In this document: positions 1 to 64,000 of the stretch, piece after piece | Layout: each line of letters starts with the position of its first letter | How positions within the stretch are numbered: position 1 is the stretch's first letter | Source of the DNA: Taklimakanibacter lacteus | GTDB taxonomy: Bacteria > Pseudomonadota > Alphaproteobacteria > Rhizobiales > Aestuariivirgaceae | DNA length: 64,000 bases | Reading direction: 5' to 3' | NCBI GenBank assembly: GCA_003576695.1 | Contig: QOZQ01000016.1 | Coordinates: forward strand, 1-64,000 | Notes under the pieces: model-generated | What the model was told of the DNA's origin: nothing | Databases searched by the model: none | The model's input: only the letters and a program-made list of their open reading frames with translations | Translations under genes and position numbers: made by a program

Positions 1-430
1 CTGTCGTTAGTTCCTCGGAGATCCATCGCAGCCTCCATTCGACAGGAATCCCACAACTAACTGATTCTCTGAGACTTTAGTCCGTGACCTTCTGACTCAG
101 TAATGAAAAACGAGTGGTTTATTGATAGAGGCAGGGAATGTTTCCTCAATGCCCGCCATCTCGTAGACGGTCGGATACAGGGAATTACAGGGAATTACAG
201 GGAATTTTCGCAAAAACGGCAACAGCTCCGAAGAAAATCCAACTCTGTCAAAGTCTTGAGATTTTTGCATCGCCAGGAACAGGGAATTCCGTTTCGCTGC
301 TACAGGGAAATATCCAAGCGGGGCTTGCGGATTTTAGGTTCGTCATAATTTCCTAGACATCTGCTTTAAACTCACAGGCCCGCGCGGGACGAGGCGCTTC
401 GCTCAGTGGCGGCACGCATCAGTCGATCAT
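1..430. other. Intergenic region with short direct repeats, no supported gene
   Basis: I see no credible gene here. Positions 178-207 hold three back-to-back 10-base units, CAGGGAATTA, CAGGGAATTA and CAGGGAATTT, with related CAGGGAA words near 288 and 303. Two short overlapping reading frames cross this stretch, but their proteins are only translations of the repeat and have no recognisable domain. The region lies beyond the 3' end of the mtnK operon, which is transcribed toward it. I could not find a clear terminator or RNA gene. Confidence 0.6.
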
Positions 431-473
431 GGATTTTTCCAAATCGCACGGCCTGGCCCGCAATCGCAAGGGT

Positions 474-1736
474 CTAATGCGCCGCGAAGATCCCGCGCGC
501 GGCGCTGGTGACGTCACTGATGCCGGTGAATTTATCGGCTTCGATAATAAGCCGGTGTGCCAGGGTCAGCGCCTTGATCTCGCATCTGGCGCGCCTTGCC
601 TCGTCCTGAATGCTTTCGAGATCCTCCGTATGGGCGAGGCCTAGTATGCGGCGGATCATCTTGATGCCGGCAAAGGAGACCGAATCGACGAAGAGCGCGC
701 GCATGAAGCGGTCCTTCTCGGCGGCGAAGGCGGCGGCTCCCGGCGCATCGGTGAAGAGCTCGGGCATATAGGCATCGCCCGATTTGCTGGCGTCCCACAG
801 CTCGCGGAAGCGCTTGGCGAAGAGCCGCCAGACCTGCTCGGTCTGGACCAGGATCCAGTGCCGGTAGGAGGTGCGTGATCCCGGTCGTCCCTCATGGCCT
901 TCCTGCGAATAATAGGCGATCAGCAGGTTGCCGAGCACGGCGCCGACATCGAAGCCGATCGGGCCCATGAAGGCGAATTCCGGGTCGATGACGCGCGTAT
1001 CCTCAGGGGTGAGCATGATCGAGCCGGTATGGAGATCGCCATGGATCATCGCCTCGGGCGAGGTGAGGAACTGCAGCTTGCGCCTCTGGACGGCGACCTT
1101 CAGCGCCGCATCGGCGCGGAACCGGGCAGCGATCTCGTCGAGATAGGGCGCCGTCCAGCGGTTGAGCTTCGCCACGCGATAGGGATCGGTGAAGACCAGG
1201 TCCTCGGTGATCTTGCACAATTCGATATTGTCGGCGAAGGCCCAGATGCGGCGCTTGTGCTCGGCCGCCGGCACCGCGAGGGCCGATGTCTTGAACAGGG
1301 TCTGCGCCATGAATTCGGCGATATGGCCGGCGAAACGCGGATATTCGATGCCGCGGATGAGGCCCTTGCGCATGATGATATGCGGGGTGAGATACTCCAT
1401 CACGATCAGCGCCAGGTTGCGGTCGTAATGAAAGATCTTCGGCACCAGCTTCGGCACATGCTTGGTCTGCTCGACCAGCGCCAGATGCTCGTAATAGGAC
1501 CGCGACAGCGGCAGAGGCCAGGAATCGCCGACCAGGCGCACATAGGGCAGAGCCTGCTTGACGATGACGGCACCCCGCGGGCCCCCGACGATGAAGACGA
1601 GATTGAGATTGCCGTCGCCGACCTCCTGCACCGACCATTGCGAGAAATCGCCGCCCAGCCGCTCGCTCACTTCTTTCAGCGGCGCCAGCACGCCCGGCAA
1701 GGTGCCGTCATTCAGGGGACGATAGGCTGTCGACAT
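474..1736 (-). CDS. mtnK: S-methyl-5-thioribose kinase
   Basis: This kinase phosphorylates 5-methylthioribose to methylthioribose-1-phosphate in methylthioadenosine recycling, in the cytoplasm. The 420-residue protein has the family's usual length. It shows the nucleotide-loop motif GDGNLNLVF (residues 40-48), the aminoglycoside-phosphotransferase-like catalytic loop HGDLHTGS (232-239, catalytic Asp234) and the metal-binding DPEFA segment (251-255). The start is supported by the typical N-terminus YRPLND...TLPG. It is the last gene of the operon that begins at 5952 with a ribose-type ABC transporter; 93 bases separate it from the permease gene. That context suggests that the imported sugar is methylthioribose. 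No mtnA or later salvage gene is in the window. Confidence 0.93.
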   Translation of the reverse strand: MSTAYRPLNDGTLPGVLAPLKEVSERLGGDFSQWSVQEVGDGNLNLVFIVGGPRGAVIVKQALPYVRLVGDSWPLPLSRSYYEHLALVEQTKHVPKLVPKIFHYDRNLALIVMEYLTPHIIMRKGLIRGIEYPRFAGHIAEFMAQTLFKTSALAVPAAEHKRRIWAFADNIELCKITEDLVFTDPYRVAKLNRWTAPYLDEIAARFRADAALKVAVQRRKLQFLTSPEAMIHGDLHTGSIMLTPEDTRVIDPEFAFMGPIGFDVGAVLGNLLIAYYSQEGHEGRPGSRTSYRHWILVQTEQVWRLFAKRFRELWDASKSGDAYMPELFTDAPGAAAFAAEKDRFMRALFVDSVSFAGIKMIRRILGLAHTEDLESIQDEARRARCEIKALTLAHRLIIEADKFTGISDVTSAARGIFAAH

Positions 1737-1829
1737 GGGCTCTCAGTCAGTTTCTGCTGCTGGGACGGAATGTGCGGCAAGGCCGGGAGATTCGGCAAGA
1801 GGTCTGAACCCGCCGGATCCGGCTCGGAT

Positions 1830-2855
1830 TCAGGGCGCGGCCGAGCGCGAGACGCGCAGGCGCTCGGCATAGATGTTGATGATGAGGGCCGCCAGCAGGA
1901 TGAGACCGCGGATCAGGATCTTGAGGAAGCTGTCGATATTGATGTGATCGAGGCCGTTATTGAGGACGCCGAGCACGAACAGGCCGATGATGGTGTTGCC
2001 GATGCCGCCGCGCCCGCCGAACAGGCTGGTGCCGCCGACCACGACGGCGGCGATGGCATCGAGCAGGTAGGTGCCGAACTCGTTCTGCTGGGCGCTGCCG
2101 AAATAGGCGACACCCAGCATGCCGGCCAAGCCTGAGCAGAAGGCCGAGATCATCAGGACGGCGGCGATGATGAGCTTGACATTGACGCCCGAATATTCGG
2201 CCGCCTCGCGATTGCCGCCCACCATATAGATATAGCGCCCGAAGCGGGTATAGGTGAGCACGACATGGCCGATGAGCAGCGCCAAGGCCGCGACGATGAT
2301 CAGCCAGGGAATGCCGAAGATCGAGCCTGCACCCAGCTTGCCGATAAGCCAGGGCACGTTATAGGCGATCTGGCCCCTGACCAGCATGGCGCTGATGCCA
2401 TCGCAGATCTGCATCATGGCGAGCGTCATGATGAAGGAGGGGATGCCGATCCGGGTGACGCCCATGGCGGTGATGCCGCCCAACGCCAGGCAGGTAAAGA
2501 TCGCCAGGATGATGGCGAAGCCGCCGGCCAGCGGGATATTGGCGATGTTGACGCTCGCATCCTGCAAGGTGAAGAAGGCGACGACGATGCCGGTCGCATT
2601 GGCGACGCTCGCCACGCTCAGATCGATCTCGGCGGTGAGGATGACGAAGGTCAGGCCGACGGCGATGATGGCGGTGATCGACACCTGCTGCAGGATGTTC
2701 TGCATGTTGCCGAAGGACAGGAAGGACGACGAGGCAAAGCTGAAGAAGACGACGAGGAAGAGCAGCGTCAGGAAAGGCGCGATATTGCCCAGCTGGTTGC
2801 GGAACCAGTGGCCGGCCGTCAGCCGGGGCGCCTTTACTTCCGAAGTCGACGTCAT
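1830..2855 (-). CDS. Ribose-type (CUT2) sugar ABC transporter permease
   Basis: Inner-membrane permease of the RbsC/BPD_transp_2 family, 341 residues, with about ten hydrophobic segments. The conserved stretches GLTFVILTAEIDLSV (about 63-77) and AIAAVVVGGTSLFGG are typical of this family. It would form the channel with the ATPase encoded at 3172 and receive substrate from the binding protein encoded at 4945. Only one permease gene is present, so a homodimer is expected. It lies between the ATPase gene and mtnK. The gap to the ATPase gene is a 316-base repeat block. Substrate specificity cannot be read from the sequence; methylthioribose is inferred from mtnK. Confidence 0.92.
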   Translation of the reverse strand: MTSTSEVKAPRLTAGHWFRNQLGNIAPFLTLLFLVVFFSFASSSFLSFGNMQNILQQVSITAIIAVGLTFVILTAEIDLSVASVANATGIVVAFFTLQDASVNIANIPLAGGFAIILAIFTCLALGGITAMGVTRIGIPSFIMTLAMMQICDGISAMLVRGQIAYNVPWLIGKLGAGSIFGIPWLIIVAALALLIGHVVLTYTRFGRYIYMVGGNREAAEYSGVNVKLIIAAVLMISAFCSGLAGMLGVAYFGSAQQNEFGTYLLDAIAAVVVGGTSLFGGRGGIGNTIIGLFVLGVLNNGLDHINIDSFLKILIRGLILLAALIINIYAERLRVSRSAAP

Positions 2856-3171
2856 GAACTCATCCTTCCAAACTCAGTCATCCCTACTGTGCGCCCAGGC
2901 GAGCCTTTTACCCTCGCCCTGCAAGCGAAGCGCAGCGGGGAGAGGGTAGGGGCCCACCGCGTAGCGGTGGGAAGGGTGAGGGGCAATGGGCGGCGCAGAA
3001 CTGCATTTTCTTCTTGATCGAAGGATCGAGCCCACTTCCCAGCGGGCCCCTCACCTTCCCATTGCTTCGCAATGGGCCCCTTCCTCTCCCCGCTGAAGCG
3101 GGGCGAGGGGAGGGCGGCAATCCCGATACGATGTGCAACTTGCATGTAACAGTCTTCAATCATTCCAGATA
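2856..3171. repeat. Intergenic palindromic repeat block inside the transporter operon
   Basis: No gene is visible. The block is built of alternating inverted GC-rich words around GGGGAGAGGG and its complement, for example CCACCGCGTAGCGGTGGG near 2957, and CCCATTGCTTCGCAATGGG near 3058 beside CCCCGCTGAAGCGGGG near 3089. This is the pattern of imperfect palindromic intergenic repeats common in Hyphomicrobiales. It separates the ATPase and permease genes and could lower downstream expression or stabilise the upstream message; that is inference. Confidence 0.75.
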
Positions 3172-4674
3172 TCAAGCTGCCGCCAGCAGCTTGTCCTTGC
3201 TGATCGTCTCGTCGGCGAATTCCTGCGAGACCGTCCCTTTGCGCATCACGATGACCCGGTCGGCGAGGGAGAGCACCGTCTCGGGCTCGGTCGAGATTAC
3301 TATGATCCCGACGCCCTGGTCGCGCAAATTCTTGACGATCCTGACCACATCCTCCTTGGCGCCGACATCCATGCCGCGGGTCGGCTCGCTGAGGATCAAC
3401 ACCTTGGGCAGGTAGGTCAGCCATTTGGCGACGGCGACCTTCTGCTGGTTGCCGCCCGAGAGATGGCCGAGCAGCGCCTCGGTTCCCGGCGTCTTGATGC
3501 TCAGCCGGTCGATATGACCGCGGGCGATCTCACGCTCGGCGTCGGGCTTGAGCCACAGCCTCGACAGGCGGTCGAGAATGGCGATCGAGACGTTCTTGTA
3601 GATGGGCTCGTGATGGAACAGCATGCTGCGCCGGCTTTCCGGCACATAGGCGATGCCGGCCTCGGCCGCCTGGGCGGTGTTCCTGAGCTTGCGCGCTTCG
3701 CCTGCGATGGTGAGGGAGCCATTGTCGCATTTGAGCTTGCCGAACAGAGCGCGGGCGAGCTCGATCTGGCCACAACCCATGAAGCCATAGATACCGAGAA
3801 TCTCGCCTGCCTTGACGGTGAGGCTCACATCCTGGAAGCTGCCTTCCTTGCTCAAGCCCTGCGCCTCGAGAACGGTCTTCGCATCCTTGGGACTGGCCAG
3901 AGCGACATCGCCCAGATAGCTCGATTCCAGCTCCTCATGGCCCTTGCCGATCATGCGCTGGATGACCCAGGCCTTGTCGATCTCAGGCGTAACCTGCGCG
4001 GTGACGACCTTGCGGCCATTGCGGAAGACGGTGACCTGGTCGGCGATGGCGAGCACGTCCTCGAGGAAATGCGAGATGAAGATGATGCTGTTGCCCTCAT
4101 CGCGCAATTTGCGCAGCGAGCGGAACAGGCGTTCGATCTCGGGCGGCGAGAGGGCCGAGGTCGGCTCGTCCAGGATGATGATGCTGGCGCCGGAGAACAG
4201 CACGCGCGAGAGCTCGACGAGCTGCTGGATGCCGATGGGGAGCTCGCCCAAAGTGATCCGGGGATCGAGCTCGAGGCCGAGCTTCTTCAATTGCTCGCGC
4301 GCACCCCTGGCCATTGCCGGCCAGTCGACGGCGCCGAGCCTGGTGACGGGCTGGACGCCGAGATAGACATTTTCCGCGACAGTGAGCTGCGGCACGACGC
4401 TCAATTCCTGATGCACCATGCCGATGCCGTGCCTGAGCGCATCGCGGGCGGAATGGAAATGGACGGGTGCGCCATCGAGCAGCATTTCGCCCTCGAAGCC
4501 CGCATGCACGCCGGCGATGATCTTCATCAGGGTGGACTTGCCGGCGCCGTTCTCGCCGACCAGCGCATGGATCTCGCCACGGCGCAAAGTGAAATCCACA
4601 CCCCGAAGCGCTTCGACACCGCCGAAGGACTTCGAGATGTGGGACATTTTCAGCCTTATGTCGGCTTCAGTCAT
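3172..4674 (-). CDS. Ribose-type sugar ABC transporter ATP-binding protein (two nucleotide-binding domains)
   Basis: Cytoplasmic ATPase of the RbsA/MglA/XylG family, 500 residues, with two fused ABC domains. The first domain has an intact Walker A (GENGAGKST, residues 40-48) and Walker B (IIILDEPTSAL) but a degenerate signature (LPIGIQQ). The second has a degenerate P-loop region (GFMGCGQIE) and a clear signature LSGGNQQ. This asymmetry is usual for the family. It powers the permease encoded at 1830. It follows the binding-protein gene after a 270-base repeat block. The ribose/methylthioribose class fits the motifs, but the substrate is inferred from the downstream mtnK. Confidence 0.93.
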   Translation of the reverse strand: MTEADIRLKMSHISKSFGGVEALRGVDFTLRRGEIHALVGENGAGKSTLMKIIAGVHAGFEGEMLLDGAPVHFHSARDALRHGIGMVHQELSVVPQLTVAENVYLGVQPVTRLGAVDWPAMARGAREQLKKLGLELDPRITLGELPIGIQQLVELSRVLFSGASIIILDEPTSALSPPEIERLFRSLRKLRDEGNSIIFISHFLEDVLAIADQVTVFRNGRKVVTAQVTPEIDKAWVIQRMIGKGHEELESSYLGDVALASPKDAKTVLEAQGLSKEGSFQDVSLTVKAGEILGIYGFMGCGQIELARALFGKLKCDNGSLTIAGEARKLRNTAQAAEAGIAYVPESRRSMLFHHEPIYKNVSIAILDRLSRLWLKPDAEREIARGHIDRLSIKTPGTEALLGHLSGGNQQKVAVAKWLTYLPKVLILSEPTRGMDVGAKEDVVRIVKNLRDQGVGIIVISTEPETVLSLADRVIVMRKGTVSQEFADETISKDKLLAAA

Positions 4675-4944
4675 TTCCTACCTCCAGCATTCTCCTTCTC
4701 CTGCGCGGAGCGTGGGAGAAGGTGGCCGAAGGCCGGATGAGGGCTCTTTCGCGCAAAGTGTACTGATCTCAACGATTATTTCCTGCTGAAACAAAGAGCC
4801 CTCACCCACCCTCTCGCCTTCGCGAAGCCCAGGTTTCGACCCGACAGAGCAGATAATTTCTGCTTCGGCGGAGCAAGGTCGGGCACCCTCTCCCATTGCT
4901 TCGCAACAGGAGAGGGGGAAAATCGGAGAGGGCTCGCGCAATCC
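4675..4944. repeat. Intergenic palindromic repeat block
   Basis: There is no gene between the binding-protein and ATPase genes. The block holds inverted words such as CTTCTCCTGCGCGGAGCGTGGGAGAAG (4691-4717) and several copies of the CCCTCTCC / GGAGAGGG type near 4808, 4887 and 4906. Together with the block at 2856-3171 it makes two bulky repeat insertions within one apparent operon. Confidence 0.7.
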
Positions 4945-5952
4945 TCAGATCAGGAACTGCTCCTCCATCCAGGCCATGCCGGCGGCATTGTCCTTGGTGA
5001 CGACCGGGCCGTCGGTGATGATGTGCTTCGGGATGCCTTCGCCGGTCTTGGTGCCATGCACGACGGCGGAGACGCCGGCAATGATGGCGCCGCCATGGAT
5101 GCGGCAAGACGGGTTGCGCACGGTCGCGTACATGCGGCCGTCGGAAACCGCGGCGATGGCGGGCGGCATGGCATCGACGCCACCGATGAGGATGCCCTCA
5201 CGGCCCTTGGCCTTCATCACATTGTGGGCGGCGAGCGCCATGTCGTCATTGTGGAAGAAAGCGGCATCGATCTGGGGATGCTTGGTAAGCAATGTCTCCC
5301 AGATGCGGGCGACCTTGGTCACGTCCCAATCGGCCGGCTGCTCGTCGAGAACCTCCATGTCGGGGAATTTCTCGATCACCGACTTGAAGCCCTTGGCACG
5401 GCCCTGCGCACCCGTATGCCCGAGCGCGCCCTGGGTCATGATGATCTTGCCCTTGCCGCCCAGCTTGTTGACGAGAGCCTGGGTCACCGAAGCGCCCATG
5501 AACTCGTTGTCGGGGGCGAGGAAGGTGTGGACATTGATCGTGTCGAGCGGGGCGATCAGCGTATCGAGATCCATGACCGGAATGCCGGCGTCGATCATCT
5601 TGTTGACGGGCGCCGTCAGCGTGCCGATGCCGAAAGCCTGGATGGCGACGAAATCCCACTGCTGGGAGGCCATGTTGTCGATGGCGGCGCGCTGCTTCAC
5701 GGCGTCGAGCTGGCCGTCGAACCAGGTGACTTCGACATTGAAGAGCTTGCCCCAATATTCGGCCGCCTGCTTGCCCTGCGCGCACCAGGTGGCCTGGAGG
5801 CCGGCATTGGAGAAAGCCGCCTTCAGCGGCTTCTCGGATTTGCCCGCTTCCTTGGCGAGAGCCGCGAGAGACGGCGAGAACAGCCCGGCAGCACCCGCTA
5901 CCGTGGCATATTTCAAGAGATCGCGACGGGACTGCACTGTTTTGTCCGACAT
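4945..5952 (-). CDS. Sugar ABC transporter periplasmic binding protein, Tat-type signal
   Basis: Periplasmic type-1 binding protein (Peripla_BP_4, ribose-binding-like), 335 residues from the chosen start. I place the start at 5952 because a strong GGAGG lies at 5959-5963 and because the protein then begins directly with a twin-arginine signal (SRRDLLK, residues 8-14, then a hydrophobic stretch and an AxA-like site). The frame stays open to 6219, but that extension is basic and lacks family character. It is the first gene of the operon with the ATPase, the permease and mtnK. The mature domain shows the family pattern of two Rossmann lobes, including VAIQAFG and AAFFHNDDMALAAHNVMK. It is divergent from the VOC gene. 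Confidence 0.9.
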   Translation of the reverse strand: MSDKTVQSRRDLLKYATVAGAAGLFSPSLAALAKEAGKSEKPLKAAFSNAGLQATWCAQGKQAAEYWGKLFNVEVTWFDGQLDAVKQRAAIDNMASQQWDFVAIQAFGIGTLTAPVNKMIDAGIPVMDLDTLIAPLDTINVHTFLAPDNEFMGASVTQALVNKLGGKGKIIMTQGALGHTGAQGRAKGFKSVIEKFPDMEVLDEQPADWDVTKVARIWETLLTKHPQIDAAFFHNDDMALAAHNVMKAKGREGILIGGVDAMPPAIAAVSDGRMYATVRNPSCRIHGGAIIAGVSAVVHGTKTGEGIPKHIITDGPVVTKDNAAGMAWMEEQFLI

Positions 5953-6164
5953 AGGGGTTCCTCCATTTGGCGTCAGGGACATATTTGTCATACTTATTGT
6001 TTTGGTGATTTTATAAAGTGAGATTTCGGCTTTGCCTAGAGCGCGATGAGAAAAAAGAGATTGCCTGTTTTGGCGGCAATTCCGCGTCCTGCGCGATGAG
6101 TGCACACAATGCATGCGCGCACAAAGTCGCTCTTGAAAATCCTGACGCATTGGTCTATCTGTTC

Positions 6165-6183
6165 TGTAACTTTGTTTGTTACA
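6165..6183 (+). promoter_or_regulatory. Inverted repeat, possible operator of the VOC-wrbA unit
   Basis: TGTAAC (6165-6170) and GTTACA (6178-6183) form a perfect 6-base inverted repeat with a 7-base spacer. It ends 14 bases before the GTG start of the VOC gene. The form suits a small dimeric winged-helix regulator such as HxlR or MarR, which often control quinone and glyoxalase genes. No such regulator gene is nearby, so the assignment is tentative. Confidence 0.4.
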
Positions 6184-6197
6184 AATTGGAGAGACCA

Positions 6198-6698
6198 GTG
6201 GCTGCGACGGAAAATGCACGCATTGCCGCGGGAACGCGCATCGGCCATGTGCATCTGAAAGTGGCGAATATCGACCGCGCGTTGCAATTCTATTGCGGCG
6301 TGCTCGGTTTCGAGCTCATGCAGAAATATGGCAGCCAGGCCGCCTTCATCTCGGCCGGCGGCTATCATCATCATATCGGCCTCAATAGCTGGGAGAGTGC
6401 GGGCGGATCGCCGCCGCCCCCCGGCACCACGGGCCTCTATCATCTTGCCATCCTCTATCCGACGCGCGCCGATCTGGCCGATGCGCTGAAGCGGCTCGCC
6501 GCTCATGGCATCGCGCTCGACGGGGCTTCCGATCATGGCGTCAGCGAGGCGCTTTATCTGCGCGATCCGGATGAGAACGGTGTCGAGCTCTATGTCGACC
6601 GGCCAGCCGACCAGTGGCCGCGCAATCAAGACGGCTCGCTCGCCATGGGAACACGGCGGCTCGACCTCGAAGACCTGCTGCGTTCCGCGAAGAACTGA
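6198..6698 (+). CDS. VOC-family (glyoxalase/extradiol dioxygenase fold) protein
   Basis: A 166-residue metal-dependent vicinal oxygen chelate protein, probably cytoplasmic, resembling CatE-like catechol 2,3-dioxygenases or glyoxalase-type enzymes. Likely metal ligands are the His of GHVHLKV (about residue 17), the His of [10 protein letters not shown] and the Glu of NGVELYVD, which give the usual H-H-E triad. I choose GTG at 6198, preceded by GGAGAG at 6188-6193; the frame is open from 6018, but the upstream part is unlike the family. The next gene, wrbA, follows after 22 bases, so the pair probably forms an operon dealing with quinones or aromatic electrophiles. The exact reaction is unknown. 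Confidence 0.82.
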
Positions 6699-6720
6699 AT
6701 TTCAATCCAAAGGGGTTACA

Positions 6721-7320
6721 ATGACCAAAGTCCTGGTGCTCTATTATTCCGCCTATGGCCATATCGAACAGATGGCCTATGCCGCCGCCGAAGGCGCCAA
6801 ATCGGCCGGTGCAGAAGTCGACGTCAAGCGCGTGCCGGAGCTGGTGCCCGCCGATGTCGCCAAGTCATCCGGCTTCAAGCTCGACCAGAAGGCGCCGATC
6901 GCCTCGGTCGACGATCTGCCGAAATACGATGCCATCATCTTCGGCTCGGGAACGCGCTTCGGCAATGTCACCGCGCAACTGCGCAATTTCATGGACCAGA
7001 CCGGCGGCCTGTGGGCCAAGGGGGCGCTGATCGGCAAGGTCGGCTCGGTCTTCACGTCCTCCGCCACCCAGCATGGCGGGCAGGAATCGACGATCCTCTC
7101 CTTCATCCCCACGCTCATGCATCAGGGCATGGTCATTGTCGGCCTGCCTTACTCCTTCGCCGGACAGTCGGGTGTCGATGAGATCAAGGGCGGCTCGCCC
7201 TATGGCGCCTCGACCATCACCCATTCGGATGGCAGCCGCCAGCCTTCGGCGGTCGAGCTCGAAGGGGCGCGGTTCCAGGGCCGGCATGTCGCGCAGATCG
7301 CGGCCAAGCTCGCGAAGTAA
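6721..7320 (+). CDS. wrbA: NAD(P)H:quinone oxidoreductase, WrbA type IV
   Basis: Flavodoxin-fold FMN enzyme that reduces quinones by two electrons, avoiding semiquinone radicals; cytoplasmic tetramer in the family. The protein is 199 residues from ATG 6721, with AAAGGGG just upstream; a longer in-frame start at 6505 is rejected because it runs through the VOC gene. Visible family features are the FMN phosphate loop region [14 protein letters not shown] near the N-terminus, [24 protein letters not shown], and the C-terminal [17 protein letters not shown] block. It pairs with the VOC gene upstream, consistent with defence against quinone or aromatic compounds. Confidence 0.93.
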
Positions 7321-7336
7321 GCAGGCAAATCCTTGG

Positions 7337-7458
7337 TTGGCGCGTGATCGGACGGAAAACCGGCATCCACTTTTCCTGATCACGCGCTCTATCTCATCTC
7401 TTTGTTTGCGCATCGGGTTATCCGAAAACCGCTTCGCACTTTTCGGCCCGATGCTCTA
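7337..7458 (+). repeat. Two adjacent palindromic intergenic repeats
   Basis: The first unit (about 7342-7388) pairs GCGTGATC with GATCACGC around a short centre. The second (about 7409-7456) pairs GCATCGGG with CCCGATGC and carries CCGAAAACCGC and GCACTTTTCGG inside. The second unit has a near copy at 42839-42889 beside the S4 gene. Such units are scattered through Hyphomicrobiales genomes. They lie between wrbA and glpK and may act as a transcription end. Confidence 0.7.
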
Positions 7459-7459
7459 A

Positions 7460-7515
7460 GGGTTGACCTCGGCGGTCAACCCCATGAAACTCGCCTCTCA
7501 AAAAGGGGAGTTTTT
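7460..7515 (+). promoter_or_regulatory. Stem-loops in the glpK leader
   Basis: GGGTTGACC (7460-7468) and GGTCAACCC (7474-7482) form a perfect 9-base stem with a 5-base loop. Directly after it, CATGAAACTC and GAGTTT...CATG (about 7484-7520) could form a second stem that would cover the AGGGGAG ribosome site and the ATG of glpK. This could be a terminator remnant, an operator or translational control; nothing decides among these. Confidence 0.35.
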
Positions 7516-7518
7516 TTC

Positions 7519-9003
7519 ATGGCGTCATATCTGCTTGCCGTCGACCAGGGCACCACATCGACGCGCAGCATCCTGTTCCGGCCCGACCTCTCGGTTGCCG
7601 CCGTCGGCCAGCAGGAATTCGCCCAGCATTTTCCGACCTCCGGCTGGGTGGAGCATGAGCCCGAAGACCTGTGGCGGACGACGGTCGAGACGATCAAGGC
7701 GGCCATCGCCAAGGCTTCGGCGCGGCTGGAAGAGGTGGCCGCCATCGGCATCACCAATCAGCGCGAGACTACGCTCATCTGGGAGCGCAAGACCGGCAAG
7801 CCCATCCACAAGGCGATCGTCTGGCAGGACCGGCGCACCGCCGATTTCTGCGCCGGTCTCAAGAGGGAAGGGCATGAATCAAGCTTCACGGCCAAGACGG
7901 GACTGCTGCTCGATCCTTATTTCTCCGGCACCAAGATCGCCTGGCTGCTCGATAACGTGCCCGATGCGCGCCGGAAGGCGGAAGCGGGCGAGCTGGCCTT
8001 CGGCACCGTCGACTGTTTCCTGCTGTGGCGGCTCACCGGCGGGCGCGTGCATGCGACCGATGCGACCAATGCCTCGCGCACTCTTCTGTTCGATATCCAT
8101 CGCGGCCAATGGGATGACGAATTGTGCCGCCTGTTGCGGGTGCCCAGGTCGCTGCTGCCGGAGGTGCGCGATTCCTCGGGCGATTTCGGCGCGACCGAGG
8201 CTTCGCTCTTCGGGCGCTCCATTCCGATCAAGGGCATTGCCGGCGACCAGCAGGCGGCGACCGTCGGCCAGGCCTGCTTCACGCCCGGCATGCTCAAATC
8301 GACCTATGGCACGGGCTGCTTCGCGCTTCTCAATACAGGGGCTTCGCCCGTCGCGTCGCGCAACCGGCTCCTCACCACCATCGCCTATCAGCTCAACGGC
8401 AAGCGCAGCTATGCGCTCGAAGGGGCGATCTTCATTGCCGGCGCCGCGGTGCAGTGGCTGCGCGACGGGCTCAAGATCATCGACAGCGCGCAGAAGACCG
8501 GCACGCTTGCGGCGCAAGCCGATGACGAGCAGCAGGTCTATCTGGTTCCTGCCTTTGTCGGCCTGGGCGCGCCTTACTGGAAGCCCGAGCTGCGCGGCGC
8601 GCTCTTCGGGCTGACGCGCGCCACGGGGCCGGCGGAACTGGCCCGCGCCGCGCTCGAAGCCGTGTGCTACCAGACACGCGACCTCCTCGAAGCGATGCAG
8701 GGCGACTGGGGCGGCAAGGCCAGCACGATCCTCAGAGTCGATGGCGGCATGGTCGCTTCCGACTGGACCATGCAGTGCCTGGCCGACATCCTCGATGCGC
8801 CGGTCGACCGGCCGCAAGTGCTCGAGACGACGGCGGTGGGGGCGGCCTATCTCGCCGGCCTTGCGCAAGGCCTGTGTCCGGTCCCCGAAGAGTTCGCCAA
8901 GGGCTGGAAGCTCGAGAGGCGGTTCACGCCGAAGATGGCGGCAGGACTCAGGGAACAGAAATATGGCGGATGGAAAGAGGCGGTGCGGAAGCTGTTGAGC
9001 TAG
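7519..9003 (+). CDS. glpK: Glycerol kinase
   Basis: FGGY-family sugar kinase that converts glycerol and ATP to glycerol-3-phosphate in the cytoplasm. The protein is 494 residues from ATG 7519, preceded by AGGGGAG; earlier in-frame starts at 7402 fall in repeat DNA. The N-terminal phosphate-binding segment reads [14 protein letters not shown]. Further family blocks are [19 protein letters not shown], the glycerol site segment [14 protein letters not shown], and the C-terminal [12 protein letters not shown] and [12 protein letters not shown]. No glpF, glpD or glpR lies in the window, so it stands as a single gene. Confidence 0.95.
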
Positions 9004-9128
9004 CGCCGCATCTATCTGCCTCTCCCCCTGAGAGGAAAAATATCATAAGAATCATATAGTTGCGGTGGGATTCGGAGTCCCGCCCCGCGTCTTATACAGG
9101 TTGCTTGCAATCTCCTGATTTGAATAAT

Positions 9129-9152
9129 ATATTCTCCTAAACAGGAGAATAT
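9129..9152 (+). promoter_or_regulatory. 24-bp perfect palindrome, likely toxin-antitoxin operator overlapping the ribosome site
   Basis: ATATTCTCCT (9129-9138), spacer AAAC, and AGGAGAATAT (9143-9152) form a perfect inverted repeat. The right arm contains the AGGAG ribosome site of the antitoxin gene, 8 bases before ATG 9156. This is where autoregulation by the Xre-type antitoxin is expected in RES/Xre loci. Confidence 0.7.
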
Positions 9153-9155
9153 CAG

Positions 9156-9593
9156 ATGGCTCTCGACTATGACTACCCGGCAACCGGTTACAAACTCTCG
9201 CCACTGGTGGACCTTACCGCAAAGTCGGAACGCGAAAGGCTGAGCCCATCGGCGGTGCGGGCCTTCTTCAACATAATGAACCGTTGGGGTGTCCGCGATG
9301 AAGACGCCCGGATGCTCCTCGGCGGTATCTCCAATGGGCCGTTTTATGAGATGAAGAAAAAGTCAGAGCGTGTGCTCGACATCGACCGGCTGCAGCGGGT
9401 TTCGTATCTCGTCGGCATTTTCAAGGCGCTCAATGTGCTCTATTCGGAGAAGCTGGCCGATGCCTGGATACAGCTTCCGAACAGCAATCGGATCTTCGGG
9501 GGCCAGACGCCGCTCGCCTATATGATCAGGGGTGGCCTTCCAGCCATGCAAATCGTGCGCCGCCTGCTCGATGCCCGTCGAGGCGGCATGTGA
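9156..9593 (+). CDS. Xre/MbcA/ParS-type antitoxin (DUF2384 C-terminal domain)
   Basis: Predicted antitoxin that binds and blocks the RES toxin encoded next to it. It has 145 residues. The N-terminal half (about 25-80) is a helical Xre-like DNA-binding region. The C-terminal half (about 90-142) has the DUF2384 toxin-binding pattern, with LADAWIQLPNSNRIFGG and PLAYMIRGGLPAMQIVRRLLDARRGG. The start at 9156 is fixed by AGGAG inside the palindrome. It overlaps the toxin start by 4 bases (GTGA), as usual for co-translated pairs. Autorepression through the palindrome at 9129-9152 is inferred. Confidence 0.88.
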   Translation: MALDYDYPATGYKLSPLVDLTAKSERERLSPSAVRAFFNIMNRWGVRDEDARMLLGGISNGPFYEMKKKSERVLDIDRLQRVSYLVGIFKALNVLYSEKLADAWIQLPNSNRIFGGQTPLAYMIRGGLPAMQIVRRLLDARRGGM

Positions 9594-10276
9594 GCCTGCC
9601 TGCGATTTCTCTCCTTCGCCGGTACGACACGCACCGTCTAATCCCCTCCAAATACAGCCAGGGCGGCGACAGCGTACTGGCGCGGATCGCCGACGACGAT
9701 GCGCATCTGCGCGATATCTTCGATCTCGATCATGCGACCAACGAGCGGCTTCTTGCGGAGAACGATCGTCTTCCCGGCATCGATACGCACGAACTTGTCT
9801 TTGGCGTGCCATATTATCGGATCGTCAATGCCGCCTTTTGTCATGCGCATCCTCTCGGCAGCCGGTTCAATGATCCCGATCGCGGTGCCTGGTACGCGGC
9901 ATTCGAAGTGGAGAGCGCACGGGCGGAAGTGGCCTTTCACAAAGCGGTGGAGCTTGCCGAAGTCGGCTGGTTTCACGAAGAAGCGACATATGACGACTAT
10001 CTCGCAGACTTCAGCGCTGACTTCCACGACATACGGGATGACAAGGCGTTTGCGGATTGTCTTGCGGCCGACAGCTATGTCGCGTCGCAAGGACTTGCGC
10101 GGCAGTTGCTCGCCGCCGGCTCCCTCGGCGTGGTCTATCCAAGCGTTCGAAAGCAAAGTGGAACCTGTCTCGCCTGCTTCCGCCCGGCGCTCGTCATGAA
10201 TGTACGCAAGGACGCCACTCATGTTTTTCGTTGGGAAGGCAGGGCGGAGCCTGTCATCTCCACTGCGAAAGGGTGA
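9590..10276 (+). CDS. RES-domain toxin (predicted NAD+-degrading)
   Basis: RES-family proteins such as MbcT and RES of other bacteria deplete NAD+ by phosphorolysis or hydrolysis and arrest growth when free of antitoxin. The 228-residue protein begins at GTG 9590, overlapping the antitoxin stop. The RES core is visible as YRIVNAAFCHAHPLGSRFN, WYAAFEVESARAEVAFH (the conserved R...E pattern) and VVYPSVR with the conserved Ser. The length fits a full toxin, and no truncation or frameshift is seen. The role rests on family knowledge and gene pairing. Confidence 0.88.
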   Translation: MSLPAISLLRRYDTHRLIPSKYSQGGDSVLARIADDDAHLRDIFDLDHATNERLLAENDRLPGIDTHELVFGVPYYRIVNAAFCHAHPLGSRFNDPDRGAWYAAFEVESARAEVAFHKAVELAEVGWFHEEATYDDYLADFSADFHDIRDDKAFADCLAADSYVASQGLARQLLAAGSLGVVYPSVRKQSGTCLACFRPALVMNVRKDATHVFRWEGRAEPVISTAKG

Positions 10277-10286
10277 CGTAGCTTCT

Positions 10287-10304
10287 CTGTCATATGCCAG
10301 TCAT
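10287..10304 (+). promoter_or_regulatory. Predicted PHO box upstream of btaAB
   Basis: CTGTCAT (10287-10293), spacer ATGC, and CAGTCAT (10298-10304) give two 7-base direct repeats at 11-base periodicity, as in PhoB sites. It lies 54 bases before btaA ATG 10359. Betaine-lipid synthesis is phosphate-controlled in other alphaproteobacteria, so site and target agree. Confidence 0.75.
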
Positions 10305-10358
10305 GGAAACGCAGCATAGGCTTTTGCGGATCTGATGCCATGACGGAGAGAATCAGCG

Positions 10359-11603
10359 ATGACTGCCATAACCGCCGACAGTGAGCTTTCCTCTGCCGAC
10401 GCCCTCAAAGCAGCCGTCCACCAGCACCGGGCCATATCGCTCAATGGCATGCTCGAAAGGCTGTTCACCATGGCCTTTGGCGGGCTCGTCTATCCGCAGA
10501 TCTGGGAAGACCCGGTCGTTGATCTCGATGCCATGGAGCTTCAGGAGAACCACCGCATCATCACCATCGCGTCGGGCGGCTGCAACGCGCTTTCCTACAT
10601 GACCGCCAGGCCCGAAAGCCTCATCGCCGTCGATCTCAATCCCGCCCATATCGCGCTGACCCGGCTCAAGCTCGCCGCGGCCCGCCATCTGCCCGTCTAT
10701 GAGCAGTTCCGCCGCTTCTTCGCCGATGCCGACAGCCATGCCAACACCTCCGCCTATCGCACCTGGCTCAGGCCCCATCTCGATGCCGACACGCAGCGTT
10801 ATTGGGACAAGAAGCGGGTCAATGGCCGCCCGCGCATCGACATGTTCGCCAAGCGCTTCTACCGCCATGGCCTGCTCGGCCGCTTCATCGGCGTCGCCCA
10901 TCTGGTGGCGCGCCTGTATGGCGTCCGCCCCGAGACCATCCTCAACATGGCCGATCTGGCCGAGCAGCGCATCTTCTTCGACGATCACATCGCGCCCATC
11001 TTCGACAAGCGCCTGGTGCGCTGGCTCACCGGCCGCAAGCTGTCGCTCTATGGCCTCGGCATCCCGCCGGCGCAGTATGAAAAGCTGGCCGGCGGGCGCA
11101 CGATGTCGGAAGTGCTGATCGAGCGCCTGCGCAAGCTCGCCTGCGATTTTCCGCTGAACGAGAATTATTTCGCCTGGCAGGCCTTTGCCCGGCGCTACGA
11201 TACGGGTGCGGAGGCGGCGCTGCCGCCCTATCTGCAGCGCGAGCATTTCTCCGCCATCAAGCGCGGCGCCGAGCGGATCACGCCCTTCCTCGGCTCGTTC
11301 ACGGCCTGCCTTCAGGCCCATCCCGCTGAAAGCCTCGACCGCTATGTGCTGCTCGATGCGCAGGACTGGATGACGGACGAGCAGCTCACCGAGCTCTGGG
11401 GTGAGATCACCCGCACGGCGCGTCCCGGCGCCCGGGTCATCTTCCGCACCGCCGGCGAAGCGACGATCCTGCCCGGACGGGTCACGGCGGATATCCTCGA
11501 CAAATGGACCTACGAGGCCGAGCGCTCGCGCATCCTGGGCTTCATGGACCGTTCCGCCATCTATGGCGGCTTCCATCTCTATCAGCTCAAGGCGCAAGAC
11601 TGA
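10359..11603 (+). CDS. btaA: S-adenosylmethionine:diacylglycerol 3-amino-3-carboxypropyl transferase
   Basis: First enzyme of betaine-lipid synthesis: it moves the 3-amino-3-carboxypropyl group of SAM to diacylglycerol, giving diacylglyceryl homoserine, at the inner membrane face. The 414-residue protein matches DUF3419/BtaA in length. It shows FGGLVYPQIWEDPVVDLDAM near the N-terminus, the SAM-site region IITIASGGCNALSYM with IAVDLNPAHIALTRLK, and the C-terminal YVLLDAQDWMTDEQL block. GGAGAG precedes ATG 10359. btaB follows with one base between stop and start. The PHO box upstream suggests PhoB control, so that the pathway would replace phospholipid under phosphate limitation. Confidence 0.93.
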   Translation: MTAITADSELSSADALKAAVHQHRAISLNGMLERLFTMAFGGLVYPQIWEDPVVDLDAMELQENHRIITIASGGCNALSYMTARPESLIAVDLNPAHIALTRLKLAAARHLPVYEQFRRFFADADSHANTSAYRTWLRPHLDADTQRYWDKKRVNGRPRIDMFAKRFYRHGLLGRFIGVAHLVARLYGVRPETILNMADLAEQRIFFDDHIAPIFDKRLVRWLTGRKLSLYGLGIPPAQYEKLAGGRTMSEVLIERLRKLACDFPLNENYFAWQAFARRYDTGAEAALPPYLQREHFSAIKRGAERITPFLGSFTACLQAHPAESLDRYVLLDAQDWMTDEQLTELWGEITRTARPGARVIFRTAGEATILPGRVTADILDKWTYEAERSRILGFMDRSAIYGGFHLYQLKAQD

Positions 11604-11604
11604 C

Positions 11605-12264
11605 ATGGACGTCCGGCATGGCGACCTGATGGACCGCATCTATCGCCACCAGCGGCATATCTATGACCTGACGCGCAAATACTATCTGCTCGGGCGCGAC
11701 GAGCTGATCGCGGCCCTGACGCCACCCGGCCAGGGCAGCGTGCTCGAGATCGGCTGCGGCACGGGACGCAATCTTCTGGCCGTGCGCCGGCGCTACCCGA
11801 AAGCGCATCTCTATGGCCTCGACATCTCGGAAGAGATGCTGGTCACGGCGCGGCAGAATTCTCTTGGCCGAAACATCGCCTATGCCAAGGCCGACGCGGC
11901 CGATTTCGACCCGATGGAGCTCTTCGGCGAGGCGAGCTTCGATCGCATCTTCATTTCCTACGCGCTATCGATGATCCCGTCCTGGCAGGCGGTGCTGGCC
12001 TCGGCCGCCAAGATGCTGGCGCCGGGGGGCGAGTTGCATGTGGTGGATTTCGGGCAACAGGAAAAGCTGCCGCGCGCGTTCCGTACCGCCTTGCGCGCAT
12101 GGCTCGCCAAATTCCACGTGACGCCGAGAGCGCATTTGCGCGAGGTGGTCGAGCAACTGGCGCGGCAAAGCGGGGCCAAGGTCGAGTTCGCAGTCCTCAG
12201 GGGCGGCTATGCCTGGCGGCTCGTGCTGAGGCGGGCGACGATCGAAGAGCGTAGCGCGGCCTGA
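11605..12264 (+). CDS. btaB: Diacylglyceryl homoserine N-methyltransferase
   Basis: Second betaine-lipid enzyme: three SAM-dependent N-methylations give diacylglyceryl-N,N,N-trimethylhomoserine. The protein is 219 residues from ATG 11605. The SAM motif VLEIGCGTGRNL (46-57) is followed by YGLDISEEMLVTAR, typical of class I methyltransferases. The start lies directly after the btaA stop; the longer in-frame start at 11401 lies inside btaA and is rejected. Gene order and length match the btaAB operons of Sinorhizobium and Rhodobacter. Confidence 0.9.
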   Translation: MDVRHGDLMDRIYRHQRHIYDLTRKYYLLGRDELIAALTPPGQGSVLEIGCGTGRNLLAVRRRYPKAHLYGLDISEEMLVTARQNSLGRNIAYAKADAADFDPMELFGEASFDRIFISYALSMIPSWQAVLASAAKMLAPGGELHVVDFGQQEKLPRAFRTALRAWLAKFHVTPRAHLREVVEQLARQSGAKVEFAVLRGGYAWRLVLRRATIEERSAA

Positions 12265-12279
12265 GGGGCACTCTCCTTA

Positions 12280-12388
12280 ATTTCGTCACCCCGGCGAAAG
12301 CCGGGGCCCATTAAATGGGTGAAGCGCGGGCAGCGCCGCCCGGCTGATTCCAGTCAATGGGTCCCGGCTTTCGCCGGGATGACGGCAC
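12280..12388 (+). repeat. Inverted CACCCCGGCGAAAGCCGGGG repeat pair
   Basis: A CGTCACCCCGGCGAAAGCCGG unit near 12286 and its inverted partner CCGGCTTTCGCCGGGATGACG near 12364 face each other over about 55 bases. Each is itself a small hairpin. This is a very common alphaproteobacterial intergenic repeat. It lies between btaB and marC and could end btaAB transcription. Confidence 0.75.
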
Positions 12389-12437
12389 AAGTGCCGTCAC
12401 TTGTAACTTCTCGCGAATTCATCTCTATTTGCCCCGC

Positions 12438-13130
12438 ATGTGGGTGTTCAGCGGCACGATCGACAGTTTTCTCATCGCCTTTCCGGCGCTGTTCTCGATC
12501 GTCAATCCGCTCGGCATCGCGCTGATCTTCCACCAGGTGACGGCGGGCGCGAGCCCGTCCGAGCGGCGGGCGCTGGCCTGGCGGGTGGCGGCCTATTCAC
12601 TGGGCGTCATGCTGGTCTCGCTGTGGGCGGGAGCGACGCTTATCGGCTTTTTCGGCGTGTCGCTTGCCGCACTCAGGGTCGCGGGCGGCCTCGTCGTGGC
12701 GGTGAGGGCCTGGGAGATGCTGTCGGCGCCGGAGCAGAATGAGGGCCGCAAGCAGGAGCAGGCGGCGAGCGCGCGCGGCACCAGCGATGAAGCCTTCTTT
12801 CCGCTGACCATGCCGCTCACCACCGGGCCCGGCACCATCTCGGTCGCCATTGCGCTGAGCGCCAACCAGCCCAAATACGCCCACACATTCGATCTCATAC
12901 CGTTCTTTGCCGGCGTGTCCGGCGGCGCGCTGGCGGTCGCCCTCACTATCGGGCTCGTCTATGCTTCGGCCGACCGGGTCGTGTCACTGCTCGGCCAAGG
13001 CGGCTCGCGGGTGGTGACGCGCATGTCGGCCTTCCTGCTTCTGTGCATCGGCGTGCAGATCTGCCTCACCGGCGTGCAGGAGGCGCTGACACCGCTGTTC
13101 ACCGCGCGCATCATGCCATCCCATGTGTAG
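12438..13130 (+). CDS. MarC-family integral membrane protein
   Basis: Inner-membrane protein of the MarC/UPF0056 family, 230 residues, with about six hydrophobic helices. Their function is not established; the early link to multiple antibiotic resistance was not upheld. Family features are ALFSIVNPLGIALIFHQVT near the N-terminus and FPLTMPLTTGPGTISVAIALS in the middle. ATG 12438 is chosen because the protein then begins at the first membrane helix; the frame stays open from 12357 through repeat DNA. It is followed 9 bases later by the hydrolase gene. Confidence 0.85.
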   Translation: MWVFSGTIDSFLIAFPALFSIVNPLGIALIFHQVTAGASPSERRALAWRVAAYSLGVMLVSLWAGATLIGFFGVSLAALRVAGGLVVAVRAWEMLSAPEQNEGRKQEQAASARGTSDEAFFPLTMPLTTGPGTISVAIALSANQPKYAHTFDLIPFFAGVSGGALAVALTIGLVYASADRVVSLLGQGGSRVVTRMSAFLLLCIGVQICLTGVQEALTPLFTARIMPSHV

Positions 13131-13139
13131 GAGAGATGA

Positions 13140-13970
13140 ATGATGTTTCCGGCCGTCACCGATTGGGATGATGCCTACACGAATGGCGCCCATATTGCGG
13201 GAGGCGACAGCTATCCGCCGCGCTGGGCGGAAGCGGCCGAAGGCTTCCGCCGGACCATGGCGGCGAGCGGACGGGCGCGGCTTGACCTCGCCTATGGTCC
13301 GAAGCCCCGCAACAAGCTCGATCTCTTCCTGCCGGAGGCCGCGCCGCGCGGTCTGTTCGTCTTCGTCCATGGCGGCTACTGGATGCGCTTCGACAAATCC
13401 TCCTGGTCGCATCTGGCCAAAGGCGCCGTCGAGCGCGGCTTCGCCGTGGCGATGCCGGCCTATACGCTGTGCCCGGAGATCCGCATCGGCGGCATCGTCC
13501 GCGAGATCGGCGATGCGATCGGCTTTGCGGCCAGGGAGATCGCAGGCCCGATCCATCTTGCCGGTCATTCGGCCGGCGGGCATCTCGTCTCGCGCATGCT
13601 GGCGGTGCCGAGCCCGCCTGGCGAAGAGGTCAGCTGGCGCATCGCCCATGTCGTGTCGATCTCGGGCGTGCATGATCTGCGACCGATCATGAAGACCCAG
13701 ATGAACGCGACGCTGAAGATCGATGCGACAGAAGCCAAAGCGGAAAGCCCGTGCCTGCTCGAGCCCCGCCCCGATGCGAAGCTCACCTGCTGGGTAGGGG
13801 CGGGCGAGCGCGCCGAATTCATCCGGCAGAATGCGCTGCTGGCCAATGTCTGGCGCGGGCTGGGGGCCCAGACCGCCACCGTGGTCGAGGACAACCGCCA
13901 CCATTTCAATGTGATCGACGGGCTTGCCGAAGCGGGCTCGCCGCTGACAAGAGCCTTATTCGCAACGTGA
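13140..13970 (+). CDS. Alpha/beta hydrolase, kynurenine formamidase-like
   Basis: A 276-residue alpha/beta-hydrolase. HGGYW (77-81) forms the oxyanion-hole motif typical of arylformamidase/kynurenine formamidase and related carbamoyl or formyl hydrolases. GHSAGG (142-147) holds the nucleophile Ser144, and a C-terminal His lies in DNRHHFNVIDGL. The family cleaves N-formyl or ester bonds in small molecules. No other tryptophan-catabolism gene is near, so kynurenine as substrate is only a possibility. It begins 9 bases after marC with AGGAGAG upstream. Confidence 0.82.
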   Translation: MMFPAVTDWDDAYTNGAHIAGGDSYPPRWAEAAEGFRRTMAASGRARLDLAYGPKPRNKLDLFLPEAAPRGLFVFVHGGYWMRFDKSSWSHLAKGAVERGFAVAMPAYTLCPEIRIGGIVREIGDAIGFAAREIAGPIHLAGHSAGGHLVSRMLAVPSPPGEEVSWRIAHVVSISGVHDLRPIMKTQMNATLKIDATEAKAESPCLLEPRPDAKLTCWVGAGERAEFIRQNALLANVWRGLGAQTATVVEDNRHHFNVIDGLAEAGSPLTRALFAT

Positions 13971-14002
13971 TTGCCGCTTACACTGGTTTTCAGGAGGCGT
14001 TC

Positions 14003-14131
14003 ATGACCAGCAACCCCAAACCGCAGGGCGTGCCGCCCAACGAGCCGCGCCCGATGCCGGCACCTGAGCCGCCGCGTCCTTCGCCCATACCTGGCAGCCA
14101 GCCGGAAGAGCCCAAGCCGCGGCCGAATTGA
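14003..14131 (+). CDS. Small proline-rich protein, 42 residues
   Basis: A short frame from ATG 14003 with a strong CAGGAGG at 13991-13997. The protein is about one third proline with Glu, Asn and Ser, and has no hydrophobic segment, so it is probably unstructured and cytosolic. I do not recognise a family. The good ribosome site and spacing argue for a real gene, but it is short and compositionally simple. It lies 32 bases after the hydrolase gene and could be co-transcribed with it. Confidence 0.5.
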   Translation: MTSNPKPQGVPPNEPRPMPAPEPPRPSPIPGSQPEEPKPRPN

Positions 14132-14176
14132 GCTTCGACCATTGCCGGGGAAGGCCCGGCAGGCCATTGCCTTTGC

Positions 14177-14214
14177 CCATTTCCTTGTTGTACATTCGTT
14201 CAACAAGGAAATGG
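14177..14214 (+). promoter_or_regulatory. 38-bp inverted repeat, predicted operator shared with the 31421 operon
   Basis: Two perfect 14-base arms (14177-14190 and 14201-14214) flank a 10-base centre, TACATTCGTT. The inner 30 bases (14181-14210, arms TTCCTTGTTG and CAACAAGGAA) match the element at 31427-31456 at 27 of 30 positions, in the same orientation and at the same 5-base distance from the start codon. The right arm contains the AAGGAA ribosome site, so a bound repressor would block both transcription and translation start. The linked TetR gene at 23542 is the best candidate binder. Confidence 0.75.
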
Positions 14215-14215
14215 C

Positions 14216-16246
14216 ATGTTCAACCCCCGCTATGCAAGGCTGTTCGATGAGGTGAGGATCGGGCCGAAGACGGCGCCGAACCGCTTTTTCCAGACGCCGC
14301 ATGCGAGCGGCATGGGCTGGCGGGCGCCCAAGGCCTCAGCCGCTCTGCGCGGCATCAAGGCAGAGGGTGGCTGGGGCGTGGTCTCGACCGAATATTGCTC
14401 GATCCACCCGTCGTCCGATGACTTTCCCTTCGGCTATCTCTCGCTGTGGGACGAGGACGATGTGCGGGCCCTGGCCAGGATCGCCGATGCCATCCATGAG
14501 CATGGCAGCCTCGCCGCGGTCGAGCTCTGGCATGGCGGCTTCCATGCCAATAACCGGCTGACGCGCGAGCCCTTGCTCTCGCCCTCCGGCCAGCGCGCCC
14601 ATTTCATCCAGCCGATGGCGGCGCGTGCCATGGACAAGGCCGATATCGCCGAGTTCCGCGCCTGGCAGAGCGAGGCAGCGGCGCGCGCCAGGCGGGCAGG
14701 CTTCGATATCGTCTATGTCTATGCCGGCCATGATTATCTGCCGCTGCAGTTCCTGTCGCGGCGCACCAACCGGCGTCTCGACGAATATGGCGGCTCGATC
14801 GAGAACCGCACGCGGCTGATCAGCCAGATGATCGAGGATACGCGGGACGCCGTGAAGGGCGATTGCGCGGTGGCGCTTAGGCTCGCGGTCGATGAGCTGC
14901 ACGGGCCCCGGGGCATCACCCATGACGGGGAAGCGCGCGACATCGTCGCCACGCTCGCCGAGCTTCCCGATCTCTGGGATGTGAATGTGGCGGGGGCACT
15001 CGGAAATGATTCCAGGAGCGCCCGCTTCTCGGATGAAGGTTTCCAGGAAAGCTATGTCGCCTTCGTCAAGAAGCTGACCACGAAGCCGGTCGTAGGCGTC
15101 GGGCGCTTCACCTCGCCCGACATGATGCTGAGCCAGCTCAGGCGCGGCATCCTCGATTTCATCGGGGCGGCGAGGCCCTCGATTGCCGATCCGTTCCTGC
15201 CCCTCAAGATCAGGGAGGGACGCGAGGACGAGATCCGCGAATGCATCGGCTGCAATATCTGCCGGGCGGCGAACAACGAGGCCGTGCCGATCCGCTGCAC
15301 CCAGAATCCCACCATGGGCGAGGAATGGCGGCGCGGCTGGCATCCCGAGCAGATCGCGCCCGGACGCTCCGACAAGAGCGTGCTGGTGGTGGGCGCAGGT
15401 CCAGCCGGGCTTGAATGCGCCCTGGCGCTTGGCCGGCGCGGCCATCAGGTGGCGCTGGCCGAGGCCGGCCGGGAATTGGGCGGCCGCGTCCTGTTCGAGG
15501 CGCGCCTGCCGGGCCTCCAGAGCTGGATCCGGGTGCGCGACTGGCGCCAGCACATGATCGGCAAGCTCGCCAATATCTCGGTCTATCGCGAAAGCCCGAT
15601 GACCGCGGGAGACATCGCGGATTTCGGGGCCGATCATGTCGTCCTCGCCACAGGCGGAAGCTGGCGGCGCGACGGCATTGGCGGAGCCGGCGAGGAACCG
15701 CTCGCGCTTGCCGATGATGAGATGATCTTCACCCCCGATGATCTCGACCGGCTGCCGGTGAAGCCTGCATCGATCGTCATTTATGACGATGATCACTATG
15801 CGGTGGGCAGCGCTTTGGCCGAGATGCTGCGGGCGAGGGGCCACAGAGTGACCTATGCCACGCCGCTGCCGGTCGTCTCGTCCTGGACGCAAATGACCGA
15901 TGAGCAGGGATTCATCCAGGCACGGCTGATGACGATGGATGTCGGGCTCGTCCTGTCGCATCGTTTGATGGGTGTCGCCGGCGGAAAGCCGCAATTCGCC
16001 TGCATCCACACGGGACGGCCTTTGGAGCTTTCCTGCGATGCGCTGCTGCTGGTGACGGGCAGGGTGCCCCAGGATGCGCTCTATCACGCGCTCGCAGGCT
16101 TGATGCCCGACGGCGCGGTGAGCCGCATCGGCGACTGCCTGGCGCCGTCCCATATTGCCGATGCGGTGTTTTCCGGCCATCGCTTCGCGCGCGAATTCGG
16201 CGAGGACCGGACAGCCGTCCCCAGACGAGAAAGGCCAGAGCCATGA
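14216..16246 (+). CDS. Trimethylamine/dimethylamine dehydrogenase-like iron-sulfur flavoprotein
   Basis: A 676-residue protein of the old-yellow-enzyme-type TIM barrel plus [4Fe-4S] plus nucleotide-binding family. Cys343, 346, 349 and 361 (CIGCNIC...CTQN) form the cluster site, followed by GEEWRRGWHPE as in trimethylamine dehydrogenase. VLVVGAGPAGLE (about 388-399) is the dinucleotide fold. Tyr60 and the YVYAGHDYLPLQF active-site segment are kept. By comparison with trimethylamine dehydrogenase as I remember it, position 30, the flavin-linking Cys, is Ala here (TPHASG), and the Trp264 and Trp355 positions are Leu and Asn. FMN is therefore probably not covalently held, and the substrate is likely not trimethylamine. 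It overlaps the MttB-family gene by 4 bases. Confidence 0.87.
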   Translation: MFNPRYARLFDEVRIGPKTAPNRFFQTPHASGMGWRAPKASAALRGIKAEGGWGVVSTEYCSIHPSSDDFPFGYLSLWDEDDVRALARIADAIHEHGSLAAVELWHGGFHANNRLTREPLLSPSGQRAHFIQPMAARAMDKADIAEFRAWQSEAAARARRAGFDIVYVYAGHDYLPLQFLSRRTNRRLDEYGGSIENRTRLISQMIEDTRDAVKGDCAVALRLAVDELHGPRGITHDGEARDIVATLAELPDLWDVNVAGALGNDSRSARFSDEGFQESYVAFVKKLTTKPVVGVGRFTSPDMMLSQLRRGILDFIGAARPSIADPFLPLKIREGREDEIRECIGCNICRAANNEAVPIRCTQNPTMGEEWRRGWHPEQIAPGRSDKSVLVVGAGPAGLECALALGRRGHQVALAEAGRELGGRVLFEARLPGLQSWIRVRDWRQHMIGKLANISVYRESPMTAGDIADFGADHVVLATGGSWRRDGIGGAGEEPLALADDEMIFTPDDLDRLPVKPASIVIYDDDHYAVGSALAEMLRARGHRVTYATPLPVVSSWTQMTDEQGFIQARLMTMDVGLVLSHRLMGVAGGKPQFACIHTGRPLELSCDALLLVTGRVPQDALYHALAGLMPDGAVSRIGDCLAPSHIADAVFSGHRFAREFGEDRTAVPRRERPEP

Positions 16247-17757
16247 GCACGCCTGTGTCACGCCGCCGGCCGCGTCCGCAGCGGGTTCCGGGCGCGCTTC
16301 ACCAGCGGCCCTGGAAGCAATTCACGCTGCCCTACCGGCCGATCGAAGTGCTGAGCGCCGACCAGGTGGAAGCGATCCATGACACGGCGCTCACCATCCT
16401 CGAAGAGATCGGCATGCGGGTGCTGGAACCCAAAGCGCGGGCGCTTTACGCCTCCGCCGGGGCGACAGTGGACGAGGCGGAGCTGCGTGTGCGCTTCGAT
16501 CGCGCCATGATCACGGGGCTCGTCGCCAGGGCGCCGGCCGAATTCTCGCTCAAGGCGCGCAATCCCGCCAAGAATGTCAGGGTCGGCAACCGGCATGCGA
16601 TCTTCTCCTCGGTCGGGGGACCTGCCTTTGTGAGCGATCTCGAGCGCGGCCGGCGCGCCGGCACCTATGCCGAGATGTGCGATTATCTCAGGCTCATCCA
16701 GTCGCTCGACATATTGCATCAGGAGGGCGGCGGTCCGTTCGAGCCGCTCGATCTGCCGGCCGAGACGCGCCATCTCGATCTCTACTATGCCGAGATCACT
16801 TTGCTCGACAAGAACTGGCAGCCGCAGGGGCTGGGCGCCGATCGCGCCATCGATGCGCTCGAAATGGCGGCGATCTCGTTCGGCACCACGCGCGAAGGGC
16901 TGATCGACGATCCGGTCTTCACCTGCGTGATCAACACCAACTCGCCGCTGCAACTCGACATACCGATGGCGGAAGGTCTCATGACCTTCGCCGAGCATGG
17001 GCAGTGCGTGATCGTGACGCCGTTCACGCTGGCGGGCGCCATGTCGCCGGTGACGCTGGCGGGCGCGCTCGCGCAGCAGCATGCCGAGGCGCTGGCCGGC
17101 ATCGCGCTCACCCAGATCATCCGCCCCGGCGCTCCCGTGATGTATGGCGGCTTCACCTCCAATGTCGACATGAAGTCGGGCGCGCCCGCCTTCGGCACGC
17201 CCGAATATGCGCAGGCCGCGCAAGCCTCGGGCCAGCTGGCGCGCTTCATCGGCGTGCCCTTCCGCTCCAGCAATGTGACCGCCGCCAATGACGTCGATGC
17301 GCAGGCCGCCTATGAGAGCATGATGGCGCTGTGGGGCTCGATCATGGGCGGCGCCCATCTCGTGCTGCATGCGGCGGGCTGGCTCGGCGGCGGCCTCACC
17401 GCCTCCTTCGAGAAGCTGATCCTCGATGCCGACCTCCTGCAGATGATGGCGGCCTATTGCGAGCCTTTCCCGGTGACCGCCGAAACGCTGGCGCTCGATG
17501 CGGTGCGCGAGGTCGGCCCCGCCGGCCATTATTTCGGCACCGCCCACACGCTCGCGCGCTACGAGACGGCCTTCTACCAGCCGCTCATCTCGAACTGGGA
17601 CAATCACGACACCTGGATCGAGCGCGGCCGCGAAACGGCGCCCGCCAAGGCCAACCGGATCTGGAAGCAGATGCTGAAGGAATATCAGCAGCCCGCCATC
17701 GACCCCGGAATAGACGAGGCGCTTCGCGAGTATGTAGCTCGACGCAAACGCGGATAG
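16243..17757 (+). CDS. MttB-family (trimethylamine methyltransferase-like) protein without pyrrolysine
   Basis: A 504-residue member of the MttB superfamily (COG5598). Characterised non-pyrrolysine members demethylate quaternary amines such as glycine betaine, proline betaine or carnitine, passing the methyl group to a corrinoid protein. The frame has no internal TAG, so pyrrolysine is absent. Family blocks include LTILEEIGMRVLEPKARALY near 48, MYGGFTSNVDMKSGAPAFGTPEY and GAHLVLHAAGWLGGGL. It is translationally coupled (ATGA overlap) to the flavoprotein, which suggests sequential demethylation. No corrinoid protein or second methyltransferase is in the window; cobS and cobT indicate aerobic B12 synthesis. 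Confidence 0.87.
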   Translation: MSTPVSRRRPRPQRVPGALHQRPWKQFTLPYRPIEVLSADQVEAIHDTALTILEEIGMRVLEPKARALYASAGATVDEAELRVRFDRAMITGLVARAPAEFSLKARNPAKNVRVGNRHAIFSSVGGPAFVSDLERGRRAGTYAEMCDYLRLIQSLDILHQEGGGPFEPLDLPAETRHLDLYYAEITLLDKNWQPQGLGADRAIDALEMAAISFGTTREGLIDDPVFTCVINTNSPLQLDIPMAEGLMTFAEHGQCVIVTPFTLAGAMSPVTLAGALAQQHAEALAGIALTQIIRPGAPVMYGGFTSNVDMKSGAPAFGTPEYAQAAQASGQLARFIGVPFRSSNVTAANDVDAQAAYESMMALWGSIMGGAHLVLHAAGWLGGGLTASFEKLILDADLLQMMAAYCEPFPVTAETLALDAVREVGPAGHYFGTAHTLARYETAFYQPLISNWDNHDTWIERGRETAPAKANRIWKQMLKEYQQPAIDPGIDEALREYVARRKRG

Positions 17758-17896
17758 GACGAATTCCCGCCCTGATACCGCCCGCAAGTTCATTCAGATC
17801 CGGCCTGAACCCGGCGTGAACACGGCATAAATTCGCTGTTCATCGGGATTGCCGTATTGTCATGTTGTCCATTTGAAACATAGTGGAGAACGGTCG

Positions 17897-18001
17897 ATGA
17901 TTATCGCCATTTCCGGCGATGCCGACGGCGATGGCAATTCGGATTTCCGTATCGAAGCAGCGGAGTATTCGATCCCCATCGCGACAGATTTCGTCTTGTA
18001 A
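17897..18001 (+). pseudogene. Remnant 3' end of a third RTX gene copy
   Basis: A 34-codon frame from ATG 17897 encodes ISGDADGDGNSDFRIEAAEY and ends in TDFVL. This matches the last residues of the two RTX proteins downstream (ISGDTDGDGNSDFRIEVAG...DFVL). The rest of the gene is missing upstream. It is best read as the decayed end of an earlier tandem copy. The secretion-signal tail is preserved, so a short exported peptide cannot be excluded, but the frame has no clear ribosome site. Confidence 0.8.
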
Positions 18002-18071
18002 CGCCTGTATGAGCGTTGCTCGTCCAGGCCCTCCGACGCGTCACTTTGGCTGCTAGCAACAGGAGGCAGAC

Positions 18072-19214
18072 ATGCTCGTGCTTGGAACTCCTACTGAAGG
18101 CCATGACTGGCTCATTGGCGATGAGGCGCCTGATTTCATTGGCGGTTGGGGCGGCGATGATCTGATCATGGGCGGTGGCGGCGATGACCTGCTGCTCGGC
18201 AATCACGGCAATGACATCATCGTGCCGGGCGCCGGCCTCGACAGCATCTGGGGCGGGTTCCTCACCGTCGATTCCGGCAGCGATACAGTATCCTACGTGT
18301 TCTATGGCAGCGGCGTCTTCGCCAGCCTCGAGCTCGGCTATGGCTACGAAATGTCCGCCGGAATGGCCGACAAGGACACCTATCACGGCTTCGAGAATCT
18401 CTCGGGATCAAGCCATAGCGATATTCTCGTCGGCGATGGCGGCGCCAACCGGCTCTATGGCAATGGCGGCGATGACTGGATCGTCGGCCGGGCGGGCGCA
18501 GATACGATGAGCGGCGGCACCGGCAATGACTTTCTCCATGGCGGCGCCGGCGGCGACAATCTCGATGGCGGCAGCGGCATCGATACCATCACCTATAGCG
18601 ACTCGGCGTCCCATGTGCTCGTCAACCTGGCCAGCGGGACCGGGCTTTATGGCGATGCGCAAGGCGATGTCATCGAGGAAGTCGAGAATGTCCAGGGATC
18701 CGGCTACGATGATACGCTGATCGGCAATTCCGGCGCCAACAGGCTCATGGGCCTCAATGGCAGCGATACCCTGAACGGCTCGGGCGGCGATGACCGGCTC
18801 GAAGGCGGAAACGGCGCCGACACGCTCAATGGCGGTGCCAACAATGACACGCTGATCGGTGGCGCCAATCGCGACGTGATGACGGGCGGCAGCGGAGCCG
18901 ACAAGTTTGCCTATTTCAGCACTAGCGAGACCGGCATCGGGCCCTCGGCGCGCGACCTGATCACCGATTTCAGCCGCGCTCAGGGCGACAAGATCGATCT
19001 TTCCGGCATCGATGCCAATGTGAACCTGGCCGGCAACCAGGCCTTCGTGTTCATCGGCGATGACGGTTTCAACGACGTTGCCGGCGAGCTGCATTATGGC
19101 CATGACGACGGCAACACCATCATTTCCGGCGACACGGATGGCGACGGCAATTCGGATTTCCGCATCGAAGTGGCGGGGATCTTCGATCCCATCGCATCAG
19201 ATTTCGTCTTGTAG
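18072..19214 (+). CDS. Short RTX calcium-binding protein, type I secreted (copy 1)
   Basis: A 380-residue acidic protein without N-terminal signal. Residues 20-60, 120-180 and 215-285 carry glycine-aspartate nonapeptides (GGxGxDxLx, for example GGGGDDLLLGNHGND), which bind calcium and fold outside the cell. The C-terminal third resembles the serralysin C-terminal domain (ITDFSRAQGDKIDLSGID) and ends in DFVL, the usual type I signal. No protease, lipase or other catalytic domain precedes the repeats, so the role is unknown. The ribosome site AGGAGG lies just upstream. Copy 2 follows after 29 bases, then the secretion ATPase and adaptor genes, which very likely export it. Confidence 0.9.
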   Translation: MLVLGTPTEGHDWLIGDEAPDFIGGWGGDDLIMGGGGDDLLLGNHGNDIIVPGAGLDSIWGGFLTVDSGSDTVSYVFYGSGVFASLELGYGYEMSAGMADKDTYHGFENLSGSSHSDILVGDGGANRLYGNGGDDWIVGRAGADTMSGGTGNDFLHGGAGGDNLDGGSGIDTITYSDSASHVLVNLASGTGLYGDAQGDVIEEVENVQGSGYDDTLIGNSGANRLMGLNGSDTLNGSGGDDRLEGGNGADTLNGGANNDTLIGGANRDVMTGGSGADKFAYFSTSETGIGPSARDLITDFSRAQGDKIDLSGIDANVNLAGNQAFVFIGDDGFNDVAGELHYGHDDGNTIISGDTDGDGNSDFRIEVAGIFDPIASDFVL

Positions 19215-19243
19215 GTTGGCTGCTAGCAACACAGGAGGCAGAT

Positions 19244-20386
19244 ATGCTCGTATTCGGAACTCAAACGGAAGGCGCCGATTGGCTGATCGGCGATGACGCC
19301 GATGATTTCATCGGCGGCTGGGGCGGCGATGACCTGATCATGGGCGGCGGCGGCGATGACCTGCTGCTCGGCAATCACGGCAATGACGTGATTGTTCCGG
19401 GCGCCGGCCTCGACAGCATCTGGGGCGGATTCCTCAATGGCGATTCCGGCAATGACTCGGTGTCCTATGGCTTCTATGGCAGCGGCGTCTACGCCAATCT
19501 CGATCTTGGCTATGGCTACGAAATGTCGGTCGGAATGGCCGACAAGGACACCTATCACGGGATCGAGAATATCACCGGTTCCAACCATAACGACATCCTC
19601 GTCGGCGACGGTGGCGCCAACAAGCTGTGGGGCAATGGCGGCGATGACTGGATCGTCGGTCGCGGCGGCGCCGACAATCTGAATGGCCAGGGCGGCAATG
19701 ACTTCCTCCATGGCGGCGCCGGCGCCGACAATATCAATGGCGGGTCCGGCACCGACACGGCGACGTATAGCGACTCGGCTTCCTATGTGGTCGTCAACCT
19801 GGCCAGCGGATCCGGGCTTCATGGCGATGCGCAAGGCGATGTCCTCGCCGAGGTGGAGAATGTGCAAGGGTCGGCCTTTGACGATACCCTGATCGGCAAT
19901 TCCGGCGCCAACAAGCTCATGGGCCTCAATGGCAGCGATACCTTGATTGGTTCAGGCGGCGACGACCGGCTGGAAGGCGGGAACGGCACGGACACGCTCA
20001 ATGGCGGCGCCAACAATGACATACTGGTCGGCGGCGCCAATCGCGATGTGATGACGGGTGGCACGGGTGCCGACAAGTTCGTCTATTTCAGCACCAGCGA
20101 GACCGGCATCGGGCCCTTGTCGCGCGACCTGATCACCGATTTCAGCCGCGCGCAGGGCGACAAGATCGATCTCTCCGGGATCGATGCCAATGAGAATCTC
20201 GCCGGCAACCAGGCCTTCGTCTTCATCGGCGATGACGGCTTCAACGACGTGGCCGGCGAGCTGCATTACGGCCATGACGACGGCAATACGATCATCTCCG
20301 GCGACACGGATGGCGACGGCAATTCGGATTTCCGCATCGAGGTGGCGGGGATTTTCGATCCGGTCGCGGCCGATTTCATCCTGTAG
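19244..20386 (+). CDS. Short RTX calcium-binding protein, type I secreted (copy 2)
   Basis: Tandem paralogue of the gene at 18072. It is also exactly 380 residues, aligns without gaps, and differs at about 54 positions by my count, so about 86% identity. Even the leader is duplicated: GGCTGCTAGCAACA plus AGGAGGCAGA precedes both genes. Changes concentrate in the middle (about residues 65-215), while the N-terminal repeat block and the C-terminal secretion region are almost unchanged. The secretion ATPase gene begins 31 bases downstream. The function beyond calcium-dependent folding and export is not known. Confidence 0.9.
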   Translation: MLVFGTQTEGADWLIGDDADDFIGGWGGDDLIMGGGGDDLLLGNHGNDVIVPGAGLDSIWGGFLNGDSGNDSVSYGFYGSGVYANLDLGYGYEMSVGMADKDTYHGIENITGSNHNDILVGDGGANKLWGNGGDDWIVGRGGADNLNGQGGNDFLHGGAGADNINGGSGTDTATYSDSASYVVVNLASGSGLHGDAQGDVLAEVENVQGSAFDDTLIGNSGANKLMGLNGSDTLIGSGGDDRLEGGNGTDTLNGGANNDILVGGANRDVMTGGTGADKFVYFSTSETGIGPLSRDLITDFSRAQGDKIDLSGIDANENLAGNQAFVFIGDDGFNDVAGELHYGHDDGNTIISGDTDGDGNSDFRIEVAGIFDPVAADFIL

Positions 20387-20417
20387 GGCCGGCGCCAAGC
20401 GAGATCAGGGGCGGGAC

Positions 20418-22178
20418 ATGGCCAGGACTTCCAGCAACCAGGATCACGGACGGCACCGCTCCTCTCTTGCGGCGGTGCTGTCCGGCTTCCGCAGCGCTCT
20501 TATCGGCATCGGGGCGATGAGCGGGGTGGTGAATATCCTCGCCCTCACCGGCTCGTTCTTCATGCTGCAGGTCTATGACCGGGTGGTGCCGGGGCGCAGC
20601 GTGCCGACACTTGTCGGCCTCATCCTCCTCGCAGGCCTGCTCTTCGCCTTTCAGGGACTTCTCGATTTCATCAGGTCACGCCTTCTGGTGCGCATCGGCA
20701 TGGCCGTCGATGCCCGCATCAGCGCGCCGGTCCATGCCATGCTGATGCAGCTGCCGCTGCGGCAGCGATCGAGCGGCGACGGCCTGCAGCCGCTGCGCGA
20801 TCTCGACCAGCTGCGCTCCTATCTCTCGGGCGCCGGACTCACGGCGCTGTTCGACCTGCCCTGGATGCCGCTCTATCTCGTCATCTGCTTCCTGTTCCAT
20901 GTCTGGATCGGCGTCGCGGCGCTCCTCGGCGTGCTCCTCCTTTTCGGCCTTACGCTGCTTGCCGAATTGCGCACGCGGGAGCCGACGAAGATCGCCAATG
21001 TCCATTCGGCGGGCCGCAGCGCGCTTGCCGAGGCGAGCCGGCGCAATGCCGAGGCCGCCCGGGCCATGGGCTTTGCCGGCCGGATCGGCGAGCGCTGGGC
21101 GGCGATCAATGACGACTATCTCGCGGCCCATGCCCAGGCGAGCGATGTGGCGGGATCGCTCGGGACAGTCTCGAAGACCGTGCGCATCGCGCTGCAATCG
21201 GCGATGCTGGCGGTCGGCGCCTATCTCGTCATCCTTGGGGAAGCGAGCGGCGGCATCATGATCGCGAGCTCGATCATGATGAGCCGGGCGCTGGCGCCCA
21301 TCGAGCTCGCCATCGCGCATTGGAAGAGCTTCATCTCGGCGCGCCAGAGCTGGGGCCGGCTGGCCGGCCTCGTGGCGGCGGCGCCGCAAAGCGAAGCGAG
21401 CGTCGCGTTGCCAGCGCCGCAGGCGACCCTCAGCGTCGAAGCTGTCAGCGTCACGCCGCCGGGCGACCGCCGCCTGGTGGTGCAAGAGGTGAGCTTCAGC
21501 CTCGCCAAAGGATCGGGACTCGGCGTCATCGGGGCCAGCGCCTCGGGAAAATCCTCGCTCATCCGCGCCATCACCGGCCTGTGGGTGCCGGCCCGTGGCG
21601 CCGTCCGGCTCGATGGTGCGGCCCTCGAGCAATGGGATGGCGAAGCGCTCGGCCGTCATGTCGGCTACCTGCCGCAGGACGTGCAGCTCTTCGACGGCAC
21701 GATCGCCGAGAATATCGCGCGTTTCGAGACCGACGCGCCGGCCGAAAAGGTCCTGAAGGCGGCGCAGATGGCCGGCGTCCATGACCTCGTGGTGCATCTG
21801 CCCGAGGGCTATGGCACGCGGATCGGCGAGGCGGGCTCGCTGCTCTCGGCCGGCCAGCGCCAGCGCATCGCTTTGGCGCGCGCCCTTTATGGCGATCCCT
21901 TCCTGGTCGTGCTGGATGAGCCCAATTCCAATCTCGACGGCGAGGGCGAGGCGGCGCTGGCGCGCGCCATTGCCAGCGTGCGCGAACGACAGGGTATCGT
22001 GATCGTCGTGGCGCACCGGCCAAGCGCGCTGACGAGCCTCGATCAGCTGCTCGTCATGGCGCAGGGCCGCGCCCAGGCCTTTGGCCCAAAGGATGAGGTG
22101 TTGAGCCGGATGGCGCGGCCGAGGCCCGCCCCGATGTCACTGGTGGTCAATCCCGAACAGGAGAGGGCTGCGTCATGA
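20418..22178 (+). CDS. Type I secretion system ABC transporter ATPase (PrtD-like)
   Basis: Inner-membrane ABC exporter half-transporter, 586 residues from ATG 20418 (the frame is open further upstream, inside the RTX gene). The N-terminal half has the membrane domain, with GSFFMLQVYDRVVPGRSVPTL, typical of PrtD/HasD-type exporters. The C-terminal ATPase has Walker A GASASGKSS (372-380), a signature of the form LSAGQRQRIALARAL and Walker B VVLDEPNSNLD. There is no C39 peptidase domain, as expected for RTX substrates with C-terminal signals. It overlaps the adaptor gene by 4 bases. The outer-membrane TolC partner must be encoded elsewhere. Confidence 0.92.
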   Translation: MARTSSNQDHGRHRSSLAAVLSGFRSALIGIGAMSGVVNILALTGSFFMLQVYDRVVPGRSVPTLVGLILLAGLLFAFQGLLDFIRSRLLVRIGMAVDARISAPVHAMLMQLPLRQRSSGDGLQPLRDLDQLRSYLSGAGLTALFDLPWMPLYLVICFLFHVWIGVAALLGVLLLFGLTLLAELRTREPTKIANVHSAGRSALAEASRRNAEAARAMGFAGRIGERWAAINDDYLAAHAQASDVAGSLGTVSKTVRIALQSAMLAVGAYLVILGEASGGIMIASSIMMSRALAPIELAIAHWKSFISARQSWGRLAGLVAAAPQSEASVALPAPQATLSVEAVSVTPPGDRRLVVQEVSFSLAKGSGLGVIGASASGKSSLIRAITGLWVPARGAVRLDGAALEQWDGEALGRHVGYLPQDVQLFDGTIAENIARFETDAPAEKVLKAAQMAGVHDLVVHLPEGYGTRIGEAGSLLSAGQRQRIALARALYGDPFLVVLDEPNSNLDGEGEAALARAIASVRERQGIVIVVAHRPSALTSLDQLLVMAQGRAQAFGPKDEVLSRMARPRPAPMSLVVNPEQERAAS

Positions 22179-23482
22179 AAAGATCCGTGCATCATGCCGA
22201 ATGGGCGATCAGGCGGTATCTGCTGGCTGGCGTCGCGAGCCTCGGCCTCCTTGTCGGCGGTGTCGGCGGCCTTGCCGCGATGACCGAGCTTTCCGGCGCC
22301 GTCATCGCGCCGGGCCTCCTGGTGGTCGACACCAATGTCAAGAAAGTCCAGCATCCGACAGGCGGCGTCGTCGGCGCCATCATGGTGCGTGCCGGCGACC
22401 ATGTGAAAGCCGGGCAATTGCTGGTCCGGCTCGACGCGACAATTACGCGAGCCAATCTCGCCGTGGTGGCCAAGAGCCTCGATGAGCTCGGCGCCAGGCT
22501 GGCGCGGCTCGAGGCCGAAAGGGACGGGGCGGCAGCCGTCATGTTTCCGGCAGCGCTGCTTGCCCGCCAGGATGATGCGAATGTGGCGCGCATCCTCGCC
22601 GGCGAACGCTCGCTCTTCGAGCTGAGGCGCAAGGCGCGCGAGGGCCAGCGGGCGCAGCTCAAGGAGCGCATCGCCCAGCTCGATGACGAAGTCGCGGGAC
22701 TGACCCAGCAGAAGACCGCCAAGGCGCGCGAGATGGCACTGATTGCCGATGAGATCGACGGCATCCGCAAATTATGGAAGCAGAAGCTCGTCTCGATCGG
22801 ACGGATCACGCTCCTGGAACGCGATGCGGCGCGCCTCGAGGGTGAGCATGGCCGCCTCGTCTCGGCGATCGCCCAGTCGAAAGGCCGCGCCAGCGAGATC
22901 GAATTGCAGATCCTGCAGATCGACCAGGATCTGCGCAGCGAGGTGGCGGGCGAGCTGCGCGAAGTCCAGGGCAAGATCTCGGAACTGGTGGAGCGCCAGG
23001 TGGCGGCCGAGGACCAGCTCAAGCGGATCGATATCACGAGCCCGCAGGACGGCGTCGTGCACCAGCTCGCCGTGCACACGATCGGCGGCGTGATCCAGGC
23101 GGGCGAGCCCATCATGCTGATCGTGCCGGTGAGCGATGATCTCACCGTCGAGGCGCGCGTGGCGCCCCAGGATATCGACCAGATCACCGCCGGGCAGAAG
23201 GCGACCCTGCGGCTTTCCGCCTTCAACCAGGCGACGACGCCCGAGCTCAATGGCCTGCTCGCGACCGTGGCGGCCGACCTCACGGTCGACCAGAAGACCG
23301 GCATCGGCTTCTACACCGCGCGCGTCACCTTGCCGAAGGCCGAGGTGGCGAGGCTCAAGGGGCTTTCGCTCACGCCCGGCATGCCGGCAGAAGTGTTCTT
23401 CCCGACGCATGAGCGCACCATCCTCTCCTATCTCGTCAAGCCATTCAGCGACCAGGTCGAGCGCGCCTTCCGGGAGGACTAA
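22175..23482 (+). CDS. Type I secretion periplasmic adaptor (HlyD/PrtE family)
   Basis: Membrane fusion protein of 435 residues that links the ABC exporter to the outer-membrane channel. One hydrophobic segment (about 18-42) anchors it. A biotinyl-lipoyl-like half (GGVVGAIMVRAGDHVKAGQLLVRLD) comes first, followed by a long coiled-coil hairpin (about 100-270, rich in Arg, Glu, Lys and Leu). The second half-motif DGVVHQLAVHTIGGVIQAGEPIMLIVP and the C-terminal beta-barrel end the protein. It is coupled to the ATPase gene by an ATGA overlap. It is convergent with the TetR gene 59 bases away, so the secretion operon ends here. Confidence 0.92.
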   Translation: MKRSVHHAEWAIRRYLLAGVASLGLLVGGVGGLAAMTELSGAVIAPGLLVVDTNVKKVQHPTGGVVGAIMVRAGDHVKAGQLLVRLDATITRANLAVVAKSLDELGARLARLEAERDGAAAVMFPAALLARQDDANVARILAGERSLFELRRKAREGQRAQLKERIAQLDDEVAGLTQQKTAKAREMALIADEIDGIRKLWKQKLVSIGRITLLERDAARLEGEHGRLVSAIAQSKGRASEIELQILQIDQDLRSEVAGELREVQGKISELVERQVAAEDQLKRIDITSPQDGVVHQLAVHTIGGVIQAGEPIMLIVPVSDDLTVEARVAPQDIDQITAGQKATLRLSAFNQATTPELNGLLATVAADLTVDQKTGIGFYTARVTLPKAEVARLKGLSLTPGMPAEVFFPTHERTILSYLVKPFSDQVERAFRED

Positions 23483-23541
23483 GCCGGCTGGATTGGCACG
23501 ATGACGATGATGTGCGACGGCTATGCGAGCCCGGGATTGGC

Positions 23542-24168
23542 TCAGCGCTTGAGCGGCCCCAGTCGTGCTTCCAGCACATCAAAGACGGCGGCGCGCGCGG
23601 TGTCGCGGTTGACGACGGAGGAATCGAGGCACCATTCGATCCACAGGCCGTCGATGAGCGCGATGACGGTCATGGCGAGCGCCTCACTGTCGAGCCTGAC
23701 CTTGCGGGTCTTGGCGATCTCGCTCAGCGCATCGCCGATCGCCTTGCGATAGGCGTCGTAGGATTTGCGGTGCGAAGCCTTGAGCTTAGGATTGGTGGCG
23801 ACCTCGCCCCACAGCGCCAGCCAGGCCCGCAAGCTTGATTTGGAGAACATCGGCGGGCGGAACATGGTGTCGATGACGGCGGCAAGGCGATCCTCGGCGG
23901 TGCCTTCGAAGAACAGGGTCTCGCGGCCCGCCGCCAGCATCGACTGGGTCATCGCCTCATAGACCTCGATCAGGAGGCCTCCGATGCCGTCGAAATGATG
24001 GTTGATGAGCCCGCGCGAGACTTTCGCCTCGCGCGAGATGCGATCGACAGTGAAAGCCGCGATCCCGCCTTCGGCCAGGCAGCGGATCGCGGCATCGATG
24101 AGCATCTGCCGGCGCAGATCGGCCTCCACGCGCACGAAGCGCGGTTTCCTCCGAGCGGCAGTCGTCAT
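23542..24168 (-). CDS. TetR-family regulator, BetI-like
   Basis: A 208-residue one-domain-plus-HTH regulator. The N-terminal helix-turn-helix (about 20-65) reads LIDAAIRCLAEGGIAAFTVDRISREAKVSRGLINHHFDG, with the GLINHHF recognition segment seen in BetI-type proteins; the ligand domain follows with the KTRKVRLDSEALAMTVIALIDGLWIEWCLD block. It is the last gene of the operon that starts at 31421 and lies 6 bases from the binding-protein gene. I infer that it represses its own operon through 31427-31456 and the 14216 operon through 14181-14210. BetI itself senses choline; the ligand here is unknown. Confidence 0.87.
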   Translation of the reverse strand: MTTAARRKPRFVRVEADLRRQMLIDAAIRCLAEGGIAAFTVDRISREAKVSRGLINHHFDGIGGLLIEVYEAMTQSMLAAGRETLFFEGTAEDRLAAVIDTMFRPPMFSKSSLRAWLALWGEVATNPKLKASHRKSYDAYRKAIGDALSEIAKTRKVRLDSEALAMTVIALIDGLWIEWCLDSSVVNRDTARAAVFDVLEARLGPLKR

Positions 24169-24174
24169 GTCACC

Positions 24175-25740
24175 TCACAGTTTCTTGAAGCCGACGGGAT
24201 TGGGATAGCCGTCGGCCAGGATTTCCGGCTCGAAAGTGTTCTTATGGATGGCGACGAAAGGCTCATGGCAGACGAAGATGAAGCCGCCCGATTCCTCCAT
24301 CAAGTCTTCCATGCGGTTATACATCTCCTTGCGTTTGGCCTGATCGGGCTCCGACAAGGCCTTGTTGTAGAGCTCCTCGAACTCCGGGCTGTCGAAGGCT
24401 GACCAGTTATAGACGCCGATCTGATCGGGCCGGAACCAGACGAGATTCTCGGACGGGTCGATGCCGCCGGCAAAGGCCATCAGCACCAGCTCCAGGTTCT
24501 TGTAGCCATCGCCCTGGGTCTTGTCGCCCAGGACCCAGTAAGCGCCTTCATCATAGGGCTGGATCTCGATCGTTATTCCCGCCTGCGCCATCGTCGCCTG
24601 GATGACCTGGCAAGCGGTCATGTAGCGCGAGTCGTTGAGGGTGGCGAGGTTGAGCTTGAGGTCGCTCGCGCCCGCCTCGGCAAGAAGCGCCTTGGCCTTC
24701 TCATAGTCGGGCTTGTCGATGATGTTCTTCGCCCTGGTGAAAGCGGTGCCCGGCTGCACCACGCCGGTCGAGCGCGGCACCAGGCCCTCATAGGTGCCGG
24801 CGATGACCTGCTCGCCATCGAAGGCATATTGCAAGGCCTGGCGCACCTTGGGATCCTTGAGCCTGGGATTGTCGATATTGATGGTGAGCCAGACATAGCG
24901 GGTCGACTGCGCCTCGATGAGCGTCGTGTCGGGCAGGGGCTTTTCCTTCAGGCCCTTGGCGGCGGCGGCCGAGACGCGGCAATAGTCGAAGGCCTTGGCC
25001 TCATAGGCGAGCTGGGCGGCCTGGTCGTCCTCGACGATATTGACCTCGACGCTGCCGAATTCGGGCCTGGGGCCGGGCCAGTCGGGATTGGCCTTGAAGG
25101 TCATTTTCTGCTTGGGCTCCCATTTGTCGAGCAGATAGGGCCCGCATTGCGCCGGGATCTCGGTCGTATATTTGCCGCCGGCCTTCTCGACCGCCGCCTT
25201 GCACACGACATGGCCGCCATAATAGGGCAGCGACGCCAGCCAGATCGGCTGGAACGGCTCCTTCAGATGGATGATGCCGGTGCGCTCGTCCTTGACCTCG
25301 ACCGAATCGAGCTTCTCGAACTGGTATTTCCACGGCGATTCATTCTTGGGATCGGCGATGCGCTCGAAGGAATATTTGACGTCTTCCGGCGTCACCGCGC
25401 CGAAGCCGCCGGTCCATTTGAGGCCCGGCCTCAGTGTAAAGGTGATGGTCTTCGGATCGGTCTGCTCGATCGTCTCGGCGCCCCAGGGCGAAATCGCATT
25501 GCCCTTGCGCATATCGGACAGGCGCACCAGCGAGATCAGCACGCAGCGATTGGTGATGTCCTCGAGATTGCCGATCTCGAAAGCGGGATCGAGCCTGGTG
25601 ATGTCGCTGTCGCTTCTGATGCGCAGGAGATCGCCCTCCGCCGCGAAACTCAGGCGGGATTGCGGCAGCACCATTCCGGCGCTGAGAAAGGCCGAGAGCT
25701 GCAGGAAGCCACGCCGGTCGAAATGTCCTTTGATTTTCAT
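24175..25740 (-). CDS. Dipeptide/oligopeptide-type ABC transporter binding protein
   Basis: Periplasmic family-5 solute-binding protein (SBP_bac_5), 521 residues. The N-terminus carries a twin-arginine-like signal (DRRGFLQL about 8-15, then a hydrophobic run ending near AAEG). Family blocks are PWGAETIEQTDPKTITFTLRPGLKW, VTPEDVKYSFERI and KVRQALQYAFDGEQV. Such proteins bind peptides, opines or other amine-containing compounds. It lies downstream of the two ATPases and two permeases and directly before the TetR gene. The ligand is not predictable by eye, but the co-regulated hydrolase and demethylase-like genes suggest an N-methylated or peptide-linked compound. Confidence 0.9.
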   Translation of the reverse strand: MKIKGHFDRRGFLQLSAFLSAGMVLPQSRLSFAAEGDLLRIRSDSDITRLDPAFEIGNLEDITNRCVLISLVRLSDMRKGNAISPWGAETIEQTDPKTITFTLRPGLKWTGGFGAVTPEDVKYSFERIADPKNESPWKYQFEKLDSVEVKDERTGIIHLKEPFQPIWLASLPYYGGHVVCKAAVEKAGGKYTTEIPAQCGPYLLDKWEPKQKMTFKANPDWPGPRPEFGSVEVNIVEDDQAAQLAYEAKAFDYCRVSAAAAKGLKEKPLPDTTLIEAQSTRYVWLTINIDNPRLKDPKVRQALQYAFDGEQVIAGTYEGLVPRSTGVVQPGTAFTRAKNIIDKPDYEKAKALLAEAGASDLKLNLATLNDSRYMTACQVIQATMAQAGITIEIQPYDEGAYWVLGDKTQGDGYKNLELVLMAFAGGIDPSENLVWFRPDQIGVYNWSAFDSPEFEELYNKALSEPDQAKRKEMYNRMEDLMEESGGFIFVCHEPFVAIHKNTFEPEILADGYPNPVGFKKL

Positions 25741-25757
25741 TTTTAGTCCTCCCTTGT

Positions 25758-26762
25758 TTAGAGTTGGCGCGTTTCCTTGTCGCCAAAGTCGGACAACTTT
25801 GGCGGGAAACGCTCGTTGAGTGGAAAATGGCAGCGCACGCTGCGACCGCCTGTAGATTTGGTGAGAGATGGCGCCTCGCTGCGGCAGCGCGCTTGCGCAT
25901 GCGGGCAGCGGGTGTGGAATTCGCAGCCCGAAGGCCTTCTGAGGATGCTCGGCACCTCGCCGGTGATGGCGAGCGATTGCCGGCGCCGGCGTGGATCGGG
26001 AATGGGCTCGGACGCAATGAGGGATGCCGTATAGGGATGGCGGGCGCCGGCGAAGACTTCCGCCGTCGGGCCCTCCTCGACGATGCGGCCCAGATACATG
26101 ATGGCGATGCGGTCGGAGACGTGGCGGATCATCGCCAGATTGTGGGTAACGATGATGTAGGACAGCGAGAGCTCGGCCTTGAGCCTCGTCATCAGATTGA
26201 GAATCTCGCCCTGGATCGACACATCGAGGCCGGCGGTCGGCTCATCGGCGATGACGAGGGCGGGTCGCAGCGCCAAGGCGCGCGCCACGCCGGCGCGGCG
26301 CGCCTGGCCGCCCGACAATTCATGCGGATAGCGGCTGGCGAATTCCTTCGGAAGCCCGACCAGCGCCAGCAATTCCTCGGCCGCGGCACGCCGCGACGTC
26401 ATGGCGACGCCGTGAATGAGGAAAGGCTCGGTGATGGCCGAGCCGATGGCAAGCCGCGGGCTCAGGGAGGCGATCGGATCCTGGAACATCATCGCCGTCT
26501 TGCGCCGCAGCCTGCGGAAACTGTCGACCGGCCTGCCCTCGAAGCGGATTTCCCCCCTGGCGCGCGACACGAGGCCGAGAAGGGCGCGCGCCAGGGTCGT
26601 CTTGCCCGATCCCGATTCGCCCACCAGGCCGAGCGTCTTGCCCGGGCGCACCGACACCGACACGTCCTCGAGGATGGCAAGACGATGATGGCCAAGGCCG
26701 AGGAAGCCGCCGGGGGCGCGGAAATTCACCGCCAGACCTTCGGCTTCGATGAGGGGCGTCAT
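25758..26762 (-). CDS. Dipeptide-type ABC transporter ATP-binding protein (DppF-like)
   Basis: Cytoplasmic ATPase, 334 residues: Walker A GESGSGKTT (48-56), signature LSGGQARRAGVARAL, Walker B VIADEPTAGLD, and the C-terminal oligopeptide-transporter Cys-rich segment (CEFHTRCPHAQARC). The start overlaps the stop of the DppD-like gene. The last residues, PPKLSDFGDKETRQL, are encoded by a copy of the 60-base palindromic repeat also found at 42329 and 42777. The insertion has therefore supplied a new C-terminus and stop. The catalytic part is complete. Confidence 0.92.
   Translation of the reverse strand: MTPLIEAEGLAVNFRAPGGFLGLGHHRLAILEDVSVSVRPGKTLGLVGESGSGKTTLARALLGLVSRARGEIRFEGRPVDSFRRLRRKTAMMFQDPIASLSPRLAIGSAITEPFLIHGVAMTSRRAAAEELLALVGLPKEFASRYPHELSGGQARRAGVARALALRPALVIADEPTAGLDVSIQGEILNLMTRLKAELSLSYIIVTHNLAMIRHVSDRIAIMYLGRIVEEGPTAEVFAGARHPYTASLIASEPIPDPRRRRQSLAITGEVPSILRRPSGCEFHTRCPHAQARCRSEAPSLTKSTGGRSVRCHFPLNERFPPKLSDFGDKETRQL
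25764..25816 (-). repeat. Palindromic repeat (family of 42329 and 42777) inside the 3' end of the ATPase gene
   Basis: The centre CCTTGTCGCCAAAGTC and ACTTTGGCGGGAAACG, preceded by GTTGGCGCG, aligns with the copies that flank fdxA. Most of it lies within the coding region of the DppF-like gene and runs close to its stop codon at 25758-25760. Confidence 0.75.
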
Positions 26763-27607
26763 CGGGGCCTCGCCTGCATGAATGTGGCGCGCTCAGCATC
26801 GGTGATGACCGGCAAATAGCCGGCTCGCTCATGCAGCCGGGCTGGGTCGCAGGCGAGAAGGGCGCGTGTATAGGGGTGACGAGGCTCGTGGAAGATGTCG
26901 TCGACCGCGCCTTCCTCCACCACTTCGCCACGATACATCACATAGACGCGGTCGCAGAGCTCGGCGACGACGCCGAGATGATGGGTGACGATGAGGATGC
27001 CGCCGCCATAATCCTGGCGGAGCTCACGGAACAGATGAATGATCTGCGCCTCCATCGTCACATCGAGCGCTGTCGTCGGCTCGTCCGCGATGAGCAGGCT
27101 CGGATTGACGAGGAGGGCTGCGGCGATGGCGGCGCGCTGGCGCATGCCGCCCGACATTTCATGCGGGTAAGAGTTCGCCCGCAAGGCCGGATCGGGGATG
27201 CCGACGCGGGCCAGCATGGCGACGGCGCGGGCATATTTCTCGCGTGCCTTGCCCGGCATGCGGCTCTGGAAATCGACGAGCTGGTCGCCAATGGTGAGGA
27301 CCGGATTGAAGGCGGTCATCGGGTCCTGAAACACCATGGCGATCTCATCGCCGCGCAGGATCTGCTGCGCCTGTTTGCGCCCGCTGGTGACGCTTTCATT
27401 CTTGAAGGCGATGTCGCCGCCGAGAATGCGGGCACCGATCGGCAGCAGGCCGGTGATGGCCGAGGCGAGGGTCGACTTGCCGCTGCCCGATTCGCCAACA
27501 AGGCCCACCGCCTCGCCCAGATGGACATCGAGATTGGCGCCGCGCACCGCCTGGACGTGGCCGGCGTAGTCGATGGTGAGGTCGCGGATGCTGAGGAGGG
27601 CCGTCAT
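26759..27607 (-). CDS. Dipeptide-type ABC transporter ATP-binding protein (DppD-like)
   Basis: First of the paired ATPases, 282 residues. Walker [10 protein letters not shown] (38-46), signature [15 protein letters not shown] (slightly divergent from LSGGQ, common in this class), Walker [12 protein letters not shown] and the H-loop [12 protein letters not shown] are all present. It overlaps the downstream ATPase gene by 4 bases and the upstream permease gene by 4 bases, so it is translationally coupled within the operon. It is somewhat shorter than typical DppD because the C-terminal Cys-rich tail is reduced. Confidence 0.9.
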
Positions 27608-28458
27608 GAAGCTCTCCGCCCTTTGAGCTTGGGATCGAGCGCGTCGCGCAAGGCTTCACCGAAGAAGGTGAAGCCCAGTGTCGCTATGACAAGCGGAATG
27701 CCGGCGGCGATGACCAGCGAGGGATTGGTCCGCAGCGACACATAGCCGTCATTGAGGATGGTGCCCCAGCTCGGCGTCGGCGGCTTGACGCCCAGGCCCA
27801 GATAGGAGAGGGCCGCTTCCAGGGCAACCACGGTCGGAATGTCCATGCTGACCAGGATGACCAGCGGACCCAGTACATTGGGCAGAAGATGGATGCCGAC
27901 GATGCGCGGCAGGCTGGCGCCCATGGACTGCTCGGCCAGGATGAATTCACTGCGCCTGAGAGAAAGTGTCTGAGCGCGCACGAGGCGGCCGTAGACGGGA
28001 ATGGAGATGAGCGCGATGACGAAGATCAGCGTGCCGGTGCCTGGTCCCAAGATGACGATGACGGTGAGAGCGAACAGAATGAGCGGGATAGCGCTCAAGG
28101 AATCGAAGAAGAAGATCAGGACCGCATCGAGCCAGCGCGGCCCGTAGCCCGCCAGGATGCCGAGGATGAGGCCGATGAAGGCGCCGATGCCGATCGAGAA
28201 CACCGCGATCCCCATGGCGACGCGGGCGCCATGGATGATGCGCGACAGCGTATCGCGGCCAAGCTGGTCGGTGCCGAGCCAGTGGGCGGCGGAGGGGCCC
28301 TGCAGCTTGTTGAGCACATCGATCCTGGCCGGATCATAAGGCGAGATCGCATCGGCGAAGAGGGCGGCGCCGATCACGATGACGACCAGCACCAGGCCCA
28401 GAAGGCCCAGGGGATCGCGCGTGACGCGCTTCAATATCTCAAGCACCCCGGAAGGCAT
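27604..28458 (-). CDS. Dipeptide-type ABC transporter permease (DppC-like)
   Basis: Inner-membrane permease, 284 residues, with about six hydrophobic segments. The N-terminal PYDPARIDVLNKLQGPSAAHWLGTDQLGRDTLSRIIHGAR block is the OppC/DppC hallmark, and the cytoplasmic coupling loop is seen in SEFILAEQSMGASLPRIVGIHLLPN. The gene start overlaps the end of the DppB-like gene by 20 bases. It pairs with DppB to form the channel. Confidence 0.92.
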   Translation of the reverse strand: MPSGVLEILKRVTRDPLGLLGLVLVVIVIGAALFADAISPYDPARIDVLNKLQGPSAAHWLGTDQLGRDTLSRIIHGARVAMGIAVFSIGIGAFIGLILGILAGYGPRWLDAVLIFFFDSLSAIPLILFALTVIVILGPGTGTLIFVIALISIPVYGRLVRAQTLSLRRSEFILAEQSMGASLPRIVGIHLLPNVLGPLVILVSMDIPTVVALEAALSYLGLGVKPPTPSWGTILNDGYVSLRTNPSLVIAAGIPLVIATLGFTFFGEALRDALDPKLKGRRAS

Positions 28459-29392
28459 CCCTGATCCTCGGATCGATCCGCGCGATCAGCAGATCGGCGG
28501 CAATGGTGAGCGTGACATAGATACCGGTCATCACCAGCACGGTGCCCATGACGACCGGATAGTTGCGCAAATTGACGGCGGCGGTGACGAGCTTGCCGAT
28601 GCCGGGCCGGGAGAAGATCACCTCGACGAAGACGGCAGAGGAGATCAACCCGCCGAGGCTCACGGCCAGCAGCGAGAGCGTCGGGATGAGGGCAATGCGC
28701 AGGCCATATTTGGTGACGATCTTCCATTCCGGGACGCCGAAGGCGCGCGCGGTGCGGATATGGGGCTCACCCATGACGTCGAGCATGGAGGCGCGGACCA
28801 GGCGCGCCAGATACCCCACCCAGGTGAAGCCGATGGCGAAAGCAGGCAGGATCAGCGCACGGATTTGGCTGCCGATATCGCCCGGATCGCCATCGCCAAT
28901 GGCGGGAAGCCAGTTGAGCTGCACCGCGAAGATCAAAAGCGCATAGATGGCGACGACATAATAGGGAAGCGAGATGACGCTGACCGAGAGCAGGCTTGCG
29001 GCGCGATCGACCCAGGTGCCGCGCTTGAGCACGGCGAGACAACCGAGCGGGATGGCAAGCAATGTCGCCCAGCCGAGGCCGACGAGGCACAGGATCAGCG
29101 TATTGGGCAGGACTTCCCAGATCTCGGTCGCGACCGGACGGTTGGAGATGACATCGATGCCGAGATTGCCCGACAGCACATTGACGAAGAAGTTATAGAC
29201 CTGGACCAGATAGGGCTGGTCGAGGCCCATCTCGCGGGTCAGCCGGTCGATCATTTCCTGGGTGGCGCGGGGACCGAGGGCGGCGCGCGCCGGATTGCCC
29301 GGCACGATGAAGACCGCCGCATACATCGCGAACATCACACCGATGAGGATCAGAAGACCGAGACCTATGCGTTTGATCGTGTAAGCGAGCAT
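28439..29392 (-). CDS. Dipeptide-type ABC transporter permease (DppB-like)
   Basis: Inner-membrane permease, 317 residues, with the family N-terminus (IKRIGLGLLILIGVMFAMYAAVFIVPGNPA) and about six membrane segments. The coupling loop reads MGEPHIRTARAFGVPEWKIVTKYGLR. It follows the hydrolase gene after 16 bases and begins the transporter part of the operon, in the order permease, permease, ATPase, ATPase, binding protein, regulator. Confidence 0.92.
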   Translation of the reverse strand: MLAYTIKRIGLGLLILIGVMFAMYAAVFIVPGNPARAALGPRATQEMIDRLTREMGLDQPYLVQVYNFFVNVLSGNLGIDVISNRPVATEIWEVLPNTLILCLVGLGWATLLAIPLGCLAVLKRGTWVDRAASLLSVSVISLPYYVVAIYALLIFAVQLNWLPAIGDGDPGDIGSQIRALILPAFAIGFTWVGYLARLVRASMLDVMGEPHIRTARAFGVPEWKIVTKYGLRIALIPTLSLLAVSLGGLISSAVFVEVIFSRPGIGKLVTAAVNLRNYPVVMGTVLVMTGIYVTLTIAADLLIARIDPRIRDAFRGA

Positions 29393-29408
29393 GGCCGGTT
29401 CCTGGGCT

Positions 29409-31421
29409 TCAACAGAAATCGCGTTTTATGACGCGGGTGTCGCCCCTGCTGTGGACGAGGCGGCCCCGCTCGCGCGCCTCGATCAGCCAGGTGAGATAGA
29501 AATGGTCCTGATCGGCGGTAAGCTCGGTGCGGCTCTTCGCTTCCACGTCGCAGGGACCGCTTCTGATCGCCCAGGCATATTCGGTGACGATCTTGGCGGT
29601 CAGCGGATCATCGGGATGGATGGTGAAAGTGTCGGTGTTCCAGGAGGATGTCGTGATGGCGCGGTCATCGATCGAATGGGTGCCGTTATCGGTCCTGAGC
29701 CGGATCGTGCGGATGCCGGTTGCAAGGTCGTCCTCGACGGTTTTGGCCGTGCTGCCGGCAATGACCTCGGTCGATGCCACGGGCATCGAGATCTCCGCCG
29801 GCCCGAAGGCAACATGGCGGTCTTCATCGCCTGGCGGGCGGACCGGCAACTTGATTGTACAGACCCCGCTCCGGATCGTCGCGGTGGCGAGCGTCGGCTG
29901 CGGCCACAGAATGAACCAGTGCTGGGTGGCGAGCGCCAGCCTGATGCGATGGCCCTTGGGGATCGTCCTGGCGAAATCATTGAGCCTGATCGTTACCTTG
30001 AAGGGCTCATTCACCGGGCAAGCGGCCGGGAATTCGTGGCTGTCGCGATGGCTGAGATTGAGCACGCCATAGGTCATGAGCGCCGACGTGCCGTCCGGAT
30101 AGACATCGCACAGGCGCGCGGCGAGATTGACCTTGGGCACATCGACGCTGAGCTCGAGCGTGATCTCGGGCGCGCCGACAAGCGTCAGGTCCTCGGCCAG
30201 CGGCTCGGTGTCGAAGCACAGAGCCTGGCCATCCTCGCGGCGCTGATCGATGGCGAGATCGGGCGAGGTGCCGCCATAGCCGCCCCAGCGGCCGCAATCA
30301 GTGCCGGCCGTGGCGGGCGACCGCACCGAGAGGATCGATCCGGTCTCGGGCCTGGCGCCCAGGCTGTTCGGGTTGAGCCAGCGCGTCTGCCACTGGATGC
30401 GCGGGCTTGGCCATGAGGCTTCGGCGATCCAGCGTCCTTCATGTGATTTGTACCAGGGACGCGGCCGCTCCTCGCCGATCGCATAGAGGCGGTATTGCGG
30501 CTCGTCCATGATGCCCGTCGCTTCACCGGCCAGCCAGTATCTCCACCAGCGCAGCGCCTCCTGCAGATAGCCGATCTGCGGGCCCGGATCGCCGCGGCAC
30601 GGGAAGGCATGCGTCCATGGACCCATGATGGCAAGCCTGGGCGAGGTCAGTCCTTCGAGAAGGCGCGGCACCGAGTTCGAATAGCTGTCCTCCCAGCCGC
30701 ATACCGCCAGCACGGCGCATTCGATCGCCGAGAAGTCCTCTGAGACCGAGCCTTGCTTCCAATAAGCATCGCGGCGCTGATGCAAAAGCCAGTGCTCCGA
30801 CCAGGAGCGGTTGGCGTCAAGGCGCTTCAGCCACATGTCGCGCCAGGCACGCCCTACGATCTGCGGGTCGGGCGGCATGGCGTTCTTCACCAGCATGAAA
30901 TTCGACCACATCTCATTCTCGGTGATGAGGGCGCCGCCCATATAGTGGACGTCATCGGCATAGCGGTCATCGCTCGAGCACAAAGTGATGATCGCCTTGA
31001 GCGCCGGGGGACGGCGTGCCGCCACCTGCAATGAGTTGAAGCCGCCCCAGGAAATGCCGGTCATGCCGACATGGCCGTTGCACCAGTTCTCGGCGGCCAG
31101 ACGGGCAATGATCTCGCAGGCATCTTCCTGCTCGCGCGGAAGATATTCATCGGCAAGGAGGCCGCCCGAGTCGCCCGAGCCCCTGATATCGACGCGGCAG
31201 CAGGCGATGCCATAGCCCGCCCAATAGGGATGCATATCGAGATCGCGGAAGACGGTGCCGTCCCGCCTGCGATAGGGGATCATCTCGACGACGACCGGCA
31301 CAAGGTCTTTCGTCTTCGGCTTCCACAAGGTAGCGGCGATGCGTGTGCCGTCGGCGAGCGTGATCCAGAAAGGATCGACGACCTCCACCGCGAAGGGGAA
31401 TTCCTGCCTGATGACCGCCAT
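29409..31421 (-). CDS. CocE/NonD-type (peptidase S15 family) hydrolase
   Basis: A 670-residue serine hydrolase. The alpha/beta-hydrolase part shows CRVDIRGSGDSGG (75-87) and the nucleophile motif GISWGG (122-127, Ser124), with GPWTHAF later. The C-terminal part (about 400-560) has the jelly-roll X-Pro dipeptidyl-peptidase C-like domain (APEITLELSVDVPKVNLAARLCDVYPDG). Relatives cleave esters such as cocaine or acyl amides and X-Pro peptides. No signal peptide is visible, so it acts in the cytoplasm on imported material. It is the first gene of the operon; the predicted operator 31427-31456 ends 5 bases before ATG 31421 and contains its ribosome site. Confidence 0.88.
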   Translation of the reverse strand: MAVIRQEFPFAVEVVDPFWITLADGTRIAATLWKPKTKDLVPVVVEMIPYRRRDGTVFRDLDMHPYWAGYGIACCRVDIRGSGDSGGLLADEYLPREQEDACEIIARLAAENWCNGHVGMTGISWGGFNSLQVAARRPPALKAIITLCSSDDRYADDVHYMGGALITENEMWSNFMLVKNAMPPDPQIVGRAWRDMWLKRLDANRSWSEHWLLHQRRDAYWKQGSVSEDFSAIECAVLAVCGWEDSYSNSVPRLLEGLTSPRLAIMGPWTHAFPCRGDPGPQIGYLQEALRWWRYWLAGEATGIMDEPQYRLYAIGEERPRPWYKSHEGRWIAEASWPSPRIQWQTRWLNPNSLGARPETGSILSVRSPATAGTDCGRWGGYGGTSPDLAIDQRREDGQALCFDTEPLAEDLTLVGAPEITLELSVDVPKVNLAARLCDVYPDGTSALMTYGVLNLSHRDSHEFPAACPVNEPFKVTIRLNDFARTIPKGHRIRLALATQHWFILWPQPTLATATIRSGVCTIKLPVRPPGDEDRHVAFGPAEISMPVASTEVIAGSTAKTVEDDLATGIRTIRLRTDNGTHSIDDRAITTSSWNTDTFTIHPDDPLTAKIVTEYAWAIRSGPCDVEAKSRTELTADQDHFYLTWLIEARERGRLVHSRGDTRVIKRDFC

Positions 31422-31426
31422 GGCGT

Positions 31427-31456
31427 TTCCTTGTTGAACAATCGTACAACAAGGAA
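31427..31456 (-). promoter_or_regulatory. 30-bp inverted repeat, predicted operator of the hydrolase-transporter operon
   Basis: Arms TTCCTTGTTG (31427-31436) and CAACAAGGAA (31447-31456) flank AACAATCGTA. Read in gene direction it matches 14181-14210 at 27 of 30 bases and sits at the same distance from the ATG. On the plus strand it also contains TTGTTGAACAA, which fits a GntR/FadR-type half-site, so a GntR regulator is an alternative to the linked TetR protein. Confidence 0.75.
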
Positions 31457-31483
31457 CAAGATGCTTTCAACGGTTTTTGCGGA

Positions 31484-31747
31484 TTATTTTTCCGTAGAAA
31501 AGTCAGTCGTATCGTCGGTGACGGGCTTCGCTGGGTGAGGGGGACGTGTGGATCTGCCCAGATCGATGTCCTTCAGCATGTGGTCATTCAGGCGGTGGAG
31601 GCGCGGATGCCGCGCGCGCGGCGGCCTGAGCCAGGTGACAAACGCCCGCAACAACCGCCGGATCGGGGGCTCACCGGAGACTGCCGGGGCGTCTGTCGTC
31701 CCCTGCCGGTCATCACTCCGGCAGGGAGACTCGCAAAGATCGCTCAC
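31484..31747 (-). CDS. DUF1127-domain small protein
   Basis: An 87-residue basic protein starting at GTG 31747. The core IRRLLRAFVTWLRPPRARHPRLHRLNDHMLKDIDLGRS (about 28-66) is a DUF1127 (YjiS-like) motif with the typical end LNDHMLKDIGL. Short members act in RNA turnover and in phosphate or carbon responses in Agrobacterium and related genera; the function of this longer form is not known. It overlaps the stop of the DUF4242 gene by 4 bases (GTGA) and lies upstream of the operator at 31427. Confidence 0.72.
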   Translation of the reverse strand: MSDLCESPCRSDDRQGTTDAPAVSGEPPIRRLLRAFVTWLRPPRARHPRLHRLNDHMLKDIDLGRSTRPPHPAKPVTDDTTDFSTEK

Positions 31748-32016
31748 AGGTAGAAATAGGGATCCAGAACGCGCACTTCGCTGATGCGGTCGACCGGCAA
31801 GCCGTTCTTCTCGGCAACCTTGCGGATCGCTTCGGGCGACGGCCCGTCATAGACGCAGAAGGTCTTCTTCTTGTCCTGGGTGACATAGGAATGGACCCAG
31901 GTGACGCCTTCCTCGGCATTGCGACGGACGACTTTGCGGGTGACTTCCGATCCTGTCGCATTCATCGGGATTGCGAGGCCGTCCGGAAAGGTTCTTTCGA
32001 TGACATAGCGTGGCAT
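31744..32016 (-). CDS. DUF4242-domain protein
   Basis: A 90-residue cytosolic protein, MPRYVIERTFPDGL... with NAEEGVTWVHSYVTQDKKKTFCVYDGPSPEAIRKVAEKNGLPVDRI, the DUF4242 pattern. A Streptomyces relative binds nickel; otherwise the function is unknown. ATG 32016 is preceded by AGGAGA. It lies immediately downstream of the large LuxR-family ATPase gene (69 bases), an arrangement that suggests control by that regulator. Confidence 0.82.
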   Translation of the reverse strand: MPRYVIERTFPDGLAIPMNATGSEVTRKVVRRNAEEGVTWVHSYVTQDKKKTFCVYDGPSPEAIRKVAEKNGLPVDRISEVRVLDPYFYL

Positions 32017-32084
32017 TTGTGTCTCCTATGCAGTGAAGGCGACACCCTAGAAGAGCCGGCGCGACCGCACATCGGAGGCTCTCC

Positions 32085-34715
32085 CTATTTTGCCATCGGC
32101 GCTTCCCTATATTGGCCAGTCTGACCAATGAGGCCCTGCGCCATGGCGCGCGCGGCGGCCTCGCCGCGGGATTTCACGGCAAGCTTCGCCAATATGGCTG
32201 AAACGTGATGATCCACGGTCTTGGATGAAATATGAAGCCGCGCGCCGATCTCGCCATTGCTGAGGCCGGAGGCGAGGCAGCCCAGCACACCCATCTCGCG
32301 GCTGGTCAGGCCATGCGGGTTGGCCTGCGTCGAGGCGCGCGGGCCGCGCGGAATGCGTCTTGTGCCGGCATCGCGCATCTGCCGGCGCAAATGCGAAGCC
32401 GCCGGCGCAGCACCCAGCCGATCGAATATTTCGAGCGCCTTTATCCGTGCCGGCTCATCGCCTTCGGCCAATGCGCGCGCCTCCTCATAAGGACAGTCCA
32501 GCGCCCGCCAGGCTTGGGCGGCTCCCTGCCAATCGCCGGCGATCTGCAGGGCGAAAGGCTCGGCGCACCATCCGGGAAGAGTGACATCCTCGCCGGACCG
32601 CTTCAGCCAGAAGGAGAATTCCCCGACATGCCAGCGGTGGCGATGATCGACGGCGAGCTGATACGCGGCCCTGGCTTCGGCGACGACGCGCGCCATATCG
32701 CCCGCGAACCACGCCGCCTCGGCGCGGGCGGCGCGCACCGGCGCCAGGCGCTGCAAGGTGTTGGTCCTTGTCGCGAGCTCAAGTGCCTCATCGAGCACCG
32801 CCATCGTACCCGGATCGCCGCGCCTCGCCCGCAAGCGGCCGAGCGCCACCAGCGCCATGATCTTGCTGACGAGCGAGAAGTTGGGGCAATCGACGACCGC
32901 GAGCGCCTGATCGCCGGCTTCCGCCCAGCGGCCCTGATAGAGGAGCGTCAAGGCAAGCCAGGCCGACATGTAGTTGTTGGAATGATCGAGATCGCAGTCT
33001 TCGGCATAGGCGATGCCCCGGGTGAGCGCCGCCTCGGCCCTGGCGAATTGGTATTGCTCGCCATGGGAGGAGCCGAGATTGAGGTAAGCGAGCCCGACAA
33101 GGTCATCCATGCCATGAGCGCGCGCCAGCTCGAGGCAGCGGTTGAAATGGGCGAGACCCTCCTCATCGCCACTCACCAGCATCGCGGCACCCACCACCAT
33201 CTCGGCCGAGGCGATGGTTGCCTTGTCGTCGAGGCGGGTGGCGAGCTCGATTGCCTTCGAGCCCCAATGCACGGCGGGGGCACGGTCACGATCGAGCATG
33301 CGCAAATGGGCCTGCATGCGATAGGCGGCCGCCAGCGCACGCGAAGGCGGCAAGGCCTCCAGCAATTCGATCGCCCGCCAGCTCGCGGCTTCCGCTTCGG
33401 CATTCCGGCCACTCCTGACGAGAGGCCAGGCGAGGCTCGACAGATTCTCCGCTTCCTTCACGCGATCGCCCGTCTCACGCCAGAGATCGATGGCGGCGCG
33501 ATGGGCTTTGATAGCTTCGGCCTGGTCGTCAATGATGGCGCATTGCTGCGCATAGGCTTCGAGAAGGGCTGCGCGTTCGGCGGGCGATGTCGCGCCGGCG
33601 ACAGCGAGGCTGCGGCGATATTGCGCCACCGCGGCGCGATGGGCGCCGGCGGCCGCCGCTTCCTCCGCTGCGGCCGGCCCATAGGTGAGGATGGCCTCGG
33701 TATCGCCGGCCCCTTCGGCGAAATGCGCCAGTTGCGCCAGGTCCTTCTGGCGCGTGGTGCATGACTTGAGGACGTTCAGCGCCGCGCGGCAGAGCTCACG
33801 GCGCCGGCCGGCGTCGATATCGGTCAGGATGGCGTCACGCACCAGCTCATGGCGGAAGGCGATCGTCTTCTCCGTCAGCTCGAGGAGACCGGATTGCAGG
33901 CAACCGGCGATGCCCGCTCCCTCGCCGCCGCCGATCATTTCCAAAAGCGCGTGATCCATGCGGCTCGCCAGAACGGCGGCGGTTTCGATCGCCCGGCGTC
34001 CTTGCGCGTCAAGACGGGCGACGCGCGCCAGCACGGAATCGCTCACCGTGCGGGGCACGCCGTGGTCCGTGCAGCTCAAGATCTCGGTAATGAAAAAGGG
34101 ATTGCCCGAGGTCTGGCGATGCAGGGTTTCGGCATCGAAAGCGCGGTTGGCAATGAGCTGGCGCACCGCCGCCAATGTCAGCCGGGGAAGGTCGATGCGG
34201 ATCGTCGCCGGCGAGGTGGCGAGATCGCCCAGCAGCGGGCGCAGGAGATGCCGGCTGCCGATCTCGTCATCGCGGTAGCTCAAAACGACCAGCGCATGGG
34301 TCTGGGCGATACGCCGGCCCAGATATTTGAGGAGATCGATGGTTGCTTCATCAGCCCAATGCATATCCTCGAAGACGATGATCGTTGGGCGCCTTCCGTC
34401 GCGCAGAAGATCGAGCATTGTGGAGAAGAGCTGGGCGCGCGGCGCCTCATTCTCGAGCTGCGCCAGGAGACGTCCGCCAAGGCTGCGCGCGATGTCATAT
34501 AGGGGGCCAAGGGGGGAGGGTGTGAAGAGCGAATCGCAATTGCCGATGAGTACGCGGGCGCTCTTGCCATGAAGGCTGAGGAAGTGGGTGACGAAGCTGG
34601 TCTTGCCGATGCCCGCCTCGCCGGCAATGAGCGCAATCCGGCCCTGGCCGGCGGCAACCGCGGCGAGGGCTTCTGTGAGCGTGGCAAGCTCGGAGTCGCG
34701 TTCGAGCAGTTCCAT
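32085..34715 (-). CDS. LuxR-family transcriptional regulator with N-terminal AAA ATPase (LAL type)
   Basis: An 876-residue MalT-like signal regulator. The N-terminal AAA domain has Walker A GEAGIGKTS (32-40) and the Walker B-like IIVFEDMHWADEA. A long TPR-like helical middle (about 330-720) probably senses a ligand or partner. The C-terminal LuxR HTH (about 808-865) reads LTSREMGVLGCLASGLSNGEIGARLHISSKTVDHHVSAIL. Such proteins activate nearby genes; the DUF4242 and DUF1127 genes downstream are candidate targets. The inducer is unknown. The length is normal for the class. Confidence 0.92.
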   Translation of the reverse strand: MELLERDSELATLTEALAAVAAGQGRIALIAGEAGIGKTSFVTHFLSLHGKSARVLIGNCDSLFTPSPLGPLYDIARSLGGRLLAQLENEAPRAQLFSTMLDLLRDGRRPTIIVFEDMHWADEATIDLLKYLGRRIAQTHALVVLSYRDDEIGSRHLLRPLLGDLATSPATIRIDLPRLTLAAVRQLIANRAFDAETLHRQTSGNPFFITEILSCTDHGVPRTVSDSVLARVARLDAQGRRAIETAAVLASRMDHALLEMIGGGEGAGIAGCLQSGLLELTEKTIAFRHELVRDAILTDIDAGRRRELCRAALNVLKSCTTRQKDLAQLAHFAEGAGDTEAILTYGPAAAEEAAAAGAHRAAVAQYRRSLAVAGATSPAERAALLEAYAQQCAIIDDQAEAIKAHRAAIDLWRETGDRVKEAENLSSLAWPLVRSGRNAEAEAASWRAIELLEALPPSRALAAAYRMQAHLRMLDRDRAPAVHWGSKAIELATRLDDKATIASAEMVVGAAMLVSGDEEGLAHFNRCLELARAHGMDDLVGLAYLNLGSSHGEQYQFARAEAALTRGIAYAEDCDLDHSNNYMSAWLALTLLYQGRWAEAGDQALAVVDCPNFSLVSKIMALVALGRLRARRGDPGTMAVLDEALELATRTNTLQRLAPVRAARAEAAWFAGDMARVVAEARAAYQLAVDHRHRWHVGEFSFWLKRSGEDVTLPGWCAEPFALQIAGDWQGAAQAWRALDCPYEEARALAEGDEPARIKALEIFDRLGAAPAASHLRRQMRDAGTRRIPRGPRASTQANPHGLTSREMGVLGCLASGLSNGEIGARLHISSKTVDHHVSAILAKLAVKSRGEAAARAMAQGLIGQTGQYREAPMAK

Positions 34716-34884
34716 CCGTCAGTCCTGATGCAGGCGGGCCAAGTCCATCGGCCCGGCGAGGTGCGGCGTCAATGGGTCAAATACGGAAGGAAACCTGCCG
34801 TTATTTCCCGGATCGGGAGCGGAATTTGTGTCTTCGCTCGGCGCCAGGAATGATTGCGCATGAAGCATGGGAGCGTCCATTGGT

Positions 34885-34948
34885 CATGTCTCGGAAGCAA
34901 CTGTAACCCATGTCTCCGGAACGAGTTGTAACCTATGTCTTCGGAACA
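34885..34948 (+). repeat. Three tandem CATGTCTCCGGAACnnnnTGTAAC-type repeats, possible IS end remnant
   Basis: Units begin at 34885, 34908 and 34933, each of the form CATGTCTCCGGAA...TGTAAC with small changes, at a 23-25 base period. Short multiple repeats with this text resemble the transposase-binding ends of IS21-like elements in Rhizobiales, as far as I recall. No transposase gene is next to them, so this would be a leftover end. Confidence 0.45.
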
Positions 34949-34950
34949 GC

Positions 34951-34996
34951 CCTCCTTCGCTAGCTTCGGAGGACTCCCTGCTTCGCGTGAAGCAGG
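34951..34996 (+). repeat. Palindromic CCTCCTTCGC element (copy 1)
   Basis: CCTCCTTCGC...AGCTTCGGAGG followed by CTTCGCGTGAAGCAGGAT is a near copy of 36555-36607, where the element has duplicated its target. This copy is slightly shorter and diverged. Confidence 0.55.
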
Positions 34997-35050
34997 ATAC
35001 CAATCCGGCGAGGTGTCTGAGCGATGTGAGCATTCTTTGCCGAGCGAGAA

Positions 35051-35302
35051 CTAACGCCAGTTCCTCCTGATAAGACGTTTGAGGGCGATGGCCTTTCCGG
35101 AACCGGATTTGAAATAAATCTCAAGCTCTCGCGCGTGTTCTTCCGTCTCAACGGCGACATAAGATCTCAGCAAGACCGGTAAATGGGCCTTTGTTGAAAG
35201 AACGCGTCCTGCCTGGTGCGATGAAAGACGTCGCTTCAGGTCGTTAGTCGAGCCAACGTAGATATCGCGATTGTTCAACTGAAGAAAATAGACGTACCAC
35301 AC
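35051..35302 (-). CDS. GIY-YIG endonuclease-fold protein (UPF0213-like)
   Basis: An 83-residue single-domain GIY-YIG protein. It shows WYVYFLQL and IYVGSTNDLKRRLSSH, the variant of the GIY...YIG motif with the catalytic Tyr and Arg region, and the late Glu of ARELEIYFKSGSG. Small stand-alone members are common and poorly understood; some act on structured or damaged DNA. I choose GTG 35302 because the family begins with WYVY; an earlier GTG at 35347 would add 15 residues coded by palindromic repeat DNA. It lies directly beside the tRNA-Arg gene. Confidence 0.8.
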   Translation of the reverse strand: MWYVYFLQLNNRDIYVGSTNDLKRRLSSHQAGRVLSTKAHLPVLLRSYVAVETEEHARELEIYFKSGSGKAIALKRLIRRNWR

Positions 35303-35344
35303 CCTGCGCCAGTCTCCCTGCGCTGCTTCGCAGCTCCGGGAGAT

Positions 35345-35408
35345 CACCCTACGCCCCTCCGGCCTTAGGGTGGCAAAGCCACCCGAAGCCCCGGAGGGGC
35401 GTAGGGTG
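35345..35408. repeat. 18-bp perfect inverted repeat next to the tRNA 3' end
   Basis: CACCCTACGCCCCTCCGG (35345-35362) and CCGGAGGGGCGTAGGGTG (35391-35408) are exact inverted copies; between them GGGTGGC AAA GCCACCC forms an inner hairpin. In the tRNA's direction it lies just after the CCA end, so it may end tRNA transcription, although no T-run follows. Confidence 0.7.
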
Positions 35409-35483
35409 GCGACCCCGAGAGGATTCGAACCTCCGACCCCCAGATTAGGAATCTGGTGCTCTATCCTGCTGAGCTACGGGGTC
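35407..35483 (-). tRNA. tRNA-Arg (anticodon CCT)
   Basis: Read on the minus strand, the gene begins GACCCCG, pairs with CGGGGTC at the 3' end, and carries encoded CCA (35409-35407). The D-arm GCTCAGCAGGATAGAGC, the anticodon stem CCAGA/TCTGG around TTCCTAA (anticodon CCT) and the T-arm CGGAGGTTCGAATCCTC are all in place. It reads AGG arginine codons. Confidence 0.95.
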
Positions 35484-35546
35484 ACTTGGGGGCTGCTTAT
35501 ATAGGGTTCGCGCCGGGAACGGAACCCGCAAAAAGGGGTGGGTGCG

Positions 35547-36380
35547 TTACCTCGCCGGGCGCTGGCCGAAATCGCTGGTGCTTCTCTCGTAACGCTCGGT
35601 CCAGCTTTCCAAGGCGCCGCTCTCGACATGTTCCTGGCGATGGACCCATTGGGTGAGGGGGCGGGCAGGCTGGCTCAGGAAGTCCTGCAGGGCCTCGGCA
35701 CTTCCCGGTACGGACAGGATCTTGAGGGCCTTGAGCTTGGTGATTGCGTCGGCGACGCGGTCATAGCTTTCGCTGGTCTTGGCGATGTGCAGGACCGGCC
35801 AGACCATTTCCCGCCGCAAGGTCGCAAGGGCCTGGCGGGCCTGCGGCGTGTCGATATCGGCGAGCTCCCTTTCGGCCGAATCCGGGATCACCTCGAGCTT
35901 CAGCCGGTTCAGCGCAGATCGCAGGACGGGCGCGACAGAGGCGGTCCGGAATTCCTCCCACGCATTCCTCGCCTCGGGCGTGCCGATCGTGGTGAGGAGG
36001 TTTTCCAGCCAATGGCAATGGCCCGTGGCGCCGAGCTCGCGCAAAGCCGCGGCGACGATCGGCATGAGGGCGATGCCATGCCGGGGATGACTGAGAACCG
36101 TGACGAGATAGTGCTGGAGCTCATAGGTCGATTCATGGTCGAGGAATTCCGCAAGTGCCGCCGAAATGCGCGGATCGGCCGATTGCGCCAAGGCTTTCGC
36201 GGCCGCGATGGCCATTCCATTGGGCTGCTGGCGGCATTGGCGCACGACACTTGCGAGACAGGCGATGATCTCCTCGCTCATCGCCTGCCGGCCAAGCTCC
36301 CGGATCGCTTCCAGCCGCCGCGGATTGCCTGCGTCGGTGGCCGCACGAACCAGACGCTGCGTGGTCGTTGCAGCAAACAT
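35547..36380 (-). CDS. Hypothetical HEAT/armadillo-like helical protein
   Basis: I do not recognise the family by name. The 277-residue protein is almost all amphipathic helix, with repeated units of about 35-40 residues such as NPRRLEAIRELGRQAMSEEII, ADPRISAALAEFLDHEST and TPEARNAWEEFRTASVAPVL, which suggests a HEAT-type scaffold. There is no signal peptide or membrane segment and no catalytic motif. It is a single gene on the minus strand, upstream of the tRNA gene. Base composition is like its neighbours. Confidence 0.7.
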   Translation of the reverse strand: MFAATTTQRLVRAATDAGNPRRLEAIRELGRQAMSEEIIACLASVVRQCRQQPNGMAIAAAKALAQSADPRISAALAEFLDHESTYELQHYLVTVLSHPRHGIALMPIVAAALRELGATGHCHWLENLLTTIGTPEARNAWEEFRTASVAPVLRSALNRLKLEVIPDSAERELADIDTPQARQALATLRREMVWPVLHIAKTSESYDRVADAITKLKALKILSVPGSAEALQDFLSQPARPLTQWVHRQEHVESGALESWTERYERSTSDFGQRPAR

Positions 36381-36446
36381 GGGAGCGGTTGCCGTCCAAG
36401 TGAGTCGGCCGCTATTTTACCTTTAGTCAGGCTCCGGGACTAGAAG

Positions 36447-36475
36447 CGAAAAAAAGCGGCCCGGCGAACCGGGCC
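36447..36475 (-). terminator. Rho-independent terminator downstream of the fasciclin gene
   Basis: Read on the minus strand, GGCCCGG TTCG CCGGGCC (36475-36458) is followed by GCTTTTTTTCGC. It is a 7-base GC stem with a tetraloop and T-run, oriented to end transcription of the fasciclin gene at 36609. Confidence 0.85.
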
Positions 36476-36493
36476 CAAGGTCTCGGGGAAGCG

Positions 36494-36526
36494 CATCCCG
36501 GCGAAGTGGGGTCACTTCGCCGAAAT
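36494..36526. repeat. CCCGGCGAAGTG/CACTTCGCCG palindrome (copy 1)
   Basis: CATCCCGGCGAAGTGG, GGT and CACTTCGCCG form a 10-base stem. A near-identical copy with the same leading CATCCCGGCGAAGTGG lies at 42282-42313 upstream of carD. Confidence 0.65.
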
Positions 36527-36538
36527 GTTTTGGCGAAT

Positions 36539-36623
36539 TCTACATTTTCGGCAGCCCTCCTTCGCTGAAGCTTCGGAGGGTCAAGCGCCTCGCGTGAAGG
36601 AGGATGCTCTACATTTTGGGCAG
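36539..36623. repeat. Palindromic element (copy 2) with 16-bp target duplication of the fasciclin gene end
   Basis: TCTACATTTTCGGCAG (36539-36554) and TCTACATTTTGGGCAG (36608-36623) are direct repeats differing at one base. They enclose a 53-base palindromic element (36555-36607) of the CCTCCTTCGC family. The right copy is the true 3' end of the fasciclin gene (Leu-Pro-Lys-Met-stop). This is the structure left by an insertion with target duplication. Confidence 0.7.
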
Positions 36624-37163
36624 CAGGACCTTGTCGATCACGTGGATCACGCCGTTCGACTGGTCGACATCCGCGATGGTGACATTGGCGATCGTGCCGT
36701 TCTCGTCCTTGAGCATCACCTTGTCGCCCTCATACATGGCCGTCCAGGTGCAGCCCCCCGCCGTCTTGACCGGGTGCATGCCCTTGTCGTCGTCGACCAT
36801 CTTCCTGACGTCCTTGGCGAAGGCTTCCGCTCCCACCACATGGCAGGTCAGGATCTTGACCAGCATGTCCTTGTTCTCGGGCTTGAGCAGGTTTTCGACC
36901 GTGCCGGCGGGGAGTGCCGCGAAGGCTTCGTTGGTGGGCGCGAAGACGGTGAAGGGGCCTTTGCCCTGCAAGGTCTCGACAAGGCCCGCCGCCTTGACGG
37001 CCGCGACCAGCGTCGTGTGATCCTTGGAATTGACGGCATTCTCGATGATGTTCTTTTCGGGGAACATCTCGCCGCCGCCGACCATCGGATTGGCCGCAAA
37101 GGCCAGACCTGCGGCGCCAATCGACATCGTCATCGCCAGAACCGCGCTGTGGAACTTGTTCAT
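36609..37163 (-). CDS. Secreted fasciclin-domain protein
   Basis: Periplasmic or secreted FAS1-domain protein, 184 residues from ATG 37163, which has GAGGA upstream; the longer frame to 37370 runs into the duplicated clpS fragment and is rejected. Residues 1-23 (MNKFHSAVLAMTMSIGAAGLAFA) are a signal peptide. The FAS1 domain follows with FTVFAPTNEAFAALPAGTVENLL and the H-box-like region, ending NGVIHVIDKVLLPK. FAS1 domains mediate adhesion or matrix contacts. A terminator follows at 36447. The gene end was duplicated by a repeat insertion but remains intact. Confidence 0.92.
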   Translation of the reverse strand: MNKFHSAVLAMTMSIGAAGLAFAANPMVGGGEMFPEKNIIENAVNSKDHTTLVAAVKAAGLVETLQGKGPFTVFAPTNEAFAALPAGTVENLLKPENKDMLVKILTCHVVGAEAFAKDVRKMVDDDKGMHPVKTAGGCTWTAMYEGDKVMLKDENGTIANVTIADVDQSNGVIHVIDKVLLPKM

Positions 37164-37245
37164 CGGTTTTCCTCGCTCATGGGTTATGCATGTGGATGCA
37201 CAGGGAGTTACGAGGCTTGGCCGATATCGGACGCACCGGGGAACG

Positions 37246-37430
37246 TCACAATGAATTGAGGACGCGCGGTGAAACCAAAAAGCGCGTCGGCGAGTACGGC
37301 GGAGCGCAAACAAGCCTGCGCGGCCGTCCGCAAAAGCTGCGCTATTCTCCGGCTCGGTCGTAAAGAACAACGGATAGCCCTGGCTCCTGCCGAGTTCGGT
37401 CGCCTCCTTCGCCTTGGTGTCGACGACCGG
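37246..37430 (-). repeat. Duplicated clpS 3' region, left copy beside the R-M system
   Basis: Bases 37348-37427 match 40615-40694 inside clpS at 76 of 80 positions and encode the ClpS end (DTKAKEATELGRSQGYPLFFTTEP) on the minus strand. Beyond the stop position, a hairpin GACGCGC/GCGCGTC (37261-37288), around GGTGAAACCAAAAA, corresponds to AGAGCGC/GCGCTCT at 40567-40594. Downstream similarity is looser, and this copy has an extra stretch of roughly 45 bases. The two copies bracket the restriction-modification genes. Confidence 0.85.
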
Positions 37431-37461
37431 ACTGTCTCGCCTTCATTCCATACCGGGTCGA

Positions 37462-38541
37462 TCAACCCCAGTCGGAAAGCTTCCTGGCTACCTTCGGCTG
37501 GCCTTCGTGCAGACGGATGAGATGATCGGATTCCGATGCGAACCACACAAATGAACCCCATGCAAGCGAATCAACGGTTTTCTTGAACGCCGCGTCGCTT
37601 CGGTCGAGATATGCTGTCGCAAACACAACATGATTGAGTGGGAAGCCTGCGCCTTCCGCGATCTGGGCAAGAGTCTGCTTGCGCTCGCTTGTCATCGGGC
37701 CGTCGGTAGCGACAACCTCCACAAAAACCAGGAGTGGATGCTCAGGGCCGAGATCAGCGAGGACAATGTCGGGGAGGCTCTTTTCGGCTTTGATTTGCAG
37801 GCCGATCGATTTCGCCAAGTCGTCGTCCCGGCTCACAACCTTGTTCTTGCTTTCACTGAGAAACACCACTCCCGGCAACTGGAGAAATCGAGGGGCAAAG
37901 ACTTCAATGACCGCTTTTGAGATGATGGAACTTGGCCCGGGAGCCAACCGGCGTGTCTCGCCGCTTGGAAACTTTACCAGTATGTGCTCGCCACCGGCGA
38001 CGGCGCCCTTGCGGACCATGGTGATGCGAGCGAGTGCGCCCGCGGTCAGATTTTCCCCCTGCCAACGAACGATCGTCTCGTCGAGCAGCTTGCCGGCAAG
38101 TTGCGGGTCGAACAACGCGGCGAAGCTCCTCTTGAGCGCGTAGCGCGGCGCAGGCGATGTTGTCGCAAGTCCTTCGCGCTCGACGACGACGCCGTTCGCA
38201 ACCAGACCGGCGCGGATCGTATCGTCCCGGATAGACTCGCGTGTATTGACCGCATACCAGCGGCTTCGAATTTCACCCTTGCTGCTCGTCAGAGACTTGC
38301 CTGTCCAGGCAAGACGTTGACTATCGCTGACCCGTTCGGCCTGTTTGTCGGTCATGCGCGTAACCTGGTCGGGACGTAGCCAAGTTCCGCCACCCTCGAC
38401 AGCGCCAATATAAAGCATGACAAAGACTGTCCGTGCCGCGATTTCCCATGTGCAGTTCGCACGATTGGGGCTGCCTTCGGGAAAGATCATTTGCAGCCGC
38501 TTGTGAAGCTCCGGCAAGGCCGGCAGGGCAGGCAGCGTCAT
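37462..38541 (-). CDS. BsuBI/PstI-family type II restriction endonuclease
   Basis: Restriction endonuclease, 359 residues from ATG 38541, which shares its A with the TGA of the methylase gene; an earlier in-frame start at 38571 would overlap the methylase by 31 bases. The C-terminal half has the BsuBI/PstI catalytic region, with LPDIVLADLGPEHPLLVFVEVVATDGPMT followed by HVVFATAYLDRSDAAF. The N-terminal half is the helical BsuBI_PstI_RE N domain. PstI and BsuBI cut CTGCAG, but the site recognised here is not proven. The gene's GC content is visibly lower than its neighbours', and it ends only 32 bases from the duplicated clpS segment. Confidence 0.88.
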   Translation of the reverse strand: MTLPALPALPELHKRLQMIFPEGSPNRANCTWEIAARTVFVMLYIGAVEGGGTWLRPDQVTRMTDKQAERVSDSQRLAWTGKSLTSSKGEIRSRWYAVNTRESIRDDTIRAGLVANGVVVEREGLATTSPAPRYALKRSFAALFDPQLAGKLLDETIVRWQGENLTAGALARITMVRKGAVAGGEHILVKFPSGETRRLAPGPSSIISKAVIEVFAPRFLQLPGVVFLSESKNKVVSRDDDLAKSIGLQIKAEKSLPDIVLADLGPEHPLLVFVEVVATDGPMTSERKQTLAQIAEGAGFPLNHVVFATAYLDRSDAAFKKTVDSLAWGSFVWFASESDHLIRLHEGQPKVARKLSDWG

Positions 38542-40370
38542 CAGCCAGCCTTCCCGCCATAGAGTCGCCACGCTGCCAGCTCGACCGCCGTCCTGTCTTT
38601 CCGCCGTTCGACGAGCGCTTCAATCGCCGCCATATCCTGCGGCGAAGGCAAGGGGAGCGCCTCCAGTTCATAAGCCGAGACAGCGACGCTGCCATTGATG
38701 CAACGGAATAACTCGTCGACAACGGCGGTGTTCAGCAGCGCAGAGAGCGCGCGCCGTGACACAAGTGGCGGTGTTTCGTCTATTGGCCGGATCATATTGA
38801 GGTGATTCTCGACAACTACGGCACCGTGGCTCGCAACGAACGAAGACGGCATTTCCGCTGCTATGAGCCGTCGCGTCTGTTCCTTCGCCGTGGTGCGCTG
38901 CAACAACACGCAAGGGAAGTTGGTCAGGACCCAGGTTTCGGAAGGCAGCGGTTCAAAGTATGGCATGTGGTTTCGCTTGTGGGCGCGAAACTCGAACGTA
39001 CCGTCGGGGCGCACGGATTCTGCCCAGATCAACGGATAACGTTGCCTTGCCGGCCGGGACTTCAAGCCTGATTTGTGCCGATTCCACACCAGCGGTCCGG
39101 TGCTGACCCTATAACCGTAATCCACCAGTCGATGGGGCATACGCTGGGCATTGCGGACCAGTTTGTCATGTGTCCTTGTACGCGGCACCAGCCAAGCCTC
39201 TTCCGGCCTTGCCGGCAAGGCGAACGATCCGGCAGAAGTCACAGTGACTCGACCCTTGGCGGGCTGGGAAATGAAGTTGACCTGTCCGATACGGGCTTTG
39301 CCGTCCCGGCGGTATACGGCAAGCAGTGTCTCTTGCAGTACGTCGGCAAAAACGCCCTTGCGTTCAGGAATGAAATCGATGCTTGCCGGCGGAGCTTCGC
39401 GCCCAAGCAGGCCGCGCAGCGACTTGAAATACTCACCGGAGAGGAAGCTTGTGGGCGTTACATAAGCGATTACACCGCCTGGTCGGGTGAATCTCAATGC
39501 AAGGTCGGTGAACAAGCCATACAGGTTCGCATGTCCATATAGGCTGCGGCGGTATTTTTCCCGCTTGTCCGGCGAAAGCGTGGTGCGACCATAGGGCGGA
39601 TTGCCGATGACCAGATCGAAACCATCATCGTGACAGTTACGTTCAAGGGTGTCGCACACTTCCACGATGTCCGGAAGTTGTGTATCGGCGGCCCGGCAGA
39701 AATCATAAAGCGCGTTCTCGAGGAAAACGCGAGACATCCACGCAGCGAAAGGATCAAGCTCAAATCCGCGAAGACGATGGAGGATGTTCTTGAGAGCTAT
39801 TTTCGGACTGCAGTCGTCAAGGCTGCGCAGCATGCGTAGCGCGACTGGGGTGAGAAATGCTCCTCCGCCGCATGCCGGATCGAGGACACGGGCCGTACGC
39901 CAGTCAATGCCGGCGGCGGAAGCCAAATCCAGCAAGCGCTCGCAAAGTACGGGTGGTGTATAATAGGCTCCGAGTCCGGCTCTGTCCTTCTCCGGCATGC
40001 TTGTCGTGTACAGTACACCAAGCCAGTAGTTGGCTTCCATCACGTCGAGCGTCGCGGCCGCCGTGCCTATGTTGTCTGCCAGAGCGCTGTCGGCGGGCGA
40101 CAGTTGCGCCATCGAAATTATCTTCGGCAGATCCGGCACCGTCCATCGTTCCGCACCCGTCTTCGGCGCTGCTTTCAGATAGGCTTTGATGGCGGCGAAA
40201 GCCATCGCGCGCGCGAATCCAAGGCGGTCATCCTTGCTCTCCGCCGCGATAGCCAATGAACGCGCGGTCTCCAGTCCTTCGTTCATTGCGATGACTGCCG
40301 GCAATGCCGTCATGTCTGTCGCGGCCGGTATGGCCGTGGTCTGCTGCTTTTTCTGGATTGGCTGCGCCAT
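38541..40370 (-). CDS. N6-adenine DNA methyltransferase of the R-M system
   Basis: Modification enzyme that protects host DNA from the adjacent nuclease. The protein is 609 residues from ATG 40370 (MAQPIQKK); an earlier start at 40418 would add 16 residues and has a weaker case. The SAM motif I is DPACGGG (about 164-170) and the catalytic motif IV is NPPY (257-260), the order of gamma-type or Eco57I-like N6A enzymes. The C-terminal half is probably target recognition. It is co-transcribed with the nuclease gene by a one-base stop-start overlap. No control (C) gene is seen. Confidence 0.9.
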   Translation of the reverse strand: MAQPIQKKQQTTAIPAATDMTALPAVIAMNEGLETARSLAIAAESKDDRLGFARAMAFAAIKAYLKAAPKTGAERWTVPDLPKIISMAQLSPADSALADNIGTAAATLDVMEANYWLGVLYTTSMPEKDRAGLGAYYTPPVLCERLLDLASAAGIDWRTARVLDPACGGGAFLTPVALRMLRSLDDCSPKIALKNILHRLRGFELDPFAAWMSRVFLENALYDFCRAADTQLPDIVEVCDTLERNCHDDGFDLVIGNPPYGRTTLSPDKREKYRRSLYGHANLYGLFTDLALRFTRPGGVIAYVTPTSFLSGEYFKSLRGLLGREAPPASIDFIPERKGVFADVLQETLLAVYRRDGKARIGQVNFISQPAKGRVTVTSAGSFALPARPEEAWLVPRTRTHDKLVRNAQRMPHRLVDYGYRVSTGPLVWNRHKSGLKSRPARQRYPLIWAESVRPDGTFEFRAHKRNHMPYFEPLPSETWVLTNFPCVLLQRTTAKEQTRRLIAAEMPSSFVASHGAVVVENHLNMIRPIDETPPLVSRRALSALLNTAVVDELFRCINGSVAVSAYELEALPLPSPQDMAAIEALVERRKDRTAVELAAWRLYGGKAG

Positions 40371-40553
40371 TTTCCGTTCTGCATTCTGCCAAGCTGGTCT
40401 GGAACAAATTAGGAACACAATAGGCCAAGTCCTAATCCCTTACTAGCCCAGAGCCGAGGATACTATGCTCGTCCGATTCGGTGGAGATTGGCCATCCTGG
40501 CCTTTTTTGTGCATGACGGTGGAGGCCAGCGTCCTGCTCGCGCCAGGCAGGCG

Positions 40554-40697
40554 TAATAATGAGCTGAGAGCGCGGTGCAACCAAACGGCGCTCTGCGGAG
40601 TAGCGGCCTACTCTTCCGGCTCGGTCGTGAAGAACAGCGGATAGCCCTGGCTCCTGCCGAGCTCGGTCGCCTCCTTCGCCTTGGTGTCGGCGACGTC
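40554..40697 (-). repeat. Duplicated clpS 3' region, right copy (within the intact gene)
   Basis: Partner of 37246-37430. It covers the last codons of clpS and the hairpin AGAGCGC/GCGCTCT (40567-40594) downstream of the stop. Compared with the left copy, the first three stem positions differ on both arms so that pairing is kept. Confidence 0.8.
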
Positions 40698-40916
40698 CCT
40701 GGTGAACACGGCGATGACGCAGGCGCCCTTCTGATGGGCCGTCATCATCACGCTATAGGCGCGCGCCTGGTTCATGCGGAACACGGCCTTGAGCACCGTC
40801 ACGACGAAATCGCGCGGCGTGAAATCGTCGTTGAGCAGGATCACTTTCCAAAGCTTCGGACGCTCGACCTTCGCCCTGGTCCTGGTGCGCGGCTTGACGG
40901 TGGTTTGCTGGCTCAT
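40608..40916 (-). CDS. clpS: ATP-dependent Clp protease adaptor ClpS
   Basis: Cytoplasmic adaptor that delivers N-degron proteins to ClpAP. It is 102 residues from ATG 40916; the frame is open to 40994, but the MSQQ start follows AGG at the right distance and matches the family. Core motifs are WKVILLNDDFTPRDFVV, the alpha1/beta1 substrate pocket, and AHQKGACVIAVFTRDVADTK. clpA, which usually follows clpS in this order, is absent; the R-M system sits there. The last 27 codons are the part duplicated at 37348. Confidence 0.94.
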   Translation of the reverse strand: MSQQTTVKPRTRTRAKVERPKLWKVILLNDDFTPRDFVVTVLKAVFRMNQARAYSVMMTAHQKGACVIAVFTRDVADTKAKEATELGRSQGYPLFFTTEPEE

Positions 40917-40980
40917 GATGACCTGCCAGGGTTCGGCGAATTCTACCGCGGATGGGGCGCCGGGACCACCATGCGCAAAC

Positions 40981-41007
40981 AAAAAGCCCGGCACGAGGCC
41001 GGGCTTT
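40981..41007 (-). terminator. Rho-independent terminator of carD
   Basis: On the minus strand AAAGCCCGGC CTCGT GCCGGGCTTTTTG forms a 7-base GC core (40986-40992 with 40998-41004) extended by A-T pairs and followed by a T-run. It lies 30 bases after the carD stop. Confidence 0.9.
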
Positions 41008-41036
41008 CACAGGTGCTGCAGAGAAACTTTAAAGTC

Positions 41037-41966
41037 TTATGCGGCTTCATCCGCCGGCACGGCGTCATCCGCCTTGATGTTGCGGTGCGCGTTCTTGGCG
41101 AGGAAGGCTTCGATCTCCTTGATCGCCATGTCGTCGTCGATCTTCTTGACCGCGGCGATCTCGCGCGCCATGCGCTCGAGCGCCTGCTCGAAGAGCTGAC
41201 GTTCGGAATAGGACTGCTCGGGCTGACGTTCGGAGCGGTAGAGGTCGCGCACGACCTCGGCCACCGCGATCAGGTCGCCGGAATTGATCTTCGCTTCATA
41301 TTCCTGGGCGCGCCTGGACCACATGGTACGCTTGATGCGGGCGCGGCCCTTCAGCACCTTCATGGCATGATCGATGAGCGGCTTGTCGGCGAGCTTGCGC
41401 ATGCCCTTCGCTTCCGATTTGGAGGTCGGCACCTTGAGGCGCAGCTTCTCCTTCTCGAAATCGACGATATAGAGCTCAAGCTTGATGCCGGCGATCTCCT
41501 GCTCCTCGATCTGGACGACGCGGCCGACGCCATGCGCCGGATAGACGATCAGCTCATTGACCTTGAACAGGAGCTTCTTGGCGGCAGGCGTCGCCACCAC
41601 CGGCTTGTCGGCCATGTTGGTGATGGGCTGCGGCACGACCGGACGGGCGGCCTGGGGCGCCGGCTGGGCCGGGGCAGGCTTGTGCACCTGATGGGCCTGC
41701 GGCTTCACCGGATGAGCCGGCTTGTGGGCCTGGGCCTGATGCGGAGCCGCATGGGGCTTCGCACCCTGGGCGGGCTTGTGGACCGGCTTGGCGGCGGGTT
41801 TCGCCGTGGCCTTGGCCGCATGGGCGGCGGGCTTTGCGACTTTCTTGGGGGCGGCAACAGTCTTGGCCTTCACGGCCGGCTTTTTCTTGGCAGTGGTTTT
41901 CACGATCTTCTTCTTCGCTGCAGGTTTATGGGACTTGGCTTTGGCCTTGGTCTTCGATTTGGTCAT
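41037..41966 (-). CDS. CarD-family transcription regulator with long basic N-terminal extension
   Basis: RNA-polymerase-binding regulator, 309 residues. The CarD/CdnL domain starts near residue 131 (LLFKVNELIVYPAHGVGRVVQIEEQEIAG) and continues to about 295, with the C-terminal DNA-binding helices (TMWSRRAQEYEAKINSGDLIAVAEVVRDLYR). The first 130 residues are Lys, Ala, Pro and His rich and resemble histone H1 tails, with repeats of AKPAAK, KPAH and KPAQ types. This tail roughly doubles the protein and may bind DNA non-specifically. It follows fdxA in the conserved helicase-S4-FdxA-CarD order and has its own terminator at 40981. Confidence 0.92.
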   Translation of the reverse strand: MTKSKTKAKAKSHKPAAKKKIVKTTAKKKPAVKAKTVAAPKKVAKPAAHAAKATAKPAAKPVHKPAQGAKPHAAPHQAQAHKPAHPVKPQAHQVHKPAPAQPAPQAARPVVPQPITNMADKPVVATPAAKKLLFKVNELIVYPAHGVGRVVQIEEQEIAGIKLELYIVDFEKEKLRLKVPTSKSEAKGMRKLADKPLIDHAMKVLKGRARIKRTMWSRRAQEYEAKINSGDLIAVAEVVRDLYRSERQPEQSYSERQLFEQALERMAREIAAVKKIDDDMAIKEIEAFLAKNAHRNIKADDAVPADEAA

Positions 41967-42385
41967 GGCTTTCCTTCGCCTCGCAACCTATCGATGGCGC
42001 AAGCGAAATGGCCTGCACCTTTGGCAAACGGCCGATCGTCTGATCTCGCCTCGCAGCCCAGCGGATGAGGATCTCGAGCCTCTTTCCTGCGGTGGACCGG
42101 CATTCCTGGCGAAAAAAATCCGAGCTTTGGGGGCCCGGGATCGTTTCCGTAAGTCTTGTTTACATCATGGGAGAATATAGCACGGCTTTAATGAAAATTA
42201 AAGTCCGACCTGTCCGTGTACGGTATAATTCTGTGTAACAAGGGATATTTGCGGGGAAAAAGGTTAATGGTCCCGCAATACCATCCCGGCGAAGTGGAAC
42301 CACTTCGCCGAGAAGGATTCGCGCCAAATCAATATGTTGGAGCAAATCCTTATCGCCAAAGTCTGCAACTTTGGCGGGATTTGCT
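41967..42385. other. Intergenic region between fdxA and carD with two repeat units
   Basis: No gene is supported. The carD side should hold its promoter and has AAGGAAAG before its ATG. An AT-rich stretch lies at about 42172-42240. The fdxA side holds the CGGCGAAGTG palindrome (42282-42313) and the 60-base palindromic repeat (42329-42391). Confidence 0.6.
42282..42313. repeat. CCCGGCGAAGTG/CACTTCGCCG palindrome (copy 2)
   Basis: CATCCCGGCGAAGTGG, AAC and CACTTCGCCGAG is a near copy of 36494-36526, with the same stem and a changed loop. Confidence 0.65.
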
Positions 42386-42391
42386 CTAATC
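42329..42391 (+). repeat. 60-bp palindromic repeat, left of fdxA
   Basis: It begins CAATATGTTGGAGCAAATCC, has the centre CGCCAAAGTC and ACTTTGGCGG, and ends GGATTTGCTCTA. It covers the fdxA stop codon. The same sequence, inverted, lies at 42777-42835 upstream of fdxA; a third copy is at 25764. Confidence 0.8.
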
Positions 42392-42724
42392 GCCCTCGCC
42401 AGGTTCGGGTGAGAAAAATTTCTCAAGCTTGCCCTCGACGCCGTCGAATTCCTTGGCATCGGGCGGCGCATCGCGCTTGACCGTGATATTGGGCCATTTC
42501 GGCGCATATTCGGTGTTGAGCTGCAACCATTTATCGAGACCAGGCTCCGTATCGGGCTTGATCGCCTCGGCCGGGCATTCGGGCTCACACACGCCACAGT
42601 CGATACATTCGTCCGGATGGATGACGAGCATGTTCTCGCCTTCATAGAAACAGTCGACCGGGCAGACTTCCACACAGTCCATGTACTTGCATTTAATGCA
42701 GTTTTCCGTGACGATATAGGTCAT
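42386..42724 (-). CDS. fdxA: 7Fe ferredoxin FdxA
   Basis: Small electron carrier, 112 residues from ATG 42724. Cys9, Cys17 and Cys50 fit a [3Fe-4S] cluster and Cys21, 40, 43 and 46 a [4Fe-4S] cluster, with the additional conserved Cys12 and Cys25, as in Azotobacter FdI-type ferredoxins. The C-terminal tail ([22 protein letters not shown]) is typical of the alphaproteobacterial form. The frame is open upstream to 42814 through repeat DNA, which is not used. The gene is bracketed by inverted copies of a 60-base palindrome. Confidence 0.95.
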
Positions 42725-42776
42725 TCGCGACAATCCGTTCTTTATTCCGAACGCTCTATAGCAAGGCTTCAGCGGT

Positions 42777-42835
42777 AGAGCAAATCCCGCCAAAGTTGAA
42801 GACTTTGGCGACAAGGATTTGCGTCAACATATTGT
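42777..42835 (-). repeat. 60-bp palindromic repeat, right of fdxA (inverted copy)
   Basis: The reverse complement of this segment reads CAATATGTTGACGCAAATCC with centre CGCCAAAGTC and ACTTTGGCGG, nearly identical to 42329-42391. It lies between the S4 gene and fdxA. Confidence 0.8.
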
Positions 42836-42837
42836 TT

Positions 42838-42891
42838 ACGCATCGGATTGTCCGAAAACCGCTGCGCACTTTTCGGTCCGATGCTTTAGCG
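42838..42891. repeat. GCATCGG-type palindromic repeat at the end of the S4 gene
   Basis: GCATCGGATTGTCCGAAAACC and GCACTTTTCGGTCCGATGC form the same imperfect palindrome as 7409-7456. Its right end overlaps the S4 gene's stop codon at 42886-42888. Confidence 0.75.
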
Positions 42892-43188
42892 CAGCAGCTT
42901 TTCCGACGCAGCGGGGGGTGCTTCGGACTGGTCTGCTATGTCCTGGTAAAGGGTCTGGGCCTCACTCGCCGGACCCCGCCTCGACCCGATGGCCAAAACC
43001 TGGATAACCCGGACCCGGCCATGAAGAGCGAGGGTGAGGACATCGCCGGGCCCCACCTCATGGCTGGGCTTGCCAAGCTTGACTTTGTTCAGCCGGACCT
43101 GCCCCCGCGACACTATGGCCGCGGCCAAACTACGCGTCTTCACCAGCCGGGCAAACCACAACCATTTGTCGATCCTTTGCCGCGTCAC
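42886..43188 (-). CDS. S4-domain RNA-binding protein (Hsp15-like)
   Basis: A 100-residue protein with an N-terminal S4 fold: QRIDKWLWFARLVKTRSLAAAIVSRGQVRLNKVKLGKPSHEVGPGDVLTL (about 4-53). Hsp15/HslR relatives bind free 50S subunits carrying nascent chains. The start overlaps the helicase stop by 4 bases, and the pair precedes fdxA and carD as in other Hyphomicrobiales. The tail after residue 75 is short and variable. Confidence 0.9.
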   Translation of the reverse strand: MTRQRIDKWLWFARLVKTRSLAAAIVSRGQVRLNKVKLGKPSHEVGPGDVLTLALHGRVRVIQVLAIGSRRGPASEAQTLYQDIADQSEAPPAASEKLLR

Positions 43189-46100
43189 GACTTATTGGCG
43201 AACTGCGCCTTCAGGGCGCCGAGCACGGCAAAGGGCGAATCGGGGTCGATGGGCTTTTCCGGCTTGCGCTCGGGCCGGGGCGGGCGCTGCGGCTTGCCCG
43301 CCCTGTGCCGATGCGGGGGCTTGCCGGCTTCGGCGGGCTTGCCCTCCGCCTCCACCGGCCTGGCGCCTGGTTCCCCCACCTTCTGTTCGGGACGTTCGCG
43401 GCGCTTGTGGCGGTGGTGCTGGGAACGCGCCTCGGGCTTCGGCTTCTCGCGCCGGAAGGGACCGGTGTCCTTGGGCCACCAGACGTCGATCTCGATCTCG
43501 TCCGCGGCAATATCGGCGGCGACCTCGCCAGGAGCTGCGTCGGCGGGCACGCTCTCATCAGATCGTATTTCGGCCGTGGTGGGGGCGGGTTCCGTTTCGC
43601 CGTGAAGATCCGCCGGCGCAGCATCGGCGGCGATGACGGGCGTTTCGGCCAGGGGTTGCTCGTCAGCTGCCGGTTCGGGGACCGGGGCCGGAGCCTCGGC
43701 AACGGTTTCAGTTTCGGCTTCAGATGGCGCCTCGGCCACCATCACGGCCTCGGCAACAACCGACTCGTCCGGGGTGGCTGAGGTCTCGGCTGCGGCGGGC
43801 GGCGGCGCGGCTATCACGGCGCGCTTCACCTTGCGCTTCTGCATGCGGAAATCGAGGCTGCGCAGGATCGCCTGGAACTCCTCGCCCGAGCAGCCGACGA
43901 GCGACATCATATCGGGGACGATGGTGAAGCCGCCGCCCTCGACCGAGCCAACCGGGCGCGGCTCTTCCGGGAAGCGCGGGCGCCAGAACACCCGCTCGCG
44001 GATCATGTCGGCGAGGCGCTCCAGCATGTCGATGCGCACGACGCGCGGGCCGCAGATGCGATAGCCGCAAATACCATAGAAACCGCGCGGCGTCGTACGA
44101 TCGAACGGTGCGGAGGTCAGGCCCTGGCCCGGCGACTCCGGCAGTTTCTCGACATCGAACTTGCCGTCCTTGGATTTCTCCAGCGCCCATAGCAGCAGGC
44201 GCAATTGCGTGGCGGCGGGCTTGAGAAGCAGCGGCACGAAGATGTTGAAGGCGCCGAAGCGCACGCCGAGCTTGCGCAGGCTGGCGCGTTCTTCCTGCGC
44301 CAGGCTCTTCACCTCCTGCACCACCTGGTCGCGCGGCAGGACGCCCAGGGTCTCGACGAGGCGGAAGGCGATGCCGCGGCTCGTGCCGGTCAGGCCTTCG
44401 CCTTCCTCGAGCTTGACCAGCGGCTCCGCCACATTGGCGATATGGCGGGAGAGAAATTTCTCGAGCCTCGCCTGCACTGTTTCGCGGTCCGGTCCCGACA
44501 GCTGATTGTCGGCAATGATGGTGATGCGCGGCTTGAGCAAGGATGCGCCGGCCTCGAGCTTGGCGATCGTGGCGCTCTGCCAGACGATCTGGCCGAGCCG
44601 CGTCAGCGACAGGTCGGGATCGGGACAGGCCGCGACCGTCTGGGCGCGCGCCTGGATCTCGGAGGCCACCGCCTTGAGGGAGGCCGCCTTCAGCGTCTTG
44701 CCGGAGGCGCCGTCGGCGCCATCGGGGATGAAGTGGAATCCCTTGATGCGGCCCACATATTCGCCTTCCACATGGAGCGCGCCATCTTCCTCAACCGTCG
44801 ACATCAACTCTTCCTTTTGGGCCAGGCGCCGCATGAGCACGCTCGTGCGGCGGTCGATAAAACGCTGTGTGAGCCTTTCATGCAAGGCATCTGATAATTT
44901 GTCCTCAATTTCGCGGGTGCGCGACTGCCAGAAGAGCGGCGCTTCCAGCCAGTCGGTACGGTTTGCCACAAAAGTCCAGGTCCGGACATGGGCAATGCGG
45001 TTGGACAAGGTGTCGATATCGCCGTCGGAGCGGTCGCAGTGGCTGAGCTGGCGGGCGAACCAGTCCTCGGGGATGCGGCCATTGTCGCGGCACAGGAACT
45101 CGAAGATTCGCCCGACGAGGCTCGCATGCTCACCCGAGCTGATATTGCGATAGTCGGGAATCTGGCAGACATCCCACAGAAGCGAGACCTGGGCGGGGCC
45201 TGAAGCCAGCCGCGCGATCGTCTCGTCGCGCGACAGGGTGTCGAGCGCCACGACATCGGGCCCCGCTTGCGCGCGCGTCAGTCCTTCGCCGCGCGGAAAA
45301 TGGCCGAGGCTGCGCTTAAGGTCCTCGAGCGAGCGGAAATCGAGGTCGCGATTGCGCCACTGCAGCACATGCACATTGTCGAATTTGTGGGTCTCGAGCC
45401 GCTCCACCGTCTCGGCATCGAAGGGATCGGCCTCGCCCGTGGTGCCGAATGTGCCGTCATTGAGATAGCGCCCGGCACGGCCGGCGATCTGGCCGAGCTC
45501 CGAGGGCGTCAGGTTGCGATAATGGAAGCCGTCGAATTTGCGCGTCGCGGCGAAGGCGACATGATCGACATCCATATTGAGGCCCATGCCGATCGCGTCC
45601 GTCGCCACCAGGTAATCGACATCGCCCGACTGGAAGAGGGCAACCTGCGCATTGCGGGTGCGCGGCGAGAGCGCGCCCAGCACCACCGCCGCACCGCCGC
45701 GCTGGCGGCGGATCAATTCGGCGACCGCATAGACGGTCTCGGCCGAGAAGGCGACGACGGCCGAGCGCCGGGGCAGGCGCGACAGTTTCCTGGCGCCGGC
45801 ATAAGTGAGCTTGGAGAAACGCGGGCGCGCGATGAAGGTGGTGCCGGGCACGAGGCGCTCGATGATCGGGCGCATGGTGCCGGCACCGAGGAGCATCGTC
45901 TCCTCGCGGCCGCGCCGGTGCAGCAGGCGGTCGGTGAAGATATGGCCGCGCTCGAAATCGGCGCAGAGCTGGATCTCGTCGATGGCGAGGAAGTTCACAT
46001 CGACATTGGAGGGCATAGCCTCGACGGTCGCCACCCAGAAGCGGGGCGTCGCCGGGATGATCTTCTCCTCGCCGGTAACGAGCGCCACCGCGTGATCGCC

Positions 46101-46259
46101 GACCCTGGAGCGCACCCGGTCATAGATCTCACGCGCCAGCAGGCGCAAAGGCAGGCCGATCATGCCGGTCCCATGGGCCAGCATGCGCTCGACGGCGAGA
46201 TGGGTCTTGCCGGTATTGGTGGGGCCGAGAACGGCCGTGACGCTGCGGGAGGCGGGCAT
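43185..46259 (-). CDS. Suv3-like DExH helicase with long disordered C-terminus
   Basis: Predicted RNA/DNA helicase, 1024 residues. Walker A is GPTNTGKTH (12-20), Walker B DEIQ (94-97), and the second RecA domain shows GMGLNMDVDHVAF and QIAGRAGRY. This is the mitochondrial Suv3-like class that is standard in alphaproteobacteria and thought to act in RNA turnover. From about residue 820 the protein becomes Ala, Glu and Pro rich and acidic; after about 940 it becomes Arg, Lys, His and Pro rich (HHRHKRRERPEQ, PPHRHRAGKPQRPPRPERKP), a disordered nucleic-acid-binding tail. It is coupled to the S4 gene. Confidence 0.92.
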   Translation of the reverse strand: MPASRSVTAVLGPTNTGKTHLAVERMLAHGTGMIGLPLRLLAREIYDRVRSRVGDHAVALVTGEEKIIPATPRFWVATVEAMPSNVDVNFLAIDEIQLCADFERGHIFTDRLLHRRGREETMLLGAGTMRPIIERLVPGTTFIARPRFSKLTYAGARKLSRLPRRSAVVAFSAETVYAVAELIRRQRGGAAVVLGALSPRTRNAQVALFQSGDVDYLVATDAIGMGLNMDVDHVAFAATRKFDGFHYRNLTPSELGQIAGRAGRYLNDGTFGTTGEADPFDAETVERLETHKFDNVHVLQWRNRDLDFRSLEDLKRSLGHFPRGEGLTRAQAGPDVVALDTLSRDETIARLASGPAQVSLLWDVCQIPDYRNISSGEHASLVGRIFEFLCRDNGRIPEDWFARQLSHCDRSDGDIDTLSNRIAHVRTWTFVANRTDWLEAPLFWQSRTREIEDKLSDALHERLTQRFIDRRTSVLMRRLAQKEELMSTVEEDGALHVEGEYVGRIKGFHFIPDGADGASGKTLKAASLKAVASEIQARAQTVAACPDPDLSLTRLGQIVWQSATIAKLEAGASLLKPRITIIADNQLSGPDRETVQARLEKFLSRHIANVAEPLVKLEEGEGLTGTSRGIAFRLVETLGVLPRDQVVQEVKSLAQEERASLRKLGVRFGAFNIFVPLLLKPAATQLRLLLWALEKSKDGKFDVEKLPESPGQGLTSAPFDRTTPRGFYGICGYRICGPRVVRIDMLERLADMIRERVFWRPRFPEEPRPVGSVEGGGFTIVPDMMSLVGCSGEEFQAILRSLDFRMQKRKVKRAVIAAPPPAAAETSATPDESVVAEAVMVAEAPSEAETETVAEAPAPVPEPAADEQPLAETPVIAADAAPADLHGETEPAPTTAEIRSDESVPADAAPGEVAADIAADEIEIDVWWPKDTGPFRREKPKPEARSQHHRHKRRERPEQKVGEPGARPVEAEGKPAEAGKPPHRHRAGKPQRPPRPERKPEKPIDPDSPFAVLGALKAQFANKS

Positions 46260-46363
46260 AATCCGATAACTATTGCCCCCTCACTTGATGCCCGCCGGCG
46301 GCCCGGTCAAGGGGGCGGAAAATAAGGAAAGCGCCGCCGGTTTTAACCTCCGGATTCAAAGGC

Positions 46364-46413
46364 GAACAAAGCCTGTCCGAATCACTGACTCGCGGCCGAT
46401 TCAGGCTTTGTTC
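46364..46413. repeat. Strong inverted repeat GAACAAAGCCTG / CAGGCTTTGTTC
   Basis: The 12-base arms at 46364-46375 and 46402-46413 are perfect. Inside, GAATC (46379-46383) and GATTC (46398-46402) can pair too. A partly conserved second copy of the left half lies near 46598. It may be a small RNA, a terminator relic or an intergenic repeat. Confidence 0.6.
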
Positions 46414-46822
46414 CGTAGGCTGATCATTAAGGACGCTGGGTCAATTTCGACAGGTCCGTGACAGGGCCTGGGGACGGTCCGGACAAAGCGGGCCTGGAAA
46501 TGTTAACGGCACCCATCCGGCGACGGCCTGTGGTTGATAAAGTGTGAGGCCCAGGGAGACAATTTGCGTGCCGGCGTTAAGGATCTGTTCCCCTTCCGGA
46601 ACAGAGCGTGTCCGAATCGCTGATCTGTCGATTTTCCTCATATGTTCCAAGGTCTTAGCACAATATCTTGTGACTTTCCGAGGTCCCGGCACAAGAGCGC
46701 TCCCTTCTGTTAACCCGCGGAACGTAGCGGTGCCGTTTCGGCGTTAACTCATTGCCCCAAAATGGGAATGGTGTATGCGATTGTCGGCCCCCGGAATGAT
46801 GGGCTCAAGGGGAGCCATAAGC

Positions 46823-46851
46823 TTGACTGGCAAGGCACTTTCCCCTTATAC
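46823..46851 (+). promoter_or_regulatory. Sigma-70-type promoter of rpmB
   Basis: TTGACT (46823-46828) and TTATAC (46846-46851) are spaced by 17 bases. The start of transcription would fall near 46858, about 35 bases before rpmB ATG 46893. Confidence 0.7.
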
Positions 46852-46892
46852 GACCGGCCTCTTTCCATCGATTTTGAGTTTGGAGCAGTGAA

Positions 46893-47189
46893 ATGGCTCG
46901 TCGTTGCGAGTTAACGGGCAAAGGCGCCCAGGTTGGCAATAAAGTCAGCCATGCCAATAACAAGACCAAGACACGGTTCCTGCCGAACCTGTGCAATGTC
47001 AACCTGATCAGCGATGCCATGGGGCAGGGCTATAATTTCCGCGTCAGCGCCATCGCGCTGAAGTCGGTCGAGCATGCCGGCGGCCTCGATGCCTTCCTGG
47101 TCAAGGCGCATGATGAAAATCTCTCGCTCAAGGCCCGGCGCCTGAAGAAGAGCGTCGAGAAGCGCGTCGCCGCCGAAAAGGCCGCCTGA
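46893..47189 (+). CDS. rpmB: 50S ribosomal protein L28
   Basis: Ribosomal large-subunit protein, 98 residues, the usual alphaproteobacterial length. The N-terminus [32 protein letters not shown] is diagnostic, and the basic C-terminus ends [14 protein letters not shown]. It has its own promoter (46823) and terminator (47216), so it is expressed as a single gene. Confidence 0.97.
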
Positions 47190-47215
47190 TCGTCAAGACG
47201 ATCTTTGCGTTCGTG

Positions 47216-47245
47216 AAAGCCGCTCTGTCCGAGCGGCTTTTGCAT
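47216..47245 (+). terminator. Rho-independent terminator of rpmB
   Basis: AAAGCCGCTC (47216-47225), loop TGTCC, and GAGCGGCTTT (47231-47240) make a perfect 10-base stem followed by TGCATTATT. It lies 27 bases after the rpmB stop. Confidence 0.88.
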
Positions 47246-47258
47246 TATTGTAAGTGAC

Positions 47259-47909
47259 ATGACCAAGGCCGGCCATCCGAAGCGGCATTCGCCGAAAGCC
47301 TCGCGCGACGGCGAGCCCGTCATTCATCCTTCCGCGCAATTGCGCAATGCGAAGCTCGGCCGCTTCACCGCCATCGCCGAGCGCGTGTCGTTCAAGGATT
47401 CCGAGCTCGGCGACTACTCCTATGTCGAGCGTCATGCCGAGATCATCTATGCGACGATCGGCAAATTCTGCGCCATCGCATCGGATGTGCGCGTCAACGC
47501 GCTCAACCATCCGATGGAGCGGGTGAGCCAGCACAAGATCACCTATCGGCCCAATGAATATTTCCTCGACAAGAAGCTCGATGTGGATTTCCGCGAAGAG
47601 CGCATGACCGAGAAGGTGACGATCGGCCATGATGTGTGGATCGGCCATGGCGCGATCCTGCTGCCGGGTGTCAGCATCGGTCATGGCGCGGTGATCGCCG
47701 CGGGTGCCGTGGTGAGCAGGGATGTCGCCCCCTATATGATCGCCGCCGGCGTCCCGGCGAAGCCCTTGCGGCCGCGCTTCGCTGCCGAGACGGCGGCGCG
47801 AATCGCGGCTCTCGCCTGGTGGGACTGGCCGCATGACCGTCTCGCCGATGCGGTCGAGGACATGGCGAAGCTCAGCGCCGAAGCTTTCGTCGAGAAATAC
47901 GAGACGTGA
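47259..47909 (+). CDS. Hexapeptide-repeat acetyltransferase, phosphonate-associated (phn_thr-fam) type
   Basis: A left-handed beta-helix acyltransferase of 216 residues. Repeats run from about 20 to 160, with KLGRFTAIAERVSFKDSELGDYSYVERHAEIIYATIGKFCAIASDVRV and IGHDVWIGHGAILLPGVSIGHGAVIAAGAVVSRDVAPY; His in GHG is the likely catalytic base. The C-terminal WWDWPHDRLADAVEDM...FVEKYE matches the subfamily often encoded with phosphonate (phn) genes. No phn gene is near, so the acceptor is unknown. It starts 14 bases after the rpmB terminator. Confidence 0.85.
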   Translation: MTKAGHPKRHSPKASRDGEPVIHPSAQLRNAKLGRFTAIAERVSFKDSELGDYSYVERHAEIIYATIGKFCAIASDVRVNALNHPMERVSQHKITYRPNEYFLDKKLDVDFREERMTEKVTIGHDVWIGHGAILLPGVSIGHGAVIAAGAVVSRDVAPYMIAAGVPAKPLRPRFAAETAARIAALAWWDWPHDRLADAVEDMAKLSAEAFVEKYET

Positions 47910-47917
47910 TGCAGATT

Positions 47918-48066
47918 TACCCTCCCCCTTGCGGGGAGGGTCGACGCGAAGCGTCGGGGTGGGGGGCTGGGTGGTGCTTCAATCAGCTTCCAGCAGTAAA
48001 AATGCCACGTGGTGAAACACTGCCCAGACCCCCACCCCTAACCCCTCCCCGCAAGGGGGAGGGGAA
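47918..48066. repeat. Facing CCTCCCCCTTGCGGGGAGGG repeats
   Basis: CCTCCCCCTTGCGGGGAGGG (47921-47940) and CCCCTCCCCGCAAGGGGGAG (48042-48061) are inverted copies, with GACGCGAAGCGTC and GGGGTGGGGG inside. They lie between two convergent genes and probably serve as a bidirectional transcription stop; the inference rests on structure only. Confidence 0.7.
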
Positions 48067-48071
48067 TGAGA

Positions 48072-49082
48072 TCAAGGCTTCAGCGCGAATTGCAGGAGCA
48101 AGGTGCGCTGATACTCCGGCCGGTAATTGTTGTCGGAGATGATCGTCACGCGCGTCTCGCCATTGAGGCGCGACACGGCGATGCCTTCCATATTGTCGAT
48201 CCGGTAGAAGGGCATGCGGCCCGAGAAGACCAGGCTCGGCGCCACCGAGCCTTTGGCGACGATATCCTCGGTCCTGAGGCGGCGGACCGCCATGCCGGGA
48301 AGCGACGCGCCGCCAAAGCTTCGCTCCACCGTCAATATGTCGCCATCGGGCAGAATGGCCAGATCGGTGATCGCATAATCCTCGTACTGCTTGATCGAGA
48401 AGTCGAAGGCCTTGCGGCGGCCGCCCCAGACCCAGGCGCGGATATCGCCATTCTCGTCCGTGTTCAGCTCCGAAATGGCGATCATCGAGCCCGCCAACGG
48501 ACCCGAAGTCAAACGGCCGATCGCTTCGAGCTCCTTGTTGGGCGGTCCCTTGGCCACGTCCTTGGGAAGCTTCAGGTCGCGAAAGCGCGCCTTGAAACCG
48601 TTCTTGCCCAGATCGTAGAGGCCGGCGCGGGCGCGGCTCTCGAAGCCGACGATCACCTTGCCGTCGATGCGGCCCGGCTCCCAGCCGGCAAGCGCTTCGG
48701 CGTCGTTCCTGACCTTGCCTTTGTAGGGCTTGCCGTCGGGGCCGAGGATCGGCGCCATGACGGCGTTGTGGAGGCCGGAGAGATGGTCATCGGTGTAAGC
48801 GACATCGGCCTTGAACCAGAAGCCCTTGTCCGACACCGCGAGAAGCCCGGTGCCGTCCGGGGAAAGCTCGAGCGAGGACAGGCCGCCGAAACGCTCGTCA
48901 TCGCTCGTAAGCTCGAGGCCGCCGCGCCATTCGAGCCCGCCGAAGGTGACGAGCTGCGAGAACAGGTTGAAGGATTTGACCGGCGTCGTCCTGACGCTCA
49001 GGCCTTCTTCCTGGGCATTCGCCGGCAGGACGACGAGAAGGAAGGCGAGAAGGAAGGCGAGAATCCAGCGCCAGCTCATCAA
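48072..49082 (-). CDS. Esterase-like activity of phytase family protein, exported
   Basis: A 336-residue exported protein with a signal peptide (about 1-23, [23 protein letters not shown]). The body matches the phytase-like esterase family (PF13449), a beta-propeller type: [50 protein letters not shown] and [27 protein letters not shown]. Substrates are not known. The start overlaps the cobT stop by 4 bases, a linkage seen in related genomes, but no role in cobalamin synthesis is established. Confidence 0.85.
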
Positions 49083-50971
49083 TTGAGCCGGCGCTTCGGT
49101 GGCGGCTTCACAGCCGGCTTGCGCGTCCGCTTCTCGGCCTTCTCCTCGAAGAGCTCGGCCAGCTTCTCGGTCATGGCGCCGCCCAGCTCCTCGGCATCGA
49201 CGATGGTGACAGCGCGCTTGTAGTAGCGCGTCACGTCATGGCCGATGCCGATGGCGATGAGCTCGACCGGCGAGCGGTTCTCGATGTCGGTGATGATCTG
49301 GCGCAGATGCTTCTCGAGATAATTGCCGGAATTGACCGATAGCGTCGAGTCATCGACGGGCGCACCATCGGAGATCACCATCAGGATGCGGCGTTGCTCA
49401 CTCCTGGCGAGCAGGCGGTTATGCGCCCAGATCAGCGCCTCGCCGTCGATATTCTCCTTGAGCAGGCCTTCGCGCATCATGAGGCCCAGATTGCGGCGGG
49501 CCCGGCGCCATGGGCTGTCGGCGGATTTGTAGATGATGTGGCGGAGATCGTTGAGGCGGCCGGGATTGCCGGGCTTGCCGGCGGCGAGCCATTTCTCGCG
49601 CGCCTGGCCGCCTTTCCAGGCCCGGGTCGTGAAGCCGAGGATCTCGACCTTGACGCCGCAGCGCTCGAGCGTGCGGGCGAGGATATCGGCGCAGGTTGCG
49701 GCGACGGTGATCGGCCGGCCGCGCATCGAGCCCGAATTGTCGAGGAGCAATGTCACCACCGTGTCGCGGAACTGCATGTCCTGCTCCTGCTTGAAGGAGA
49801 GCGCATGCAGGGGATCGATGATGACGCGGGGCAGCCGCGATGCATCGAGAAGGCCTTCCTCGAGATCGAAATCCCAGGAGCGGTTCTGCTGCGCCATGAG
49901 CCGGCGCTGCAAGCGGTTGGCGAGGCGCGCCACGACGCCCTGAAGATTGGAAAGCTGCTTGTCGAGATAGTTCCTGAGCCTCGTCAGCTCTTCCGAGTCG
50001 CAGAGATCCTCGGCGGCGATCTCCTCGTCAAACTGGTTGGTGTAGACTTTGTAGAAATCCTCGTTCGAGAGCGACGAGAAAGGCAGCTGCGGGCGCCACG
50101 GCTCCTCGCCGTCCGGGTTCTCCTCGCTCTCCAGGTCGTCGGGAATGTCGTCGATGTCGAGCTGCTGGGCGTCCATCTCGGACGCATCGGTCTCGCCCTC
50201 GGCATCCTGCAGCTCTTCCGAGGCCGATTGCTGGCTTTCCTGCTCCTCGCCCTCGGGCGTCTCCTGCTGGTCGCCGGAATCAGGCTCGGCTTCCTCGCTC
50301 TCGTCGCTGTCGTCGGTCTGGTCGGGGTCTTCGCCCAGCTCATCGGCCATGTCGAGGGCCGCGATGATGTCGCGCGACATGCGCGCGAAAGCCGCCTGGT
50401 CGGTCAAGGCATTGGTCAGGTGGTCGAGCTGGCTTGCCGCTTTCTCCTCGACCCAGGGGCGCCAGAGCTCGACGAGCGCACGCGCTTCGTCGGGCGGCGC
50501 CTCGCCGGTCAGGCGCTCGCGCACCAGGAGCGCCACGGCTTCCTCGAGCGGCGCATCCTTCTTGGTCGCCGGCCGGCCGGCGAATTTCTTCTGATAGCGG
50601 TCCTGCAGCATGGCCGCGATATTGCGGGCCATGCCCGGCATGGCCCGCGAGCCGATGCATTCGACGCGCGCCTGCTCCACCGCTTCGAACATCGCGCGGG
50701 CGTTCTTACCCTCCGGGCGGTAATGGTTGTGGACGCCATCGTCGTGATTGGCGAGACGCATGGCGAAGGAATCGGAGATGCCGCGGGTGATCGCGACTTC
50801 CTGGCGGTTGAGCTCGATCGAGACCTGCGGCAGCTTGACCTTCTTGCCCGCGAGGCTCGGCGCCTCGGCGCCGAAGGTGACCGACAATTCCGGCTCGCCG
50901 GAGATCGTCTTCATCGCCAGCGTCAGGACATTACGGAACTCGCCTGCCGGTCCTTCGCGGTCCTGGGCCAT
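49079..50971 (-). CDS. cobT: Aerobic cobaltochelatase subunit CobT
   Basis: Large chaperone-like subunit for cobalt insertion into hydrogenobyrinic acid a,c-diamide in the aerobic B12 pathway, working with CobS and CobN. The 630-residue protein has the expected acidic middle (about 215-290, Asp/Glu/Ser/Gln runs) and a C-terminal von Willebrand A domain with the metal-ion site DNSGSMRG. cobS lies 14 bases upstream. The length is normal for the family. CobN is not in the window. Confidence 0.95.
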
Positions 50972-50985
50972 GGCCCATCAGCCTC

Positions 50986-51975
50986 TCATGACAGAGCGAC
51001 ATGCGCCGGCGATTCAGGCAGCTCTTCGCCGAAGCAGCGCTGATAGAATTCAGCCACCAGAGCGCGCTCGAGCTCATCGCATTTGTTGAGGAAGGTGACG
51101 CGGAAGGCGAAGCCCAGATCGTCGAAGATCTCGGCATTCTGCGCCCAGGTCATCACCGTGCGCGGGCTCATGACGGTCGAGAGGTCGCCCTGCATGAAGG
51201 CGTTGCGGGTCAGATCGGCGACGCGCACCATGTTGGCGATGACCTTGCGGCCCTTCTCGTTGTCATAGCTCTTGGTCTTGGCCAGCACGATGCCGACTTC
51301 CTGCGCATGCGGCAGGTAGTTGAGCGCGGTGACGATCGACCAGCGGTCCATCTGCGCCTGGTTGATCTGCTGGGTACCGTGATAAAGGCCGGTCGTGTCG
51401 CCGAGCCCGATCGTGTTGGCAGTCGAGAACAGGCGGAAGGCGGGATGAGGGCGGATGACGCGCGACTGGTCGAGCAGCGTCAGCTTGCCGGATGATTCGA
51501 GAATGCGCTGGATCACGAACATGACATCGGGGCGGCCGGCATCATATTCGTCGAAGACGAGCGCCACATTGTGCTGATAGGACCAGGGCAGGATGCCTTC
51601 GCGGAATTCGGTGATCTGCTTGCCGTCTTTCAGGACGATGGCGTCCTTGCCGATCAGGTCGATGCGGCTGATATGGCTGTCGAGATTGATGCGGATGCAC
51701 GGCCAGTTGAGGCGCGCGGCGACCTGCTCGATATGGGTCGATTTGCCGGTGCCATGATAGCCGGTGATCATGACGCGACGGTTGTAGGCAAAGCCGGCCA
51801 GGATCGCGAGCGTGGTCTCGCGATTGAAGAGATAGTCCTCGTCGAGATCGGGCACGTGCTCGCTGGTGCGCGAATAAGCGGGAACTTCCAGGTTCGAATC
51901 GAAGCCAAACAGCTGCCTGACCGACACCTTCATGTCGGGGAGGGGGGCTGCTTCGCCATTAACGGTCGCGGTCAT
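50986..51975 (-). CDS. cobS: Aerobic cobaltochelatase subunit CobS
   Basis: AAA+ ATPase subunit of the cobalt chelatase, 329 residues. Walker A is GYHGTGKST (72-80), Walker [13 protein letters not shown], and the sensor region reads [19 protein letters not shown], characteristic of CobS. It pairs with CobT, which follows in the same operon. The family assembles as a hexameric ring driving metal insertion. Confidence 0.95.
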
Positions 51976-52071
51976 CTGTTTGTAGCCAATATATGGGGTC
52001 CGGGAGTGCGGAGGTTCTAGACGGTCAAAGGGGCCTGAGCAAGGCTCGAAAACCTCTGGACAAGCGAGGCT

Positions 52072-52674
52072 TTAGCAGAAACCGGTCGAGCGCAGATAAT
52101 CATAGGCCTGGATGACCGCCTTGAGGGTGTCCTCATTGGCCCGGCTGCCATTATTGGCGTCCGGGTGAAGCCGTTTCACCAGGGTCTTGTACTGGGCCCG
52201 CACCTTTTCCTTGGTCGCCTTCTCATCGAGGCCAAGCGTATGCAGGGCCTTCAACTCTGCATTGCGAACGGGGCGGGCGCTCGTCCCGGCTCGCTTACTC
52301 TCTTCACCCTCGCCCAGGAGATTGAACGGGTCGCGGAAGCTTCCGGGCTTCGCACGGCGGCCCGCGCTGTTCATGGTGCTCGAATTCTGGCCGAGCTTCC
52401 AGGTGGGGCGGTGGCCGGTCTGGGCTTCCTTCTGATAGTCGCGGACGGCGTCGTCCTTCATGCCGTCAAAATAATTGTAGGTCTTGTTATATTGCTGGAC
52501 GTGTTCAAGGCAGAAGGCGTGGAACTGGCCTTCCTGGTTGCGGCCCTTGGGCGCCTTGTGGCGCCCAGGCCTGGTGCAGCCCGGCCATTCGCAATTGGGG
52601 TGCTTGTCGCGCACCGTGCGCTCCTCGCCGGGCTTCACGCGAATCTTGTCGAAATATTTGGAATCGAGTTTCAT
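52072..52674 (-). CDS. J-domain protein with N-terminal zinc-finger-like segment
   Basis: A 200-residue DnaJ-class protein from ATG 52674; the frame is open to a TTG at 52683. The J domain lies at the C-terminus (about 140-198), with the HPD signature in KTLVKRLHPDANNG. The N-terminal part has a Cys/His cluster (CEWPGCTRPGRHKAPKG...FHAFCLEHV) that may hold zinc. This architecture is common in Rhizobiales and presumably recruits DnaK to a dedicated client, which is unknown. It is divergent from the bolA-type gene. Confidence 0.88.
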   Translation of the reverse strand: MKLDSKYFDKIRVKPGEERTVRDKHPNCEWPGCTRPGRHKAPKGRNQEGQFHAFCLEHVQQYNKTYNYFDGMKDDAVRDYQKEAQTGHRPTWKLGQNSSTMNSAGRRAKPGSFRDPFNLLGEGEESKRAGTSARPVRNAELKALHTLGLDEKATKEKVRAQYKTLVKRLHPDANNGSRANEDTLKAVIQAYDYLRSTGFC

Positions 52675-52714
52675 CACTACCAATTATGGTCATCAGTTGA
52701 GCAAGGAGCAAGCC

Positions 52715-52987
52715 ATGGCGCTCGGACCGACAGGCACAAACATCAAGGACAAGCTTACCCGCGCCTTTCAGCCGCAGCTTCTCGATGTGATCGACGAGTC
52801 GCATCTGCATGCGGGCCATGCCGGATCGCATCCCGATGGTGAAAGCCATTTCCGCGTCAAAATTGTGTCTGAGGCCTTTGCCGGCAAGAGCCGGGTCGAC
52901 ATGCACCGCATGGTAAATGCGGCGCTCGCCGACGAACTCAAGTCGCGCGTTCATGCGCTCGCCATCCAGGCCTCAGAGCCAAAGTGA
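52715..52987 (+). CDS. BolA-family protein
   Basis: A 90-residue BolA-like protein from ATG 52715 with AAGGAG at 52703-52708. The core SHLHAGHAGSHPDGESHFRVKIVSEAFAGKSRVDMHRMVNAAL includes the conserved FRV segment and the RxxxHRM region; partners in the family are monothiol glutaredoxins and [2Fe-2S] clusters. It begins 40 bases from the divergent J-domain gene, an arrangement conserved in the order. The exact BolA subtype is not assigned. Confidence 0.92.
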   Translation: MALGPTGTNIKDKLTRAFQPQLLDVIDESHLHAGHAGSHPDGESHFRVKIVSEAFAGKSRVDMHRMVNAALADELKSRVHALAIQASEPK

Positions 52988-54106
52988 TCACACCGAGCTT
53001 CTGATGCGTTGCTCGAAAGCCTCAAGGCTGTCGCCGAGCGCGGCGCGGCGGTGGAAATAGACCTTGCGGGCGAACCAGTTCATCACCGGCGTGCCGATGG
53101 CGAGATCATAGAGCCAGTTGGGCGGCGGCGCATCAATCACCCGGCGCAGCAGCAGCTTGCGGCGCATGGAGGGGATTTCGCGCTTGAGCACGCTCTCAGG
53201 CGGCGGGCCATGACGGGTCAGATGATCGGCGATCAATTGCGCGGCGCGCCGGCCATAGCGGAAGGCGAGCCTGATGCCGCCACCGGTCAAAGGCGACACA
53301 TGGCCCGCGGCATCGCCGATGAGGAGAACGCGCGGCGCCGCGAAGGGCGAGACCGGGCCGCCGCAGGGTATGCGGCCGCTGCGGCGCTCCTGCACCGCCA
53401 TCTTCGAGAATCCGAAAAGTCTCTCCGTATGGGCGAGGAAGGCCCTGAGATCGGGCTTCGCACCCTCATTGGCGGCGAGGCCGACCTGGAAGAAGCCGGG
53501 CGCCGGCGCCACCCAGGCGAGATAGCCGCGGGCGAGGTTCGAATCGAGGAAGCAATGCAGGAAGTCCGGATTGGCCATCGGCAATTCGGGATATTCGACC
53601 TCGAGCCCGGTGAGGAAGCGGCTGTTGCGGCCGAGGCCGAAGAGCTTCGCCACGGTCGAGCGCGCACCGTCGGCCCCGACCAGAAATCGGGTGCGCAGAC
53701 CGAGCTGCGGCAGGAAGATCATCTCGCCCTGGTGCAGCGCGCGCTGCAGCTTCACCGAGCAGCGTATATGGGCGCCGGCATTCTCGGCCTCGCGCGCCAG
53801 CCAGCGCAGCAGATCGGCGGTGCGGCTCGACAGGAAATAATAGCCGGGTGCGAAAAGATCGACGGAGCGCAGCGAAGGCGAGTAGAGCCTCACCCCATGG
53901 ACGGTGCGGGTAAGATGGGGCGGGATGTCGACTTCCTCCGCCGCCTCCTTGACGAGAATGCCCGTGGTCGAGATGCGGGCGCCTGGATCGCGCTTGGCTT
54001 CGAGGACGAGAGTGCGAAGCCCGCGCATGGCGGCGGCCCTGGCGCAGACCAGCCCGGCAAAGCTCGCCCCCACGATCACAAGGTCATATGCCGCGGTGTC
54101 CTTCAT
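52988..54106 (-). CDS. FAD-dependent oxidoreductase, geranylgeranyl reductase-like
   Basis: Flavoprotein of 372 residues. The N-terminal dinucleotide motif is VIVGASFAGLVCARAAAMRG (10-29), the middle motif FLVGADGARSTVAK, and the C-terminal FAD motif LIGDAAGHVSPLTGGGIRLAFRYGRRAA, which is typical of geranylgeranyl reductases and related halogenase-like flavoproteins. Substrates could be isoprenoids or lipids. It ends immediately next to the bolA-type stop (convergent, no gap). No photosynthesis or archaeal-lipid genes are near, so the reaction stays open. Confidence 0.8.
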   Translation of the reverse strand: MKDTAAYDLVIVGASFAGLVCARAAAMRGLRTLVLEAKRDPGARISTTGILVKEAAEEVDIPPHLTRTVHGVRLYSPSLRSVDLFAPGYYFLSSRTADLLRWLAREAENAGAHIRCSVKLQRALHQGEMIFLPQLGLRTRFLVGADGARSTVAKLFGLGRNSRFLTGLEVEYPELPMANPDFLHCFLDSNLARGYLAWVAPAPGFFQVGLAANEGAKPDLRAFLAHTERLFGFSKMAVQERRSGRIPCGGPVSPFAAPRVLLIGDAAGHVSPLTGGGIRLAFRYGRRAAQLIADHLTRHGPPPESVLKREIPSMRRKLLLRRVIDAPPPNWLYDLAIGTPVMNWFARKVYFHRRAALGDSLEAFEQRIRSSV

Positions 54107-54163
54107 GATGACGCAAGGAAAGCGAGCAAGGTGGTTATTTGAAGGCAGCGCCTGTGCAGGGAT

Positions 54164-54991
54164 CTACTCGGCCGGCGTGACCCTGAGCGTGGTGATCTGA
54201 TGGCGGCGCTTGCGCATCACTTCGAAGCGGAAGCCGTGGAAAGTAAACGCCTGGCCGGTATCCGGAATCATACGTGCCTCATGCACGACGAGGCCCGCGA
54301 CCGTCGTCACTTCCGCATCGGGCAGGCGCCAGTCGAGCGTGCGGTTGAGGTCGCGGATCGGCACGGCGCCATCGATGATCACCGAGCCGTCCTTCTGCTT
54401 GCGGATGCGCGGACGCTCGGCATCATGCTCATCGGAAATGTCACCGACGATTTCCTCCAGAACGTCCTCGAGCGTCACGAGGCCCATGACCTCGCCATAT
54501 TCATCGACCACCAGCGCAAAATGCGTCTTGCGCCGCAGGAAGGCGGCAAGCTGATCGGACACGCGGCGCGTGTCGGGCACGAACCACAGCGGCTTCAGGA
54601 TCGTCTCGATCATGATCTTCGCGGCATCGCCCTCATTTTCGAGAAAAGCCGCGAACAGATCCTTCACATGCAGGATGCCGATGATGTTGTCGGGCCGTTC
54701 CTTCCAGACCGGCACGCGGCTGTGTCCGCTCTTCAGCACTTCCTTGATGATCTGATCGCGCGGCATTGCCGCATCGATGGTCGTCATCTTGGTGCGGTGG
54801 ACCATGACGTCGAAGACTTCGAGCTCGGAGAGATCGAGGATGCCGCCCAGCATGTCGCGGTCCTTCTTCACGAAGGCGCCTTCCTTGTGGTGCTGGTCTA
54901 TGGCGCCGCGCAGCTCTTCCTGCGCGGTCTGCGCCTCGAGGAGGCCGAGCCGCTCGAGAAGTCGTCCGAAGCCTCTGGCGAATGCCCTCAT
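54164..54991 (-). CDS. CBS-domain protein of the CorC/TlyC (hemolysin C) family
   Basis: A 275-residue cytosolic protein with two CBS domains (about 65-185, [46 protein letters not shown] and [37 protein letters not shown]), followed by the CorC_HlyC transporter-associated domain (about 195-275). It lacks the N-terminal DUF21 membrane domain, as in CorC. The hemolysin label is historic; a link to magnesium/cobalt efflux or membrane stress is more likely. It overlaps aroB by 4 bases. Confidence 0.88.
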
Positions 54992-56118
54992 TGCTCCTTC
55001 TGTTCCCCGGCCAGGAAAGCGAGCACGTCCTTCTCCTCGACATCGCGGGTGATGAAGGCCTCGCCAATGCCGCGCGCCAGGATGAAAGTGAGCTTGCCGG
55101 CGACCGCCTTCTTATCCTGGCGCATGATGTCGATGAGCTTTTCAGGTCCTGGCAGCTCGCCTGGAATGTCAGCGAGGCGGGTCGGAAGGCCGACCGATTT
55201 GAGATGCGCCTCGACGCGCTCTGCTGTTCCCCCGGCGCACAGGCCTTGCCGTTCCGAGAACCGGAAGGCCTGCGCCATCCCGATCGCGACACCCTCGCCA
55301 TGCAGCAGGCGCGATGAATAGCCGGTCGCGGCCTCGAGCGCATGGCCGAAAGTGTGGCCGAGATTGAGCAGCGCCCGGACGCCGGTTTCGGTCTCGTCCT
55401 CGGCGACGATCCGGGCTTTCATTTCGCAGCTCCTGGTGATCGCCTTGATACGCGCCTGGGCGTCGCCGGCGAACAAAGCCGGCGCATTGGCCTCCAACCA
55501 GGTGAAGAACTGCGCATCGCCGAGGAGGCCGTATTTCGCCACCTCGGCATAGCCCGCGGCGAGCTCGCGCAGGGGCAGCGTGTCGAGGAGGGCTATGTCG
55601 ATGAGGACGCTGCGCGGCTGGTGGAAGGCGCCAATGAGATTCTTGCCATGCGGTGAATTGATGCCGGTCTTGCCGCCGACCGAACTGTCGACCTGGGCGA
55701 GGAGCGTCGTCGGGATCTGGATGAAATCGACGCCGCGCCTGAGCACCGATGCGGCGAAGCCGGCGAGATCGCCAATGACGCCGCCGCCCAGAGCGATGAC
55801 CATGTCACGCCGCTCGACGCCCGCGGCCAGCAGTCCGTCGCAGGTTTCGGCCAGATGCTTGTAGCTCTTGGTCGCCTCGCCCGCCGGCAGAACGAGGGCG
55901 GTGGCGGTGATGCCTTCCCTGGCCAGACTGTCCTTGAGCCGATCGAGATGCCGGGCGGCGACATTGCTGTCGGTGACGATGGCGACCTGTGGACGCTTGA
56001 GAAACGGCTTGATGCGCTCGCCGGCGCTGGCGATGAGACCCTCGCCAATGGCGATCTCATAGCTGCGCGAGCCCAGATCGACGGCGACGGTGGTGTGCGG
56101 TGCTTCAGGCTTGTGCAT
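54988..56118 (-). CDS. aroB: 3-dehydroquinate synthase
   Basis: Second shikimate-pathway enzyme, converting DAHP to 3-dehydroquinate with NAD+ and a divalent metal. It has 376 residues. The NAD-binding loop reads [46 protein letters not shown], and the metal ligands include the His in [13 protein letters not shown] and in [11 protein letters not shown]. It overlaps aroK upstream by 14 bases and the CBS gene downstream by 4, so the three form an operon. Confidence 0.96.
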
Positions 56119-56698
56119 TGTTCAAACGATCCCAACCCGGCCAGCGCGCCAGGGTCTTGATGATGCTGTTGACGATCGATGTATGAGCCACATCGCGGCT
56201 GTCCACCGTGATGTCGGCTTCGGCATAGACGGGATAGCGCTCATCCATCAGCTTGCGCATGACCGCTTCCGGATCGTCATTCCGCAGAAGCGGCCGGTTG
56301 GAGCGGCGGCGCACCCGGCGCATCAGCAGATCGAAATCGGCCCTGAGCCAGATCGATATGCCATGGCGCCTGATCGCGGCCCGGGTCTCGGCATTCATAT
56401 AGGCGCCGCCGCCGGTGGCCAGCACCTGGGCGCCGTTCTCGAGGAGGCGCGCGATCACCTTGCGTTCGCCGTCGCGGAAATAGGCTTCGCCATGCCGGGC
56501 GAAGATCTCGGGGATGGTCTGGCCGGCGGCGAGCTCGATCTCATGGTCGGCATCGACGAAAGCGAGGCCCAGTTTCTCGGCCAGGCGCCGGCCGACCGTC
56601 GTCTTGCCGGCCCCCATGAGGCCGACCAGCACGATCGGGTGGCCATCGAGACGCTGGCGGACGGCGGTCGTATCCTTGCTGAGCGAGCGACGGGCCAT
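56105..56698 (-). CDS. aroK: Shikimate kinase
   Basis: Phosphorylates shikimate at the 3-OH using ATP. It has 197 residues, with Walker [10 protein letters not shown] (about 26-34), the shikimate-binding DADHEIE (about 50-56) and GGGAYMN. First gene of the aroK-aroB-CBS operon; divergent from the xerD cluster. The N-terminus has a short Arg/Ser-rich lead before the P-loop, as in several relatives. Confidence 0.95.
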
Positions 56699-56900
56699 GT
56701 TACCGGTAGGTCGATTTCATCAGTTTTCGCGGGTCTCGCATAGCGGGTTATCTGTTCAAGGGGAATTGTTTCGCATTCTGCATCGTAACGACACAGGTTA
56801 GCTTATATTTATCCTTATAATGGGAATCTGAGGCGCCTGAAGCACTTGGCGTTGGGCAAGCAATCAGGCAAAAGGACTGCCGGGTGAGGAAGGACGTGTC

Positions 56901-57044
56901 GTGCCTGATACTGTTCGCTTTCTGTTAATCATCGCGTGCTTGGCTGGGGCCGTCTATGGAGCTGCCTGGGGATTGGCGAACTATCCCCCGGAACAGTCCG
57001 AGATCGTCAAGGCGCTGCCCCATGAAAAACTCAGACAGCAATGA
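56901..57044 (+). CDS. Small single-pass membrane protein upstream of xerD
   Basis: A 47-residue protein from GTG 56901 with GAGGAAGGA upstream. Residues 5-26 are hydrophobic (VRFLLIIACLAGAVYGAAWGL); the C-terminus is polar and ends EIVKALPHEKLRQQ. A similar short protein precedes xerD in other rhizobia as I recall, which supports it as a real gene. It overlaps the xerD start by 23 bases, so translation is probably coupled. The function is unknown. Confidence 0.75.
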   Translation: MPDTVRFLLIIACLAGAVYGAAWGLANYPPEQSEIVKALPHEKLRQQ

Positions 57045-57975
57045 GCCCGCCCGCCGCGACAGCCGACTGATCGAGCGGTTCCTGGAAATGATGAGCGCCG
57101 AACGGGGCGCGGCGCAGAACACGCTTGCCGCCTATCAGCGTGATCTTTCGGCCTATGCCGACTTCCTCACGGCGGAGGGGGCGGATCTCAGGGGGGCACG
57201 TCCGGAACATATAAGGAACTATCTTGCCAGCCTCGATGCCGAAGGCATCAAGGCGTCGAGCGCTGCGCGCAAGCTGTCGGCCATAAGGCAATTCCACAAT
57301 TTCCTGTATGGCGAGGGTATTCTTCGTGAAAATCCCGCGACCGCGATCGATGCGCCGCGCTTGCGCCGGCCCCTTCCCAAGGTCCTCAACCCCGAAGACG
57401 TCACCCGCCTGATGGATGTGGCGACGAGCCGAATCGGCCGGCTCAAAGGCAAGGCCAGGCTCAAGGCGCTGAGACTCCATTGCCTGCTCGAGCTCATCTA
57501 TGCGACGGGCCTTCGCGTCTCGGAGCTGGTGAGCCTAAGGAAGCAGGCGGTCGCCCGGGGACCGCAATTCATCCTGGTCAAGGGCAAAGGCGGGCGCGAA
57601 CGCATGGTGCCGGTGTCGAAAACGGCGTTCACCGCCGTCGCGGCCTATCTCGCCGCCCTGCAGGCGGAAAGTGAAGAAGAGACGCCTTGGCTGTTTCCCT
57701 CGCATGGCGACCAGGGGCATCTGACGCGCCAGCATTTCGCCCTCGAACTCAAGGCGCTGGCGGTCGAAGCGGGCTTCGATGCCGACCAGGTCTCGCCGCA
57801 CGTGCTGCGTCATGCCTTTGCCAGCCATCTCCTGGCGGGCGGCGCGGATCTCCGGGCGGTGCAGCAGATGCTGGGCCATGCCGATATCGCGACGACCCAG
57901 ATCTACACGCATGTGCAGACCGACCGTTTGCGGTCGGCGGTTGAAACACATCATCCCCTGGCGAAGTCTGGTTGA
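57022..57975 (+). CDS. xerD: Site-specific tyrosine recombinase XerD
   Basis: Chromosome-dimer resolution recombinase, 317 residues from ATG 57022 (MKNSDSN); an earlier in-frame start at 56956 lies inside the small gene. Catalytic residues are Arg165 (ATGLRVSEL), Lys in VKGKGGRER (about 187-189), His260 and Arg263 (HVLRHAFASHLL), His286 and the nucleophile Tyr295 (IYTHVQ). The N-terminal core-binding domain fills residues 15-108. Placement directly before accA is the usual xerD position in the order. Confidence 0.93.
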   Translation: MKNSDSNEPARRDSRLIERFLEMMSAERGAAQNTLAAYQRDLSAYADFLTAEGADLRGARPEHIRNYLASLDAEGIKASSAARKLSAIRQFHNFLYGEGILRENPATAIDAPRLRRPLPKVLNPEDVTRLMDVATSRIGRLKGKARLKALRLHCLLELIYATGLRVSELVSLRKQAVARGPQFILVKGKGGRERMVPVSKTAFTAVAAYLAALQAESEEETPWLFPSHGDQGHLTRQHFALELKALAVEAGFDADQVSPHVLRHAFASHLLAGGADLRAVQQMLGHADIATTQIYTHVQTDRLRSAVETHHPLAKSG

Positions 57976-58049
57976 CATCCAGGGTCGCAATAGCCACTTT
58001 GCGCCGCAATCGGGCCGTTCTGGCCCGAATTGCCCCCCTTTGAGGTTCA

Positions 58050-59003
58050 ATGCACGCCTATCTCGATTTCGAAGCCCCTCTCGCCGAGCTTGAAGGCAAG
58101 ATCGCGGAGCTCAAGGCTATTGCCAATCCGGACTCCGCCGTCTCCATTGGCGATGAGGTGAAGGCGCTCGAGAAAAAGGCGGCGAAGAGCCTGGCCGATC
58201 TCTATCAGAATCTCAGCCCCTGGCAGAAAGCACAGGTCGCGCGCCATCCCGACCGGCCGCACAGCGCCGATTACATCGCGACCCTCATCACCGATTACAC
58301 GCCGATGGCGGGCGATCGCAAATTCGGCGAAGACAATGCGATCGTCGGCGGGCTGGGCCGGTTCCGCGGCGAAGCGGTGGCGGTGATCGGCCAGGAAAAG
58401 GGCCATGACACCCAGACACGCCTCAAGCATAATTTCGGCATGGCGCGGCCGGAAGGTTATCGCAAGGCGGTGCGGCTCATGGAGACCGCCGACCGCTTCG
58501 GCATTCCCGTTCTCACCTTCATCGACACGGCCGGCGCCTATCCCGGCATCGATGCCGAAGAGCGCGGCCAGGCCGAAGCGATCGCGCGTTCGACCGATTG
58601 CTGCCTCGGCCTCGGCGTACCGCTCGTTTCGGTGATCATCGGCGAGGGCGGATCGGGTGGTGCCATTGCGATCGCCACCGCCAACGCCGTGCTGATGCTC
58701 GAACATGCGATCTACAGCGTGATCTCGCCCGAGGGAGCGGCCTCCATCCTGTGGCGCGATGCGACGCGGGCCAAGGACGCGGCCGCCGCCATGCGCATCA
58801 CCGCACAGGATCTCAAGAAGCTCGGCATCATCGACGACATCATCGGCGAGCCTCTGGGCGGCGCCCATCGCGGCCCGGAACAGGTGATGGCCGCCACCGA
58901 GGATGCGATCTCGCGCTCGCTCAGGGCTTTCAGCGCCATGCCGCCCGATGCGCTGAGGGCGCAACGGCGCGACAAATTCCTGGCGATCGGCCGGGATCTC
59001 TGA
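58050..59003 (+). CDS. accA: Acetyl-CoA carboxylase carboxyltransferase subunit alpha
   Basis: Alpha subunit of the carboxyltransferase that makes malonyl-CoA for fatty-acid synthesis. It is 317 residues, the standard length. The N-terminal [22 protein letters not shown] coiled region, [13 protein letters not shown], and [33 protein letters not shown] are hallmark segments. It lies 74 bases after xerD. accD is not in the window. Confidence 0.97.
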
Positions 59004-59056
59004 TCCGGCAGGCGGCCCGCCCAAAAGCTGCCTTCATCGCTGCTCATTCTTCCCCC

Positions 59057-59764
59057 ATGCGGGTTGTGAAATTGCTATCCGTGCTGGCGGCGCTCCTGGC
59101 GGCGGGCGCCATTTTCTATTTGGCCTATGAGCGGTACGAGCGTCATGCGGTGGCCGAGGCGCGAAGGACATTGCCGGGCCGGCTTGCCAATCAGGAACTG
59201 CATATCGGCCAGCCGGTCTTCCTGCGCATCTTCAAGCAGGAGGCCGTGCTCGAGCTGTGGATGCGGAACGACAAGGGATGGCGGCTCTTCCAGTCCTACC
59301 CGATCTGCCGGTTCTCAGGCGGGCTCGGCCCAAAGCTCAAGACCGGCGACCGGCAGGCGCCGGAAGGCTTCTATCAAGTGGCCGCCGCGCAGCTCAATCC
59401 CAACAGCCGTCATCATTTGTCCTTCAATCTCGGCTTTCCCAACGCATTTGATCGCGCCCATGGCCGCACCGGCTCTTATCTCATGGTGCATGGCGGCTGC
59501 AGCTCGATCGGCTGCTATGCAATGACCGATCCCGCCGTCGATGACATCTATCGGCTGGTCGCTGCGGCATTGCGCAACGGCCAGACGCGTGTCGATGTGC
59601 ATGCGTTTCCCTTCCGCATGACACCGGCCAATATGGCAAGCCATGGCCGTTCACGCTGGATTGACTTCTGGAGAGACCTGAAGCCGGCCTATGATTTGTT
59701 CGAGAAAGGACGGCGGGTGCCCGCCGTCGAGCTCGTCGACCGGCGCTATGTCGTCAAGGGTTAG
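59057..59764 (+). CDS. YafK-type L,D-transpeptidase family protein
   Basis: A 235-residue membrane-anchored protein from ATG 59057; the frame is open from 58598 inside accA, which is not used. A single hydrophobic segment (about 5-24) leads to a periplasmic YkuD-like domain with the catalytic motif HGGCSSIGCYAMTD (nucleophile Cys in GGCSSIGC). Relatives cut or form L,D bonds in peptidoglycan or release lipoprotein. Its 3' end overlaps that of the convergent pilin gene by 11 bases. Confidence 0.88.
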   Translation: MRVVKLLSVLAALLAAGAIFYLAYERYERHAVAEARRTLPGRLANQELHIGQPVFLRIFKQEAVLELWMRNDKGWRLFQSYPICRFSGGLGPKLKTGDRQAPEGFYQVAAAQLNPNSRHHLSFNLGFPNAFDRAHGRTGSYLMVHGGCSSIGCYAMTDPAVDDIYRLVAAALRNGQTRVDVHAFPFRMTPANMASHGRSRWIDFWRDLKPAYDLFEKGRRVPAVELVDRRYVVKG

Positions 59765-59942
59765 CCACCCCGCTGACGCCGGAGACGATGGTCGCATAGA
59801 GGTCGGCGACGCCGGTGCCGAGCAGCTGGACGGCGGTTATGATGACGAGGAAGATGCCGGAGGCCAGAAGGGCATATTCAATGGCCGTGGCGCCTTTCCT
59901 GTCTTTGAGAAAGCGTACCAGCCTTGTCACGGACACTCCCAT
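59754..59942 (-). CDS. Flp/Fap-type (type IVb) pilin
   Basis: A 62-residue prepilin. A short basic leader RLVRFLKDRKG precedes the prepilin peptidase site (after Gly, then ATAIEYALLASGIFLVIITAV), with the Glu5 equivalent present. Flp pilins build Tad pili for attachment. No tad or cpa gene is in the window, so this is an orphan pilin gene that depends on an assembly system elsewhere. Confidence 0.9.
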   Translation of the reverse strand: MGVSVTRLVRFLKDRKGATAIEYALLASGIFLVIITAVQLLGTGVADLYATIVSGVSGVANP

Positions 59943-60140
59943 TGCTTACTCCGACCCTATGGTCTCGCTGCCGGGAGCGTAGACGAGGCGGCTTCAGTGC
60001 AGGTTAACGAAAGCGTTCAAATTCCAAGCAGTTTCCCTTCGGTCAGAGAAAAAATACGTGACTTCCATATTTTCACCCCCAATTAGACCCGTAATGAAGC
60101 GGGGCACTTGCCAAGCATTAACCGAGGAACAGGATCGATC

Positions 60141-61565
60141 ATGCCTCTGATTTCGCGACGCCATCTCATTGCCGGCATGGGGTCGGCGGTCTTGCTGACG
60201 GCAGGCAGGCAGGCGGCGGCGGCTCCCGGCGTCACCTCGATCGCAGCCGGGACGCGCATCATCGAGGTCAAGGGCAAGGCGGCCAAGGTCTTCGGCCTTG
60301 CGAGCGAGCAGGGTAAACAGGGATTTACCTTTGCGGCGGAGCGGCAGATCCGGATTGCGCTCGCCAATGGGCTCGACGAACCCACCCTCATCCATTGGCA
60401 TGGCCAGACGCCGCCCACCGAGCAGGATGGCGTGCCCGGCCTGTCGCAGCCGGCTCTCAAACCCGGCGAGAGCTATGAATATGATTTCACACCGCGCTCA
60501 GGCACGCACTGGATGCATTCGCATGTCGGTCTCCAGGAGCAGAAGCTGCTCGCGGCACCCATGATCGTGCGCGACAAGGCCGATCTCGCCGCCGACGAGC
60601 AGGAGCATGTCGTGCTGCTGCATGATTTCACCTTCCGCGAGCCGCAGGAGATCCTGGACGAGCTCAAGTCGGGCGGCGGCGGGCATGCCGCGCATGGCGG
60701 CGGCTCGGGCGACATGAGCGGAATGGATCACAGCAAGATGGCCATGGCGCCGGCGATGATCAACGATGTCAGCTTCGATGCCTTCCTCGCCAATGACCGC
60801 ACGCTCGATGACCCGGAGGTGGTGCGGGCCGAGGTCGGGGGCCGCGTCAGACTCAGGATCATCAATGGCGCCGCCGCGTCCAATATGTGGGTGGATCTGG
60901 GCGGGCTTGCGGGCGAGCTCATCGCGGTCGACGGCAATGCTATCGCGCCGGTCAAAGCCAGCCTGTTCCCGCTCGCCATCGCGCAACGCGCCGATATCCG
61001 CATCGCGCTGCCCGGCGAGGCCAAAGCATGGCCGATCCTGTTCCGCCCGGAAGGAACGAACCGGCGCACCGGCATCGTGATCGCCGCGGGCAATGGTGAG
61101 ATCGGGAAGATCGCGGAGGAAGGCGATATGGCGCCGCCGCTCGACCTCGACTTCGAACTGCGGCTGACGGCGCGCAAAGGCCTTGCGCCTGAACCCATTA
61201 CCCGCACCGAGATGCTCATGCTGACGGGTGGGGACAAGGATTATGTCTGGGGATTTAACGGCAAGGCCTCGATGCATGACACGCTGTTCGGCGTGAGGCT
61301 TGGCGAACGCATCGCCATCATGATGCACAATATGACGAGCATGGCGCATCCGATGCATCTGCACGGGCATCATTTCCAGGTCATCGGCATCAACGGGCGC
61401 AAGATCGCAGGCGCGATGCGCGACACGATACTGGTGCCGCCCAATGCCGCCGTCACGGTCGCCTTCGATGCCGACAATCCCGGCAACTGGGCCTTCCACT
61501 GCCATCACGTCTATCATATGAATGCCGGCATGATGGGCGCGGTCGCTTATGTGAACGCTGCCTGA
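60141..61565 (+). CDS. Multicopper oxidase, Tat-exported
   Basis: Periplasmic copper oxidase of 474 residues from ATG 60141 (GAGGAACAGGA upstream). A Tat motif SRRHLIAG (5-12) and a hydrophobic run make the signal. Copper ligands are HWHG (85-88), HWMHSH (123-128), HPMHLHGH (near 415) and HCHHVYHM (near 457), so all type 1, 2 and 3 sites are present. A His/Met-rich loop (AAHGGGSGDMSGMDHSKMAMAP) resembles copper-resistance oxidases of the CueO/CopA type. Likely role: oxidation of Cu(I) or phenols. No cop or cus partner is adjacent. Confidence 0.9.
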   Translation: MPLISRRHLIAGMGSAVLLTAGRQAAAAPGVTSIAAGTRIIEVKGKAAKVFGLASEQGKQGFTFAAERQIRIALANGLDEPTLIHWHGQTPPTEQDGVPGLSQPALKPGESYEYDFTPRSGTHWMHSHVGLQEQKLLAAPMIVRDKADLAADEQEHVVLLHDFTFREPQEILDELKSGGGGHAAHGGGSGDMSGMDHSKMAMAPAMINDVSFDAFLANDRTLDDPEVVRAEVGGRVRLRIINGAAASNMWVDLGGLAGELIAVDGNAIAPVKASLFPLAIAQRADIRIALPGEAKAWPILFRPEGTNRRTGIVIAAGNGEIGKIAEEGDMAPPLDLDFELRLTARKGLAPEPITRTEMLMLTGGDKDYVWGFNGKASMHDTLFGVRLGERIAIMMHNMTSMAHPMHLHGHHFQVIGINGRKIAGAMRDTILVPPNAAVTVAFDADNPGNWAFHCHHVYHMNAGMMGAVAYVNAA

Positions 61566-61588
61566 TTTCCTCATAAAGGGGGGCGGGA

Positions 61589-63250
61589 GTGAAACAGGCG
61601 GACATCCTGATCGTCAATGCGCGCGTGCTGACCCTTGACGAGGGCGGGCGCTGCGAGGCCGTCGCCATCGCCGGCAATGAGATCATCTTCGCGGGCGATC
61701 GGGAGGGCGCCAGCGGGTTGCGCCACAACGGCACGCGGATGATCGATGCGCAGGGCGGCACGGTGCTGCCCGGCTTCATCGAAGCCCATATGCATATCTT
61801 CTCCGGCGCTGCCGAGCTCGACCAGCTTCATCTGACCGGCGTCAAGGGCTTCACCGAGCTCGCCGATAAGGTTGGGGCCTATGCGCGAGGCAAGCCACAG
61901 GCGAAGCTCCTGGTGGCGCAGGGAGCGGACTACACGATCCTTGGCACGGAAGAACGCGTCACCCGCCACCATCTCGACCGTATGGTGCCAGACCAGCCCT
62001 TCATGATGTTCTCGCCCGACCACCACACCGCCTGGGCCAATACAGCGGCGCTCGAAAAAGCGGGAATCCTCAAGGGGCGGGACATGCCGGTCGGCTGCGA
62101 GATCGTCATGGGCGGGGATGGGCTCGCCAATGGCGAATTGCGCGAGGGCGGCGCCATCGACCCGGTCAGGATGCTGGCCGGGGCCGTGCGCGAGCGTCTC
62201 GGCCTCGAGACCGGCGGCGAGCCGTCGCCCTTGCCCAGTCCGGAAGAGCGTGCCGACGACCGGGCGATAATGCGGCGCGGACTTGCCCATTGCGCAAGGC
62301 ACGGCATCACCAGCTTCCACAATATGGACGGCAATTTCTACCAACTCGAGCTCCTCGATGAGATCGATCGGGAGGAGGGGCTGCCGGTCCGCGCCCGCAT
62401 CCCCTTCCATATGAAGAACTTCATGAAGCTCTCCGAGCTGGAGAAGGCGAGCGAGATGCACCGGCGCTTCCACTCGGATCGCCTGCGCTCGGGCTTCGTC
62501 AAGCTGTTCATGGATGGCGTCATCGATTCAGGCACCGCTGTGATGGTTGAGCCTTATGCCGTAGCGTCGGTGAAGAACGGCGATCCTCTGTTCACGGCCG
62601 AACATTTCAACGAGATCGCCGTCGAAGCCGACAGGCGCGGCCTGCAGATCGCCGTTCATGCCATCGGCGATGGCGCGGTCAACAGCGTGCTCAACGGCTA
62701 TGAGGCGGCGGCGAAGGCCAATGGCCGGCGCGACAGCCGCCATCGCATCGAGCATATCGAAGTGGTGCTGCCTTCCGATATTGCGCGCTTCGCCGAGCTC
62801 GGCGTCGTAGCCTCGATGCAGCCGCCGCATCCGCCCGGCACGATGGGACTGCCGCTCGAGCCCACACTCGGCCTCATCGGTGATGATCGCCTGCCTTATG
62901 CCTACGCCTGGCAGACTTTGCGCAAGGCCGGGACCAGGCTCGCTTTCGCCAGCGACTGGCCGGTTTCCGACATCAATCCGCTGTGCGGCATCCATGCGGC
63001 GGTGACACGCAAGGCCTGGAAGAAGGGTCTGCCGGAGCAGAAGCAGTCGCTCGCCGACGCACTCGCGGGCTATGCGGCGGACGGCGCCTGGACGGAATTC
63101 ATGGAAGACCGCAAGGGTCGCATCGTGCCCGGCATGCTGGCCGATATCGTCGTGCTCTCCGGCGATATCGAGACCGTGGCGCCGGAGGAGATCGACAAGC
63201 TCACGCCGGTCGTGACAATCTGCGACGGGCGCATCACCTATGAGGGATGA
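61589..63250 (+). CDS. Amidohydrolase family protein (YtcJ-like)
   Basis: A metal-dependent amidohydrolase of 553 residues starting at GTG 61589 behind AAAGGGGGG. The metal motif is GFIEAHMHI (His67-x-His69). Further family parts are HAIGDGAVNSVLNGYE, RHRIEHIEVV and LAFASDWPVSDINPL. YtcJ-like members hydrolyse amide, formyl or lactam bonds; the substrate is unknown. It follows the oxidase gene after 23 bases and may be co-transcribed, although no shared function is obvious. Confidence 0.87.
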   Translation: MKQADILIVNARVLTLDEGGRCEAVAIAGNEIIFAGDREGASGLRHNGTRMIDAQGGTVLPGFIEAHMHIFSGAAELDQLHLTGVKGFTELADKVGAYARGKPQAKLLVAQGADYTILGTEERVTRHHLDRMVPDQPFMMFSPDHHTAWANTAALEKAGILKGRDMPVGCEIVMGGDGLANGELREGGAIDPVRMLAGAVRERLGLETGGEPSPLPSPEERADDRAIMRRGLAHCARHGITSFHNMDGNFYQLELLDEIDREEGLPVRARIPFHMKNFMKLSELEKASEMHRRFHSDRLRSGFVKLFMDGVIDSGTAVMVEPYAVASVKNGDPLFTAEHFNEIAVEADRRGLQIAVHAIGDGAVNSVLNGYEAAAKANGRRDSRHRIEHIEVVLPSDIARFAELGVVASMQPPHPPGTMGLPLEPTLGLIGDDRLPYAYAWQTLRKAGTRLAFASDWPVSDINPLCGIHAAVTRKAWKKGLPEQKQSLADALAGYAADGAWTEFMEDRKGRIVPGMLADIVVLSGDIETVAPEEIDKLTPVVTICDGRITYEG

Positions 63251-63253
63251 TGC

Positions 63254-63467
63254 TCATTCGAGCGGCAGGCGCATGCCGCGATGGCTGTCCTTTAAGCCAA
63301 GTTGCGAATAGAAGCGCCGCGCCGAACTGCGTGTTTCGTGCACGAATAGCTCGATCAGGCGGCAGTGCCGCCGGCGCGCCTCGCTGATCGCCCACTCCAG
63401 CAGCCGGTGACCGATCTTATGGCCCCGGTGCGCCCTGGCGACGCGGACATCCTCAATGAGGGCCCGC

Positions 63468-63479
<12 letters not shown>
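63254..63479 (-). pseudogene. N-terminally truncated GNAT acetyltransferase remnant
   Basis: Seventy-odd codons on the minus strand encode the second half of a GNAT fold: LIEDVRVARAHRGHKIGHRLLEWAISEARRRHCRLIELFVHETRSSARRFYSQLGL, ending MRLPLE. The acetyl-CoA loop (R/Q-x-x-G-x-G/A equivalent) is present, but the first half of the domain is absent, and the frame runs backward into secA without a start codon of its own. It overlaps the last dozen bases of secA. It is probably a broken relic. Confidence 0.72.

Positions 63480-64000
<521 letters not shown>

Follow-up and report, generated by a model that had tools for sequence, protein, structure and literature searches.

Two operons that lie 17 kb apart are each preceded, directly before the first start codon, by nearly the same inverted repeat. 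What is this element, and does one regulator act at both copies? The question concerns a stretch of 64,000 nucleotides of Taklimakanibacter lacteus DNA (the window), for which the original prediction had proposed a regulator shared by the two operons.

Two palindromes and the genes behind them

The pattern TTCCTTGTTG-N10-CAACAAGGAA is present in the 64-kb window with 0 mismatches at 14181-14210 and at 31427-31456. Read in gene direction, the two copies are identical at 27 of 30 bases and differ at 3, and the 3' edge of each lies 5 bases before an ATG (14216 on the plus strand; 31421 on the minus strand), so that the inverted repeat, the degree of agreement and the spacing from both start codons were all as originally described. 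In 100 dinucleotide shuffles of the window the pattern was never found, even at 3 mismatches; a shorter 16-base version, with 3 mismatches allowed, gave a shuffle mean of 0.10 and a largest count of 2. The perfect 14-base arms that had been claimed for the first copy are likewise present (14177-14190 and 14201-14214). Outside TTGTTG/CAACAA, 8 bases pair perfectly in this copy and 4 in the second, and the flanks beyond the two palindromes are different sequence. The features are collected in Table 1.

Table 1. Genes, palindromes and predicted promoter elements of the two operons, in window coordinates
Feature	Position	Strand	Basis or remark
Predicted -35 hexamer TTGCCT	14167..14172	+	Below the promoter tool's threshold
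Full palindrome, perfect 14-base arms	14177..14214	+	Outer 8 bases of each arm lineage-specific
Putative operator core TTGTTGTACATTCGTTCAACAA	14185..14206	+	Before flavoprotein gene
Predicted -10 hexamer TACATT	14191..14196	+	Inside putative operator core
Amine-dehydrogenase-like flavoprotein, FMN and pyridine nucleotide-disulphide oxidoreductase domains	14216..16246	+	PF00724, PF07992
MTTB-family methyltransferase	16243..17757	+	PF06253, 648 bits
BetI-like TetR, last gene of hydrolase operon, recognition helix VSRGLINHHF	23542..24168	-	PF00440, PF13977
Family 5 solute-binding protein	24175..25740	-	PF00496
Oligopeptide/dipeptide-type transporter ATPase	25758..26762	-	PF00005, PF08352
Putative transporter ATPase, fourth operon gene	26759..27607	-	Position and conserved gene order
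Putative transporter permease, third operon gene	27604..28458	-	Position and conserved gene order
Putative transporter permease, second operon gene	28439..29392	-	Position and conserved gene order
S15/CocE-NonD alpha/beta hydrolase, first gene of operon	29409..31421	-	
30-base palindrome of the original prediction	31427..31456	-	
Putative operator core TTGTTGTACGATTGTTCAACAA (gene direction)	31431..31452	-	Before S15 hydrolase gene
Predicted -10 hexamer TACGAT	31441..31446	-	Inside putative operator core; promoter tool
Predicted -35 hexamer TTGAAA	31465..31470	-	Promoter tool

The closest solved chains to the flavoprotein include histamine dehydrogenase and trimethylamine dehydrogenase. Its gene overlaps that of the MTTB-family methyltransferase, a protein that stays under the trimeth_pyl cut-off (292 of 525 bits). 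The genome holds 7 MTTB-family matches (L090-L096), this one included, and a single match to the B12-binding family PF02607; the protein with that lone match is a candidate corrinoid partner for the methyltransferase. In the hydrolase operon the TetR gene starts 6 bases after the solute-binding protein gene, and its product contains the TetR_N helix-turn-helix (PF00440, 47.4 bits against a cut-off of 24). Type I secretion genes and genes for two RTX-repeat proteins occupy the space between the two operons (18072-23482). To judge by the protein families, a methylated-amine compound may be taken up, hydrolysed, and oxidised or demethylated by these gene products, and the TetR would be its sensor.

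The core in related genomes and its candidate regulator

An exact scan of a one-genome-per-species collection for TTGTTGWACRATYGTWCAACAA returned 37 stretches, where fewer than 1 would be expected by chance (an estimate with equal base frequencies). Assigned by reading, 26 of the 37 precede a flavoprotein homologue (mostly in Mesorhizobium, also in Aestuariivirga and in one gammaproteobacterial assembly), 1 an S15 homologue, 8 a Rieske-type oxygenase (L031, L033, L037, L041, L044, L048, L051 and L055) and 2 other genes. (Two of the eight Rieske genes were searched against family models and six were assigned by likeness; L053, L058, L060 and L063 were taken as the same loci as L070, L072, L073 and L086.) The core lies 10-47 bases from the listed start codon in the relatives versus 9 in the window. 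Five of the eight Rieske stretches hold a TetR of 31.6-34.4% identity. One of the two other stretches is on a Prevotella contig (L040:7864-7885), where the core, possibly a convergent operator, stands 6 bases before a TetR gene whose product matches no BetI model; in the second, from an alphaproteobacterium, it lies between a solute-binding-protein-like gene and a gene named by eye as transporter-like.

A sample selected by the TetR, and not by the motif, consisted of 18 of 69 family genomes (E <= 1e-30) and 13 of 397 order genomes (E <= 1e-40), which makes 26 genomes in all. For 16 of these the fetched stretch took in the 5' end of the flavoprotein or S15 gene and the sequence before it; for the other 10 it did not cover these. 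Within about 200 upstream bases, the closest match to the core had 0-5 mismatches at all 16 flavoprotein genes (0 in six, 1 in one) and at all 11 S15 genes (0 in three), as against 6 of 134 upstream regions with 5 or fewer mismatches for 12 other genes of the same stretches. Two of the flavoprotein matches are weak: that of L084 has 5 mismatches and lies 106 bases upstream, with 2% of shuffles as good, and that of L079 is really the S15 site of a shared intergenic region, in which another site, with 3 mismatches, lies nearer the flavoprotein gene. In related genomes, then, the motif is found before the same two genes and only rarely upstream of others. The S15 operon order is conserved, with the TetR gene last, and a gene of the cluster adjoins the TetR gene in 23 of the 26 genomes (the exceptions being L106, L108 and L110). 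Since the flavoprotein and S15 genes are divergent neighbours in several family members, with one degenerate site each, and since in L069 the two operons point toward each other with no secretion or RTX genes in between, the 17-kb separation seen in the window looks like a matter of rearrangement.

Within the 397-genome order sample, the exact core occurs in 4 genomes (reversed control: 1) and the TetR homologue in 13; all 4 are among the 13, and the other 9 are without an exact core. The hypergeometric p is 7e-7, or 2e-5 when the genome of the window is left out, values that overstate independence given that the genomes are related. (In G104, one of the four, the exact core and the TetR are on separate contigs, and the TetR contig ends inside the flavoprotein gene.) The recognition helix varies together with the site. 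VSRGLINHHF is found in 7 of 7 genomes with a core of 0-1 mismatch at the flavoprotein or S15 promoter (G000, which is the genome of the window, L069-L073 and L109), and the 9 of 9 genomes that have other helices and an assembled promoter (L077, L079-L085 and L111) show sites of 2-5 mismatches only. The same helix is present in L106, where a site of 1 mismatch lies about 100 bases beyond the TetR gene; in L074 and L107, where the promoter is absent from the assembly; and in all nine motif-selected Mesorhizobium-type stretches that include a TetR (L027-L030, L034, L036, L042, L057 and L059). Where the TetR lies near a Rieske gene, its helix reads VS[VL]GLINHHF or is more distant.

Could the palindromes nonetheless be operators of a different TetR, or of some other regulator, with the linked TetR a bystander? 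A loose first look at the genome of the window gave 43 TetR-like candidates, and other TetRs, that of L040 included, stand beside the same core. Because it is found beside TetRs of 31.6-34.4% identity, beside other helices and beside the L040 TetR without a BetI match, the core, to judge from these sequences, is not exclusive to one TetR subfamily or to this regulator. Against the bystander explanation, however, stand the co-occurrence of the core with the linked TetR in the order sample, the adjacency of TetR and cluster genes in 23 of 26 genomes and the covariation of recognition helix and operator, and we consider it unlikely. A regulator common to both operons had been proposed from the window itself, with the TetR encoded at 23542-24168 as the one to test; such a regulator, most likely this TetR, now has the support of phylogenetic footprinting, co-occurrence and helix-operator covariation.

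Predicted promoter elements within the palindrome

The promoter tool by itself finds the element at 31470-31441, whereas its scan of 14050-14260 gave nothing above threshold, the 14167-14196 element matching at 8 of 12 positions. All 4 S15 sites, all 8 Rieske sites and all 7 flavoprotein sites of the window's layout have a TTG 16-18 bases upstream of the gene-strand TAC at core position 7; the 7 flavoprotein sites had been grouped by this -35/-10 layout, but neither the S15 nor the Rieske sites had. The opposite strand has TAC at that place in none of these 19 sites, and TTG with that spacing in 4 of the 7 grouped flavoprotein sites. Among the remaining 22 flavoprotein sites, 20 of which are from Mesorhizobium by record name, the -35 is about 10 bases further out and the -10 (TATGCT in most) touches the left edge of the core, so that the promoter shift between the two flavoprotein-site layouts is about one helical turn.

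Because the predicted -10 hexamer is within the core, transcripts should start inside the palindrome. The palindrome had been said to cover the ribosome site. This holds in the window, where AAGGAA is in the right arm; in the relatives the site is not always covered, and the palindrome overlaps the predicted -10 hexamer too. Because of this overlap, the palindrome should block transcription initiation, beyond covering the ribosome site.

These elements bear on the idea that translation of both mRNAs is controlled by a hairpin in the leader, in which the Shine-Dalgarno sequence AAGGAA would be masked. The full palindrome, if transcribed, folds well (z -5.6 for 14165-14230; -2.3 for 31407-31472, minus strand), AAGGAA stands in the right arm 5 bases before each ATG, and the outer arms are often complementary without having a common sequence. 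The conserved -35/-10 layout, however, puts the start inside the palindrome, such that about the right arm only would be transcribed, and this arm alone folds no better than shuffles (-2.9 and -6.3 kcal/mol). Moreover, the core is kept as sequence, beyond mere pairing, and with a core that ends 10-47 bases before the listed start codon the ribosome site of the relatives is not always covered. Despite the good full-length fold, the predicted start makes control by such a hairpin very unlikely, and blocked initiation at a repressor-bound core is the reading that we retain.

In the whole 5.78-Mb genome (24 contigs, 5,779,501 bases) the core TTGTTG-N10-CAACAA is found at these two places only, with 0 in the reversed control, and TTGTTGWACNNNNGTWCAACAA, searched at 3 mismatches, has 2 further places versus 1 in the reversed control. 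The 131-base promoter region, searched against plasmids, had no match. The original prediction would have yielded to a generic repeat at many unrelated sites; the whole-genome search gave two core copies only. A dispersed repeat (REP-like or a miniature mobile element) that stands before two genes by chance, as the near-identical copies inside one window might suggest, can be set aside with near certainty in view of these genome-wide counts, the differing flanks outside the palindrome and the core kept before the same genes in other families.

Outer arms and the proposed regulon

Outside the core, perfect outer arms are frequent, and their sequence differs by lineage and site (window 14177-14214; L027-L062, L070, L072 and L073). 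The flanks outside TTGTTG/CAACAA pair perfectly over 11 bases in L072 and L073 and over 11 and 7 bases at the two sites of LHD-90; among 21 Mesorhizobium-type flavoprotein sites, 9 have 8-10 perfect flank pairs and 12 are without a perfect run of 8 or more. The arm sequences are unrelated between lineages, and those at two sites of one genome also differ (L070; L038 and L047 of one strain). The window has CCATTTCC as a perfect flanking arm, and some of the Mesorhizobium strains have GCGAATATGC; one strain has TCGCAATTGGC at one of its two sites and AAACGCC at the other, and in another Mesorhizobium the arm at the second site is ATTCTC.

In an arm test with 23 hand-chosen sites, one representative per lineage and context, 5 of the 23 had perfect runs of at least 6, and any of 20,000 arm re-pairings had at most 2. 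A looser statistic, total pairs at outer positions 3-10, is much weaker (60 of 184 versus a mean of 48.8, with 929 of the 20,000 re-pairings reaching that value). Non-cluster sites have no arm excess, 19% being complementary versus 45% for 12 flavoprotein and S15 sites.

Since the outer arms differ within one genome, their being read by the TetR is rejected as the cause of their symmetry; base reading by one repressor fails to explain it. In Escherichia coli, quasipalindrome template switching makes imperfect inverted repeats more perfect, according to a published study (PMC7202029). Such switching during replication, which would copy one flank onto the other with a sequence varying by lineage and site, is the candidate cause that we favour. 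A further step, which we put forward tentatively and hold to be rather less than an even chance, is that the 22-24-base core fixed by the repressor seeds fold-back template switching, which would lengthen the palindrome without the repressor reading the added bases. The same pattern would be expected if selection favoured a DNA cruciform or hairpin.

Taken together, the sites, their uniqueness in the genome, their conservation at the same promoters, the co-occurrence with the TetR, the helix-operator covariation and the promoter layout argue that both palindromes are very probably operators of the TetR encoded at 23542-24168, with both operons switched together and the TetR repressing itself; binding, repression, ligand and substrate are what we infer from sequence. 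A sigma-70-type promoter would have its -10 hexamer (TACRWT) within the core consensus TTGTTG-WAC-NNNN-GTW-CAACAA and its -35 (TTGNNN) 18 bases upstream of that hexamer; with a TetR dimer bound to the core, RNA polymerase would be excluded. Because the TetR gene is the last of the hydrolase operon (with which it is presumably co-transcribed), the repressor would also act on its own gene. The ligand is probably an amine that is methylated or quaternary, or else a conjugate of such an amine; once taken up, it would cause the repressor to leave both sites, so that the transporter-hydrolase and flavoprotein-methyltransferase operons would be made together. The task of such a regulon would probably be the breakdown of a methylated amine compound.

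Local TetR-family repressors of catabolic operons have a linked regulator, a palindromic operator on the -10 region and autoregulation. The same layout is expected here, with no difference in principle: the palindromic site is at the target promoters, that of the regulator's own operon included if co-transcription holds. BetI is a choline-responsive TetR repressor, and the linked TetR shares with it the C-terminal domain PF13977 and an operator that is palindromic and lies over promoter elements. The protein nevertheless differs from BetI in scoring 106.6 bits with TIGR03384 versus a cut-off of 201.3 and 102.1 of 118 with PRK00767, and by family search the target genes found in the two operons are not bet genes. 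For Ruegeria pomeroyi BetI1, the betI box is published as ATTGACG*CGTCAAT (PMC12442346); by our own comparison its TTG.ACG-like half-site resembles that of the core. The box in this form is absent from both cores, which read TTGWACNNNNGTWCAA, and the core here is longer (22 bases, with outer TTGTTG/CAACAA), each half-site having one base more.

The target enzymes belong to the families of the MttB-superfamily and histamine/trimethylamine-dehydrogenase-type amine modules, with the difference that here the genome's single PF02607 match is on another contig. A further likeness is to the Rieske N-demethylases (CntA carnitine monooxygenase and GbcA glycine betaine monooxygenase), the same core standing before the 8 of 37 Rieske-type genes, which are in other genomes and none in this window. 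One Rieske-type protein, compared with solved structures, had carnitine monooxygenase as its best match, and two compared with NCBIfam had the GbcA model as their best (140.6 and 158.5 of 670 bits, far under the cut-off).

As an element, a TetR operator is of an ordinary kind. The regulon is, at the level of sequence, well supported, and a literature search found no description of this regulator, operator or target set. Through this assignment the MTTB/amine-dehydrogenase-like cluster of Mesorhizobium and related Alphaproteobacteria acquires a regulator, its operator and a target set of two operons, and with them a direct route to the substrate of the cluster, by way of the compound that releases the repressor. 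The arm pattern is a clean natural data set on operator palindromes that outgrow the apparent need of the protein, and the core before Rieske-type oxygenases suggests that BetI-like regulators of methylated-amine breakdown form a wider set.
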